Below, in pieces: positions 1-43,460 of a DNA stretch of 43,460 nucleotides. The stretch is from Syntrophaceae bacterium. Lineage in GTDB: Bacteria > Desulfobacterota > Syntrophia > Syntrophales > Smithellaceae. Numbering within the stretch: the first letter of the stretch is position 1; the number at the start of each line of letters is the position of its first letter. A model generated the notes under the pieces. That model did no database searches, was not told the DNA's origin, and saw only the letters and a list, made by a program, of their open reading frames with translations. The position numbers and the translations under genes are program-made. The stretch covers positions 1 to 43,460 of the forward strand of contig PLMV01000002.1 in the NCBI GenBank assembly GCA_003141615.1. The letters run 5' to 3'.

Positions 1-287
1 GCGCCTATCGGACGCTTTGAGCCACGCTCCAATTGTGAAACGTACCCTACCGTTAAGTTGAGATAGCGGGCAAAAACCGCCTGGCTCAAGCGCGCTTGTT
101 CACGTATCATGCGAATGTCTTTACCTGTCAGCGGTTCAACAAGTTTGTTTTTATCCTTCACGCTGAGGTGACGCATGGTAATTTTTTCGTAAGCCGCTTT
201 ACCCAAAACGCCCGCGTCCTTCATGTCTTTGGCCGTTTCAAGTAGTGCTTTTGTAAGTCGGCTAGGTTTATTTTTTTTTGTTGTCAT
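1..287 (-). CDS. HigA/NadS-type HTH antitoxin, partial
   Basis: The C-terminus lies beyond the left end of the window; 95 codons are visible. The ATG at 287 has a GGAGGT ribosome site seven bases upstream. The visible part ends in a Cro/CI-type helix-turn-helix (IRMIREQARLSQAVFARYL, then VGYVSQLERGSKRP), preceded by a basic linker. In this family the antitoxin binds both the toxin and its own promoter. The start overlaps the last 20 bases of the upstream toxin gene, a toxin-first order typical of HigBA and NadS-like modules. A probable operator lies at 672-700. The family call is firm; the exact subfamily is not. Confidence 0.85.
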   Translation of the reverse strand, partial: MTTKKNKPSRLTKALLETAKDMKDAGVLGKAAYEKITMRHLSVKDKNKLVEPLTGKDIRMIREQARLSQAVFARYLNLTVGYVSQLERGSKRPIG

Positions 288-651
288 AGCTTACCTCCAT
301 CAGAATCCCTTCTTTAATTGCATTGTCAAGGCGCTCCTTTTTTGCCTCAAGCCACGCCGCCCCAATCTCTTTAAGCGTTTCCAGTTCGTCCGCATCGATG
401 TTATCTCGTTCGCTTTTCGCAAAACCGTAAAGGAACACAGCCCGCTTGCCGGAGCGGTAGGCAATTAGTAGCCGGTAACCACCCGAGCGGCCTTGTCCTT
501 TTCGCGCAATCCGTTGCTTGATGATCCCGCCGCCTAAATCGGCATCCACAAGCCCCCGTTCCGCACGTTCAATGGCGTCACACAAGTTATGATTCTCAAG
601 TTTTTCTTGCCGCGCGTAGCGCATAAACCACTTTGTTTTAAAGAGTCGCAC
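268..651 (-). CDS. RelE/HigB-family toxin (RelE-like, PF06296 type)
   Basis: This is a predicted ribosome-dependent mRNA endonuclease of a type II toxin-antitoxin pair. The N-terminus RLFKTKWFMRYARQEKL and the block GGGIIKQRIARKGQGRSGGY followed by LLIAYRSGKRAVFLYGFAKSER match the compact RelE-like family often annotated as PF06296, about 120-130 residues long. Two GTG starts are possible, at 666 and 651. I chose 651 because AGGGGG lies just upstream and family members begin with this Arg-x-Phe-Lys-Thr segment. It overlaps the downstream antitoxin gene by 20 bases, which implies coupled translation. Function is inferred from family, not tested. Confidence 0.85.
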   Translation of the reverse strand: MRLFKTKWFMRYARQEKLENHNLCDAIERAERGLVDADLGGGIIKQRIARKGQGRSGGYRLLIAYRSGKRAVFLYGFAKSERDNIDADELETLKEIGAAWLEAKKERLDNAIKEGILMEVSYDNKKK

Positions 652-671
652 TTCACCCCCTGACACTGTGA

Positions 672-700
672 ACTATAGCACTATATATTATATATTTCAA
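672..700 (-). promoter_or_regulatory. Promoter with embedded operator for the toxin-antitoxin pair
   Basis: Read on the minus strand, TTGAAA (700-695), a 17-base spacer and TATAGT (677-672) form a sigma70-like promoter just upstream of the toxin gene. The dyad TATAG-CA-CTATA at 674-685 overlaps the -10 element and is a likely binding site for the HTH antitoxin. The same 15-base string recurs at 30591-30605 upstream of the PIN-like gene. Confidence 0.6.
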
Positions 701-918
701 CATTTTTTTGTCCAGCATCATTCAATATTATTTAGAGAAATAAACGGGACAACAGGAACAATTATTTCCATGGCAGGGATTCGTAATAATCTTAGATGAT
801 GTTATAGACCGAACGAATGAAAATCAAATAAATACTGACCATCATGATGAGTAAATATTAATTGGATTATGATGAAAATATTGTATAGTATTTTCATCAA
901 ATTTAATATTGATAATGT

Positions 919-1527
919 ATGAATAGCATTGATAACAAAGTAGTTTCTATTATATATGGTCACGGTAGGGGTTTTGTATTTACTCCAATAATATTCTCGT
1001 CATTGGGAAATCCGCGTGTCATAGGTACAGTTCTTACCAGGCTTTCACGAAAAGGCACAATACGTCGTTTGGCGCGTGGACTTTATGATTACCCTCGCAA
1101 AGATGATGAATTTGGAATTCTGTCTCCATCCATAGACGACATAGCGCAGGCATTGAAAGGCCGGGATGCTACCCGCTTGCAACCTTCCGGTGCATATGCG
1201 GCAAATCTTCTTGGTCTTTCTGATCAGGTACCCATGAAGGTTTTATTTTTAACGGATGGCCCATCGAAACATATTCAATTGGACAAACAGGAAATTATTC
1301 TTAAGCGTACAACCCCTCGCAATATGGCCACTGCCGGTAGGATTAGCGGATTGGTCACTCAAGCTTTAAGACATCTCAGCCAAAAGCACGCAGATCAATC
1401 TGTTATTAAGAAACTTAAAAGACGTATAAGTGACGATGATAAGAAACAGCTCATAAAAGACCTGAAATATGCTCCCGCCTGGATTGCCGATATCATGCGG
1501 AATATTGCCAAGCCCAACGGTGTTTGA
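919..1527 (+). CDS. AbiEi-type antitoxin / DUF6088 family protein
   Basis: The 202-residue product resembles the AbiEi-like antitoxins of type IV toxin-antitoxin systems, annotated as DUF6088. It has an N-terminal winged helix (about residues 1-60, including VIGTVLTRLSRKGTIRRLARGLYDYP), then the segment DATRLQPSGAYAANLLGLSDQ and a C-terminal helical part. In the family this protein represses its operon and counters an AbiEii nucleotidyltransferase toxin. No AbiEii gene follows. Downstream is only a 24-codon reading frame (1557-1631) with its own ribosome site, and then a convergent gene. The module therefore looks orphaned. No ribosome site is clear before the ATG, and the upstream 250 bases are A+T-rich. 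Confidence 0.75.
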   Translation: MNSIDNKVVSIIYGHGRGFVFTPIIFSSLGNPRVIGTVLTRLSRKGTIRRLARGLYDYPRKDDEFGILSPSIDDIAQALKGRDATRLQPSGAYAANLLGLSDQVPMKVLFLTDGPSKHIQLDKQEIILKRTTPRNMATAGRISGLVTQALRHLSQKHADQSVIKKLKRRISDDDKKQLIKDLKYAPAWIADIMRNIAKPNGV

Positions 1528-1570
1528 ATAGTGGATACTTTCAATCGGGGGCAGGTATGATTGACTTATT

Positions 1571-2731
1571 TCAATCCAAATATTTGTTAGCACATATGAG
1601 TTTCGAAGTTGGATCAATCCGCTGGGCCTGAAGATTTGCCCATGTCAGCCACTTTCCTAGATCGCTCTCCTCTTCAATTTTTCCATATTTCTCGATAGCA
1701 GCAGTCTTCACATGATTAATGAAATTTTTAACTGCATCGCTTTGAGACCATGAATTTACTTGTTTTAAGAGGACATTAATTCTTTTTTCTTCTTCAGCTT
1801 TTTGGCGCTGAATTTCTTCGTATAACCTTGTTCGTTCAAGTCTTTCCTTTTCTTCTTTTTCTCTCGTCAATCGCTCTTGTTTTATTTCGTCCGCAACTTT
1901 TATGAAACCAATAAATATTTCATTCAAACGGTCTTCAATTTTCTTAGATTCGGAATCATGCCAGGATTTTCTTATAAGGCCTCGCCAATAAGTGGTTATG
2001 AATAATCTTAATTTCCCTGATGGCTTATAATCATAAGTTGTGTGTGCATATAAAGAAGGGTAACGCTTGGCATCTTCAAGTTCTGATTTAGTCTTTTGAT
2101 GTTCAACTTTTCCCGAAGGCTCTTCAATGCAAATTTCCAATTCCTCGCCTTTAATAGACAGCATTGTATTGGGATATCCACGTTCCTTCATAAATATTTT
2201 CATTTCTCTTTTTTCTAATTCTTTAATAATCGTATTCATAATTCTCATTGTACGAGGCAACAATGCTTTGCTCACGTGAACATTCAGGCATGATAAACGG
2301 TGATTCATTATGCGACCATACTTGTCAACATTTCTGCTTTTTAAAAATGCTTCCGTTGTTTTTACCAATGGGTGCGGAGAATGAAGTCGTTCTGGAACGA
2401 CAATTTTATTTTCCGGCAGCTTTTCAAATAACACAAGAGGATCATCTTCATCTGTGCTTTTTGATTCCACAACGTCTAATGTTCTCTTTCGGATTTCGAC
2501 CACTGACTGTTTTGAATCATGGATCGGTTTAAGGATTGGTCGAGTAAGCTTAAGTCCCTTCTGAACCATCGCCCAATAACCGCGTCCAGGTAATGGGACT
2601 TTCATTTTCTTGCATATCTTGGCAAATCCAACGTCAGACAGGCCAAATTCCTTGGACCATTTTGTCACCGGTTTTGACCACACCATTTGATACAATTCTT
2701 CACGTGTCAACTTAACAATACTTTCATCCAT
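1571..2731 (-). CDS. Uncharacterised protein with N-terminal HTH-like region and coiled coil
   Basis: I do not recognise an assigned function. From the ATG at 2731 the product has about 386 residues. ATG 2737 is an alternative, but the G-rich ribosome site (2739-2745) is better spaced for 2731, and the hydrophobic stretch further upstream looks like untranslated sequence. The N-terminus (LTREELYQMVWSKPVTKWSKEF, then GLSDVGFAKICKKMKVPLPGRGYWA) resembles a small DNA-binding helix-turn-helix seen in many uncharacterised bacterial proteins. The middle is mixed alpha/beta and the region near residues 270-330 is a highly charged predicted coiled coil. It sits alone, convergent with the AbiEi-like gene. 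Confidence 0.7.
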   Translation of the reverse strand: MDESIVKLTREELYQMVWSKPVTKWSKEFGLSDVGFAKICKKMKVPLPGRGYWAMVQKGLKLTRPILKPIHDSKQSVVEIRKRTLDVVESKSTDEDDPLVLFEKLPENKIVVPERLHSPHPLVKTTEAFLKSRNVDKYGRIMNHRLSCLNVHVSKALLPRTMRIMNTIIKELEKREMKIFMKERGYPNTMLSIKGEELEICIEEPSGKVEHQKTKSELEDAKRYPSLYAHTTYDYKPSGKLRLFITTYWRGLIRKSWHDSESKKIEDRLNEIFIGFIKVADEIKQERLTREKEEKERLERTRLYEEIQRQKAEEEKRINVLLKQVNSWSQSDAVKNFINHVKTAAIEKYGKIEEESDLGKWLTWANLQAQRIDPTSKLICANKYLD

Positions 2732-2837
2732 ATTCATTACCCCCCCTGTTGAAATATAACAACAATACAATATGAAAATGGATAGACTGTCTATAATGAA
2801 AAATATTCCCACCCTGGTTTGAGGATATTAATCTGTA

Positions 2838-2945
2838 ATAGCTGTTTTCAATTTCTGTGATTTTTTTATGCTGAAAAAGTATGTTTCATATTCGCTTCGC
2901 TCATCATCAACACACATATTCAGCAAAATCACAGAAATCAGCTAT
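2838..2945. repeat. 108-bp palindromic element (imperfect inverted repeat)
   Basis: The arms ATAGCTG...TTTCTGTGATTTT...GCTGAA at 2838-2875 and their inverse at 2919-2945 pair over about 27 bases with small gaps, leaving a loop of about 43 bases. The total length matches the two palindromic elements at 8942-9049 and 12869-12980, although the sequence differs. The rest of the 2738-3216 gap shows no gene; it is A+T-rich with no clear terminator. Confidence 0.6.
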
Positions 2946-3216
2946 GACACATTAATGCCTATTATGCCCGCCCAGATTATTAGGACGAAAAAATACTTAC
3001 CTTTTTATTTTAATTCAGTGAATGAATATCTTCTTTGCGGTTGATGTGAAATACTGGCTGTGATATCTTTTAAGAGGTGAAGTACAAAATATGGGGGTAT
3101 TTTTGGGGGTATATGGAAAAATCGAATTGAGTAATATTCAATGATTAAAAATATTTACTAAATCTATTCGATCCCCCTCATCCCACCATTTTTATTCCAC
3201 CAAATCTAAAATATTT

Positions 3217-4245
3217 TTATTTTTTCCGGGATTCAAAAATTTTAGCCAATTGCCATTTTTTACGTTTTTTCCAGCTTCCTTTGTGGTAGGCGTAACTGGC
3301 CAAAAGCGGCAGGACTGTAGTTGCTTCAGCATAGACCATTTGCTCGCAGGATGAATCCACCTTGCCCCAGGAGTTGGCTTCTTTTAAAGTGGAGCTGGAG
3401 CAGGCTCCGTCGCGCACATCGGCAACCGTAATCTGGACGGCGTATTTATGCATGGGGACTTCCTTGCCCATAATTTCCGCACAGACAACAGTATCCTGCG
3501 CGAAATTTTTGGGCACGCCCCCACCGATCATCAGCAATCCGGTTTTGCCCGCTTTGATTTTTATCATGGTTAACTCGCGAAAATCTTTTACCGAATCAAT
3601 TGATAGATGATTAGCGGGTCGTTCATGCTGATGCAGGACAAGACCGAAACCGGCAGAGCTGTCGGAAAAAGCCGGGCAGAAGATGGGGATGTCATGCTCA
3701 AAAGCCGCCTGCACTAAAGAATCTTTCTTTTTCGCATTCTTTTTTAAATATTCCCCCATCTCGTAAATGAATTCGCGCGAAGAATAAGCGCGGGGCGGCA
3801 GGGCATCGGCAATTATCTTGATGGTTTTATCACAGGATTGCAGTTGTTCTTCATCTATAAAAGTATCATAAATACGGTCGATATAAAGGCTGCGCAATAA
3901 TTTATCATCAACAAAAGGAGTTCCCTGATAGTGTTTAAATCCCAGGGCTTCAAAAAAATCCATGTCCACTATGGCCGCACCCGTAGCCACAATGGCGTCA
4001 ATCATATTATTTTTTACCATGTCCACATAAACCTGCATGCAGCCGGCAGCAGAGGTAGAGCCGGCCAGAGTTAAAATAATCGCGCAGTTTTTTTCTTTGA
4101 GCATCCGGTCATAGATGTCGGCGGCATTGCCCAGATCGCGGGCGGAAAAGGACATCTTTTTCATGGAGTTGATTATATCCACCGCATTGATCTTTTTAAT
4201 ATCAATGTGTTCAACTTTTTTGTTCAGTAAATCTTTCTTTTTCAT
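3217..4245 (-). CDS. Deoxyhypusine synthase family protein
   Basis: The 342-residue protein belongs to the deoxyhypusine synthase fold, an NAD-dependent transfer of the aminobutyl group of spermidine. Visible family features are LTLAGSTSAAGCMQVYVDMV (Rossmann-like NAD region), IVATGAAIVDMDFFEALGF, PIFCPAFSDSSAGFG, LLMIGGGVPKNF and the C-terminal EANSWGKVD, whose lysine near residue 295 corresponds to the catalytic lysine that forms the enzyme-substrate imine. Bacteria lack eIF5A, so the true substrate is unknown. Bacterial members may instead make homospermidine or a related polyamine. It is transcribed away from xseA. The start ATG at 4245 is followed by a lysine-rich N-terminus. Confidence 0.88.
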   Translation of the reverse strand: MKKKDLLNKKVEHIDIKKINAVDIINSMKKMSFSARDLGNAADIYDRMLKEKNCAIILTLAGSTSAAGCMQVYVDMVKNNMIDAIVATGAAIVDMDFFEALGFKHYQGTPFVDDKLLRSLYIDRIYDTFIDEEQLQSCDKTIKIIADALPPRAYSSREFIYEMGEYLKKNAKKKDSLVQAAFEHDIPIFCPAFSDSSAGFGLVLHQHERPANHLSIDSVKDFRELTMIKIKAGKTGLLMIGGGVPKNFAQDTVVCAEIMGKEVPMHKYAVQITVADVRDGACSSSTLKEANSWGKVDSSCEQMVYAEATTVLPLLASYAYHKGSWKKRKKWQLAKIFESRKK

Positions 4246-4424
4246 TAAATCCTGGCTCCCTTAAATATAAGTAAATTGTATTGCAGGGTTTTTAAATCAT
4301 AGACGGCTAAAAGTCAATCTATAGTCTTACGGATCGTTATGAATGCGCTGGTGTCTTTTTACGATTAATTTCAATCTTGTTTTACCTGCCAATATCTGGT
4401 AGTCCACTGCCGAAGGTCTTATAA

Positions 4425-5762
4425 ATGAAAGAAATACTGACAGTTTCGCAACTAAACGATAATATTAAATTTCTGCTGGAAGAAACTTTTGCTTATCTCT
4501 GGGTGGAAGGCGAAGTATCCAATCTGCGCCGTCCTCAATCCGGCCATGTTTATTTTACGCTCAAAGATGATAAAAGTCAGATTCGGGCGGTGTCCTTCCG
4601 CCAATACGGCAGCGCGAAGAAGCGCGTGGAATTTGCGTTGGAAGAAGGCCTGCATGTTTTATGCTACGCGCGACTGGGCGTTTATCAGCCCCGTGGTGAA
4701 TACCAGTTGATTGTCGAATCTGTCGAGCCGCGCGGTGTCGGCGCGCTGCAAAAAGCCTTTGAACAGCTTAAAGCGAAGCTGGCCGCGGAAGGACTGTTTG
4801 ATGAACGCTACAAGAAAGCCATTCCATTTTTACCACAGAAGATCGGCGTTGTTACATCGCCTACCGGTGCGGTAATTCGTGATATCTTAAATATTACTAA
4901 GCGAAGATTTCCTTCCGTGAATATTTTAATTGCTCCGGTAAGGGTGCAGGGAAGTGAAGCGGTGGCGGAAATTATTCAGGGCCTGCGGAATTTGCAGGCG
5001 CGCGGTGATGTTGACGTGATTATTATCGCTCGCGGCGGCGGCTCTCTGGAGGATCTTGCTCCGTTTAATGATGAGGCGTTGGCGAGGGAAATCTTTCGCT
5101 TGTCGATTCCGGTGGTATCGGCAGTCGGCCATGAAACCGATTTTACTATTTGTGATTTTGTTGCGGATTTAAGAGCGCCTACGCCCTCGGCCGCAGCGGA
5201 GCTTGTCGTGCCCGATGCAAAACAGTTAGCCCTCAAGGTTATAGGTTTACAGGAGAGATTGATTAATGCTGTTTCGCGTCTGTTCGATGAGCAGAAGGAG
5301 CGGATAATTGAACTGCAAGACAGGTTCAAAGACCCGCGCCGGATGCTGGCCGATTTGCAAATGCATCTCGATGATGTCGCGGAAAGGCTCAATTGCGCTT
5401 GGCGTAGAGACAAACAAACACTTTGCAGCAGGCTGGAACATGTGCATCGGCAATTGCAGTATGCAAGTCCCGTGCGGCAAATCAGCGAGCGCAGAAGTTT
5501 ATTGACCAATATCCGCAAAGATATGACCAATAATTACGGCCGCTATATCGCACAGCTCAGCGAGCGCCTGCATAAAGATGCCGCTGTGTTGGGTACATTA
5601 AGCCCGCTTAATGTCCTGCAAAGGGGTTACAGTATCACGAGTTTTCTGACAACGGGGGCAATCATCCGCGAGGCGGCGGTACTGCGGGAAAAAGAAATGG
5701 TAAATGTCAAACTGGCACAAGGCAGTTTCCATGCCGTAGTCGAAAAAATATTTAGGGAGTAA
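4425..5762 (+). CDS. xseA: Exodeoxyribonuclease VII large subunit
   Basis: The 445-residue product is the catalytic subunit of exonuclease VII, which degrades single-stranded DNA from both ends. An N-terminal OB-fold (about residues 1-100, starting VSQLNDNIKFLLEETFAYLW and including GEVSNLRRPQSGHVYFTLKD) is followed by the catalytic core with GVVTSPTGAVIRDI and the signature IIIARGGGSLEDLAPFNDE. Next come AVGHETDFTICDFVADLRAPTPSAAAE, a long coiled-coil stalk and a C-terminal segment (LNVLQRGYSI). Length is close to the E. coli protein (456). It starts the operon xseA-xseB-ispA-dxs and is divergent from the deoxyhypusine synthase gene. Confidence 0.97.
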   Translation: MKEILTVSQLNDNIKFLLEETFAYLWVEGEVSNLRRPQSGHVYFTLKDDKSQIRAVSFRQYGSAKKRVEFALEEGLHVLCYARLGVYQPRGEYQLIVESVEPRGVGALQKAFEQLKAKLAAEGLFDERYKKAIPFLPQKIGVVTSPTGAVIRDILNITKRRFPSVNILIAPVRVQGSEAVAEIIQGLRNLQARGDVDVIIIARGGGSLEDLAPFNDEALAREIFRLSIPVVSAVGHETDFTICDFVADLRAPTPSAAAELVVPDAKQLALKVIGLQERLINAVSRLFDEQKERIIELQDRFKDPRRMLADLQMHLDDVAERLNCAWRRDKQTLCSRLEHVHRQLQYASPVRQISERRSLLTNIRKDMTNNYGRYIAQLSERLHKDAAVLGTLSPLNVLQRGYSITSFLTTGAIIREAAVLREKEMVNVKLAQGSFHAVVEKIFRE

Positions 5763-5839
5763 AACCAGTTAGAACAATGGGCGCTTGGTGATTTTAGAAC
5801 GCGGCATTAAACAGCCATCTGTCTTACAGGACTTTAATC

Positions 5840-5857
5840 CCCCAACAGGAGTTGGGG
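5840..5857 (+). other. Perfect hairpin ahead of xseB
   Basis: CCCCAAC, the loop AGGA and GTTGGGG form a perfect 7-bp stem 25 bases before the xseB start codon, within the 119-base xseA-xseB gap. No U-run follows, so it is unlikely to be an intrinsic terminator. It may affect message stability or xseB translation (inference). Confidence 0.45.
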
Positions 5858-5881
5858 ACTTTCTCTAACGGGGTAAAAATA

Positions 5882-6118
5882 ATGGCTAAAGAAAAATTTG
5901 AAGAAGCTTTGGAAAAACTCGAAGATATAGTAAGAAAAATGGAAGCGGGCGATATGCCGCTGGATGAAGCGCTTAGGTCGTTTGAAGAAGGAATTAAATT
6001 GTTCCGTTTTTGTTCGGCAAAACTCGATGAGGCGGGAAGGCGAGTAGAGATGCTATTGGGGAAAGAAGATTCCCTGCAGGTCAAAAAGTTTAGCGGAGAA
6101 GACGGTGACGAAGGATAA
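5882..6118 (+). CDS. xseB: Exodeoxyribonuclease VII small subunit
   Basis: The 78-residue small subunit binds the XseA stalk to complete exonuclease VII. The sequence from MAKEKFEEALEKLEDIVRKM through EAGDMPLDEALRSFEEGIKL is the typical two-helix XseB signature. I start at the ATG at 5882 because family members begin with this lysine/glutamate-rich segment; an in-frame TTG at 5852 would add ten unrelated residues. The last 14 bases overlap the start of ispA, so the two are translationally coupled. Confidence 0.95.
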   Translation: MAKEKFEEALEKLEDIVRKMEAGDMPLDEALRSFEEGIKLFRFCSAKLDEAGRRVEMLLGKEDSLQVKKFSGEDGDEG

Positions 6119-7010
6119 CGGCGAATTTTTAAAAGCGTATCTGCAGGACAGACGCAAAATTGTCGAAGATGCCTTGCAGCGGTATCTTCCCCCGGCTAAT
6201 AATTCACCGCAGGAAATTTATCAGGCTGTGCATTACAGTGTTTTTGCCGGCGGCAAAAGAATCCGGCCGATTCTCTGCCTGGCGGCAGTGGAAGCTGTCG
6301 GCGGAGATCTGGCGCCGGCGATGCCCATTGCCTGTGCGCTGGAACTGATTCATACTTATTCTCTGATTCATGATGACCTGCCGGCGATGGATAACGATGA
6401 TTTCCGGCGCGGGAAGCCCACGAATCACAAAGTATTCGGTGAGGGGATTGCCATCCTTGCCGGAGACGCCCTCTTGACGGAGGCTTTTGTTCTCCTTTCC
6501 CATACTGAGAAAGTCAGGATGCCCGTGGAAAAACGAGTGGCTGTTATTCGTGAAATTGCTCAGGCGGCCGGGATTGCCGGAATGGTTGGCGGCCAGGCCT
6601 TGGATGTTCTCTCCGCAAAATCATCTTCCAGTGTGGAAATCCTCTCCGAGATTCACCGGAGGAAAACGGGCGCCCTGATTATGGCTTCCGTAAAAACCGG
6701 TGCGATTATCTCCAATGCCCGCGAGGAAAAAATTAAGGCGCTGGCGGAATACGGCATGAATGTAGGTATGGCCTTTCAAATCGCCGATGATATTTTAAAT
6801 GTAGAAGGCGACCGCAATCTTCTGGGGAAAGAAACAGGCAGCGATGCGGCACTGGGCAAAATTACTTATCCCTTCCTGATGGGAATGGATTATGCAAAAG
6901 ATAAATTACACAAGCACATTGAGGCGGCCATTGAAAGTCTCTCCATATTTGATGAACGGGTGCTGCCGCTCCGGCTTATTGCCCACTATGTAATGGAAAG
7001 AAAAACGTAA
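6105..7010 (+). CDS. ispA: Polyprenyl synthetase (farnesyl/geranylgeranyl diphosphate synthase)
   Basis: The 301-residue trans-isoprenyl diphosphate synthase condenses isopentenyl diphosphate with allylic diphosphates. The first aspartate-rich motif (LIHDDLPAMDNDDFRRG, near residues 85-101) and the second (FQIADDILNVEGD) that bind magnesium are both present. The GGKRIRP motif and the KTGALI segment are also visible. Translation starts at GTG 6105, inside the end of xseB; no later start keeps the full N-terminal helix. The adjacent dxs and ispH-ubiA genes place it in isoprenoid precursor synthesis. Product chain length (C15 or C20) cannot be decided with certainty. Confidence 0.95.
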   Translation: MTKDNGEFLKAYLQDRRKIVEDALQRYLPPANNSPQEIYQAVHYSVFAGGKRIRPILCLAAVEAVGGDLAPAMPIACALELIHTYSLIHDDLPAMDNDDFRRGKPTNHKVFGEGIAILAGDALLTEAFVLLSHTEKVRMPVEKRVAVIREIAQAAGIAGMVGGQALDVLSAKSSSSVEILSEIHRRKTGALIMASVKTGAIISNAREEKIKALAEYGMNVGMAFQIADDILNVEGDRNLLGKETGSDAALGKITYPFLMGMDYAKDKLHKHIEAAIESLSIFDERVLPLRLIAHYVMERKT

Positions 7011-7040
7011 AAGCATTAAAAGCGGAAAGGCGTTAATTTA

Positions 7041-8945
7041 ATGAAAACTCTGGAAACAGTGAATTATAGTGTTCTGGCAAATATTATGTATCCCGCGGAT
7101 ATACGCAAGCTCAGTATTGCTGAGCTCAATGCTCTGGCCAGGGAAGTTCGTGAGTTGATTATTAAAACAGTAGCTTCTTCCGGTGGCCATCTGGCTTCTT
7201 CCTTGGGTACGGTGGAATTGACCCTGGCGTTGCATTATGTTTTTAATACACCACTAGATAAGATTGTCTGGGATGTCGGCCATCAGGCCTATGCTCATAA
7301 AATTATTACCGGCCGCAAAGATTTGTTTTCCACATTGCGGAAAATGGGCGGTATCAGTGGTTTTCCCAAAAGGGAAGAGAGCCCCTACGATGTTTTTAAT
7401 GTCGGACATAGCGGGACATCTATTTCCGCGGCAGCCGGATTCGCGGAAGCCAATTGTTTAAAAGGCGAACATAATAAAACAATCGCAGTGATTGGCGATG
7501 GTTCCTTGGCCACCGGTATGGCCTTTGAGGGACTGAACTGGTCGGGCGATCGCAAGAAAGATTTAATCATAGTATTAAACGATAACGAAATGTCCATTTC
7601 GCCTAATGTCGGCGCTCTGTCTTCTTATTTAAACCGCATCATGACCGGCCATACCGTAACCAAATTAAAATTGGATATTAAAAATTTCCTCAAAGGCATT
7701 CCCGGTATTGGTGATCAGATTGTGAAATTTTCTCAGCAGGTGGAAGAGTCTTTAAAGACTTTTATTGTTCCCGGCGCTCTTTTTGAAGAGATGGGTTTCA
7801 CTTACGTCGGGCCGCTGGAAGGGCACCGGATGGACAATCTGATCAAGAATTTTCAGAACGTCAAAGATTTATCCGGGCCAATACTGGTTCATGTCATCAC
7901 GAAAAAAGGTAAAGGATATAAGTACGCGGAAGAAAAACCGCTCGATTATCACGGAATATCTCCGTTTGATGTAGAGACGGGGCAAACGCTCCCGGTAGCG
8001 TCGGATATTCCCACCTATACGGATATATTCGGGGAGACTATTGCTCGCCTGGCCCGTGCAGATTCGCGAATTGTCGCCATAACCGCGGCCATGTGTGATG
8101 GGACAGGGCTTGATCAGTTTTGTCAGGAATTTCCGCGGCGGTTTTATGATGTGGGGATTGCCGAACAGCATGCAGTAACATATGCCGCCGGCCTTGCTAT
8201 CGAAGGTTTCATTCCGGTAGTTGCCATTTACTCAACGTTTTTGCAGCGTGCCTATGATCAAATCCTGCATGATGTTTGCCTGCAAAACTTGCCGGTTGTT
8301 TTTGCCATTGATCGCGGAGGTATTGTCGGGGAAGATGGGGCAACCCATCAGGGGCTTTTTGATTATTCCTATCTGCGCTCGATGCCCAATATTATTGCGA
8401 TGTCCCCCAAAGATGAAAACGAACTCCAGCATATGATAAAAACCGCCGTAGATTGCGGTTGCCCTGTTTCCGTGCGTTATCCCCGGGGCAGAGGAGTCGG
8501 GATAAATTTGGATGCAAAACCAAAAGCTCTGGCTATAGGCAAAGGTGAAGTATTGCGCGAAGGAACTGATCTGGCAATTATAGCCATTGGATCGACAGTT
8601 TATCCGGCGCTTGCGGCAGCTACCCGATTAGCTGAAGAAGGAATAAGCATCAAGGTGATTAATGCCCGCTTTATCAAACCTCTGGATGCAGAACTTATTT
8701 TGAATACAGCGGCAGCGATTAAAAAAATTATAACCATCGAAGAAAATGTTCTGCCGGGCGGTTTCGGTAGTGCCGTATTGGAATTGCTTGCGGAAAACTA
8801 TGTGAAAGGTGTTCAGATAAAGCGTCTGGGTATTCCCGATGAATTTGTCGACCATGCTACTCAGGTTCAGCTGCGCCGGAAATACGGCATTGATGAGGAA
8901 GGCATTGTCCGGGCGATCAAAGAGATGCTGGTAGTGACCACGTAA
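7041..8945 (+). CDS. dxs: 1-deoxy-D-xylulose-5-phosphate synthase
   Basis: The 634-residue thiamine diphosphate enzyme makes deoxyxylulose phosphate from pyruvate and glyceraldehyde 3-phosphate, the first step of the MEP isoprenoid pathway. Visible motifs are the N-terminal ASSLGTVELTLALHYVF, DVGHQAYAHKI, the ThDP/Mg motif GDGSLATGMAFEGLN with the downstream LNDNEMSI, the transketolase core GIAEQHAVTYAAGLA, and DRGGIVGEDGATHQGLFD. Length is normal for the family. Its stop codon (8943-8945) lies inside the left arm of the palindromic element at 8942-9049. Confidence 0.97.
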   Translation: MKTLETVNYSVLANIMYPADIRKLSIAELNALAREVRELIIKTVASSGGHLASSLGTVELTLALHYVFNTPLDKIVWDVGHQAYAHKIITGRKDLFSTLRKMGGISGFPKREESPYDVFNVGHSGTSISAAAGFAEANCLKGEHNKTIAVIGDGSLATGMAFEGLNWSGDRKKDLIIVLNDNEMSISPNVGALSSYLNRIMTGHTVTKLKLDIKNFLKGIPGIGDQIVKFSQQVEESLKTFIVPGALFEEMGFTYVGPLEGHRMDNLIKNFQNVKDLSGPILVHVITKKGKGYKYAEEKPLDYHGISPFDVETGQTLPVASDIPTYTDIFGETIARLARADSRIVAITAAMCDGTGLDQFCQEFPRRFYDVGIAEQHAVTYAAGLAIEGFIPVVAIYSTFLQRAYDQILHDVCLQNLPVVFAIDRGGIVGEDGATHQGLFDYSYLRSMPNIIAMSPKDENELQHMIKTAVDCGCPVSVRYPRGRGVGINLDAKPKALAIGKGEVLREGTDLAIIAIGSTVYPALAAATRLAEEGISIKVINARFIKPLDAELILNTAAAIKKIITIEENVLPGGFGSAVLELLAENYVKGVQIKRLGIPDEFVDHATQVQLRRKYGIDEEGIVRAIKEMLVVTT

Positions 8946-9049
8946 AAAGTTCATATGCTGCGTTGCGCTTCATATCTCGTCGTTGCGACCTACGAAAAAG
9001 TAGGCCTCGCTCCTCGTTATTCGCGCGCCTTGCCTCTGAAGCTTTTTAC
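8942..9049. repeat. 108-bp palindromic intergenic element
   Basis: The ends GTAAAAAG (8942-8949) and CTTTTTAC (9042-9049) are exact inverses, the inner flanks pair imperfectly, and the centre is a CCTAC-GAAAAA-GTAGG hairpin at 8989-9004. The symmetry axis of the hairpin coincides with that of the whole element. The layout matches the element at 12869-12980. I believe similar palindromes are dispersed in deltaproteobacterial genomes, but this cannot be checked here. It provides the stop codon of dxs. Confidence 0.7.
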
Positions 9050-9109
9050 AAGGTCATTGATTAATTGTTCGACTCGTTGTGGTATTATCAATCTTGAGGC
9101 AGTCAAAAA

Positions 9110-9865
9110 ATGCCTATGAAAAAAATTCGTTTGGACAAGTTGCTGGTTGATCGTGGAATAACGGTGACGCTGGAAAAAGCGCAAGCGCTTATTCTGGCCA
9201 GAGTTGTTAAAGTCAATGATGTATTTTTGGATAAAGCCGGTGCGCGGGTTGCGCTGGACGTGGCAATAAAAATAAAAGGCGATGATAATCCTTATGTCAG
9301 CCGTGGCGGTTTAAAGCTGAGAGGTGCTCTGACCGAATTTAAGATGGATATCCGAGGCCTTGTTGTGCTTGATGTCGGTGCATCTACGGGAGGGTTCACC
9401 GATTGCCTGTTGCAAGCCGGTGCCCGCAAAGTTTATGCCCTGGACGTGGGTTACGGGCAACTCGCCTGGAAGCTGAGGGAAGATAAACGCGTGGTTGTCA
9501 TCGAACGGACGAATATCCGTTATTATGACGGCGCTAATTTTACAGAACTGCCGGATTTAGCCACAATTGATGTTTCTTTTATTTCTTTGAACATTGTCCT
9601 ACCGGCGGTTATAAAATTGCTAAAGGATAATACGTTTATTCTGGCTTTGATTAAACCACAATTTGAAGCAGGCAGAGAAGAAATCGGCAAACATGGCGTT
9701 GTCCAAGACCCGGCAGTTCACACTCGCGTAGTAGAACAAATTGTTGATCTTTGTAAGTCAGAGGGGCTGGAAGTTGTTGGAACATGCCCATCAGCACTTC
9801 TTGGCCCGGAGGGTAACAGGGAATTTTTTATTTTAGCGAAAAAGACCGGACCAGATGGAAATTAA
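9110..9865 (+). CDS. tlyA: TlyA family rRNA 2'-O-methyltransferase / hemolysin-like protein
   Basis: The 251-residue protein combines an N-terminal S4 RNA-binding domain (about residues 5-65, starting KKIRLDKLLVDRGI) with an FtsJ/RrmJ-type methyltransferase domain. The SAM-binding motif VLDVGASTGGFTD is at about 87-99, followed by ALDVGYGQLAWKLREDKRV and the C-terminal ALIKPQFEAGREEIGKHGVV. In characterised members it methylates ribose in 16S and 23S rRNA. ATG 9110 or ATG 9116 could be the start; the difference is two residues. It overlaps the next gene by 11 bases. Confidence 0.93.
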   Translation: MPMKKIRLDKLLVDRGITVTLEKAQALILARVVKVNDVFLDKAGARVALDVAIKIKGDDNPYVSRGGLKLRGALTEFKMDIRGLVVLDVGASTGGFTDCLLQAGARKVYALDVGYGQLAWKLREDKRVVVIERTNIRYYDGANFTELPDLATIDVSFISLNIVLPAVIKLLKDNTFILALIKPQFEAGREEIGKHGVVQDPAVHTRVVEQIVDLCKSEGLEVVGTCPSALLGPEGNREFFILAKKTGPDGN

Positions 9866-11582
9866 ACTAGCCAGAACTGCAGGATTTTGTATGGGTGTCC
9901 GCAGAGCGGTTGATATCGTTCTGGAAATAGCCCAGCATGAAACCGGCCGCCGGATTTACACTTACGGGCCTTTAATTCATAATCCGCAAACAATTGAACT
10001 GCTCAAAATCCGCGGGATAACGCCGGTAAAAAATATTGAAGAAATAGACGATAAGCAAAATGCCATTCTTGTTATCCGCGCCCATGGCATTGCTCCGGAC
10101 GAACGAAAAAAAATAAAAGAAAGCGGCATAAAAATTATTGATGCCACCTGCCCCAAAGTCGGCTATGTGCAGGCGATCATTAAAAAGTATACAGCCCTCA
10201 ATTATACGGTGATCATTGCGGGCGACAAGGAACATCCGGAAGTCGACGGCCTCTTAGGTTACACCAGCGGTTTTGGCGTTGTTGTGGCAGCGGCAGATGA
10301 AGTGGAAAAATTGCCTTTGCTGGATAAAGTATGTGTCGTTGCCCAGACCACTCAGGGGCTAGAGGAGTATAATAAAATTGTCGAAAAAATAAAGGAATGC
10401 TATCCCGATACAGTTGTGTTTAATACAATTTGTTCTTCCACCGAACAACGGCAGTCGGAAATTATTGCGATGGCCGGTCAAATGGACGCCATGTTTATTG
10501 TCGGCGGTAAAAACAGTGCCAATACAAAAAGACTGGCTGACCTGGCCCATCAGCAGCAAACACCGACTTTCCATATTGAAACAGCCGAAGAATTGGAAAA
10601 TATCAATATCGAGCCATACAATCGCATTGGTGTGTCCGCGGGAGCTTCCACTCCCAACTGGATTATTGACCGGGTCATGGATAAAGTTGCGGAAGGCCAG
10701 AGCCGTAAATTAAAAAAAGTAGGGCGTTTGCTCAATTTCTGGCTCTGGGCGATAAAGACAGATATTTATTCGGCAATAGGCGCCGGATGTCTTTGTCTGA
10801 CCTGCATGTTTTTGCAGCGAATACCGGCAAATATATCCCATCTGACGATTGCTTCATTTTTTGTTTACGCCATGCATGTTTTGAACAGATTAATCAGCCG
10901 CAGACCCCGTGGTTTTCTGGGATCGTTCCGGGAGGAAACCTATTTGAAGCATGAAAAATCCTATCTGGGAGCTGCCGCTTTTTCCATAATTGCCGCCCTC
11001 TTTTTGACTTTTATAAACGGGATGATTCCTTTTATAATATTGTTCATTATTTCTCTGGCGGGAGCTCTTTATAATATGAAAATATTGCCGCCAGGATGGC
11101 GTTTCCGGAGCTTAAAGGATTTACCCGGATCAAAAAATATCTTTATGGCCACAGCCTGGGGGGCCGTGGCGGCAATTCTGCCGGCATTGAGTAACAACCA
11201 TCCCTACAATGCCGGGTTGGTAGTAGCTTTTGCCTTTACTTTTGGCGTTGTTTTCATTCGTTCGGCAATGTCGGATATTCTGGAAATTCAGAGCGATAAA
11301 CTCATCGGACGGGAAACAATTCCTGTGCTTATCGGTAAGGAGCGCACAAAAACCGTTCTCCAATCAATTTTGTTGATATTATTGGTTATTCTTCTTGTTT
11401 CGTATCCGGCAAATTGGACTTCATCTTTAAGCTTATTCCTTATTATATGCCTATTATATATATGGATTTGTTTCAGGCTTTGTGATAGAAGGTCGGGGTT
11501 TTCAGGGGCAGTTATGGAAGGGTTCTTGGAAACAAGCTATATTATTGCTGGTTTCTGTGTTTTCGTATGGTATTTTCTCTGA
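9855..11582 (+). CDS. ispH: IspH (HMBPP reductase) fused to a UbiA-type membrane prenyltransferase domain
   Basis: The 575-residue protein has two parts. Residues 1 to about 280 are IspH, the Fe-S enzyme of the last MEP step. Its three cluster cysteines are visible in GFCMGVRRAVD, DATCPKVGYVQ and NTICSSTEQRQSE, as is the HPEVDGLLGY segment. Residues from about 295 form a polytopic UbiA-like domain with roughly eight hydrophobic helices. The second Asp motif is kept (SDILEIQSDKLIGRETIPVLIG, near 472-493). At the expected first motif, NDxxDxxxD, the sequence reads NRLISRRPRG with no aspartate. The fusion is continuous with no stop or frame change. IspH function is well supported; activity of the second domain is uncertain. 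Confidence 0.92.
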   Translation: MEIKLARTAGFCMGVRRAVDIVLEIAQHETGRRIYTYGPLIHNPQTIELLKIRGITPVKNIEEIDDKQNAILVIRAHGIAPDERKKIKESGIKIIDATCPKVGYVQAIIKKYTALNYTVIIAGDKEHPEVDGLLGYTSGFGVVVAAADEVEKLPLLDKVCVVAQTTQGLEEYNKIVEKIKECYPDTVVFNTICSSTEQRQSEIIAMAGQMDAMFIVGGKNSANTKRLADLAHQQQTPTFHIETAEELENINIEPYNRIGVSAGASTPNWIIDRVMDKVAEGQSRKLKKVGRLLNFWLWAIKTDIYSAIGAGCLCLTCMFLQRIPANISHLTIASFFVYAMHVLNRLISRRPRGFLGSFREETYLKHEKSYLGAAAFSIIAALFLTFINGMIPFIILFIISLAGALYNMKILPPGWRFRSLKDLPGSKNIFMATAWGAVAAILPALSNNHPYNAGLVVAFAFTFGVVFIRSAMSDILEIQSDKLIGRETIPVLIGKERTKTVLQSILLILLVILLVSYPANWTSSLSLFLIICLLYIWICFRLCDRRSGFSGAVMEGFLETSYIIAGFCVFVWYFL

Positions 11583-11624
11583 GGAGGAAATGTTCTGGAA
11601 AAGGACAGGGGGAGGGTTAAGATT

Positions 11625-12218
11625 ATGATGAAAAAATTAGTTGTAAAGATTATTTTATTGATTTTTGTATTGGCTCTTGCGGCCTGTGGAGGTTTGCGTT
11701 TTTCCCAGGTGGCTCCGGAAGCAGTAAATTTTCATCCTAAAAAAATAGCCATTTTCCCAGTGGAAGTAATAGGGAATAATGAAGAAGCGAGAGGTTCCGT
11801 CGAGCAGGTTGTAGCTGGTGTTCTGGCGGGGAAAAAATGGTTCTCGGATATAATAGATGCGGAAAGTTTAAATCGGCAGCTTTTAGCCAATGTGGAATTA
11901 CGCAAAGCAATGACTGATTATCTTTCCAAATTACGGACGGTTAATTTTACCGATCCCGATTTGAGTAAAAAAATCGGAGAACTCGCCAATGTTGATGCCT
12001 TCTTGCTGGTTTCCGTAGATATCTGGAGCTATGCGGTCGAAAAGGGAGACAAGGTAGCTAAAGTAAGTCTGGGTATGAAATTATATGAAGCCTCATCAGG
12101 AAAATTAATGTGGAAAGCAGGTCATCAAATAGCGGACAGCTATATGCTGATCAAACCTGATTTACCTAAAGTTGCCCGTGATGTGGCAAGGGAGATGGTC
12201 GGTTACATGCCGCACTGA
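11625..12218 (+). CDS. Putative lipoprotein
   Basis: The 197-residue product has a lipoprotein signal: a lysine-rich start, a hydrophobic core and the lipobox LAAC with cysteine at about residue 21, so it is probably lipid-anchored. The mature part (KKIAIFPVEVIGNNEEARG, then the repeated alternation of strands and helices up to KLMWKAGHQIADSY) resembles the LpoB/CsgG-like fold of small outer-membrane lipoproteins. I do not recognise a specific function. It follows ispH-ubiA by 42 bases, with AGGGGGAGGG upstream, and is likely co-transcribed. Confidence 0.8.
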   Translation: MMKKLVVKIILLIFVLALAACGGLRFSQVAPEAVNFHPKKIAIFPVEVIGNNEEARGSVEQVVAGVLAGKKWFSDIIDAESLNRQLLANVELRKAMTDYLSKLRTVNFTDPDLSKKIGELANVDAFLLVSVDIWSYAVEKGDKVAKVSLGMKLYEASSGKLMWKAGHQIADSYMLIKPDLPKVARDVAREMVGYMPH

Positions 12219-12258
12219 GAGGGCGGGATCAGGTACAAAATTAATGGGGAGAAGATAA

Positions 12259-12480
12259 ATGAAAGAGCAGGTACAAAAGGCAATAGATATGGTTCGTCCC
12301 AGCCTGCAGGCTGACGGCGGTGATGTGGAGCTTGTCGATGTCAGTGCGGACGGGGTGGTAAAAGTTAAATTAACCGGCGCCTGTCACGGCTGTCCGATGT
12401 CGCAAATGACTTTAAAAATGGGGATTGAAAAAATAATTAAAAAGCAAGTTCCGGAGATTAAGGAAGTTATTTCTGTCTAA
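12259..12480 (+). CDS. NifU-like Fe-S scaffold domain protein
   Basis: The 73-residue protein is a stand-alone NFU domain, a carrier for iron-sulfur clusters. The signature VRPSLQADGGDVELVDVS is followed by LTGACHGCPMSQMTLKMGIE, with the cluster-binding cysteines at 42 and 45. GGGGAGAAGATAA precedes the ATG. It lies 57 bases upstream of a ferredoxin gene, a plausible cluster client (inference). Confidence 0.93.
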   Translation: MKEQVQKAIDMVRPSLQADGGDVELVDVSADGVVKVKLTGACHGCPMSQMTLKMGIEKIIKKQVPEIKEVISV

Positions 12481-12536
12481 ACGCTGTTTAACAGCTATTT
12501 TTTAGAGAAAAATTTTTAAAAGGAGAACGAAGGAAA

Positions 12537-12716
12537 ATGGCGTATGTGATAACTGATGAATGCATTGCTTGCGGCTCTTGTGAAGATGAGTGCCCTGTGG
12601 AAGCAATTTCTGAAGGCGAAGATAAGTATGTTATAGATGCCAAGCTTTGTACCGATTGCGGAGCTTGTTCCGATCAATGCCCAGTGGAAGCAATTGTAGC
12701 GGGAGAAGAGAAATAA
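12537..12716 (+). CDS. 2[4Fe-4S] ferredoxin
   Basis: The 59-residue protein has two classic clusters of cysteines: C9, C12, C15, C19-Pro and C38, C41, C44, C48-Pro, each in the CxxCxxCxxxCP pattern of clostridial-type ferredoxins. It is a low-potential electron carrier, as expected in an anaerobe. AAGGAGAACGAAGG precedes the ATG. A strong intrinsic terminator begins 16 bases after the stop, so it closes this transcription unit. Confidence 0.95.
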   Translation: MAYVITDECIACGSCEDECPVEAISEGEDKYVIDAKLCTDCGACSDQCPVEAIVAGEEK

Positions 12717-12732
12717 TAAACATATAAGTGAC

Positions 12733-12774
12733 GGACAAATCCGTCCCCAGAGGCGGATTTGTCCACCGTTTTTA
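12733..12774 (+). terminator. Rho-independent terminator after the ferredoxin gene
   Basis: GGACAAATCCG (12733-12743) and CGGATTTGTCC (12754-12764) form an 11-bp perfect stem with a 10-base loop, followed by ACCGTTTTTAT. Confidence 0.85.
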
Positions 12775-12868
12775 TAGATACAAACCGTCCTTAAATACTA
12801 CTAATTAAGCTTTCTTATTATTAACGAAATTCTTTCTGGATATTTTTAGTCTTGAATATTAATACTAT

Positions 12869-12980
12869 TTCTAAATCAAAGATGATATCGAGGCGGCAAG
12901 AAGGAGGCGACGCTGGTCCGCCAAGGCGGATTGAGGAAGCCAGACGACGATGCCAACAAAGATAGCGCTTTGATTTAGAA
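12869..12980. repeat. 112-bp palindromic intergenic element
   Basis: TTCTAAATCAAAG (12869-12881) and CTTTGATTTAGAA (12968-12980) are exact 13-bp inverse ends. The inner flanks pair imperfectly, and the centre is a TCCGCC-AA-GGCGGA hairpin at 12917-12930, within one base of the element's midpoint. The layout matches the element at 8942-9049. The rest of the 305-base gap between ferredoxin and tmk holds the terminator and A+T-rich DNA. Confidence 0.7.
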
Positions 12981-13021
12981 TTGGAATAAGCTCTTGGAAT
13001 CAGGGGCGAGAGGTTGGATCA

Positions 13022-13669
13022 ATGAATAAATTAATTACCTTTGAAGGTATCGAAGGTTCGGGAAAATCGACCCAGATGAGGTTGATTGCCCAGTATTTGA
13101 TTGAGAAGCACGTACCGCTTTTAATTACGCAAGAGCCTTCGGGAACAGACATTGGCCGGAAAATCGGCGGCATACTTTTTAACCGCGGTCATTACTATAT
13201 GTGTGCGGAGACGGAAGCCTTTCTTTTTTGCGCAGCGCGGGCGCAGCATGTCCGGGAAATGATTATGCCTGCATTAAATCAGGACAATGTTGTACTGTGC
13301 GACCGGTTTTCCGATGCCACTTATGCTTATCAGGGTGCCGCGCGCGGCCTGAATCCTGAATTTATCAGAGTAATCAACGAATATTCATCGATGGGTTTAA
13401 AACCGAATTTAACGCTGCTTTTTGATCTGCCTGTTGAGATCGGTCTGCAAAGGGCAACGGAGAGGGATAACCGGCTGAAAGATTCTTCTTTTTCCGACAG
13501 GTTTGAAAGGGAGAGTCTCAATTTCCACAATAAAGTACGCGAAGGGTATCTTAATATTTTAAAGAAGGAACCGGAACGCTTCCGCTTGATTGATGCGACA
13601 GGCGACATCAATAAAATTCAGGAAGAAGTGTGCAGGTACATCACGGACTTTATAGGTTTGGCGAATTGA
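13022..13669 (+). CDS. tmk: Thymidylate kinase
   Basis: The 215-residue enzyme phosphorylates dTMP to dTDP. The P-loop GIEGSGKST is at residues 9-17, the TQEPSGTDIG segment matches the family's TREPGGT motif with Ser for Gly, and CDRFSDATYAYQG and the lid arginines (RATERDNRLKD) are present. GGCGAGAGGTTGGATCA precedes the ATG. It heads the tmk-holB-PSP1-metG cluster, an order common in deltaproteobacteria. Confidence 0.96.
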   Translation: MNKLITFEGIEGSGKSTQMRLIAQYLIEKHVPLLITQEPSGTDIGRKIGGILFNRGHYYMCAETEAFLFCAARAQHVREMIMPALNQDNVVLCDRFSDATYAYQGAARGLNPEFIRVINEYSSMGLKPNLTLLFDLPVEIGLQRATERDNRLKDSSFSDRFERESLNFHNKVREGYLNILKKEPERFRLIDATGDINKIQEEVCRYITDFIGLAN

Positions 13670-13706
13670 TACGTTTTACAGTTTTTCTCCGGAGAGAATA
13701 CTGATT

Positions 13707-14687
13707 ATGTCTTTTCTCGATATTTACGGCCATGAAAGGCAAATAGCAAATCTCCGGAAAGCAATCTCCCAAAAACGCATCGGGCATGCTTATCTTTTTA
13801 GCGGCATGGATGCCGCAGGCAAAAGAACTCTGGCTTTAGAATTAGCCGCCGCGCTAAACTGTGAAAAATCAGATAATCTTCATGATGCCTGCGGGGAATG
13901 TTCATCCTGTCTGAAAATACAGCATTCCAGCCATTCCGATGTAACTATTATTGAAGCTGAAGGTCAGTTTATCCGCATTAACGCTATCCGTGAAATTCAG
14001 GAACAAATGACGTTTAAGCCTTTCGAGGGAAGATGGCGGGTGGTGATTATAAACGATGCCGATAGGATGAATGATCAGGCCGCCAATGCTCTTTTAAAGA
14101 CACTGGAAGAGCCGGCGGCCTCCAATGTTTTGATTTTGATAACGGCACGTCCTTATACGATGCCGGCGACAATTATTTCCCGGTGCCGGCATATGCGATT
14201 TAATCCACTGCCCGTTGATACAATTGCCCGGTTTCTTATCAGCCGGGCAGGAATGGAATCGCCAAAAGCGTATTTACTGGCGGGACTCTCGGGAGGGTCT
14301 ATCGGCAAAGCACTGAATCTGGATCAGGATGATATTATTGCCTGCCGTACAGAAATAGTGCAATTGCTTGATGATACACGGAAAGATGACCCATTAAGCA
14401 TATTGAATTTAGCTTCTTTCTTCGGCCAGGATAAAAAAGAAATCAAACAGTGTTTGGATATAATAAAAAACTGTTTTCGCGATGCGCTGGTTTTTAAAGA
14501 AACCGGCAAAAAGGAAATGCTGATCAATCAGGATAAATCTTCGGTAATCGCGTCACTGGCGGTAAGATTGTCGGGAGAACAAATTCTTCATAATATTTCT
14601 CTGGTGGAGAGGGCATGGGAAACGATAGAACAGAATGTGAACAAAACATTGACATTGGAAACAATGGCATTTAAACTTAATTTATAA
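13707..14687 (+). CDS. holB: DNA polymerase III subunit delta'
   Basis: The 326-residue AAA+ clamp-loader subunit has a Walker A-like GMDAAGKRT at about 33-41, a zinc-binding cysteine cluster (ACGECSSCLKIQ plus the earlier NCEK), NDADRMNDQAANALLKTLEEP and the sensor 1 region ending ATIISRCRHMRF. The SRC motif that acts on the neighbouring subunit is present. In complex it opens the sliding clamp for replication. It follows tmk by 37 bases, in the same transcription unit. Confidence 0.94.
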   Translation: MSFLDIYGHERQIANLRKAISQKRIGHAYLFSGMDAAGKRTLALELAAALNCEKSDNLHDACGECSSCLKIQHSSHSDVTIIEAEGQFIRINAIREIQEQMTFKPFEGRWRVVIINDADRMNDQAANALLKTLEEPAASNVLILITARPYTMPATIISRCRHMRFNPLPVDTIARFLISRAGMESPKAYLLAGLSGGSIGKALNLDQDDIIACRTEIVQLLDDTRKDDPLSILNLASFFGQDKKEIKQCLDIIKNCFRDALVFKETGKKEMLINQDKSSVIASLAVRLSGEQILHNISLVERAWETIEQNVNKTLTLETMAFKLNL

Positions 14688-14707
14688 TCAATACAGGGTG
14701 AATTATA

Positions 14708-15493
14708 TTGTTGACTAATATTATAGGTGTTAAATTTAAAAAAGAAGGCAGAATTTATAATTTCAATGCGGCAGATCATATTCTCCATAAGTATGATCAA
14801 GTGATCGTCAATACGGAAAATGGTCTGGCTCTGGGTGTGATCATTACTGATGTAAAAAGATGCAAAGCTTCGGAGCTGCCGCCCAATCTGAAAAAAGTCG
14901 TGCGCAAGGTAACTCCTGAGGATTTAAGGATTAAGGGAGAAAATGAAAAGCTCGAAGAGGATGCCAGGAAATTCTGTTTAGAAAAAATAAAGGAACTGGG
15001 GCTTTCCATGAAATTAATCACGGTGGATTGCCTTTTTGATAAGAGTAAAATCATCTTTTATTTTACGGCGGAAGCCCGGGTTGATTTTCGCGATCTGGTT
15101 AAAGACCTTGTCCAGAAATTCAAGACGCGCATTGAACTCAAACAGGTTGGTGCCCGGCAGGAAGGACGCATTATTAAGGGGATAGCCGTTTGCGGCCGGA
15201 TGGTTTGTTGTGCCGGAATTCTGCAAAACATGGAGCGGGTAACAGTTAAAATGGCGAAAGAGCAAAGCATGTCACTTAATCCGGAAAAAATATCAGGTCT
15301 TTGTGGACGGCTCATGTGTTGTTTGGCTTATGAGCACGAAGCATATGCCTGCGCAAAAAAATGTGCGAAGGATGCTAAAGCAAACAGCAATAAAGCCCCG
15401 GAAATCCCATTGGCGATTTTACCTAATGATAAAAACGATGCTGATCTGGCAAAAATGGAAGATGACGGCGATTTTGATACATCCCGCAATTAA
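14708..15493 (+). CDS. PSP1/RicT-like regulatory iron-sulfur subunit
   Basis: The 261-residue protein matches the PSP1 C-terminal domain family (RicT/YaaT in Bacillus). The diagnostic cysteine blocks are AVCGRMVCCAGIL and ISGLCGRLMCCLAYEHEAY, and the N-terminal half has the family's strand pattern beginning NIIGVKFKKEGRIYNFNA. In Bacillus this protein helps tune RNase Y; the role outside Firmicutes is unknown. It starts with TTG at 14708 after a weak GGGTGAA site, which allows the conserved N-terminal strand. The position between holB and metG is typical. Confidence 0.9.
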   Translation: MLTNIIGVKFKKEGRIYNFNAADHILHKYDQVIVNTENGLALGVIITDVKRCKASELPPNLKKVVRKVTPEDLRIKGENEKLEEDARKFCLEKIKELGLSMKLITVDCLFDKSKIIFYFTAEARVDFRDLVKDLVQKFKTRIELKQVGARQEGRIIKGIAVCGRMVCCAGILQNMERVTVKMAKEQSMSLNPEKISGLCGRLMCCLAYEHEAYACAKKCAKDAKANSNKAPEIPLAILPNDKNDADLAKMEDDGDFDTSRN

Positions 15494-15576
15494 CTCGAGC
15501 GGTAGTTAGCTGATAAATGGAGGCTTGCCGCAGCAGGAAGCGTATTGTATTCAATAATAACGGGAAAGGTTTTTCT

Positions 15577-17469
15577 ATGTCTAAAGCGTTTTATATTACT
15601 ACGCCAATTTATTACGTTAACGCCTCCCCGCATATCGGACATGCTTACACGACGATCGTCGCCGATGTGCTGGCCAGGTATCATCGCATGAATGGTGCCG
15701 ATACCTTTTTTGTGACCGGCACCGATGAGCATGGTGATAAAATAGCTGAAGCCGCTCAAAAAGCAGGCATAACTCCTCAGGAATATGCCGACAAGATCAG
15801 TATTCAATTCCGTAACCTCTGGCCCGAACTTGCTGTAACCAATGATTATTTCATCAGAACTACGGATAAGAACCATATGAAAACAGTCCGTTTAATTTTG
15901 CAGAAAGTCTATAATGCGGGCGATATTTATTTCGGCCAGTATGAAGGTTATTACTGCGTTGGCTGTGAGCGTTTTTATATGGAAAAGGAACTGGTGGAAG
16001 GAAAATGCCCGGATCATCAGTCCAAACCGGAATATCGCAAAGAAAGTAATTATTTTTTCCGCATGAGCAAATATCAGGATTGGCTGATTAATCATATCAA
16101 AATGAACCCCGAATTTATCCGTCCGGAAAGATATAAAAACGAAGTGTTGGCATTCTTACGCGAGCCGCTGGAGGATCTCTGCATCTCGCGGCCCAAAACC
16201 CGCCTGGAATGGGGCATCCCGCTGCCTTTTGATGAAAAATATGTAACCTATGTCTGGTTTGATGCCCTGATTAATTATGTGACAGCACTTGATTATCCTG
16301 ATGGTGCAAGATTTAAAAAATTCTGGCCGGTGGCCGAACATCTCATTGCCAAAGATATTTTAAAGCCGCACGGGATTTACTGGCCGACGATGCTGAAAGC
16401 GGCGGGCATAGAGCCATATCAGCATTTAAATGTCCACGGCTACTGGAATTCCGACAAGAACAAAATGTCCAAGAGCCTCGGTAATGTTGTGAGGCCTCTG
16501 GATTTGAAAGACAAATACAGTCTGGATGCCTTCCGTTATTTTCTTTTGCGGGATATGGTCTTCGGGCTGGATTCCAATTTTTCCGAGGAAGCATTTGTAC
16601 AGCGGCTGAATTCTGATCTGGCCAATGACCTCGGAAATCTGGTCAGCCGCACGATTACCATGGCTATTAAGTATTGCGGAGGCAAGGTTCCTGTAGTTAA
16701 AAAAGGGCAACACGACAAACTTTTGCAGGACGCTGCGCAAAAGGCGGTTGCTGAAGTTGAGGCTGGTTTCCATGATTTATCCCTGCATAAGGCTTTAATA
16801 GCCATCTGGGAATTTATTAATACCACCAATAAGTACATTGTCGAAAATGAGCCCTGGACATTAGGAAAGGATGAAACCCATAAAGAAAAGCTGACAGCGA
16901 TCATGTATAATTTGCTGGCATCTTTACGGGCGATAGCCATTTTAATTTCACCTTTTATGCCGGGGACGGCGCAGAAAATATTGCACCAGATTGGTGCAGC
17001 CGAAAATAAACAAATGGATTTGGCCGGTGTCGGCAAATGGAATTCGTTGAAAGCAGGCAGTTCCTTAACCCGTGGGGAATCTCTTTTCCCCCGTGTGGAA
17101 AAAGAGAAGACAGAACAAGTAGAGGTAAAGTCTGCCATTGATCTGAAGCCGGAAATTGATTACGAAGAATTCGCGAAGGTTGACCTGCGCGTGGCCACAA
17201 TTTTAGCGGCGGAAATGGTTCCCAAATCCAATAAACTTTTAAAGCTCAAAGTGGATATTGGAGAGGAAAGGACTATTGTCGCTGGTATCGGCAAGGATTA
17301 TAAGCCGGAAGATATGGTTGGCAAGAAAATAGTTATTGTCGCTAATATGAAACCGGCTAAACTCATGGGTATGGAATCGCGCGGTATGCTCCTGGCTACT
17401 GATACAGCCGAAGGCCTTACCGTACTTTCATTTGACCGTGACGCGAAAACGGGCTCAAAAATTCGCTAA
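15577..17469 (+). CDS. metG: Methionyl-tRNA synthetase
   Basis: The 630-residue class I synthetase charges tRNA-Met. The HIGH motif is in NASPHIGHAYTTIVADVLARY, the zinc knuckle is YCVGCERFYMEKELVEGKCP with following DH, and KMSKS is in NKMSKSLGNVV. The C-terminal 110 residues (DLRVATILAAEMVPKSNKLL and ANMKPAKLMGMESRGMLLAT) are the EMAPII/Trbp111-type tRNA-binding domain. I start at ATG 15577 because the conserved N-terminus begins there, with GGGAAAGG upstream; an in-frame ATG at 15517 would add 20 unconserved residues. Confidence 0.97.
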   Translation: MSKAFYITTPIYYVNASPHIGHAYTTIVADVLARYHRMNGADTFFVTGTDEHGDKIAEAAQKAGITPQEYADKISIQFRNLWPELAVTNDYFIRTTDKNHMKTVRLILQKVYNAGDIYFGQYEGYYCVGCERFYMEKELVEGKCPDHQSKPEYRKESNYFFRMSKYQDWLINHIKMNPEFIRPERYKNEVLAFLREPLEDLCISRPKTRLEWGIPLPFDEKYVTYVWFDALINYVTALDYPDGARFKKFWPVAEHLIAKDILKPHGIYWPTMLKAAGIEPYQHLNVHGYWNSDKNKMSKSLGNVVRPLDLKDKYSLDAFRYFLLRDMVFGLDSNFSEEAFVQRLNSDLANDLGNLVSRTITMAIKYCGGKVPVVKKGQHDKLLQDAAQKAVAEVEAGFHDLSLHKALIAIWEFINTTNKYIVENEPWTLGKDETHKEKLTAIMYNLLASLRAIAILISPFMPGTAQKILHQIGAAENKQMDLAGVGKWNSLKAGSSLTRGESLFPRVEKEKTEQVEVKSAIDLKPEIDYEEFAKVDLRVATILAAEMVPKSNKLLKLKVDIGEERTIVAGIGKDYKPEDMVGKKIVIVANMKPAKLMGMESRGMLLATDTAEGLTVLSFDRDAKTGSKIR

Positions 17470-17556
17470 TCATTAATCAGTGATAATCATATTCCTAAAC
17501 CACCGCGCTTCTCTTTAGGAATCGTAGTTTCTTGCATAAAACTGGTGATACCGCAT

Positions 17557-17817
17557 TTATTTGTTTAATGTATTGAGATATTTCAAAACCGGGTCTTTGT
17601 CCTCCGGTTCTATAACAGCGCCTTTCTTAATCATCCGATCCAACGTTTTTTCCCAGCCCGCTGCATCTTTGCTGGCGCTATATACTTTTTTCAAGCTATG
17701 GCATTTAGCGCATTCTTTATCCACAATAGTCTTGGCGGCTTGTTGGGCAAAAAGGGTAGAGGCAGGAAATATAAGCAGGAAAGCGCAGCTCAATGAAATT
17801 GCCAGAATACTTTTCAT
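17557..17817 (-). CDS. Small periplasmic monoheme cytochrome c
   Basis: The 86-residue precursor has a Sec signal peptide (about residues 1-24, ending TLFAQQ) and one heme c site, CAKCH at 36-40. A possible distal methionine lies in TLDRMIKKGAVI. It probably carries electrons in the periplasm. It lies 9 bases downstream of the DsbC-like gene in the same direction, suggesting one operon in which the disulfide protein could help cytochrome maturation (inference). It is convergent with metG. Confidence 0.85.
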   Translation of the reverse strand: MKSILAISLSCAFLLIFPASTLFAQQAAKTIVDKECAKCHSLKKVYSASKDAAGWEKTLDRMIKKGAVIEPEDKDPVLKYLNTLNK

Positions 17818-17826
17818 GGAATCCTC

Positions 17827-18528
17827 CTAATCTTTTAAAAGTTTTTCAAACATCGGAGCTTCAAAACCGTCAATAACTTGCCCTTTTAAATAAAAGAATG
17901 GTGTTGATCTGATGCCGATTTGCGCGGCAAATTTTTTATGCGTTTTAAGTAATTCTTCTACTTTTGTATCTGTGCAGACATTTAGTTGCGCATTATTATC
18001 GAATTTTCCCGACATTGCTTCTTCATATGTTTTTACTTGATTAGCCGAGCATAAGATATGCTTGATCTTTCTTTCCGAATTTAATGACAGAGGGTAAAAG
18101 AAGACATATATAGTTACATCCTTGCGCTGGGAAAAGAACTTAAAGGCTTCGCGGCAGTGGAAACAGTCAGGGTCCATAAATTCCACAATAATGTTTTTCC
18201 CTTTACCGATCTTTAAAGAGCTTTCCAGGGGTATTTGCGCCATTTTAGGGGTAAGCTTTTTGAGAAAACTCTCTCGGGTAAGGCTCGCTCTCTCTTTGTT
18301 AACAATATTGCCGTAAATGAGAAGATCAGCATCCGGGGCATAATAAAAAAGTTCGTTGCCCGTATATACTTCATAAACTCCTTTTATAGGTGAGGGAGTC
18401 ATGCTTTCGACTTTTCTATCGGGGAAGCTTTTTTTGAACTTTTCTTCCGGCGAGAGATTAGCAGCGCAGGCGCAAACCGCCACTATGAAAAACAAGAATA
18501 TTGCGATAATAATGAACAAGCGTTTCAT
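17827..18528 (-). CDS. DsbC/DsbG-like thiol:disulfide interchange protein
   Basis: The 233-residue exported protein has an N-terminal hydrophobic signal (possibly lipoprotein-like, CACAANLS), a small dimerisation-type region (about 25-100) and a thioredoxin-fold domain with the redox pair CFHC at 122-125 in FMDPDCFHCREAFKF. The cis-proline loop RSTPFFYLKG is present. These features fit the DsbC isomerase family; the active site is CFHC rather than the E. coli CGYC. AAGGAGACATCAAA precedes the ATG. It is the last core gene before the selC fragment. Confidence 0.9.
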   Translation of the reverse strand: MKRLFIIIAIFLFFIVAVCACAANLSPEEKFKKSFPDRKVESMTPSPIKGVYEVYTGNELFYYAPDADLLIYGNIVNKERASLTRESFLKKLTPKMAQIPLESSLKIGKGKNIIVEFMDPDCFHCREAFKFFSQRKDVTIYVFFYPLSLNSERKIKHILCSANQVKTYEEAMSGKFDNNAQLNVCTDTKVEELLKTHKKFAAQIGIRSTPFFYLKGQVIDGFEAPMFEKLLKD

Positions 18529-18666
18529 TTTGATGTCTCCTTAATTGAAGATATTACTTATTATAGGCCTGAACAGAATTCTCTGTCAAGGATTACATGT
18601 TTTCCTTGTTATTCGTTTTGCGCTGCAAATCAGCCGCTGTTGTCATGCGGAGGTGTAGAAGATAAA

Positions 18667-18737
18667 TGGCGGAAGTGCATGGGAATCGAACCCACCCGGG
18701 ACGGTTCTAGCGCCCCACACTGGATTTGAAGTCCAGC
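18667..18737 (-). tRNA. selC: 3' fragment of tRNA-Sec (selC), attachment-site scar
   Basis: The minus strand shows the anticodon arm CTGGACTTCAAATCCAG (UCA anticodon, 18736-18720), the long variable arm (GGGGCG pairing with CGTCCC), a complete T arm, the 3' acceptor strand GCACTTCC, a G discriminator and encoded CCA. The matching 5' acceptor strand (expected GGAAGTGC) and the D arm are absent upstream, where sequence is A+T-rich. This is therefore a 3' partial gene, as left at the distal junction of an element integrated into a tRNA gene. It cannot make a working tRNA by itself. Confidence 0.85.
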
Positions 18738-18971
18738 AAAGCACAAAAAACAACATTTTTCAACCCTTTGATCTAAGGTCTGATTTCCCGTAAGTACTTA
18801 GAAATAAACAAAAAAGCAATTCTATCTATTTCTGTCTATTCTATCTGTTTCCCTTCTTTTTCTACCATTCTATCACAAAATTATCACAATTTTATCACAG
18901 TGATTGTACCGAGTTTTTGTAATATAATTATTCACATCTGGCTCTATTTAAAAGTATCAACCAGAAAGAAA
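18738..18971. other. Non-coding junction sequence next to the selC fragment
   Basis: No gene is visible. The stretch has short direct repeats (TCTATCTATT, TCTGTCTATT and TCTATCTGTT around 18824-18850, and the runs ATCACAAAATT, ATCACAATTTT and ATCACAG around 18871-18903). Such clustered repeats next to an attachment site could be recombinase arm-binding sites, but that is inference. Confidence 0.4.
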
Positions 18972-20171
18972 TCACTTACTACCTTTTTCTTTCTTAACCA
19001 ATGAGGCAATGGTTATTATTTCGGAGCCATGCTTGCTTCTTATCTTATCCATAGCGCTGTCAATTCGTTTATTCTTATCGTTTTTAACATTGTCTTTCAT
19101 TGGATCAAAAAGCGACAACTGATCCAAAGAGCAATCTTCATGAAATCCCGAAAGACTTATTCCTATTAATCGTACTGGACAATACCTATTCCAATTTTGT
19201 TCAAGCAGACTGCAACCAACTTGATATATTTCCTTGGTTGTATAGGTTGCCGGAATGGTTGTCTGTCTGGTTATTACATGAAAATCAGAAAATTTTAATG
19301 TGATATGCACAGTACGACCTTTCTTATCATGCCTTCTGGCAGTCATACCAACATCATCAGCAAGTTCCATTAGAACCAGCTTTGCTTTTTCAATATCGGA
19401 GATATCTTCCGGCAGAGTTTTTGCGCGCCCGATGGACTTCATCTCATCAGTTGTATGAGCGAGGACCAGGGAAGTGTCAATCCCATTAGCACGCAGATAG
19501 ATTTCATTTCCGGATTTACCAAAAGTTTTGGAAATGAGGTTTTTATCAAGTTTTGCCAGATCACCTATAGTTTTTATTCCCATGCGGTTGAGCTTTTCAG
19601 CTGTTTTAGCACCAATTCCATACATTTCCTTCACTGGAAGCGGCCAGAGCTTTATTGGAATATCCTGTTCCCATAGTTCGGTAATGCCGAGAGGCTTCTT
19701 CATTTCAGCCGCCATTTTTGCCAGGAACTTATTTTCAGCAATTCCAATGGAGCACCAAAGCCCGAACCTGTCTTTGATTTCATCCATTATACGTTTTGCA
19801 GCCACCACAGGTTTGCCAAAAAGTCCTTCACTTCCTGTCATATCAAGCCATGCTTCATCAATGCTGTTTTGCTCCAGGACAGGAGTATAATTTGATAATA
19901 AATCCATGGCCTCTTCTGATTTCTGCCCATAGAAATGATGATCTGGGGGGACTAAAGTTAATTTAGGGCAAAGCTTCAAAGCCTCATGAAGAACCATGGC
20001 GGTTTTGACTCCGCACGCACGTGCCTCATAATTTGCCGCAAGAATAATTCCTGTACGCTTCTTTGGATCGCCGGCAACAGCTGCTGGTATTCCGACAAGG
20101 GCATTATTTCTTGTCATTTCACAGCTGATAAAAAAAGCATTCATATCTACAAGAAATATAACTTTTTGCGT
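18972..20171 (-). CDS. dinB: DNA polymerase IV (Y-family), probable ACG start
   Basis: This is a translesion polymerase. The palm/finger motifs (VAGDPKKRTGIILAANYEAR, NSIDEAWLDMTGSEGLFG), the thumb helix-hairpin-helix (EMYGIGAKTAEKLNRMGIKT) and a little-finger domain are all present. The first ATG in frame is at 20144 and gives 390 residues, but this begins just after the conserved catalytic aspartate. The missing KVIFLVD lies in frame upstream. Between the preceding in-frame stop and that ATG there is no ATG, GTG or TTG. An ACG at 20171 has GAGAGG six bases upstream, so either ACG is the start or an ATG has mutated. Confidence 0.88.
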   Translation of the reverse strand, partial: TQKVIFLVDMNAFFISCEMTRNNALVGIPAAVAGDPKKRTGIILAANYEARACGVKTAMVLHEALKLCPKLTLVPPDHHFYGQKSEEAMDLLSNYTPVLEQNSIDEAWLDMTGSEGLFGKPVVAAKRIMDEIKDRFGLWCSIGIAENKFLAKMAAEMKKPLGITELWEQDIPIKLWPLPVKEMYGIGAKTAEKLNRMGIKTIGDLAKLDKNLISKTFGKSGNEIYLRANGIDTSLVLAHTTDEMKSIGRAKTLPEDISDIEKAKLVLMELADDVGMTARRHDKKGRTVHITLKFSDFHVITRQTTIPATYTTKEIYQVGCSLLEQNWNRYCPVRLIGISLSGFHEDCSLDQLSLFDPMKDNVKNDKNKRIDSAMDKIRSKHGSEIITIASLVKKEKGSK

Positions 20172-20275
20172 AGAACACCTCTCTTAGGAAAGATATATTA
20201 CTATGATATGATCAGTCGGCAAATGCATCAAGCTTTTTCAAGATGTGAGTATTAGCTAAAAATATAGTGGGAGTT

Positions 20276-20602
20276 TTAGTCCTCCACTTCCAGATAATAA
20301 TGCTCTACTACTTCGTCCATTAGTGCAATAAAATAATCCTGGTCATGCAAACAAGAATACCACTGTTCAGGTTTTACGAAGCTTTCATTCTCTCTAAAGA
20401 ACCTGTCAATCAACTTTAGGTATTTTTCCTGTACCTTTTTCTTCACGATTGCATCTTTTAATAATGGTGTGTACCTCACGAGTTCAAGAACAGCGGATTT
20501 GATTTCAAAAATGGATTCTATGGCGGTCATTGTTTTAATCAAAGATTTGCGGAGTTTGTATATAAACGCATTACCAATATACCATCCGTAGGATAAGCCC
20601 AA
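20276..20602 (-). CDS. Hypothetical protein, source of decayed copies nearby
   Basis: I do not recognise this 108-residue product. It is helical and charged (TAIESIFEIKSAVLELVRY, then EKYLKLIDRFFRENESFVK). The start is unsure: TTG 20602 or ATG 20530, neither with a clear ribosome site. A 54-base part of it (20481-20534) has copies of about 80% identity at 22486-22539 and, for a shorter part, at 21527-21565. It may itself be a fragment of a larger gene. Confidence 0.5.
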   Translation of the reverse strand: MGLSYGWYIGNAFIYKLRKSLIKTMTAIESIFEIKSAVLELVRYTPLLKDAIVKKKVQEKYLKLIDRFFRENESFVKPEQWYSCLHDQDYFIALMDEVVEHYYLEVED

Positions 20603-20731
20603 TTTTTCAATTTGTATACAAAAAGCACAAAATCAGTTTTTCCTTTAAGCGGGAATTTTTATAAAATAATTTTTTGATTATGGATAGAGCTTATGGGATC
20701 AAATAAAACTATTGCCTGCTAATGAAGATGG

Positions 20732-21307
20732 CTACTTTTTGCTTATTCTTTCCCCTATGGAATGTGCTTTGCCGAGCTTCTTGCCCAGACCAAAGTAATA
20801 GCCATATTCAGGGGCATAGATAATTGGTTTGATTTTCTCTATCGACAAGTCACCTTTATCATCCAAAACGTCTTCATTTGCCTTGATATCCAGAATCTCT
20901 CCAATAAACTGCGTATGAAGTCCGATTTCATATGTATGAATAAGTCGGCATTCAAGGATGAACGGAAATTCACTAATATAAGGAGCATCAACTAAATTAC
21001 TTCTCACAGGGGTTAATCCGCTTTTGGAGAATTTGTCTTCATCTCTGCCGGAGCTTATTCCGAAATAATCGACATATTCAATATGTTTTTCCGAAGGAAT
21101 ATTGACTGTAAAAGCCTTCTGTTCATAGATATTGGCATAAGTATATGTAGCCTTTCTCAGTGATACAGTTAAACAAGGGGGAGAAGAACAGCATATTCCG
21201 CCCCAGGCTGCGGTCATTACATTTGGTTTTCCATTCTTATCATATGATCCAATAACTAAAACGGGAGTAGGATAAATGATCGTTTTTGCACCAAGTGATT
21301 TTTTCAT
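20732..21307 (-). CDS. Flavin reductase family protein (flavoredoxin-like)
   Basis: The 191-residue protein belongs to the FMN-binding flavin reductase/flavoredoxin family. Typical segments are [57 protein letters not shown] and [14 protein letters not shown]. Such proteins bind FMN and pass electrons in anaerobes, or reduce flavin with NAD(P)H; the substrate is not decidable. The start ATG at 21307 overlaps the stop of a decayed PLD gene fragment (ATGA), so this gene sits where a complete PLD gene once preceded it. Confidence 0.88.
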
Positions 21308-21413
21308 TGCTTATTTCCCTCATATCTTTCGGAATGTTCCTTATGCTTATACCAGTTATTAATGTAAATTTCAGCTAGTTCCTTGTTCTTAAGAATTAGC
21401 ATTAAATTCTGGT
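21304..21413 (-). pseudogene. C-terminal remnant of a PLD-family nuclease gene
   Basis: About 36 codons remain. Their translation (NLMLILKNKELAEIYINNW, then YKHKEHSERYEG) closely parallels the C-terminus of the intact PLD gene at 23928-24455 (NLLILKSKELAEIYIKNW, EKHKNHSDRYEG). The catalytic HKD part is missing. The stop overlaps the ATG of the flavin reductase gene. Confidence 0.8.
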
Positions 21414-21526
21414 TGAATCTATGCATCGATGACAATTTTGGCTACGGTCCAGTGATGCCTGATTGGTTTTTCACATCCAGTGTCAAAGAGGGCAGTCACT
21501 TGATGTTGCGAACCTCGCGCGATCAA

Positions 21527-21565
21527 GAGTCCAAGGAGAGCGGATTGGTTTTTGAAATGGATTTG
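21527..21565 (-). repeat. Diverged copy of part of the 20276-20602 gene
   Basis: About 31 of 39 bases match 20481-20519. A minus-strand translation (KNQSALLGLLIAR) echoes the parent segment (EIKSAVLELVRY). It lies in the 305-base gap before the lipoprotein gene, which otherwise holds only the PLD remnant. Confidence 0.55.
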
Positions 21566-21612
21566 ATATGAACTCCGATTGAAAATAATAACTATAAACG
21601 ATATACTGGGGC

Positions 21613-22068
21613 ATGACTAGACGAGTAAACTCTTTCTTTTCCCCGGTAGTAATCTTAATTTTTTTCCTGTTGAATTTTATCTCCTGCACCCCTCATTTTG
21701 GTCAAGTAACTATTTCCACACCAGCTGAATACAAGAGAACATATGAGGCTAATGAAAAGTTTATTCTTAGAGCTGTGGTCTCTGTCCTTCGAGAAGAAAA
21801 TATGGGTACTAATCTGGAAATCAAGTCCGGAGAAAATATGGTGGAAACGGATTACATTGTGAAAGGTGATTGGCGTACAAAAAGCATTGCCCGTGTCAAA
21901 AGATTGAACCAGAGTGAATGTGAACTAATTCTCTCGGTGATTACTGAGAAGAAAACCGAGAAAGGTTGGGAAATGAGGCGTTTACTGGAAAAAGACCAAT
22001 ATGACACTTTTTTCTCTGCTATTGAGATACAGATTTACCGAGAAATATACAAAAATTATCAAAATTAA
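21613..22068 (+). CDS. Putative lipoprotein, uncharacterised
   Basis: The 151-residue product has a signal with the lipobox-like NFISC (cysteine at about residue 25), so it is probably a lipoprotein. The mature part (EYKRTYEANEKFILRAVVSV, then YIVKGDWRTKSIARVKRL) is mixed alpha/beta and not assigned. It is followed after 15 bases by another small membrane-anchored protein, perhaps co-transcribed. Confidence 0.7.
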   Translation: MTRRVNSFFSPVVILIFFLLNFISCTPHFGQVTISTPAEYKRTYEANEKFILRAVVSVLREENMGTNLEIKSGENMVETDYIVKGDWRTKSIARVKRLNQSECELILSVITEKKTEKGWEMRRLLEKDQYDTFFSAIEIQIYREIYKNYQN

Positions 22069-22083
22069 AATCGAAGGATAAAA

Positions 22084-22431
22084 ATGAAGAAATTAAACAA
22101 AAAAATAATCTATATACTTGCTGTATGTATTGTTTTTGCTATTATCGTATTTTCTGCTACACTCAATAATTATTCATCTACACCCATTAACTATAATGAT
22201 CATAAATATGAATTTGTGCACATCAACATATTCAAAGACTCCAGCTTTTTAGAAGTTGCGGAAATGCTGGAGCGGGTGGGATTGGTAAAAAACAAATTTT
22301 TATTCTATAGCTTGGCCATAACAAAAAGATCCCCTCGTTCCTTTCATGCCGGAGAATATAAATTTAACACTTCCATGACTCCTTCGGAAATAATTGACGA
22401 ATTGTTGCTTGGTGAAAATAAAAAACATTGA
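22084..22431 (+). CDS. Stand-alone MltG/YceG N-terminal-like domain protein
   Basis: The 115-residue product has one N-terminal membrane helix (about residues 7-27). The following region (SSFLEVAEMLERVGLVKNKF, AITKRSPRSFHAGEYKFNTS, MTPSEIIDELLLG) matches the LysM-like N-terminal part of MltG (YceG), an endolytic peptidoglycan transglycosylase. The catalytic domain, normally a further 200 residues, is absent. It may be a truncated gene, or a binding module in its own right. Confidence 0.65.
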   Translation: MKKLNKKIIYILAVCIVFAIIVFSATLNNYSSTPINYNDHKYEFVHINIFKDSSFLEVAEMLERVGLVKNKFLFYSLAITKRSPRSFHAGEYKFNTSMTPSEIIDELLLGENKKH

Positions 22432-22485
22432 GTCGTTACCTCTGATAATTTATCAATACTGAATATCTCCGCGATCAAGAGTTCA

Positions 22486-22539
22486 GAAACAGCGGCTTGG
22501 ATTAAAAAAAGATATTCTATCGCGGTTATTGTTGGGAAC
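22486..22539 (-). repeat. Second diverged copy of part of the 20276-20602 gene
   Basis: 43 of 54 bases match 20481-20534. The minus-strand translation (ITAIEYLFLIQAAVSELLIA) parallels MTAIESIFEIKSAVLELVRY. No start or full frame remains. Confidence 0.6.
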
Positions 22540-22594
22540 TCTTAATAGGATGTTTTTGATTTATTAATGTTTTATTATACCTGCTTCTGTTTCG

Positions 22595-23224
22595 CTAAAG
22601 AACATGCGGACCCATTCCAACTTTGTAATTCATTTCATCTGGGGGATATGGTTTTAGAATGGATAGCAGAGCAGAAACATCAGCCACATCACTATCCAGC
22701 CAAACTCGTTCCTTATCCTTGGATAATATAACCGGCAGGCGGTCATGAAACGGCTTAATCAGTTCGTTGGCACTGGTAGTAATTATTACGCAGGTATTAA
22801 TCTTCTTTTTGTCTGGAGACTTCCATGTTTCATAGAGTCCGGCAAACCCAAAAGGCCGACCTGACTTTAAATAAAAATACAGCGGCTCTTTACCGTTAGC
22901 CTCATTCTTCCACTCGTAAAACCCATCAGCAACAATCAGACAGCGTTTCTTTTTAAAAGCATCCCTGAAGCTTGGTTTCTGATCGACTGTTTCCGCGCGG
23001 GCATTAATCAGCATGCCTGCAATCGATGGGTCTTTTGACCATGACGGAATCAATCCCCACCTGTAACAGACTAATTGATTGCTCCCGTTATGACAAATTA
23101 CAACAGGTACTAATTGTGCTGGTGCAATATTCCAATTTGGCTGATGTTCGCACAGTACATCCTGAACATTGAAATTATCTTGTATATCCTTCAAATCGGA
23201 AATAAGTACGAATCGTCCGCACAT
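22595..23224 (-). CDS. SRAP family protein (YedK/HMCES), abasic-site crosslinking
   Basis: The 209-residue protein starts MCGRF, so after removal of Met the catalytic cysteine forms the thiazolidine crosslink to abasic sites in single-stranded DNA. Family motifs are PNWNIAPAQ, YRWGLIPSWSKD, INARAETV, GFYEW and FHDRLPVIL. The C-terminus ends soon after MNYKVG and lacks the usual longer tail, which may be a shortened end. It lies 4 bases downstream of a 59-residue gene. Together with Pol IV it forms a lesion-handling set. Confidence 0.93.
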   Translation of the reverse strand: MCGRFVLISDLKDIQDNFNVQDVLCEHQPNWNIAPAQLVPVVICHNGSNQLVCYRWGLIPSWSKDPSIAGMLINARAETVDQKPSFRDAFKKKRCLIVADGFYEWKNEANGKEPLYFYLKSGRPFGFAGLYETWKSPDKKKINTCVIITTSANELIKPFHDRLPVILSKDKERVWLDSDVADVSALLSILKPYPPDEMNYKVGMGPHVL

Positions 23225-23228
23225 ATCT

Positions 23229-23408
23229 TTATGCTCTTTTGGCTTTAATCATCGACGCCTGGACTTTTTTCATCTCTTCCAACAATTCCTTTCTCGAAAT
23301 TATTCCCTTCTTATCGAGAAGATTAATTAAGGCTTCTGATTGAATGACTTCGGACATCAGCAATTCTTTTAAATCGACGGTCTGTTTCTGATCAAGTTTT
23401 TCTGCCAT
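23229..23408 (-). CDS. Small helical protein upstream of SRAP
   Basis: The 59-residue product begins MAEKLDQKQTVDLKELLMSE and continues with helical segments (LINLLDKKGIISRKELLEEM). It is not assigned to a function. The spacing of 4 bases to the SRAP start, the absence of other start signals and the clean codon pattern make it a likely real first gene of a two-gene operon. No strong ribosome site is visible (AGATATATTACC-like upstream region). Confidence 0.6.
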   Translation of the reverse strand: MAEKLDQKQTVDLKELLMSEVIQSEALINLLDKKGIISRKELLEEMKKVQASMIKAKRA

Positions 23409-23429
23409 AAGATATATTACCTGATTATT

Positions 23430-23876
23430 TTACTCTTCCATATAGGGCTTAACGAGAGAATTCCATTCACCTTCCGATTTGCAGATCCTATCCTCTACTA
23501 AACAAACGATTGGAGCGGGCTGTCTTCGCAATCTTGTCAGTGTTCCGTATTTTTTAACTTTATCAATATCCCACAATGCTTTCATAATTAAGGCATCATT
23601 ACTTTTGCTATGGAAATAGGAAGTGGTATTTATTAAAGCGAAGCACTTATTTAGTTTGACGTTATAATGATTTTTGTAGTCTTCATACTTTACACTATCT
23701 TTATCATCAGGCATACCATTCTTCCCAGATAATTCTTTGAAAATGGTAGCAGCATCATTTCCGCACTTCTTCTGTAATTCGGATATATATTTCGGCAATG
23801 GTTTAGGGTTTTGCCCATATGAATAACTAGGCATAAAAAGACAAATAACAAAAATTAATATTAAAATCTGTTTCAT
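23430..23876 (-). CDS. Hypothetical secreted protein
   Basis: The 148-residue precursor has a clear Sec signal peptide (residues 1 to about 21, ending SYSYGQ). The mature protein contains four cysteines (KKCGNDAATIF, NKCFALIN, PIVCLVEDRICKSEGEW) that may form disulfides. I recognise no domain. It lies between the small SRAP-operon gene and the exported PLD-like gene, all on the minus strand. Confidence 0.7.
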   Translation of the reverse strand: MKQILILIFVICLFMPSYSYGQNPKPLPKYISELQKKCGNDAATIFKELSGKNGMPDDKDSVKYEDYKNHYNVKLNKCFALINTTSYFHSKSNDALIMKALWDIDKVKKYGTLTRLRRQPAPIVCLVEDRICKSEGEWNSLVKPYMEE

Positions 23877-23927
23877 GTTTATCCTATTTCAGTTGTAAAT
23901 GAACTATGAATATATCCTGTCTCAGTA

Positions 23928-24455
23928 TTATCTGCCTTCATACCTATCAGAATGATTTTTATGTTTTTCCCAATTCTTTATGTAAATTTCGGCCAATTCT
24001 TTACTCTTCAAAATTAACAAATTCTCGGCATTTTTCTCTTCCGCAGCTTTAGTGAAATTAAAGCTTCCGGTTATTACAGTTTCCTTGTCAATGATTATGA
24101 TCTTGTTATGAGCGATAGCATGCATGGAATCTATATAAGTGGTCACTCCCATGTGTGCAGTGAAATCGCCGGCGCTATATTTTGCAGATTTATTGGATTT
24201 ATCCAGGATGATTTCTACATGGATTCCTCTCTTATGGGCATTGACTAAAGCCTTTGCAATCGGCGCTGATGTAAAAGAATATGCCTGGATAAGTATTTCT
24301 GATTTTGCATTGTCTATTTGATTCACTATTGCTTCAGTGCAGCCGCCATAGGGAGAGAAACAGACATTGGTGACATCAACATTAAATGCGAAAACAGGGA
24401 TGGTAATAATGATGATACTCAAAACTAAAAAAAAGATTGCGGTAATTTTTTTCAT
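23928..24455 (-). CDS. Exported PLD-family nuclease (Nuc-like)
   Basis: The 175-residue protein has a signal peptide (residues 1 to about 23) and one HKD motif, HNKIIIIDKETVITGSFNFT, as in the phospholipase D-type endonuclease Nuc, which dimerises to build one active site. Supporting segments are IVNQIDNAKSEILIQAYSFT and ALVNAHKRGIHVEIILDKS. It likely cleaves DNA non-specifically in the periplasm or outside the cell. A decayed copy of its C-terminus is at 21304-21413. A GGAGAATCC site precedes the ATG. Confidence 0.88.
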   Translation of the reverse strand: MKKITAIFFLVLSIIIITIPVFAFNVDVTNVCFSPYGGCTEAIVNQIDNAKSEILIQAYSFTSAPIAKALVNAHKRGIHVEIILDKSNKSAKYSAGDFTAHMGVTTYIDSMHAIAHNKIIIIDKETVITGSFNFTKAAEEKNAENLLILKSKELAEIYIKNWEKHKNHSDRYEGR

Positions 24456-24523
24456 GGATTCTCCTTCAATAGTAAGTAAAAATTATTAGATAGTATAGTA
24501 CAAATATTTTCATAAAAATAAAG

Positions 24524-24557
24524 TATTTTTAAGAGATCGCATATTTTCTTAAAAATA
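24524..24557. promoter_or_regulatory. 34-bp dyad TATTTTTAAGA-N12-TCTTAAAAATA
   Basis: Two perfect 11-base inverse arms are separated by 12 bases, in the divergent gap between the PLD and CAP-domain genes. An identical architecture occurs at 30921-30954, and the half-site occurs twice more at 25822-25847. A plausible operator. The rest of the 306-base gap is A+T-rich, with a TTGACA at 24669 that could be the -35 box for the CAP gene. Confidence 0.5.
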
Positions 24558-24761
24558 GTAATATACATAGTTCTTCCTAAAAGAAACAGATTGTTATCCT
24601 TGCCGAGTATGCAATACTTCAAATCTTAATAAACAGTGTTCATTCACAACATGGTAGTCATTCGTAAGTTGACATTAAGAGAATTACCATTTGCAATGTT
24701 TTATGAAATTCTTTATTAAGTCATCTATGCTTTGTACTAATCCCTTTTTACGGAAGGTAAT

Positions 24762-25691
24762 ATGTACTGCTCAAAATGTGGGAAGGAAGTTACAAGTGAA
24801 GAGCGTTTTTGTCTCAGATGTGGTTCTCATGAGAAACAGCAAACACCTCTTAAGTATGGGAATAATAAGATTCAACGTTCTCCACTTATTGATTGGAATG
24901 AATGGTATTACCTTGTGGAAAATAAATTAAGAGGACCATTGTCTGAAGATTCAATGAGAAAAAATTTCATGGATGGATTTTTAAATAAAAAAGTGCTCGT
25001 TCGGTTTGGAAGAGGAGGACATTGGCGTCCAGCTGAAGATGTTCCTGAATTTAAAGATGTGTTTAAGCCCCTTAACACCTTTAAACGAAGTTCATCACAG
25101 CAATTTGGAAAATATTTTCTTATTAGTTTGGTTGTGTTTTTATGTTTCTTCGTAGTAAAAACAATTATTAATAAAAGACAACAGATTATTATAACAAAAA
25201 ATAATGAGATTACTTTTTCTCCTCATTCACAAGGTGTCCAAACAAATAATGAGATTACTGTTTCTCCACCTTTGCAATGGGGCTTAACAAAAGATGGTGT
25301 AATTGCAAAAACGAATAAAGCGCGCCAAGAAAATGGTGTTCTACCTTTATTAACTGAGAATCATCTATTGGATGTTATAGCCGATGAACGCTTGAATGAT
25401 ATGTTTAAAAATCAATATTTCTCTCATTATCCTCCATCGGGAGAAACTTACACGGAATTAGCTACAAGATTTGGATATGCATACAGTCGACTTGCCGAAA
25501 ATATCGCAAGTGGAGTTTACAGAAATGATGAAAAAATCGTAGATGGATGGATGCAAAGCCCTGGGCATCGAGCAAATATCCTATCCTCGGATGTCAGCGA
25601 AATAGGCGTAGCTGTCAGAAAGGGATTCTTAAAAGGACAGGAAACATGGATTGGCGTTCAGATATTTGGACGTCCACCTGACCATCATTAG
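24762..25691 (+). CDS. Membrane protein with zinc ribbon, GYF_2-like and CAP (SCP/PR1) domains
   Basis: The 309-residue protein has a zinc ribbon (C3, C6, C17, C20), a GYF_2-type domain (about 45-90, WYYLVENKLRGPLSEDSMRK), a membrane helix (about 118-135) and a short linker with an internal repeat (NNEITFSP, NNEITVSP). It ends in a CAP domain (about 180-305, with FSHYPPSGETY, RLAENIASG and GWMQSPGHRANILSSDVSE). The layout puts the ribbon and GYF_2 part in the cytoplasm and CAP outside. CAP proteins of bacteria are little understood. GGAAGGT precedes the ATG at good spacing. The gene is bracketed by similar A+T-rich sequences (24504-24580 and 25779-25870). Confidence 0.85.
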   Translation: MYCSKCGKEVTSEERFCLRCGSHEKQQTPLKYGNNKIQRSPLIDWNEWYYLVENKLRGPLSEDSMRKNFMDGFLNKKVLVRFGRGGHWRPAEDVPEFKDVFKPLNTFKRSSSQQFGKYFLISLVVFLCFFVVKTIINKRQQIIITKNNEITFSPHSQGVQTNNEITVSPPLQWGLTKDGVIAKTNKARQENGVLPLLTENHLLDVIADERLNDMFKNQYFSHYPPSGETYTELATRFGYAYSRLAENIASGVYRNDEKIVDGWMQSPGHRANILSSDVSEIGVAVRKGFLKGQETWIGVQIFGRPPDHH

Positions 25692-25821
25692 CAAAGTGAA
25701 CTCTGAGAATCATTTCAAACACGACGCCTCAAAATATTTTATTCACCATATATGCTGCTTCCTTAGTGTTAAGAGCAGATATTTTCATAAAAATAAAAAA
25801 TTGTTTCCATAATGTATGAGA

Positions 25822-25847
25822 TCTTAAAAATAATTTTCTTAAAAATA
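25822..25847. promoter_or_regulatory. Tandem TCTTAAAAATA half-sites
   Basis: Two direct copies, at 25822-25832 and 25837-25847, are four bases apart in the gap upstream of the restriction-modification gene. The same half-site makes the dyads at 24524-24557 and 30921-30954. The nearby string ATATTTTCATAAAAATAAA (25779-25797) also occurs at 24504-24522. Confidence 0.45.
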
Positions 25848-25966
25848 CCGAAGCATATAGTTTTGCCTGTTATCAACAGGAATCTGGTTATCGGAAATAT
25901 TCAACCTTTCAATTACAAATCAATAAACACCTTTTAATCAAAAAGCGGTTATGCTAAATTGATTAA

Positions 25967-28900
25967 ATGACAACTGATGAATACATAGTCAACATAAACA
26001 AACGCTACAAATTAGGCAATGCAACCGAACATACTTTTCGTGGCGACTTACAACAACTCATTGAAAGTTTAGTGCCTGAAATCAGAGCAACTAACGAACC
26101 TAAACGGCAATCGTGCGGTGCACCTGATTACATCCTAACAAAAAAAGATATTCCTGTTGGTTTTATTGAAGCGAAAGACATTGGAGATACAGACCTCGAA
26201 GGCGCAAAGAAAATAGGGAACAAAGAACAATTCGACCGATATAAAGCATCACTTTCAAACCTCGTTTTTACCGACTACATTACTTTTATCTTATATCGCG
26301 ACGGACAATTTATCACCAAAATTTCCATTGCCGAACTTACCAGCAAAGGAATAAAGCCGTTACCCGAAAATTTTGCCTCTTTTGAAAATCTCATTAAAGA
26401 CTTTTGCACCCATATTGGACAAACCATAAAAAGTTCAAAAAAACTAGCTGAAATGATGGCAGGCAAAGCCCGACTTCTTTCTAACGTCATTGAAAAGGCT
26501 TTAACCAGCGACGAAACCAATCAGGAAGATAGTACGCTTAAAGACCAAATGAATGCCTTTAAGCAAATTTTGATACACGATATTACACCTAAAGAATTTT
26601 CCGATGTGTATGCCCAAACCATTGCTTACGGAATGTTTGCAGCTCGTTTGAATGACCCTACATTGTCTACATTCAGCCGACAAGAAGCGGCAGAATTAAT
26701 TCCAAAATCAAATCCGTTTTTGAGAAAACTGTTTGGCTACATTGCCGGTCCCGATATTGACGACCGGATCAAATGGATTGTTGATAGTTTAGCAGAAATA
26801 TTTTTAGCCTGTAATGTTAAAGAAATTTTAAAAGATTACGGTAAGGACACAAAAAAAGACGACCCGATTATTCATTTTTACGAAACCTTTTTGAGCGAAT
26901 ACGACCCTTCATTACGCAAAGCCCGTGGCGTTTGGTACACACCTGCACCCGTTGTAAATTTTATTGTTCGTGCTGTAGACGATATTTTAAAAACCGAATT
27001 TGATTTGCCGCAAGGTTTAGCCGATACAACTAAAATAAAAATTAAAGTGGATGCACAACGTAAAAAAACAGAAAAAGAAGTTCACAAGGTTCAGATACTC
27101 GACCCTGCTTGTGGTACCGGAACATTTTTAGCCGAAGTAGTAAAACTCATTTACAAAAAGTTTGAAGGACAGCATGGCATTTGGAGCAATTATATAGAAA
27201 CACATTTGCTGCCACGCCTCAATGGTTTTGAGATACTGATGGCAAGTTATGCAATGGCTCACCTTAAACTTGATTTGCTGTTTACCGAAACGGGCTACAA
27301 ACCAACTAAAGACCAGCGTTTTAGTGTTTACCTTACAAACAGCTTGGAAGAACACCACCCCGATACAGGAACTTTATTTGCCAGTTGGTTAAGTACTGAA
27401 GCCAATGAAGCCAATCGTGTCAAAAGAGATACCCCGGTAATGTGTGTTATTGGAAATCCGCCATATAGTGTAAGTAGTAGTAATAAAAGTGAATGGATAG
27501 AAAAATTAACGGCTGATTATAAAAAAGATTTGAACGAAAGAAATATCCAACCCCTTTCTGATGATTATATTAAGTTTATCCGTTTTGGTCAGCATTTTAT
27601 TGATAAGAATGGAAGTGGAATTTTAGCTTATATTTCTAACAACAGCTTTATTGACGGTATTATACACAGACAAATGCGTAAGTATTTATTGGAGAGTTTT
27701 GATAAAATTTATATTCTCGATTTGCATGGTAATGCCAAGAAAAAAGAGGTTTGCCCGGATGGTTCACCTGATCAAAATGTATTTGATATTATGCAAGGTG
27801 TAAGCATCAATATTTTTGTAAAAACTGGCAAGAGAAAGAAAAATGAATTAGGGAAAGTGTTTCATTATGATTTATTCGGGAAAAGGGAATTTAAATACGA
27901 AACCTTAATTGAAAATACATTAAGTTCTTTAAAATGGAATAATTTAGAATACAATAATCCAAATTATTTCTTTGTAATAAAGAACTTTGAAGACAGAATA
28001 AAATATGAAAGAGGATTTAGAATTGATGAGTTATTCCCTTTAAATAATGTAGGAATAGTAACGGCTCGTGATAATTTCTCTTTTCATAATTCAAAGGAAG
28101 AAGTAGAAAATACCATTAAAGAGTTTTTAAATTTAGATGATGAATCAGGAAGAAAAAAATTTGCTTTAGGTGATGATTCAAGAGATTGGCAAGTCAATTT
28201 AGCAAAAAAAGATTTACAAACCCATTATCCTAAAACTGGAATTTTCATAAAAGCTAATTATAGACCTTTCGATAGTAAATGGACATTTTATACCGGAAAA
28301 TCAAAAGGATTTCACAGTTATCCAAGATTTGATGTTATGAAACATTTATTAAAATCAAATGTTGCTTTAATTGCTCCAAAGCAAGCTATTAGAGGTTTTC
28401 AACATTTATTCCTTTCTAATATTATTTGTGATAAAAATTTCATTGACTCAGCCGGTCAATTTGGGGCCGGTAACGTTTTCCCACTCTACCTCTACCCCGA
28501 AACCAATGCACAACAAACCATTGGGCAAACAACTGAAAGAACGCCCAACCTAAACAAAGAGATTGTAAAACAAATAGCAGATAAATTAGGTTTTGCTTTT
28601 ACCAATGAAAAGGAAAGCACCAAAGACACTTTTGCACCCATAGACATTTTAGATTACATCTATGCGGTTTTACATTCGCCAACGTACCGTGAAAAATACA
28701 AAGAGTTTTTAAAAATTGATTTTCCCCGCGTGCCGTATCTAAAAGACCAAAACACCTTTTGGCAATTGGTAAAGTTAGGCGGAAAAATCAGGCAAATACA
28801 TTTACTGGAAAGCCCAATCGTTGAGAAATACATTACACAGTATCCGATAGACGGAAACAACATTATAACAAAACCAAAGTATCAAGACAGCAAAGTTTTT

Positions 28901-29107
28901 ATAAACGACACACAGTATTTTGCCAACGTTCCCGAAGTAGCTTGGAACTTTTACATTGGTGGCTATCAACCCGCACAGAAATGGCTCAAAGACCGCAAAG
29001 ACCATAAACTAGAATTTGACGATATTTTACACTATCAGAAAATCATTGTTGCACTTACTGAAACCGACAGATTAATGAAAGAAATTGACACAATTAAATT
29101 TGAATAA
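25967..29107 (+). CDS. Type ISP-like restriction-modification enzyme (nuclease-methyltransferase fusion)
   Basis: The 1046-residue single-chain enzyme has an N-terminal PD-(D/E)xK nuclease (D54 in GAPDYILTKKD, then E68-A-K70 in GFIEAKD). A helical coupler follows, then an N6-adenine methyltransferase with motif I LDPACGTGTFLAEVV (about 378) and motif IV NPPY (497-500). A long C-terminal specificity region with the WTFYTGKSKGFHSYPRF type of block resembles type ISP enzymes, but no helicase domain is seen. It should methylate one site and cut unmodified DNA. The start has no Shine-Dalgarno site, and the style of sequence resembles Bacteroidetes, suggesting recent transfer. No partner gene is needed. 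Confidence 0.88.
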   Translation: MTTDEYIVNINKRYKLGNATEHTFRGDLQQLIESLVPEIRATNEPKRQSCGAPDYILTKKDIPVGFIEAKDIGDTDLEGAKKIGNKEQFDRYKASLSNLVFTDYITFILYRDGQFITKISIAELTSKGIKPLPENFASFENLIKDFCTHIGQTIKSSKKLAEMMAGKARLLSNVIEKALTSDETNQEDSTLKDQMNAFKQILIHDITPKEFSDVYAQTIAYGMFAARLNDPTLSTFSRQEAAELIPKSNPFLRKLFGYIAGPDIDDRIKWIVDSLAEIFLACNVKEILKDYGKDTKKDDPIIHFYETFLSEYDPSLRKARGVWYTPAPVVNFIVRAVDDILKTEFDLPQGLADTTKIKIKVDAQRKKTEKEVHKVQILDPACGTGTFLAEVVKLIYKKFEGQHGIWSNYIETHLLPRLNGFEILMASYAMAHLKLDLLFTETGYKPTKDQRFSVYLTNSLEEHHPDTGTLFASWLSTEANEANRVKRDTPVMCVIGNPPYSVSSSNKSEWIEKLTADYKKDLNERNIQPLSDDYIKFIRFGQHFIDKNGSGILAYISNNSFIDGIIHRQMRKYLLESFDKIYILDLHGNAKKKEVCPDGSPDQNVFDIMQGVSINIFVKTGKRKKNELGKVFHYDLFGKREFKYETLIENTLSSLKWNNLEYNNPNYFFVIKNFEDRIKYERGFRIDELFPLNNVGIVTARDNFSFHNSKEEVENTIKEFLNLDDESGRKKFALGDDSRDWQVNLAKKDLQTHYPKTGIFIKANYRPFDSKWTFYTGKSKGFHSYPRFDVMKHLLKSNVALIAPKQAIRGFQHLFLSNIICDKNFIDSAGQFGAGNVFPLYLYPETNAQQTIGQTTERTPNLNKEIVKQIADKLGFAFTNEKESTKDTFAPIDILDYIYAVLHSPTYREKYKEFLKIDFPRVPYLKDQNTFWQLVKLGGKIRQIHLLESPIVEKYITQYPIDGNNIITKPKYQDSKVFINDTQYFANVPEVAWNFYIGGYQPAQKWLKDRKDHKLEFDDILHYQKIIVALTETDRLMKEIDTIKFE

Positions 29108-29261
29108 TAACGACAATCTAAAAACCACCCTTTTTAAAAGAAAACATTAAACCATTATTTTTGGTGATCTTGATTTATGGTTAATGGGATTTTGTTGTAC
29201 ATTTCTTCTGGCAATCCGCAAGTGTGATCAAAAAAATAAAAGACGTCTTAAAAGGTTTAAC

Positions 29262-29419
29262 GAGTCTGTAGAATAACTCCAAAATAAAAATTTTGTCTAA
29301 TTTTCAGGGGTCTTTTTACCCCTCCTCATCGCGCGATCGTTAATTGTTGGGCATTCTCCGCGGTCAATTTTTCACACATCTAACGCCAAATGCCGCTCAC
29401 CGACTTATTCTACAGGCTC
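29262..29419. mobile_element. 158-bp MITE-like element or IS end remnant
   Basis: GAGTCTGTAGAATAA (29262-29276) and TTATTCTACAGGCTC (29405-29419) are inverse ends with one mismatch. Inside are a hairpin AGGGGT-CTTTTT-ACCCCT (29306-29323) and a GGCATT/AATGCC pair (29349 and 29389). No reading frame of note is present. The G+C-rich inner part differs from the surrounding A+T-rich DNA. It accounts for most of the 370-base gap after the restriction-modification gene. Confidence 0.65.
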
Positions 29420-29476
29420 AACGTAAAAATCAGCCGTGAGTGTAGCGACAGGCTTGGAAAACTGGTTATACCCACA

Positions 29477-30478
29477 TTATTCTATAAAATAAATTCTAGT
29501 TCCTATCTTTAAGTGTTCATATACAGCTTCAGCTTTTTTCATTAATCGTTTATCTCTAGTAACGAAGAAATCTGAATAGATTGCATATCCAACGTGTTGG
29601 TGATCATTGATAAAAGGAATAAACTTTTTATCATTGTGAATTTTTTTGTCAGGATAGTAACCAATGTTATTCAATAAATTATATAATCCATTTACTTTAC
29701 TAGTCATAGTTATTTTCTGGTTAGGAAAGAATTTGTATAAACCATCACCGAATAAATCATTATAAGCGATATCAATATTCTTATTCTTTATTTCATCTTT
29801 TATTATATTCCAAATTTGATCAATAACATGGGGGGGCTCAATTTCATTTAGCTTATCAACTTTTATGTCACATAATTTTCGTAAATCATTCAAAAAATTT
29901 TCATAATTATAATTAGAGTTTTTAATTAGTTGAGTTGTTTTGTCAACCGATTCTGCATAATTGGTGTTCGCATATTGAAAAATTTCTTTTAATAATTCTT
30001 TATTAATAGCAGGATGCTCATCCAAAGAATCTAAGGTTTTATTCAAGTATTCCATTAAATGACTAAAAGAATTCTTTTGAGAGGTTGCAATCTCATCAAA
30101 AGAGGTATCTTTTTTACCACCATATAGTTTATGCATCATTGCAAGATTTGAATCTTCGATGTCTTTATAAACATTGTTATTGCTGCTATTTTTATTAAAT
30201 ATTTCAAAGGGATCAACCTCTTCAAAATGTGGTGATTCGTTTTTATCTATCGATAAATATTTAGCTTTGACTCTCTTTAGATAATCTAAATATAATTTTC
30301 TTTGTAATACATCTTCGATTCGTGCAAATTCTCTGAGAGTTACATATGAATATATTATTTCCGAATTCTGAGTTTTATTGATTAACTCTTGGACAGTATC
30401 GAGATTACCTTTGATTAAATAATCGATTACGTTTTGATCGAGATAAAACCTGACTTTATTTTGATTATTTTCACTCAT
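29477..30478 (-). CDS. PIN-like nuclease-fold protein
   Basis: The product, 333 residues from ATG 30478 (an in-frame GTG at 30496 is possible), shows the ends of a PIN-like fold. These are the N-terminal FYLDQNVIDYL with Asp14, and the C-terminal DHQHVGYAIYSDFFVTRDKRLMKKA with Asp292, Asp303 and Asp309. The order D...E...DxxxxxxxxxxDxxxxxD is typical of PIN-type RNases, with a large helical insert between. Such proteins act as toxins or defence effectors. No antitoxin gene is adjacent. Base composition is very A+T-rich, unlike the core block. The upstream operator-like string at 30591-30605 is shared with the toxin-antitoxin promoter at the left edge. Confidence 0.65.
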   Translation of the reverse strand: MSENNQNKVRFYLDQNVIDYLIKGNLDTVQELINKTQNSEIIYSYVTLREFARIEDVLQRKLYLDYLKRVKAKYLSIDKNESPHFEEVDPFEIFNKNSSNNNVYKDIEDSNLAMMHKLYGGKKDTSFDEIATSQKNSFSHLMEYLNKTLDSLDEHPAINKELLKEIFQYANTNYAESVDKTTQLIKNSNYNYENFLNDLRKLCDIKVDKLNEIEPPHVIDQIWNIIKDEIKNKNIDIAYNDLFGDGLYKFFPNQKITMTSKVNGLYNLLNNIGYYPDKKIHNDKKFIPFINDHQHVGYAIYSDFFVTRDKRLMKKAEAVYEHLKIGTRIYFIE

Positions 30479-30590
30479 TACTTTAGTGGGTATCACGAAA
30501 AATCCAGCTGATCACAACTGGTGAATACTCAATATTTCTTCCTTAGAATAATAATTAATATCCGAACTTCTCTTTTCCCGATGATTTTAA

Positions 30591-30605
30591 TATAGCACTA
30601 TATAT
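30591..30605 (-). promoter_or_regulatory. Operator-like site shared with the RelE/HigA promoter
   Basis: TATAGCACTATATAT is identical over 15 bases to 674-688. It contains the dyad TATAG-CA-CTATA and, on the minus strand, overlaps a weak -10 box (TATATT) for the PIN-like gene, about 113 bases from its start codon. Confidence 0.5.
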
Positions 30606-30920
30606 ATTTTTTAAAAGAGGAAAATACTTTGCGGAGTTCAGGAAGAAGTGCTTGTTGAGTTCACAAATATCTTTTGCTCAGAAATATTTGGTGAAAAATA
30701 TTTGCTTTTTTATAGTGTAAAACCAGCTTTCCTGTACTAAGTACAGGGCGACTAAAATGGGTGCCAAAAGTCGGCATGGATTGGCTCTAAAGCGTCAAGG
30801 ATAGGCCTGTTTGAGGCAAGGATTTTACCCGCTTTTTGTTTTGATCGTTTTTTATAAGGTATTTTTCAGCCTTTTTATCAATAAAAAATATATTTAATCT
30901 CTATTGCAACCCGTGGAAAT
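30606..30920. other. Non-coding stretch with palindromes
   Basis: No gene is visible. It contains the perfect palindrome CCTGTACT-A-AGTACAGG (30731-30747), a G+C-richer part of unknown origin (about 30748-30835), and a 25-base string (30637-30661) whose inverse recurs with one mismatch at 43053-43077. Confidence 0.4.
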
Positions 30921-30954
30921 TATTTTTAAGAAAATACGCATAATCTTAAAAATA
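30921..30954. promoter_or_regulatory. 34-bp dyad TATTTTTAAGA-N12-TCTTAAAAATA, second copy
   Basis: Arms and spacing are identical to 24524-24557, and the 12-base spacers share CGCATA. It lies about 90 bases past the stop of the DUF932 gene, so it could be an operator, or an A+T-rich hairpin at the operon end. Confidence 0.5.
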
Positions 30955-31042
30955 GCGAAAAATAGCTTGTTAATTTGTTTTTTCATACAAAAAAGTCAGC
31001 ACAGAAATCTTCCGATCCCCATGCTGACTACCTTTCTTCTGC

Positions 31043-31981
31043 TCAATTTACAGTATGTTTTACCATACCCAAAATTGCTCCGCCCACTTTCTCCAGTCTG
31101 AAACTGCTCTCCGCAGGAAGTTCCTTGTATTGAGCAGCTTTTGTATAGACATTAACAATACTGAACATTGTAAAACCATATTCCAGAGGAATCGCCCAGG
31201 TCACAGCTTCTCTTTCCGTTTTGTTTAACAGAAATTGATTGTTGAAATTGTTAATGGTACTTTCTGGATTATCAACCTTGCTCTCCAGTGATAATTTTAT
31301 TTGCTCCTTCTGTCTTCCCAGTTCCTGAGAAACGTTGCTCAAGACTGCCGGGAGTGCTGCAAGTATTTTAGCAGATACATGCCGGTATGACGCGGAGACT
31401 TCCGTTTTGGAAATCATTCCGTTGGTGCAAACCAATCTCAGCATAAATGCAGCTATGGACAATGATGCAAGTCCCACTTCCGAATTGCTCACGGATATGC
31501 CCGGAGTCATTTTTTCTCCATAAAACTGAAATGTTTGTTTATTGTCCGGGATGCTTAAGGACATAAATTCATTATCCAGATTGCATTGAACTCTGGTGTC
31601 AGCCGCATAATTAAGAGCATCAAACTTCTTTAAGACTTCCAGATTATCGGTTGGGATATAACGCGGAGTAAATATTGCCCGAACATCATTTCTGTCAAAC
31701 CGGAAGAACAATTCCTCGTTCTTTTCATATTTGATCCAGTGGTTAAGATTAATTGCCTGAATATCTTCCGGGCATTTTCGCAGATACTGAATGGGGATAC
31801 CCAGTCTGTTTGCTATGGACTGCTGGGCAATCGGTTTCAATGAATGGGATTGGCTTCCGATCCACACCGTATCAAGACTGTCAAAAGATATCTCCTTTGT
31901 TTTTATATTCATGTCCGTATGGTTTCTGGACATAGTTTCGACTCTTTCCATGACTTGTGAAAGCGTTGTCGTTTGAGACAT
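31043..31981 (-). CDS. DUF932 domain protein
   Basis: The 312-residue protein matches DUF932, a family common on phages, plasmids and integrative elements, with no proven activity. Typical parts are SLKPIAQQSIANRLGIPIQY, LFFRFDRNDVRAIFTPRY, PTDNLEVLKKF and the central block LRLVCTNGMISKTEVSASYR, whose RxVCTNGM-like core is a family hallmark. AAAGGAGAAAACATT precedes the ATG. It is the last gene of the minus-strand recombination operon that begins with ssb. Confidence 0.88.
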   Translation of the reverse strand: MSQTTTLSQVMERVETMSRNHTDMNIKTKEISFDSLDTVWIGSQSHSLKPIAQQSIANRLGIPIQYLRKCPEDIQAINLNHWIKYEKNEELFFRFDRNDVRAIFTPRYIPTDNLEVLKKFDALNYAADTRVQCNLDNEFMSLSIPDNKQTFQFYGEKMTPGISVSNSEVGLASLSIAAFMLRLVCTNGMISKTEVSASYRHVSAKILAALPAVLSNVSQELGRQKEQIKLSLESKVDNPESTINNFNNQFLLNKTEREAVTWAIPLEYGFTMFSIVNVYTKAAQYKELPAESSFRLEKVGGAILGMVKHTVN

Positions 31982-32064
31982 AATGTTTTCTCCTTTCCTT
32001 ATAATGTTGTTTCATCGTTTAATTCCGGTGAGACCGTTGTAATAATATCTTTTCCAGAGTCCTA

Positions 32065-32298
32065 TCAGGATAACGATAAAACCTCCTTATTACGGGCTTT
32101 GTGTTTCTGTTTGCTGAATACACATTCTTTGCAGATGGAATTATCCTTGCATTTAGAGCATACTATTTTGCGGTCAATGAACATGGTTATATTCTTGACG
32201 ACTATTTCAATGGTTTGTGTCATCGGTTTTTCCAGCGACCATGCTATTCTTCTCAATATCTGACAGGATTCCATTGATAGCTCCGGCGTGTAAGCCAT
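32065..32298 (-). CDS. Small CxxC zinc-finger-like protein
   Basis: The 77-residue product is unassigned. Its centre has two cysteine pairs (VCSKCKDNSICKECVF), which probably bind zinc, and the C-terminus is basic. AAGGAGGTTTGATAA gives a strong ribosome site for the ATG. It lies between the possible BglII-like gene and DUF932 in the operon. Confidence 0.65.
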   Translation of the reverse strand: MAYTPELSMESCQILRRIAWSLEKPMTQTIEIVVKNITMFIDRKIVCSKCKDNSICKECVFSKQKHKARNKEVLSLS

Positions 32299-32311
32299 TT
32301 ATCAAACCTCC

Positions 32312-32377
32312 TTAATTCAAATTCATAATGTTTTGGTAAATTGTATTGGGAGATGTGTCTTTCACCACCTGACACAT
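32312..32377 (-). CDS. Possible 21-residue peptide
   Basis: ATG 32377 follows AGGGGAAATATA. The frame (MCQVVKDTSPNTIYQNIMNL plus one residue) ends inside the ribosome site of the next gene, so it could couple translation of the CxxC gene. Support is the ribosome site and position only. Confidence 0.3.
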   Translation of the reverse strand: MCQVVKDTSPNTIYQNIMNLN

Positions 32378-32464
32378 TATATTTCCCCTGACGACTCTAC
32401 AGGGTGCGTTTCCATACCAGCGGACGGGCGGCTCCCAATTGATTACTGATTGTTTCCGGTGAAA

Positions 32465-33133
32465 TTACTGATTGACGGCTATTTTAGGGGGTTCATTCTT
32501 GACCAGATGAATCCTGGACTTGGATTTGGTCACGACTTTTTTCTTTTTGTCCGTGTCTTTCTTGATCGCGGAATCGCCGTGAAGGTATTTATCAATCAAT
32601 TTCGGATCAACATCAGCATTATCCGGTAAAGCTTCTTCCTTCTTTGGTTTCTTTTCTTCATAAATCTCGCCCGGTCTTCCCAGATCAAACAATACGATTG
32701 TCACAGGCAGGTTAATTGTGGGATGCAACATTTCGATTTCCTTTGCCACCAGTTCCTCTGTAGTCCCCAGTTTGCTCTTTTCGCTTCTCTGGGAAGTGAC
32801 CATGACAATGCCCATGTCAATCTTTTTCTTGTCAAAACCGACCTGCAACTTCAGAAGGGCATTTTGTATATATTCATAGCTGGAAAAGCTGCCGTCAATG
32901 GCCACACGGTTTTTGAAACCTTTGTAAAAGTATCTGCGTCCATCCAGAATGTTCAAATCCCCGTTCTGTCTCCAGTCCATTTCTTGCAATGCCTGACGCA
33001 TAAGTTCGCCTTTATGGCGGGTGCCGAATAGACAATCATGCAGGTATTCCATCAATTGTTTGACTCCATTAGCCATCTTCTTTTCTTTGATTATTTCTCC
33101 CGCTTTACGGAAGTGGATCATTTTGTAAGACAT
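32465..33133 (-). CDS. Uncharacterised operon protein, possibly BglII-like nuclease fold
   Basis: From ATG 33133 (AAAGGAGAACTTT upstream) the product has 222 residues. The stretch FKNRVAIDGSFSSYEYIQNA then LLKLQVGFDKKKIDMGIVMV recalls the core of BglII/BstYI-type enzymes, in which a VAIExEF strand precedes a helix and an ID-x-G-V strand. Here the second acidic position is replaced (VAIDGSF, Asp80), so catalysis is doubtful. The C-terminal third is low-complexity and lysine-rich. The fold is an inference from pattern only. It overlaps the preceding gene by 29 bases. Confidence 0.5.
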   Translation of the reverse strand: MSYKMIHFRKAGEIIKEKKMANGVKQLMEYLHDCLFGTRHKGELMRQALQEMDWRQNGDLNILDGRRYFYKGFKNRVAIDGSFSSYEYIQNALLKLQVGFDKKKIDMGIVMVTSQRSEKSKLGTTEELVAKEIEMLHPTINLPVTIVLFDLGRPGEIYEEKKPKKEEALPDNADVDPKLIDKYLHGDSAIKKDTDKKKKVVTKSKSRIHLVKNEPPKIAVNQ

Positions 33134-33557
33134 AAAGTTCTCCTTTTCTTTTTTTATTTTTTGATATTTTTTGAGCAAGATGATCTCCGATGAGATACAT
33201 ATCTCCTATCCCGCGTCCTTCTTCTATTTTCTTCAACAACCGCTGATATTGCTTTTCCGTGAAAAGTCCATCCTGGTAGACAGCGTTGACAAATTGTTCA
33301 ACGTTATCGAATGAAGCTTCACCAAAACTCCATTTCCAGTTCCTGTTTCTGTAAATGATGCTCCCGAACTTCTCATTGGAACCGAGATACCAGAGGTTGA
33401 TGTCTCCACGCAGAGGAAGACAACATTGTGCGTCCTTTAAAAGAAATTGGTAAATTTCTTCTCCCGTTGCCTCCCTGCCGACCATCTCTTCGCTGAAATT
33501 GTTGGTATAGATTTTACAGTAGATGCTCACATAAGCTTTTTCGTTTGACTCGTTCAT
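33105..33557 (-). CDS. Hypothetical operon protein
   Basis: The 150-residue product is not recognised. The N-terminus (EKAYVSIYCKIYTNNFSEEM) and middle (DINLWYLGSNEKFGSIIYRN) suggest a small alpha/beta protein with many aromatic residues; the C-terminus is lysine-rich. GGGAGG is present upstream at slightly long spacing. It lies downstream of the helicase gene and overlaps the next gene by 29 bases. Confidence 0.6.
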   Translation of the reverse strand: MNESNEKAYVSIYCKIYTNNFSEEMVGREATGEEIYQFLLKDAQCCLPLRGDINLWYLGSNEKFGSIIYRNRNWKWSFGEASFDNVEQFVNAVYQDGLFTEKQYQRLLKKIEEGRGIGDMYLIGDHLAQKISKNKKRKGELYVLQNDPLP

Positions 33558-33592
33558 TGGTAATTAGACCTCCCTTCCTTTCATAAAATAGG

Positions 33593-33620
33593 AAAGGGAA
33601 GGTTTTTATTCCTTCCCTTT
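33593..33620 (-). other. Hairpin between helicase and downstream genes
   Basis: AAAGGGAAGG and CCTTCCCTTT form a 10-bp perfect stem with an 8-base loop, in the 113-base gap after the helicase gene. Only a weak U-rich run follows on the minus strand, so it may be an attenuator or processing site inside the operon. Confidence 0.5.
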
Positions 33621-33670
33621 TCTTGGGTTACTTCTTTATAAATATAACTGTGGAGAAGCTTGTGAACTGT

Positions 33671-35533
33671 TTATGCGGCCTCTGACTTCTGAGCTGTTCC
33701 CATGATTTCATCAATGAAGATGGATTTCTTGGCGGCTTGTCCCAGATAATTGTGCGAATAGCTGATATACAGAATCTCCATTGCTCTCGATATTCCCACA
33801 AAGACGATTCTGCGTTCCTCTTCCAGATCCCCTTTCTTGGTCGGGGTTATTCCTTCTACCAGACCTATGACAAAGACTATTTTAAATTCCAGTCCCTTAG
33901 CCTTATGAATGGTCATTAAAGCGACTCCTTCCTTGTCATTGCTCATCTGCTCGTCAAAACTGTCTGTGTATTCCAGAAAAGCCTTGATGCTTGAATATCT
34001 TGCCGCCGATAACTGGAGCTGGTTAAGGTTTTGAATCTTGGCATCGTCGGGAGTAGGGATATCCTCATCCGTGATGAAGCGGTCATAGTCAAACTGGTTT
34101 CTCAGCATCTGCAGAACCTCCGGGGGATTTAAGTTGGGAGCATAGTCAACCAAAGGATTTATAAATGAGATGAAATCTCTTACGTTCTTGCGGATATAAG
34201 GGAGATCAACAGGCATGGACTTCAACCCCTCAAAGAGATGAATATTTTTCCTGCTAGAGAATTCCGTCAGCTCCTGAACAAACTTCCTGCTGATGTAACG
34301 GTTGGGCACATTCAATATTGATTTAAGAGCTTCATCTCCTTCTTCGGAATCGGGACTTTCAATCAACCTAAGGTAATCCAGCAGATATCTTACTTCCGAT
34401 CGCTGGTAAAAGTTCAATCCGTTTTCAATATGATAGGGTATCTTCATCTGGGCAAAGGTTTCCTCTATGCAACGGCTCTGAAAATTTGCTCGGTAGAGCA
34501 CTGCAATGTCCTTATACTCATAACCTCTCTGCTCGACCATTTCCCTTACCTCGTTGACAAGGTTCAAAGCTTCTCCTTCTTCCGAAGACGATTCCAGGAC
34601 AATGACTTCATCTCCGCCGGCGTTATTTGTCTTTAACGTCTTTTCAATTTTCCTGACATTATGCTGGATCAGATTTTGACAGGCGGAAAGTATTTCTGGA
34701 GTGCTGCGGTAATTGACATTGAGGATAAATATCTTGGATTTGCGGAAAGTGGTCTGAAAGTTGAGAATGTTTCCCACTGAAGCTCCCGCAAAACTGAAAA
34801 TTGATTGCCAGTCATCTCCCGCGCACCAGAATGATTTTTCACTGTTGTCCTTTTCGTCAATCAGGCATTTGATAATTTCCAGCTGCACGGGATTGGTGTC
34901 CTGGAATTCATCGACCAGAAGATGCTGATAACGATCCGCGTATTTATCCCGGATATTGATGTTTGTGGAGAGCAGCAAATATGTTTCCAGCAGGAGGTCG
35001 TCAAAATCCAATAGATACTTTTTTGCTTTTTCCCTGTCATATGCTTCATAGATGTCCGCAACCTTGAGCATGTTTTTATCCGCTTCATAGAGGCACCTGA
35101 ACTCTTCAACTGAAATAAGGTTGTTTTTGGCCAGACTTATTTCCCTTAAAACAGAACCGACCGATAAATCCTTCAGCTTCTTGTGTTTCATCAGATTCTT
35201 GATGAAGGACAGCTGGTCTTTTCCCGAAAGAATTTCAAATAGTTTCCCTTCATTCCTCAGAAGATAATGCGCGAAGGAATGGATTGTGCTCAATGTTACC
35301 CTTGATGCCTGTTCTTTTAATACCGGAACAAGTCTTTGCCTCATTTCTTCAGCAGCGTTTCTGGTAAATGTCAGTCCCAGAATACTTTCAGGCGGCACAT
35401 GTTGCTGGGTTACGAGCAGGCCGATTCTCTGCATCATGACTTCTGTTTTTCCCGCTCCCGGTCCCGTTATTACCGCAGCTATTCCGTTGACGAAACCTGC
35501 CGCCTTCCTTTGCTCCCTGTTTAGAGATTTCAA
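33671..35533 (-). CDS. UvrD/PcrA-family DNA helicase (SF1A)
   Basis: The 620-residue 3'-5' helicase has the motifs of the family in order: Q motif LNREQRKAA, Walker A GPGAGKTE (24-31), TFTRNAAEEM, Walker B LVDEFQDTNPVQ, GDDWQSIFSF, NYRSTPEI, VLYRANFQSR and MTIHKAKGLEFKIVFV. It is shorter than E. coli UvrD (720). It starts with TTG 35533 after AGGAGGTG, inside the 3' end of the preceding gene. Linked to a RecB-like nuclease, an annealing protein and SSB, it probably unwinds DNA for end processing (inference). Confidence 0.93.
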   Translation of the reverse strand: MKSLNREQRKAAGFVNGIAAVITGPGAGKTEVMMQRIGLLVTQQHVPPESILGLTFTRNAAEEMRQRLVPVLKEQASRVTLSTIHSFAHYLLRNEGKLFEILSGKDQLSFIKNLMKHKKLKDLSVGSVLREISLAKNNLISVEEFRCLYEADKNMLKVADIYEAYDREKAKKYLLDFDDLLLETYLLLSTNINIRDKYADRYQHLLVDEFQDTNPVQLEIIKCLIDEKDNSEKSFWCAGDDWQSIFSFAGASVGNILNFQTTFRKSKIFILNVNYRSTPEILSACQNLIQHNVRKIEKTLKTNNAGGDEVIVLESSSEEGEALNLVNEVREMVEQRGYEYKDIAVLYRANFQSRCIEETFAQMKIPYHIENGLNFYQRSEVRYLLDYLRLIESPDSEEGDEALKSILNVPNRYISRKFVQELTEFSSRKNIHLFEGLKSMPVDLPYIRKNVRDFISFINPLVDYAPNLNPPEVLQMLRNQFDYDRFITDEDIPTPDDAKIQNLNQLQLSAARYSSIKAFLEYTDSFDEQMSNDKEGVALMTIHKAKGLEFKIVFVIGLVEGITPTKKGDLEEERRIVFVGISRAMEILYISYSHNYLGQAAKKSIFIDEIMGTAQKSEAA

Positions 35534-35810
35534 TTATTTTCACCTCCTCTCCTTCCTCCAATGTTTTAATGGCCATGGTTATGCGAAACATAGCGCTGAC
35601 GTACTGGTCTATTCTCCGGTGTGTCTTGTCGATCAGGATCAGGTTTCTTAAAGCCTGCTCCTTTCCATTAAGATAATCTTTTAAAAACAGAATGACTTCT
35701 TTAGTGCTGTGGCTCTGCAATAGATTTATAATGTCAACTATGCGTTTATAGCCTTCATCCTTTTCCACGGTCAGATAATCCTGTGCTTCGGAAATAATTG
35801 CTTCGTTCAT
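35388..35810 (-). CDS. Small operon protein whose frame overlaps the helicase gene by 146 bases
   Basis: The product, 140 residues from ATG 35810, is unassigned. The first 90 or so residues (MNEAIISEAQDYLTVEKDEG, LIDKTHRRIDQYVSAMFRIT) look like a normal helical protein. The last 48 residues are read from the helicase gene in another frame across its Walker A region and are rich in Gly, Arg and Asn, which suggests that an original stop was lost. It starts with ATGA overlap to the nuclease gene, and GGAGGCGGC is the ribosome site. Confidence 0.6.
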   Translation of the reverse strand: MNEAIISEAQDYLTVEKDEGYKRIVDIINLLQSHSTKEVILFLKDYLNGKEQALRNLILIDKTHRRIDQYVSAMFRITMAIKTLEEGEEVKIIEISKQGAKEGGRFRQRNSCGNNGTGSGKNRSHDAENRPARNPATCAA

Positions 35811-36619
35811 GCCGCCTCCATAAACCACTCATCGCAGTTATTCTTGTACGAGCAGTTTTTACATTTCCAGTTTTGAGGACTGTCATTGGGAATGAATATT
35901 CCCTTCGAGATGCTTCTGGCCACTTCAATGATTTTCCTTCTTGCCCTGATTTCATCGGTAATGTCCCGCGTCGTATAAAAGGACTCGAATTTTGGCTGTT
36001 TTGTCTTTATAAGACAATCAAACCTCAACAGGAGATTCGAATCTTCATATCCGTTTTCTTTTAACGCCATCTCATAAAGAGTCAGCTGGAAGTTTTTGTT
36101 AACCTCATCGAAGGAATATGCTTTTGCTGAAGTTTTAAAATCAGTGATGATCATAGTGCCGGATTTATCCTGTTCAATAAGATCAATTGCTCCGATAATT
36201 GGTATGGGGCATCCTTCAATGTTAAACCTGAAAGGTTCTTCGATTCCAATGCACTCGAAGTCTTTCCAGGAAGCTTTATTGTAATAAGCGGTGAGCAGTT
36301 CCTGTCCCTGTAAAAGAAGGATTTCAGGATTGTTATCTCCCGTGTATTTAATATCATCCCTTCCATCGGTAAGCTTTTTCCAATGAGCGGCAAAACATTC
36401 ATGGAGCTGTTTTACCGTTAAACATTTGCCTCTCATTTTTCCAGAATGAAAATCATTTAATGCCAGATGAATCGCGCTCCCTAATTCCAGTGCGTCAGAT
36501 TTGAATTTCGCCTGTATTCTGTCTATGCGTCCGAATTTATAGAGCAAAGAACAGTCAATATAGTCCCCTATCGCTGATGCGGATAGATGATCTGCCTTCC
36601 TTAATTCCTTTAAATCCAT
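35807..36619 (-). CDS. RecB/Cas4-type PD-(D/E)xK nuclease with Fe-S cysteines
   Basis: The 270-residue nuclease has the RecB-family residues H51 (GSAIH), D146 (GAIDLIE), D160-x-K162 (ITDFKTS) and the QxxxY motif at 178-182. Cys23 near the N-terminus plus Cys253, Cys256 and Cys262 form the split four-cysteine pattern that holds a 4Fe-4S cluster in Cas4, AddB and related exonucleases. It probably resects DNA ends. GAGGTGAAAC precedes the ATG. The stop overlaps the next gene (ATGA). No cas1 or cas2 and no CRISPR array are present, so a CRISPR role is unlikely. Confidence 0.88.
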   Translation of the reverse strand: MDLKELRKADHLSASAIGDYIDCSLLYKFGRIDRIQAKFKSDALELGSAIHLALNDFHSGKMRGKCLTVKQLHECFAAHWKKLTDGRDDIKYTGDNNPEILLLQGQELLTAYYNKASWKDFECIGIEEPFRFNIEGCPIPIIGAIDLIEQDKSGTMIITDFKTSAKAYSFDEVNKNFQLTLYEMALKENGYEDSNLLLRFDCLIKTKQPKFESFYTTRDITDEIRARRKIIEVARSISKGIFIPNDSPQNWKCKNCSYKNNCDEWFMEAA

Positions 36620-36641
36620 GTTTCACCTCGATTCTAAAAAG

Positions 36642-36728
36642 CGCAGGTTCCTGCGGTTTTGGCAAAAGGGGCAGGACAAAAGATATAGTAATAGACATAC
36701 AAATATAATTTGTTACTGTCCTGCCCCT
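36642..36728 (-). other. Two inverted repeats between the annealing-protein and nuclease genes
   Basis: CGCAGG-TT-CCTGCG (36642-36655) and a 12-bp perfect pair AGGGGCAGGACA/TGTCCTGCCCCT (36667-36678 and 36717-36728) with a 38-base A+T-rich loop fill the 147-base gap. On the minus strand they precede the nuclease gene. They may limit or split the message; no U-run follows the larger stem. Confidence 0.55.
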
Positions 36729-36766
36729 GATTGCAACAGATGCGCTAATTGTTTAATTGTGTTTGA

Positions 36767-37780
36767 TTAAGAAGCTTGCTGCAGAAAACGGATAAATTCT
36801 CCGGCGTTAATTGAAGTTAACTGTTCAACAGGCACTCCATATTTTTCCTGAACTCTTCCCTCGATATCTTCGACGGAAAATCCGCGTCTCCGGGAAAGAT
36901 TAAACATTGCTGATTTCTGAGCTTCACTCATCAGGGGACCCTTTTCCTGTTTATCTCCGCCGTTGCCATTGCCCGGTTTAGCTGCTTTGGTTTTCTTGGG
37001 CTTTGTTTCAACAGCAGCAGCATTGGTATCGGTAACTGAAGGTTGTTCCTGAGTTTCCGTATTTGCATTTACGACAGCTGCCGGTTCCGCTTTCTTGAAT
37101 TTGACAAACGGTTTTACATTATTGGTTTTCTTCTGAGCAGGAGAATTATTCCCGATGACTTCATTCAAATCCCCAAGCTCCTCCAGTGCTGTCATTCCAA
37201 TATTATCCATGTCACGAAATGCCCTCGCCTTGCTCCTTGTGCTGGCCATTCTTATAATATGTTTTGCTACCTTGGAAGTGCAGTTCTGCGGATTAGCGTC
37301 ACCTATATCGGAAAATATTTTACCGTCTATTGTTTTTACCGTAGCTTTGCAGATCGCAGTTTGTTTATTTTCCTCTGATGGGAATTGAATGAGTTCCACA
37401 TCCACCGAGCAGAGATTCTTTTGATGCGCACAATCCAGGAGACCCGAATAGAGAACGAAATCCTTATCATCGATCTTCATGATGAACTTCTCGTCCAGCT
37501 TCGGTCTCCATCTTTCCAGATAATGGACATTTTCCGAATCACCTTCAGTGATGGAATTCATGACAGCCATTACGTGCTTGCACTTAAAGGTCGGGTCTTT
37601 CGCATAATTTTTTGCAAAGTCCCCACAGTTGCAGAGATATTGCGTTTCGCTTTCATAGCCAACCTTGTAACAGATTTTCCCTTCTTCGGATTCTACGTAA
37701 TACCAGGGTGAGTCCTCCAGATGTAATACTTTTAAGTTCTGCGATTTCTCGCTTCTTTTGAGAGCTTCTGAACCGGTCAT
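36767..37780 (-). CDS. SWIM zinc-finger protein with Rad52-like annealing region
   Basis: The 337-residue protein has a SWIM finger, CxC-x14-CxH (C50, C52, C67, H69). A central region follows (AICKATVKTIDGKIFSDIGD, then HIIRMASTRSKARAFRDMDN and IGMTALEELGD) that resembles Rad52/Sak-type single-strand annealing proteins of phages and elements. After an alanine/lysine/proline-rich linker comes a C-terminal helical module (MSEAQKSAMFNLSRRRGFSV, VPVEQLTSINAGEFIRFLQQ) often found at the end of such proteins. It likely anneals SSB-coated single strands. The annealing assignment is by pattern only. Its ATG overlaps the stop of the 33-residue gene. Confidence 0.75.
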   Translation of the reverse strand: MTGSEALKRSEKSQNLKVLHLEDSPWYYVESEEGKICYKVGYESETQYLCNCGDFAKNYAKDPTFKCKHVMAVMNSITEGDSENVHYLERWRPKLDEKFIMKIDDKDFVLYSGLLDCAHQKNLCSVDVELIQFPSEENKQTAICKATVKTIDGKIFSDIGDANPQNCTSKVAKHIIRMASTRSKARAFRDMDNIGMTALEELGDLNEVIGNNSPAQKKTNNVKPFVKFKKAEPAAVVNANTETQEQPSVTDTNAAAVETKPKKTKAAKPGNGNGGDKQEKGPLMSEAQKSAMFNLSRRRGFSVEDIEGRVQEKYGVPVEQLTSINAGEFIRFLQQAS

Positions 37781-37881
37781 TATTTATTGCCTCCTTTGTT
37801 TTTTTTGCCTCTTGAGGAAATCAAGATATCGGCTAGTGCTGATATAATCATAATAATTATCTTTATTGTCTTAGACTTCAT
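37780..37881 (-). CDS. 33-residue membrane peptide gene between ssb and the SWIM gene
   Basis: ATG 37881 lies six bases after a strong AGGAGG. The product has a hydrophobic segment (TIKIIIMIISALADILISS) between basic ends, so it could insert in the membrane. The stop (TAATG) overlaps the start of the SWIM gene, whose own GGAGG is inside this frame. Strong signals at both ends support translation; the function, or a coupling role only, is unknown. Confidence 0.5.
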   Translation of the reverse strand: MKSKTIKIIIMIISALADILISSRGKKNKGGNK

Positions 37882-37896
37882 TCATCACCTCCTGCG

Positions 37897-38256
37897 TTAA
37901 AGTGGTGGATCGTCATTGATTGTTTCCGCAGTTGCGCCATCTTTAAACCCTCTTCCGTCTGTTCTGATGAACTCCAGAGTATTGCCCAAAATTTGAAAAG
38001 TGGTTTTGTTCTGACCTTCCTTATCAGTCCACTTGTTTTGATCCAGCTGACCGGATATAGCAATCCTCGCGCCTTTGTGGAGATGCTTGGCACAGATTTC
38101 CGCCAGCTTGTTGAAAGTGACTACTCTGATCCAGCTGGTTTTCTTTTTTCCGGATTGAAAAGCGAGATCAAATGAAGTAACAGGAACCCCTTCAGCGGAA
38201 AAGAATTCCTTGGGATCGTCACCGAGATTCCCCGTTATGACAGTTTGGTTTAACAT
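37897..38256 (-). CDS. ssb: Single-stranded DNA-binding protein
   Basis: The 119-residue OB-fold SSB has the typical start (NQTVITGNLGDDPKEFFSAE), WIRVVTFNKLAEICAKHLHK, GARIAISGQLDQNKW and a short acidic tail ending DDPPL, close to the DDIPF-type tail that recruits repair enzymes. It is shorter than chromosomal SSBs (about 150-180), as is usual for phage or plasmid copies. AAAGGAGGAAACAATCA precedes the ATG. It is the first gene of the minus-strand operon. Confidence 0.93.
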   Translation of the reverse strand: MLNQTVITGNLGDDPKEFFSAEGVPVTSFDLAFQSGKKKTSWIRVVTFNKLAEICAKHLHKGARIAISGQLDQNKWTDKEGQNKTTFQILGNTLEFIRTDGRGFKDGATAETINDDPPL

Positions 38257-38430
38257 TGATTGTTTCCTCCTTTTTAAATTGTTTTTGATTGAATGTTTAA
38301 TGGAATGTTACTGACAATAATGTAATATTTAGCCTCCTTTCATAATAAATTGGTTGCTCCTATATTAATAAATATATATACTTGTGCTCATCCATACTGA
38401 AAAAAAGAAGGGTTTAAATACGGAAATAAC

Positions 38431-38565
38431 ATGAGAGACAAAACAGAATTGCTGGAAATCATCAAAAAATTACTAAAAACGGAAACTGATCTGGACTTTT
38501 TATTGGAATTGCCGGAAAGTGATCTGGAAACTTTGGTCGTATGCATAAGAGAACGGGTTGATTAG
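38431..38565 (+). CDS. Small conserved-type helical protein (44 residues)
   Basis: The product begins MRDKTELLEIIKKLLKTETD and ends LVVCIRERVD. It is helical and acidic, with the regular heptad-like leucines of a small dimer. It is 44 bases upstream of the HU gene on the same strand. No strong ribosome site is seen, so support is the codon pattern and the position. Confidence 0.5.
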   Translation: MRDKTELLEIIKKLLKTETDLDFLLELPESDLETLVVCIRERVD

Positions 38566-38609
38566 TTGGGAAAACAAACATTGTAAATTGTTCATATAAG
38601 GAGTTTGGT

Positions 38610-38888
38610 ATGAAAAAATCGGATTTAGTAGCAGCTCTGGCCGATAAGAAAAATCTGACGGAAAAACAGGCGACGGACATAATTAATTTGATGTTTAATG
38701 GATTTATAAATGAATTTAAAAAAGGTGGCAGAATTGAGATCAGAGGATTTGGGAGCTTCAGCGTACGGAAGTATAAATCTTATAAAGGAAGAAATCCCCG
38801 TACAGGAAATGCTGTAGAGGTGAAACCGAAGAAAGCGCCGTTTTTTAAGGTTGGAAGGGAATTGAAGAAAATGGTGGATGGTAAATAA
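38610..38888 (+). CDS. HU/IHF-family DNA-binding protein
   Basis: The 92-residue protein has the complete HU/IHF fold. It has an N-terminal helical pair (KKSDLVAALADKKNLTEKQA), GGRIEIRGFGSFSVR, and the DNA-binding arm with KGRNPRTGNAVEVKPKKAP and FFKVGRELKKMV. The arm proline that bends DNA is present. The sequence IEIRGFGSFSVR is more IHF-like than HU-like. AAGGAGTTTGGT precedes the ATG. Encoded next to a recombination operon, it may help DNA bending in integration or repair (inference). Confidence 0.93.
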   Translation: MKKSDLVAALADKKNLTEKQATDIINLMFNGFINEFKKGGRIEIRGFGSFSVRKYKSYKGRNPRTGNAVEVKPKKAPFFKVGRELKKMVDGK

Positions 38889-38907
38889 AGAAAGGGTAGG
38901 TGGATTT

Positions 38908-39072
38908 ATGCCGTGGACAGGTGAAAGTTTCAGGAGCAAGCACAATAAGAAGTTGAGTCCAGTACAGGCGCGGGAGGCTGCAAAAATAGCGAATGCAATA
39001 TTGCGTGATACTGGTGATGAGGCGAAAGCAATTAAGATAGCTAATTACGAGGTTGGCAAGAAGAAGAAATAG
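38908..39072 (+). CDS. Small basic protein, uncharacterised
   Basis: The 54-residue product starts MPWTGESFRSKHNKKLSPVQ and continues AREAAKIANAILRDTGDEAK. Similar short proteins starting MPWT are widespread and unassigned, to my knowledge. ATG 38908 has GGTAGGTGG upstream; an ATG ten codons earlier overlaps the HU gene. It probably shares a message with HU. Confidence 0.65.
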   Translation: MPWTGESFRSKHNKKLSPVQAREAAKIANAILRDTGDEAKAIKIANYEVGKKKK

Positions 39073-39150
39073 AGGGCTGAAAAAATCCGTGAATCAATAA
39101 TTAAATTAATTTCAATTTGACATCAACGATTTTTAATGGGGAAGGAAACG

Positions 39151-39645
39151 ATGAATACTTTAATACTGCTGGAGTATAACCAATTTTTAAGGCACAAATA
39201 TCTCGAAACCTTAAGCAAACTCTCCTGGGAGGACTTTGTCAAAGATCGAGGTGCCAGTTTCCCGTCCCTGAGAGACATCTACCTGCATATCATCTTTGTA
39301 GGGGATATTTATTTTAATTATATACTGCAAGGCAATCCCAATTATCCGAGCATCAACTATAACGAATACGACAGCATCGAGAAAATAACTAAATATCTGA
39401 AACAGGTAGAATCCAAGGCCAATGACTATCTGAGCAAAGTCACGCCGGAAGAACTGAGAAAAAAAATTGAAAGAAGGCAAAAGGACGGCTCAACATTCCT
39501 TGCACCCGTTGAGGATATGTTGCTAGACTTTTTCCAGGAAGAGACGCATCATCGTGGAGAACTTATAGCACTGTTATGGCAAATGGATGTTGCACCTCCC
39601 CATATGGGCTTTATTCAGTATCTGCGGTCGCAAACTGGCAAATAA
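39151..39645 (+). CDS. DinB/YfiT-like four-helix metal-binding protein
   Basis: The 164-residue product fits the DinB-like putative metalloenzyme superfamily (thiol-dependent transferases); it is unrelated to Pol IV. His46 (RDIYLHIIFVGD) and His133-His134 (EETHHRGELIALLWQ) are the likely metal ligands. ATG 39151 is preferred over ATG 39136 because GGGAAGGA precedes it. It lies singly after the HU gene group. Confidence 0.82.
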   Translation: MNTLILLEYNQFLRHKYLETLSKLSWEDFVKDRGASFPSLRDIYLHIIFVGDIYFNYILQGNPNYPSINYNEYDSIEKITKYLKQVESKANDYLSKVTPEELRKKIERRQKDGSTFLAPVEDMLLDFFQEETHHRGELIALLWQMDVAPPHMGFIQYLRSQTGK

Positions 39646-39741
39646 GCATAGCAAGATCGACAAGACACATATTTTCATAATACATTATGATACGATATTT
39701 TAATTTATTGAGAAATAAAATATATTTAAATTGAATTACGT

Positions 39742-39867
39742 GTGGCAAAAGAAGATATGGGAAAAGTTATTGGGAAGCAGGGCAGAATAGCCCAAGCCAT
39801 ACGCACCATTCTGAGTGCAGCGTCCGCCAAAATACATAAACGTGCAAGACTGGAAATTTTAGAATAA
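39742..39867 (+). pseudogene. khpA: 3' fragment of khpA (KH-domain RNA-binding protein)
   Basis: The 41 codons left give [20 protein letters not shown] then [20 protein letters not shown] plus the C-terminus, with the complete GxxG loop (GKQG) and C-terminal half of KhpA. The N-terminal 35 or so residues are missing; an in-frame stop lies at 39727-39729. Normal khpA lies between rpsP and rimM. This piece marks a rearrangement or island border. Confidence 0.75.
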
Positions 39868-39931
39868 AAAAATGACGGATTTTTTCAATCTTTGAGCGCA
39901 GAACTCGAAAGGACTTAAGACATCTTATCCT

Positions 39932-40801
39932 ATGGATACTACCGAAACCATTAACCTGAAGCACCGGCCACTTCTTGTCGAACGCTTCCGACAGATGAAT
40001 TTAAACATATCAGACTATGCCTTCGCCAATATCTATCTGTTCCGAAATACCTACCGGCATGAGATATTAATGAAAGATTGCGGCACGTTCATTTCGGCAT
40101 ACAACCGTCAGGATCAGAATTACATCATGCCGCTGGATAACCCGCAGTCCTGCGCTCCGGACATACTCGTGCACTTATTAAATGACAGCAATTTTTTCTT
40201 TCCGATCCCCGAAGAATGGTTGTCTTTTTTCCCAAAAGATAAATTTTGCATATCATCCGAGGACAGCGAATCGGATTATATTTACCTGACAGAGAAAATG
40301 GCGTCATTTGCCGGAAAACAATATACGCGTCATCGCAATCATCTGAAACAGTTCTTCGCGGCATACCGTCCATCCGATCAACCTCTTGGCGCGGCCAATT
40401 CTCAAGATGCTATAACCATCCTGCAACAGTGGCAGGAAGAATCTGTTGTGGCTGCAAGTAAAACCGATTTTGCGGTATGTGAGGAAGCTTTACAAAACTT
40501 CTCAGGGCTTGCGCTGTGGGGCACAGTATATTACATTGAAAATAAACCGGCTGGTTTCATTATAGGTGAGGCGCTGAATAAGGATACGTTCTGTCTGCAC
40601 TTTGCCAAGGCTTCCAAAAACTATCACGGCATTTATGAGTTTATGTTCAACGACACGGCCATAAAATTGCAGTCGCAATATAAATATCTGAATCTGGAAG
40701 AGGATATGGGCAATAAAAATTTACGGCGGACGAAAAGCTCTTACGGCCCGAAATGCATCTTAAAAAAATATCGTGCCAGTCTCAGAACTGGAGTTCAATG
40801 A
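39932..40801 (+). CDS. DUF2156 / LPG-synthase C-terminal-like protein
   Basis: The 289-residue cytosolic protein resembles the PF09924 family of GNAT-fold domains, whose membrane-bound relatives (MprF) attach lysine to phosphatidylglycerol. Typical parts are SDYAFANIYLFRNTYRHEI, GKQYTRHRNHLKQFFAAY, GLALWGTVYYIENKPAGFII and LNLEEDMGNKNLRRTKSSYG. No membrane part is present, so the acceptor is unknown. It ends with an ATGA overlap to a possible 33-codon frame. Confidence 0.85.
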   Translation: MDTTETINLKHRPLLVERFRQMNLNISDYAFANIYLFRNTYRHEILMKDCGTFISAYNRQDQNYIMPLDNPQSCAPDILVHLLNDSNFFFPIPEEWLSFFPKDKFCISSEDSESDYIYLTEKMASFAGKQYTRHRNHLKQFFAAYRPSDQPLGAANSQDAITILQQWQEESVVAASKTDFAVCEEALQNFSGLALWGTVYYIENKPAGFIIGEALNKDTFCLHFAKASKNYHGIYEFMFNDTAIKLQSQYKYLNLEEDMGNKNLRRTKSSYGPKCILKKYRASLRTGVQ

Positions 40802-40899
40802 GTAACCTGGTTGTCATCACAGATGTACGAGAAAGAGATCAGGGCGTCTTCGAGTTAGCCGCGGCACTTCGCCTTGAGACCCAAAATACGTGTAAGTGA
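40798..40899 (+). CDS. Possible 33-residue peptide between DUF2156 and metalloprotein genes
   Basis: ATG 40798 overlaps the stop of DUF2156. The frame (MSNLVVITDVRERDQGVFEL and onward) ends just before the ribosome site of the next gene, and could be the truncated start of another gene. Only position and the clean overlap support it. Confidence 0.3.
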   Translation: MSNLVVITDVRERDQGVFELAAALRLETQNTCK

Positions 40900-40913
40900 G
40901 GTGAAACAATTCT

Positions 40914-41405
40914 ATGAAAAATGCCTATCGCATCAACCATAGGCTTGAACCCGGGCAATATAGACTGGAGGATGTTTTTACGGATATCCGCACTTATGAT
41001 ATTCTGTCTGCCATCTTTGCTGACGCGAAAGAAATCTCAGGGGTCATGGAGAACATTAAGGTGATTATGGTGGACGAGCCAAATGAGATGTTTGTGGATA
41101 ACAATGACGGTACCATTACTATTGGCCTGAAATACTTGCGCTGCTGCCCCGAAGAGATCTTATATCTGGATATCATTCACGAGTTGTGCCACGTCAAGCA
41201 ACACCTGCAAGGACGAAATCTTTACGATGAGAGGGTGGCTTACGTGGATCGAGAAACCGAAATCGAGGCCTATCAAGTAACCGTGCGGGAGGCTCGCCGC
41301 ATCGGTTTGAACGATGATGCCATTTCCAATTATCTCCGCGTAGCGTGGATCACGCCTGAGGAGCACAAACGGCTTGCTCACAGACTGAATGTCATCACTT
41401 CCTAG
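40914..41405 (+). CDS. HExxH zinc metallopeptidase-like protein
   Basis: The 163-residue product has the zincin motif HELCH (89-93) in LDIIHELCHVKQHLQGRN, and acidic residues 22-25 positions later (ETEIEAYQVTVREARRIG) that could be the third zinc ligand, as in gluzincins. No signal peptide is present. GTGAGGTGAAACAATTCT precedes the ATG. The substrate is unknown. It is convergent with the LuxR-type gene. Confidence 0.75.
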   Translation: MKNAYRINHRLEPGQYRLEDVFTDIRTYDILSAIFADAKEISGVMENIKVIMVDEPNEMFVDNNDGTITIGLKYLRCCPEEILYLDIIHELCHVKQHLQGRNLYDERVAYVDRETEIEAYQVTVREARRIGLNDDAISNYLRVAWITPEEHKRLAHRLNVITS

Positions 41406-41554
41406 AGAACGAAGTTTATTTGACACCAGATGTAAAGACTTTTTAACCACTTCTTCCTGAAAGCGAGTATTCGGTAATCTTGATGGTTATCCACCCTTTC
41501 AAATCATAATCAATGAAACACCCTTCTGACTTATTTATGAGTTAGGCGAAAAGA

Positions 41555-42265
41555 CTAATGCGATTTGAGGGCATGGCGCGTATACAAAAGCGCAGCCTCG
41601 ACCCGATTTTTGATTTCGGCCTTCATGAAGATGTTGCGCAGATGTGTCTTGACGGTTTTGGAACTTATGAAAAGTTTTTCGGCGATCTCTTCATTGGTCA
41701 TGCTGTGGCTTATCAATTCCATAACCTGCATCTCCCGCGGAGAAAGCGTGTCCAGTTTTGCCGAATCCAGTTCGGTGAGAGGTTGAATAACATCTCTTCT
41801 CTGTCTGAATTTTTTGAAGACTTCCTCGAAAACCAGTGTGATCATCTCAGCGTCGAGCCAGATCTCTCCCCGAGCCACCACGCGAATGCATTTAATAAGT
41901 TGCTCATTACCCTGTGCAAATCGGAAAAAACCCCGCACACCACCCAGTATCATCGTGATAACATTTTCATCGGTGAAGCGTATACCTATGATAATGGTCT
42001 TCATGGTAGGCAATTTATCTCTAAAATAGAGGATTTTTTCCAAATCCAGGGCTGCCACATCTCGCAAAATCGCCTGCTCAAAGAGGAAAACATCCGGCTT
42101 CTGCTCGATCATTTGGTTAATGAAGGCAATGAACTGTTCTGCCTCGCTCTTGATATCTTTGACGATGACGGTGCTGAGGAGGCTGATATCTTTCTCCCTG
42201 CGCAGGCGGTTTATAAGTTTCTGCAAATACTTTTCATCATGAATGACCACGGCCAGCTTGATCAT
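41555..42265 (-). CDS. LuxR/NarL-type regulator with a degenerate receiver
   Basis: The 236-residue protein has an N-terminal receiver-like domain (about 1-125) and a C-terminal LuxR helix-turn-helix (about 170-225, LSPREMQVMELISHSMTNEE, IAEKLFISSKTVKTHLRNIF). At the usual phosphoacceptor, PDVxLxD, the sequence is PDVFLFEQAIL with Glu63, and the acidic pair at the start is reduced (VIHDEKYL). It may act as a constantly active or phosphate-independent regulator. GGGGGTAGAAG precedes the ATG. The PAS sensor at the right end is a possible partner. Confidence 0.85.
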   Translation of the reverse strand: MIKLAVVIHDEKYLQKLINRLRREKDISLLSTVIVKDIKSEAEQFIAFINQMIEQKPDVFLFEQAILRDVAALDLEKILYFRDKLPTMKTIIIGIRFTDENVITMILGGVRGFFRFAQGNEQLIKCIRVVARGEIWLDAEMITLVFEEVFKKFRQRRDVIQPLTELDSAKLDTLSPREMQVMELISHSMTNEEIAEKLFISSKTVKTHLRNIFMKAEIKNRVEAALLYTRHALKSH

Positions 42266-42586
42266 CTTCTACCCCCTAGTAATATTAACATTAATCGTCC
42301 GCCATCGATAAAACCAATTCCGGAGAAAACGCTATAGCTTAAAACAGATTGTCTTATATACGCATAAAGGAGTAGTCGCAGAATGTCAACTATTAATTGC
42401 TTGACGAATTGTAAACCTATGGGGTGCGTTTTAGTCTGCTAATTTCTCCGATGCTAACTTTCAAACGGTTATCATTGATTCTTAGTGATGAGACCCAGTG
42501 TGACTTTGTGAAGTCAATAACGGAGACAAGACTTAATTGGATACTGAATATTAAGGCATGTATAGGTAAGTGATAAGAAAAATGAA

Positions 42587-42621
42587 AACCCCTCGTGAAA
42601 CATTGTTTCCTGCGAGGGGTT
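42587..42621 (-). terminator. Probable minus-strand terminator
   Basis: AACCCCTCG and CGAGGGGTT form a 9-bp perfect stem with a 17-base loop. On the minus strand it is followed by TTCATTTTTCTT. No minus-strand gene is visible upstream of it, so it could end an untranslated RNA from the 42.6-43.2 kb region, or protect the regulator gene from read-through. Confidence 0.5.
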
Positions 42622-42744
42622 AACGAGAACCGCTTGTGCCGTCTTGTCCTTTAGCTGGAGTCGTTCATTTTAAACTTGGTCTTTAAAAAGACCCTGTGTT
42701 TATTTTTTTATCGACATCCAGTAGAATAGACTCAATACGTGCAT

Positions 42745-42856
42745 AGTAGTAACTCGTTTACTCAGTCTATTTCTGGAAGAGGGCTGCAATGCATTATTAT
42801 TTTAAGCTGTAATCAGCTCATTTTATTACTGCTCTTTAGCAGTCCGCATTACTACT
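42745..42856 (+). ncRNA. Possible structured RNA or leader element
   Basis: AATGC/GCATT (42788-42792, 42846-42850) could close a three-way junction with hairpins AGCTG-TAAT-CAGCT (42805-42818) and CTGCT-CTTT-AGCAG (42829-42842). The strand TTACTACT (42849-42856) can also pair with AGTAGTAA (42745-42752), an alternative fold. No known RNA family is recognised. Confidence 0.25.
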
Positions 42857-43186
42857 GAATACCCAAAAGGAAGGTTTGTTTTAATTACCTCCAGTGAAAT
42901 GGTTAACTTTCACCCCCATCGTCCGGGCATTGCAACTCTCTTCATCTTTAATGTATGCTGCTAATTGCTATTGTCAAGGGGTGTGAAGAATATAAATTAC
43001 CTGTTTTAAACCTTCCTCTCAGTGGTCTCTCTGCCAGAAGAAACCGCTCTTTAACTCAGCAAGCACTTCTTCCTGAAGTCAATGAAACGTCAACTTCAAC
43101 AAATGTGATAGACTTCAATCTATAATAAACAAAATCCATGACTTAGCAACCTTTTTTTTGAGGCAATTCGGGAGCGGTTTTTCCAC

Positions 43187-43217
43187 TTGACATAATATAG
43201 AAATTAGCGCCTATTAT
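43187..43217 (+). promoter_or_regulatory. Sigma70-like promoter for the PAS sensor gene
   Basis: TTGACA (43187-43192) and TATTAT (43212-43217) are separated by 19 bases, with A+T-rich surroundings. The gene start is about 110 bases downstream. Confidence 0.4.
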
Positions 43218-43326
43218 CAAATAGATAAGTTGATGTGGTCATGATTGAGAACCATTACCCAGTCATGGCAGTCACTGGTTAACTTCCTAACCCCACAGAT
43301 CATCAAGACGCGCTGGGGGCAACTCC

Positions 43327-43460
43327 ATGAAAGATCAATCCAAAACAAAGCAGACCCTGATTCAAAAAAGGGCTTCTTTAGATGAAGCCAGCGAATACGC
43401 CGAGAACATCATCAACACCGTGCGTGAACCCTTAATCGTTCTGGATCAAGATTTAAGGGT
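43327..43460 (+). CDS. PAS-domain sensor protein, partial
   Basis: The right end of the window cuts the gene after 44 codons. The visible part ends with the start of a PAS domain (YAENIINTVREPLIVLDQDL). That phrase is typical of the PAS region in sensor histidine kinases and CheB/CheR-PAS fusions. GGGGGCAACTCC precedes the ATG. It may pair with the LuxR-type regulator at 41555-42265, but that is inference. Confidence 0.75.
   Translation, partial: MKDQSKTKQTLIQKRASLDEASEYAENIINTVREPLIVLDQDLR

Follow-up and report, generated by a model that had tools for sequence, protein, structure and literature searches.

A block of ten genes, all on the minus strand of a 43,460-nucleotide stretch of a Syntrophaceae bacterium contig (PLMV01000002.1; the whole stretch is here called the window), forms an operon that is real and conserved. 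We propose, with a probability of roughly 0.75, that it encodes a Red-like recombination module of bacterial mobile elements that works by single-strand annealing with the aid of a helicase. The observations behind this reading are a conserved neighborhood, protein folds, catalytic residues, selection, and a difference in cargo between conserved flanks; from them we infer the activities of the module, its polarity, its protein contacts, and its role.

Gene layout of the operon

The ten genes include a 33-amino-acid (aa) open reading frame (ORF), and a divergent HU gene lies in the neighborhood. The features are as follows.

38610..38888, plus strand: HU-family DNA-binding protein, divergent from SSB
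37897..38256, minus strand: single-stranded DNA-binding protein (SSB), 119 aa, acidic C-terminal tail (PF00436, E = 1.8e-23)
37780..37881, minus strand: 33-aa micro-protein, hydrophobic helix and Lys-rich tail (conserved position and sequence)
36767..37780, minus strand: predicted annealing protein, SWIM, RAD52-fold, and Red-beta-CTD-like domains (structural model, homologs)
35807..36619, minus strand: Cas4/RecB-like PD-(D/E)XK exonuclease with 4Fe-4S cysteines (PF12705, E = 9.2e-33)
35388..35810, minus strand: 140-aa helical protein (core of ~95 aa conserved)
33671..35533, minus strand: UvrD/PcrA-type SF1 helicase, 620 aa (PF00580, E = 1e-63; PF13361, E = 4e-52)
33105..33557, minus strand: 150-aa protein with no assigned family (homologs in G021, G080, and G154)
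32465..33133, minus strand: 222-aa protein with a marginal BglII match (PF09195, 26.0 bits)
32065..32298, minus strand: 77-aa Cys-rich, zinc-ribbon-like protein (conserved in type-I and type-II loci)
32015..32071, minus strand: 3′ remnant of a PQ-loop/SemiSWEET-like gene (tblastn, 80% identity over 20 residues)
31043..31981, minus strand: DUF932 protein (PF06067, E = 9e-5; phrog_1362, E = 1e-28)
30994..31029, minus strand: intrinsic-terminator-like hairpin (16 pairs and a T-run)
25967..29107, plus strand: type IIG restriction-methylation enzyme, cargo outside the operon (PADLOC REase_MTase_IIG, 1196 bits)

Genes, strand, coordinates, and overlaps are as the initial annotation described them. 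The stop codon of the 33-aa ORF overlaps the ATG of the annealing protein gene (TAATG at 37782), the stop of the nuclease gene lies over the start of the 140-aa protein gene (ATGA at 35807-35810), the 3′ end of the latter overlaps UvrD by 146 nt, and the 150-aa and BglII-like genes overlap by 29 nt if the ATG at 33133 is the start. Intergenic gaps of 83 to 166 nt are present too, and the overlaps do not make one unbroken chain. Judged by its sequence, the hairpin at 31029-30994, directly 3′ of the DUF932 gene, likely marks the end of the operon. A second, weak terminator-like hairpin lies between UvrD and the 150-aa gene, so that a single transcript for the operon stays putative. Sigma-70 promoter matches did not exceed their frequency in shuffled sequence, and Rfam and tRNA scans returned no matches.

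Conservation across genera

Neighborhood comparison, which the initial annotation had suggested as a check, found the block collinear in other genera beyond what chance would give. Near-complete sets in the same order are present in G021 and G080, and most of the set in G154 and G053. The order SSB-annealase-nuclease-UvrD is held in about ten loci (also in G016, L019, G372, G341, and a second G154 locus), one of which is binned as Bacteroidetes, in a genome bin that may be mixed. Every gene tested is under purifying selection, with dN of 0.12 to 0.27 and dS mostly near or at saturation; these figures cover operon genes other than UvrD, whose G021 counterpart is 87% identical over 620 aa. The distribution of the operon is patchy, and the gene set varies between loci at the operon edges. 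The helicase, earlier described as a fixed addition, is not fixed: minimal relatives carry annealase, nuclease, and DUF932 without UvrD and SSB.

The predicted annealing protein

In the structural model of the annealase, a SWIM zinc finger (residues ~45-76) is followed by a RAD52-fold core (92-197) and a Red-beta-CTD-like domain (280-337). The model matches RAD52 in Foldseek (E = 4.6e-4, probability 1.0) and in VIA-align (Z of 8.2 to 9.4 over 82 to 104 residues), and it also aligns to Mgm101 (Z = 7.5) and Sak (Z = 7.3). The C-terminal domain aligns to the Red-beta CTD with a Z of 8.9 over 58 residues at 1.8 Å. The alignments behind our structure models were shallow, at 15 and 8 sequences. Among 17 annealase homologs, Pfam detects SWIM in 10 and Rad52_Rad22 in 2 (best E = 5e-4), the latter not in the window protein. 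RecT, Erf, Sak3, and Sak4 are absent from the listed Pfam matches of the family, to which they may still be related, and a sequence search of the PDB gave no meaningful match. The modeling supports the view that the product is a RAD52-type single-strand annealing protein. The single-strand-annealing set of the initial annotation (SSB, annealase, 4Fe-4S nuclease, UvrD, and DUF932) is conserved, its annealase now modeled with a RAD52 fold and a Red-beta CTD.

An IMG/VR search with the window annealase alone gave no matches. With a deeper annealase alignment, 16 viral contigs proved to carry the core; 3 of them have a UvrD-like gene next to it, 3 have SSB, and none has the full gene set. Phage API480 carries the core between SSB and a gene annotated as a host-nuclease inhibitor, and in phage phiT1 its annotation is that of a protein for DNA repair and recombination. 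In phages that have it, the core gene adjoins replication genes.

SSB, nuclease, and helicase

The SSB tail ends in an acidic-P-F/Y/L pattern in 11 of 13 loci; the window SSB ends in DDPPL. In the nuclease, C23, C253, C256, C262, H51, D146, K162, Q178, and Y182 are invariant across 13 homologs, and the PD-(D/E)XK motif and four Fe-S cysteines are all kept, as in Cas4-like (pfam12705/RecB) nucleases. The protein matches PF12705 and gave no YqaJ match. An assignment to CRISPR Cas4 was rejected, with TIGR00372 at 40 bits against a cut-off of 65 and no cas genes among the operon proteins. The UvrD gene starts at a TTG with a strong Shine-Dalgarno sequence upstream, and its product contains the motifs GPGAGKT, DEFQDT, and VGISRA. 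It covers 631 of the 725 PcrA profile positions; the last ~95 are unmatched, i.e., the PcrA tail is missing. Housekeeping PcrA/UvrD was likewise rejected (454 bits against an NCBIfam pcrA/uvrD/rep cut-off of 911, incomplete C terminus).

DUF932, HU, and putative accessory proteins

Among the putative accessory proteins, DUF932 is the most regularly tied to the annealase and nuclease. When DUF932 alone served as the query, annealase and nuclease turned up adjoining it in G193, G159, and a second G427 locus; in G346 the nuclease lay nearby. DUF932 is common on phages and plasmids. Its model (pLDDT 79) found no fold match in the PDB (best E = 0.44), which is not proof of a new fold, and a PDB search by sequence gave no meaningful match either.

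Every complete type-I locus has HU close to SSB (73 to 75% identity in G021, G080, and G154; 54% in G053), and so does L016. The 33-aa micro-protein is kept in position and sequence in 7 of the 8 type-I loci checked. The ~95-aa core of the 140-aa protein is conserved across type-I loci and G427/G189, and the overlap of its gene with UvrD is exactly 146 nt in five loci. Identities are 54 to 66% for the 150-aa protein (G021, G080, and G154), 50 to 68% for the BglII-like protein (four homologs), and 44 to 66% for the 77-aa Cys-rich protein (type-I and type-II loci). The PQ-loop/SemiSWEET-like gene, only a remnant in the window, is intact at the same place in G021 and G080.

The BglII relationship floated in the initial annotation comes down to one match over 48 of 163 PF09195 positions, at 26.0 bits exactly at the Pfam cut-off of 26. 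The protein had no match in the PDB by sequence and none on plasmids, the operon contains no methyltransferase gene, and we rejected a BglII endonuclease.

Proposed mechanism and relation to known systems

In the recombination module that we favor, the UvrD-type helicase would open DNA at an end or fork, and the Cas4/RecB-like Fe-S nuclease would digest one strand, leaving 3′ single-stranded DNA to be covered by the element-encoded SSB. Lambda exonuclease is a binding partner of the Red-beta CTD, and SSB is a potential one (PMC9512822); here, the Red-beta-type domain may recruit the annealing protein to nuclease and SSB. That protein would displace SSB, its RAD52-type core would pair the strand with a homologous one, and the SWIM finger probably provides an extra DNA or protein contact. 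HU, DUF932, the 140-aa, 150-aa, and BglII-like proteins, and the micro-protein would be accessory. The module would serve element repair and homologous recombination and could also swap neighboring cargo, such as defense genes, between related elements.

The SXT/R391 ICE operon ssb-bet-exo (S064-S065-S066) promotes element recombination (PMC3118119, PMC2786100), and its bet and exo genes help hybrid ICEs to form (PMC2786100). As in that operon, SSB, annealase, and exonuclease genes of a mobile element are adjacent and in the same order. However, in place of Bet/RecT there is a RAD52-type annealase with a SWIM finger and no Pfam RecT match, in place of lambda-Exo/YqaJ a Cas4/RecB-like nuclease carrying an Fe-S cluster, and the operon further contains UvrD, DUF932, and other proteins. 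On an IncA plasmid, examined as a yardstick for ssb-bet-exo, the annotated stretches name none of these three genes, only an AAA/DUF2997 gene and a UvrD-domain gene. The C-terminal domain of the Red-beta kind is shared with Red-type modules. Rad52/22-ssb phage modules (PMC8093625) similarly join a RAD52-type core to a Red-beta-CTD-like domain beside SSB, but the N-terminal SWIM finger and the dedicated Fe-S nuclease and helicase set the present operon apart, and Pfam Rad52_Rad22 barely detects its annealase. Operons of unfused UvrD and Cas4-like (pfam12705) proteins, and UvrD-Cas4 fusions, are already published (PMC5704561); they pair the same nuclease family with a UvrD-type helicase, whereas SSB and annealase are included here, and the text of that paper is silent on Rad52, DUF932, and single-strand annealing. 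AddAB, AdnAB, and RecBCD would resemble the module in using an SF1 helicase and a RecB-family Fe-S nuclease for end resection; here the polypeptides are separate and small, the operon lacks a second helicase subunit, and an annealase would take the place of RecA loading. The earlier statement that this is not a named system thus holds for the whole set but not for its parts (PMC3118119, PMC5704561).

Such a module would add to the Red type a form that brings its own resection motor and occurs outside classical phages, among anaerobic lineages that are mostly uncultured; it would give DUF932 a testable functional setting, and the annealase-SSB-nuclease-helicase set is a recombineering candidate. 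If it swaps defense cargo, it would provide a mechanism for fast defense-island turnover. It is doubtful that the split helicase-nuclease and SWIM-RAD52-Red-beta-CTD annealase form a distinct unnamed machine, with DUF932, the 140-aa, and the BglII-like proteins as dedicated parts and the swapping of defense cargo between conserved flanks of related mobile elements as its main selected role.

Carrier element, cargo, and alternative roles

The operon probably belongs to mobile elements and lies near swappable defense cargo; at the window the element boundaries are putative. Its description as island-borne draws some support from the patchy distribution and from related loci with an integrase on the same contig, but no integrase was found on the window's contig. 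The full operon was not found in viral contigs, phages, or plasmids. In same-genus genomes, the two flanks of the window locus are on different contigs.

A primary role in replication or fork restart of the element, through concatemer formation or re-initiation and with homologous exchange as a by-product, is unlikely. HU and SSB are replication factors, the annealase core sits beside replication genes in phages, and the G053 and G154 elements have a Prim-Pol/DnaB replicase on the same contig; the operon itself, however, holds no replication gene, and no replicase was found adjoining it in the window. Replication and recombination roles are not mutually exclusive.

Cargo between the conserved flanks differs between the window and G021. 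Defense neighbors downstream are a type IIG restriction-modification (RM) enzyme in the window, Vsr/Dcm-like and Mza genes in G021, type I RM in G053, and a caspase in G080. These neighbors would fit a nuclease-helicase antiphage system comparable to Gabija (GajA-GajB) or to the UvrD-Cas4 fusions near Dcm-Vsr, predicted defense components (PMC5704561), in which SSB and annealase would sense or degrade phage DNA. Gabija also pairs a UvrD-type helicase with a nuclease, and our UvrD scores 311 bits to GajB. Its score to PcrA is higher, at 454 bits, indicating that the GajB match is generic. Further, no operon gene convincingly matches GajA or another defense effector, the annealase has both domains of a Red-type recombinase, and the operon stays constant while the defense cargo changes, as a carrier and its cargo would. 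A defense function is accordingly quite improbable, and the best reading is that the operon is not itself a defense system but adjoins variable defense cargo.

That unrelated genes came together by chance on a genomic island, as the variable edges and some gaps of >100 nt might suggest, is very improbable given collinearity across genera despite near-saturated synonymous divergence, the exact 146-nt overlap in five loci, and the independent recovery of the set by the DUF932 search.

The operon is conserved in three arrangements

The operon on the minus strand of the window is real and conserved. Its minus-strand order, from 38256 to 31043, is as follows (all genes minus strand):

SSB, first gene
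33-aa micro-protein, second gene, between SSB and the annealase
337-aa protein with a SWIM-type cysteine pattern (the annealase)
270-aa PD-(D/E)XK nuclease
140-aa protein, between the nuclease and UvrD
620-aa UvrD-type helicase
150-aa protein, between UvrD and the 222-aa gene
222-aa protein, marginal BglII match
77-aa Cys-rich protein
DUF932 protein, last gene, ending at 31043

This gene order, proposed as a set in the initial annotation, recurs at other loci (G- and L-numbers) in three arrangements. Type I is the nearly complete set, found in the window, G021 (a Syntrophaceae MAG), G080, G154, and G053, with some edge genes absent from G154 and G053; type I fragments lie at contig ends in L015, L016, and L021. 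Type II consists of SSB-annealase-nuclease-UvrD with a varying number of upstream genes (AAA ATPase, 77-aa protein, DUF1257, DUF488, RadC, and DUF3150) and occurs in G016, L019 (binned as Bacteroidetes), G078 (whose contig stops inside the nuclease gene), G372, and a second G154 locus. In G341, a short contig carries the four core genes, the annealase lacking the SWIM part. The minimal type pairs the annealase with the nuclease and in most cases adds the 140-aa protein and DUF932; no SSB or UvrD was detected at its five loci (two in G427, two in G189, and G193). The annealase-nuclease pair is also present on Desulfomonile tiedjei plasmid pDESTI.01. Loci with two identifiers (L017=G080, L018=G016, L020=G021, L016=G078), matched on the equal length of their contigs, were each counted once.

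The genes tested are under purifying selection: between the window and G021 or G080, dN is 0.12 to 0.27, with synonymous change mostly near saturation. The set is patchily distributed, in 7 of the order's 155 genomes and in 7 of 395 genomes sampled across the phylum, the window's own genome counted. A scattered pattern inside the genus calls for caution, since the window's contig may be misbinned: the bin contains two dxs genes, one in the window (7041-8945), with slightly better matches in other genera, and one on contig C205.

The TAATG overlap recorded initially is the micro-protein stop over the annealase start, where the micro-protein had stayed hidden; it is kept in both position and sequence at seven of eight loci checked. 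The overlap of the 140-aa gene with UvrD is exactly 146 nt in five of five type I loci, themselves diverged (window 35388-35533), and all five conserve a TTG start for UvrD with a GGAGGTG Shine-Dalgarno sequence ahead. The tail encoded by this overlap is poorly conserved. An HU gene lies close to SSB on the opposite strand in each complete type I locus, so the unit extends past the coordinates first assigned. At the other end, a 16-pair terminator-like hairpin is immediately 3' of DUF932. The 77-aa gene is separated from DUF932 by the relic of a PQ-loop/SemiSWEET-like gene (named by eye; window 32015-32071); that gene is intact at the same site in G021 and G080, and a second copy is at contig positions 52721-53005.

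The annealase model resembles RAD52

The 337-aa protein has no above-cut-off family assignment. Among 17 annealase family members, Pfam SWIM matches 10 and Rad52_Rad22 matches 2. Its model, built from an alignment of 15 homologues (mean pLDDT, 71), is confident in the core and C terminus. In Foldseek, RAD52 fills all the leading places (E = 4.6e-4; probability, 1.0), and VIA-align gives RAD52 Z scores of 8.4 to 9.4 for the best chains, followed by Mgm101 (7.5) and staphylococcal Sak (7.3); dsRBDs reach 7 to 8, so the Z score by itself is not decisive. RAD52 chains nevertheless head both rankings, in support of the initial call of a likely annealing protein.

In Red-beta, the C-terminal domain contacts lambda exonuclease and potentially also SSB (PMC9512822), and such domains are common to several phage annealase families (PMC8093625). 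The SSB tails fit, because 11 of 13 have acidic residues followed by terminal P-F, P-Y, or P-L. In phage API480, the annealase core sits between a host-nuclease-inhibitor gene and SSB.

Nuclease, helicase, and proposed mechanism

The 4Fe-4S cysteine pattern noted earlier in the nuclease holds up: C23, C253, C256, and C262 are kept in every homologue, together with H51, D146, K162, Q178, and Y182, the layout of RecB/AddB/Cas4-type Fe-S nucleases. The UvrD-type helicase has intact motifs; about 95 C-terminal positions of the PcrA profile are missing and its score is half the PcrA cut-off, ruling out the housekeeping enzyme. Genes for Cas4-like pfam12705 nucleases are already on record next to unfused UvrD; most cases come from Clostridiales, and repair has been proposed as their context (PMC5704561).

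CRISPR Cas4 was rejected as an identity for the nuclease, as was Gabija for the operon, and the 222-aa protein, once considered possibly BglII-like, does not indicate a BglII restriction system. The operon would appear to work like Red-type modules; it is not a strict Bet/lambda-Exo member, because both the annealase and nuclease families differ. The analysis shows the fold, the conserved residues, the gene order, and selection; a biochemistry of resection, protection, and annealing is what we infer. In the most likely scheme, UvrD together with the Fe-S nuclease would resect DNA ends, SSB would protect the 3' strand, and the annealase, docking through its Red-beta-type C-terminal domain, would pair that strand with a homologous one. 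SXT is the best precedent for the module's role: hybrid ICEs there arise with the help of bet and exo (PMC2786100), and ssb-bet-exo is an operon-like unit (PMC3118119).

Genomic context and DUF932

Stretches from o108 (a window gene) to HU match between the window and G021 at 74 to 88% DNA identity, whereas the genes between differ: a type IIG RM enzyme in the window, Vsr/Dcm-like genes plus Mza in G021. This looks like cargo replacement. Across window 20276-38888 and G021 (L010/L013), common flanks enclose different defence cargo between a PLD-like gene and DUF932. Beside DUF932 lie a type I RM system in G053 and a caspase-like protein in G080. A tyrosine integrase is on the same contig, roughly 14 to 32 kb off, in G080, G053, G154, and G021; the search of the window contig found none. 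A Prim-Pol/DnaB replicase occurs in G053 and G154 too (the latter by cluster match). With flanks shared, cargo differing, and integrase and replicase on related contigs, the context fits a carrier plus swappable cargo; the carrier's ends were not found. Between the operon and the type IIG enzyme lies a gene for a 339-aa protein (window 29477-30496) that has no significant family match. Next to the block, the window (22084-22431) and G021 (L013) both have a truncated mltG-like gene (named by eye) coding for 115 N-terminal residues, and G021 has a full-length copy, also named by eye, on the block's other side.

In a phylum search with DUF932 alone, the genes recovered in G193, G159, and a second G427 locus had both annealase and nuclease beside them, that in G346 had only the nuclease, and that in G449 had neither; several contigs were too short to judge. 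DUF932 is associated with these genes but not exclusively: a 42% identical DUF932 turns up on two phage contigs that lack the module. Its model gave no fold against the PDB. The phage contig L004 (1-20936; also L005) carries two large RNA-polymerase-like subunit genes (named by eye) and a lone DUF932. DUF932 in G189 is followed immediately by a large protein (L056, 11124-13655) whose C-terminal part matches RtcR/PspF-type CARF-AAA-HTH proteins.
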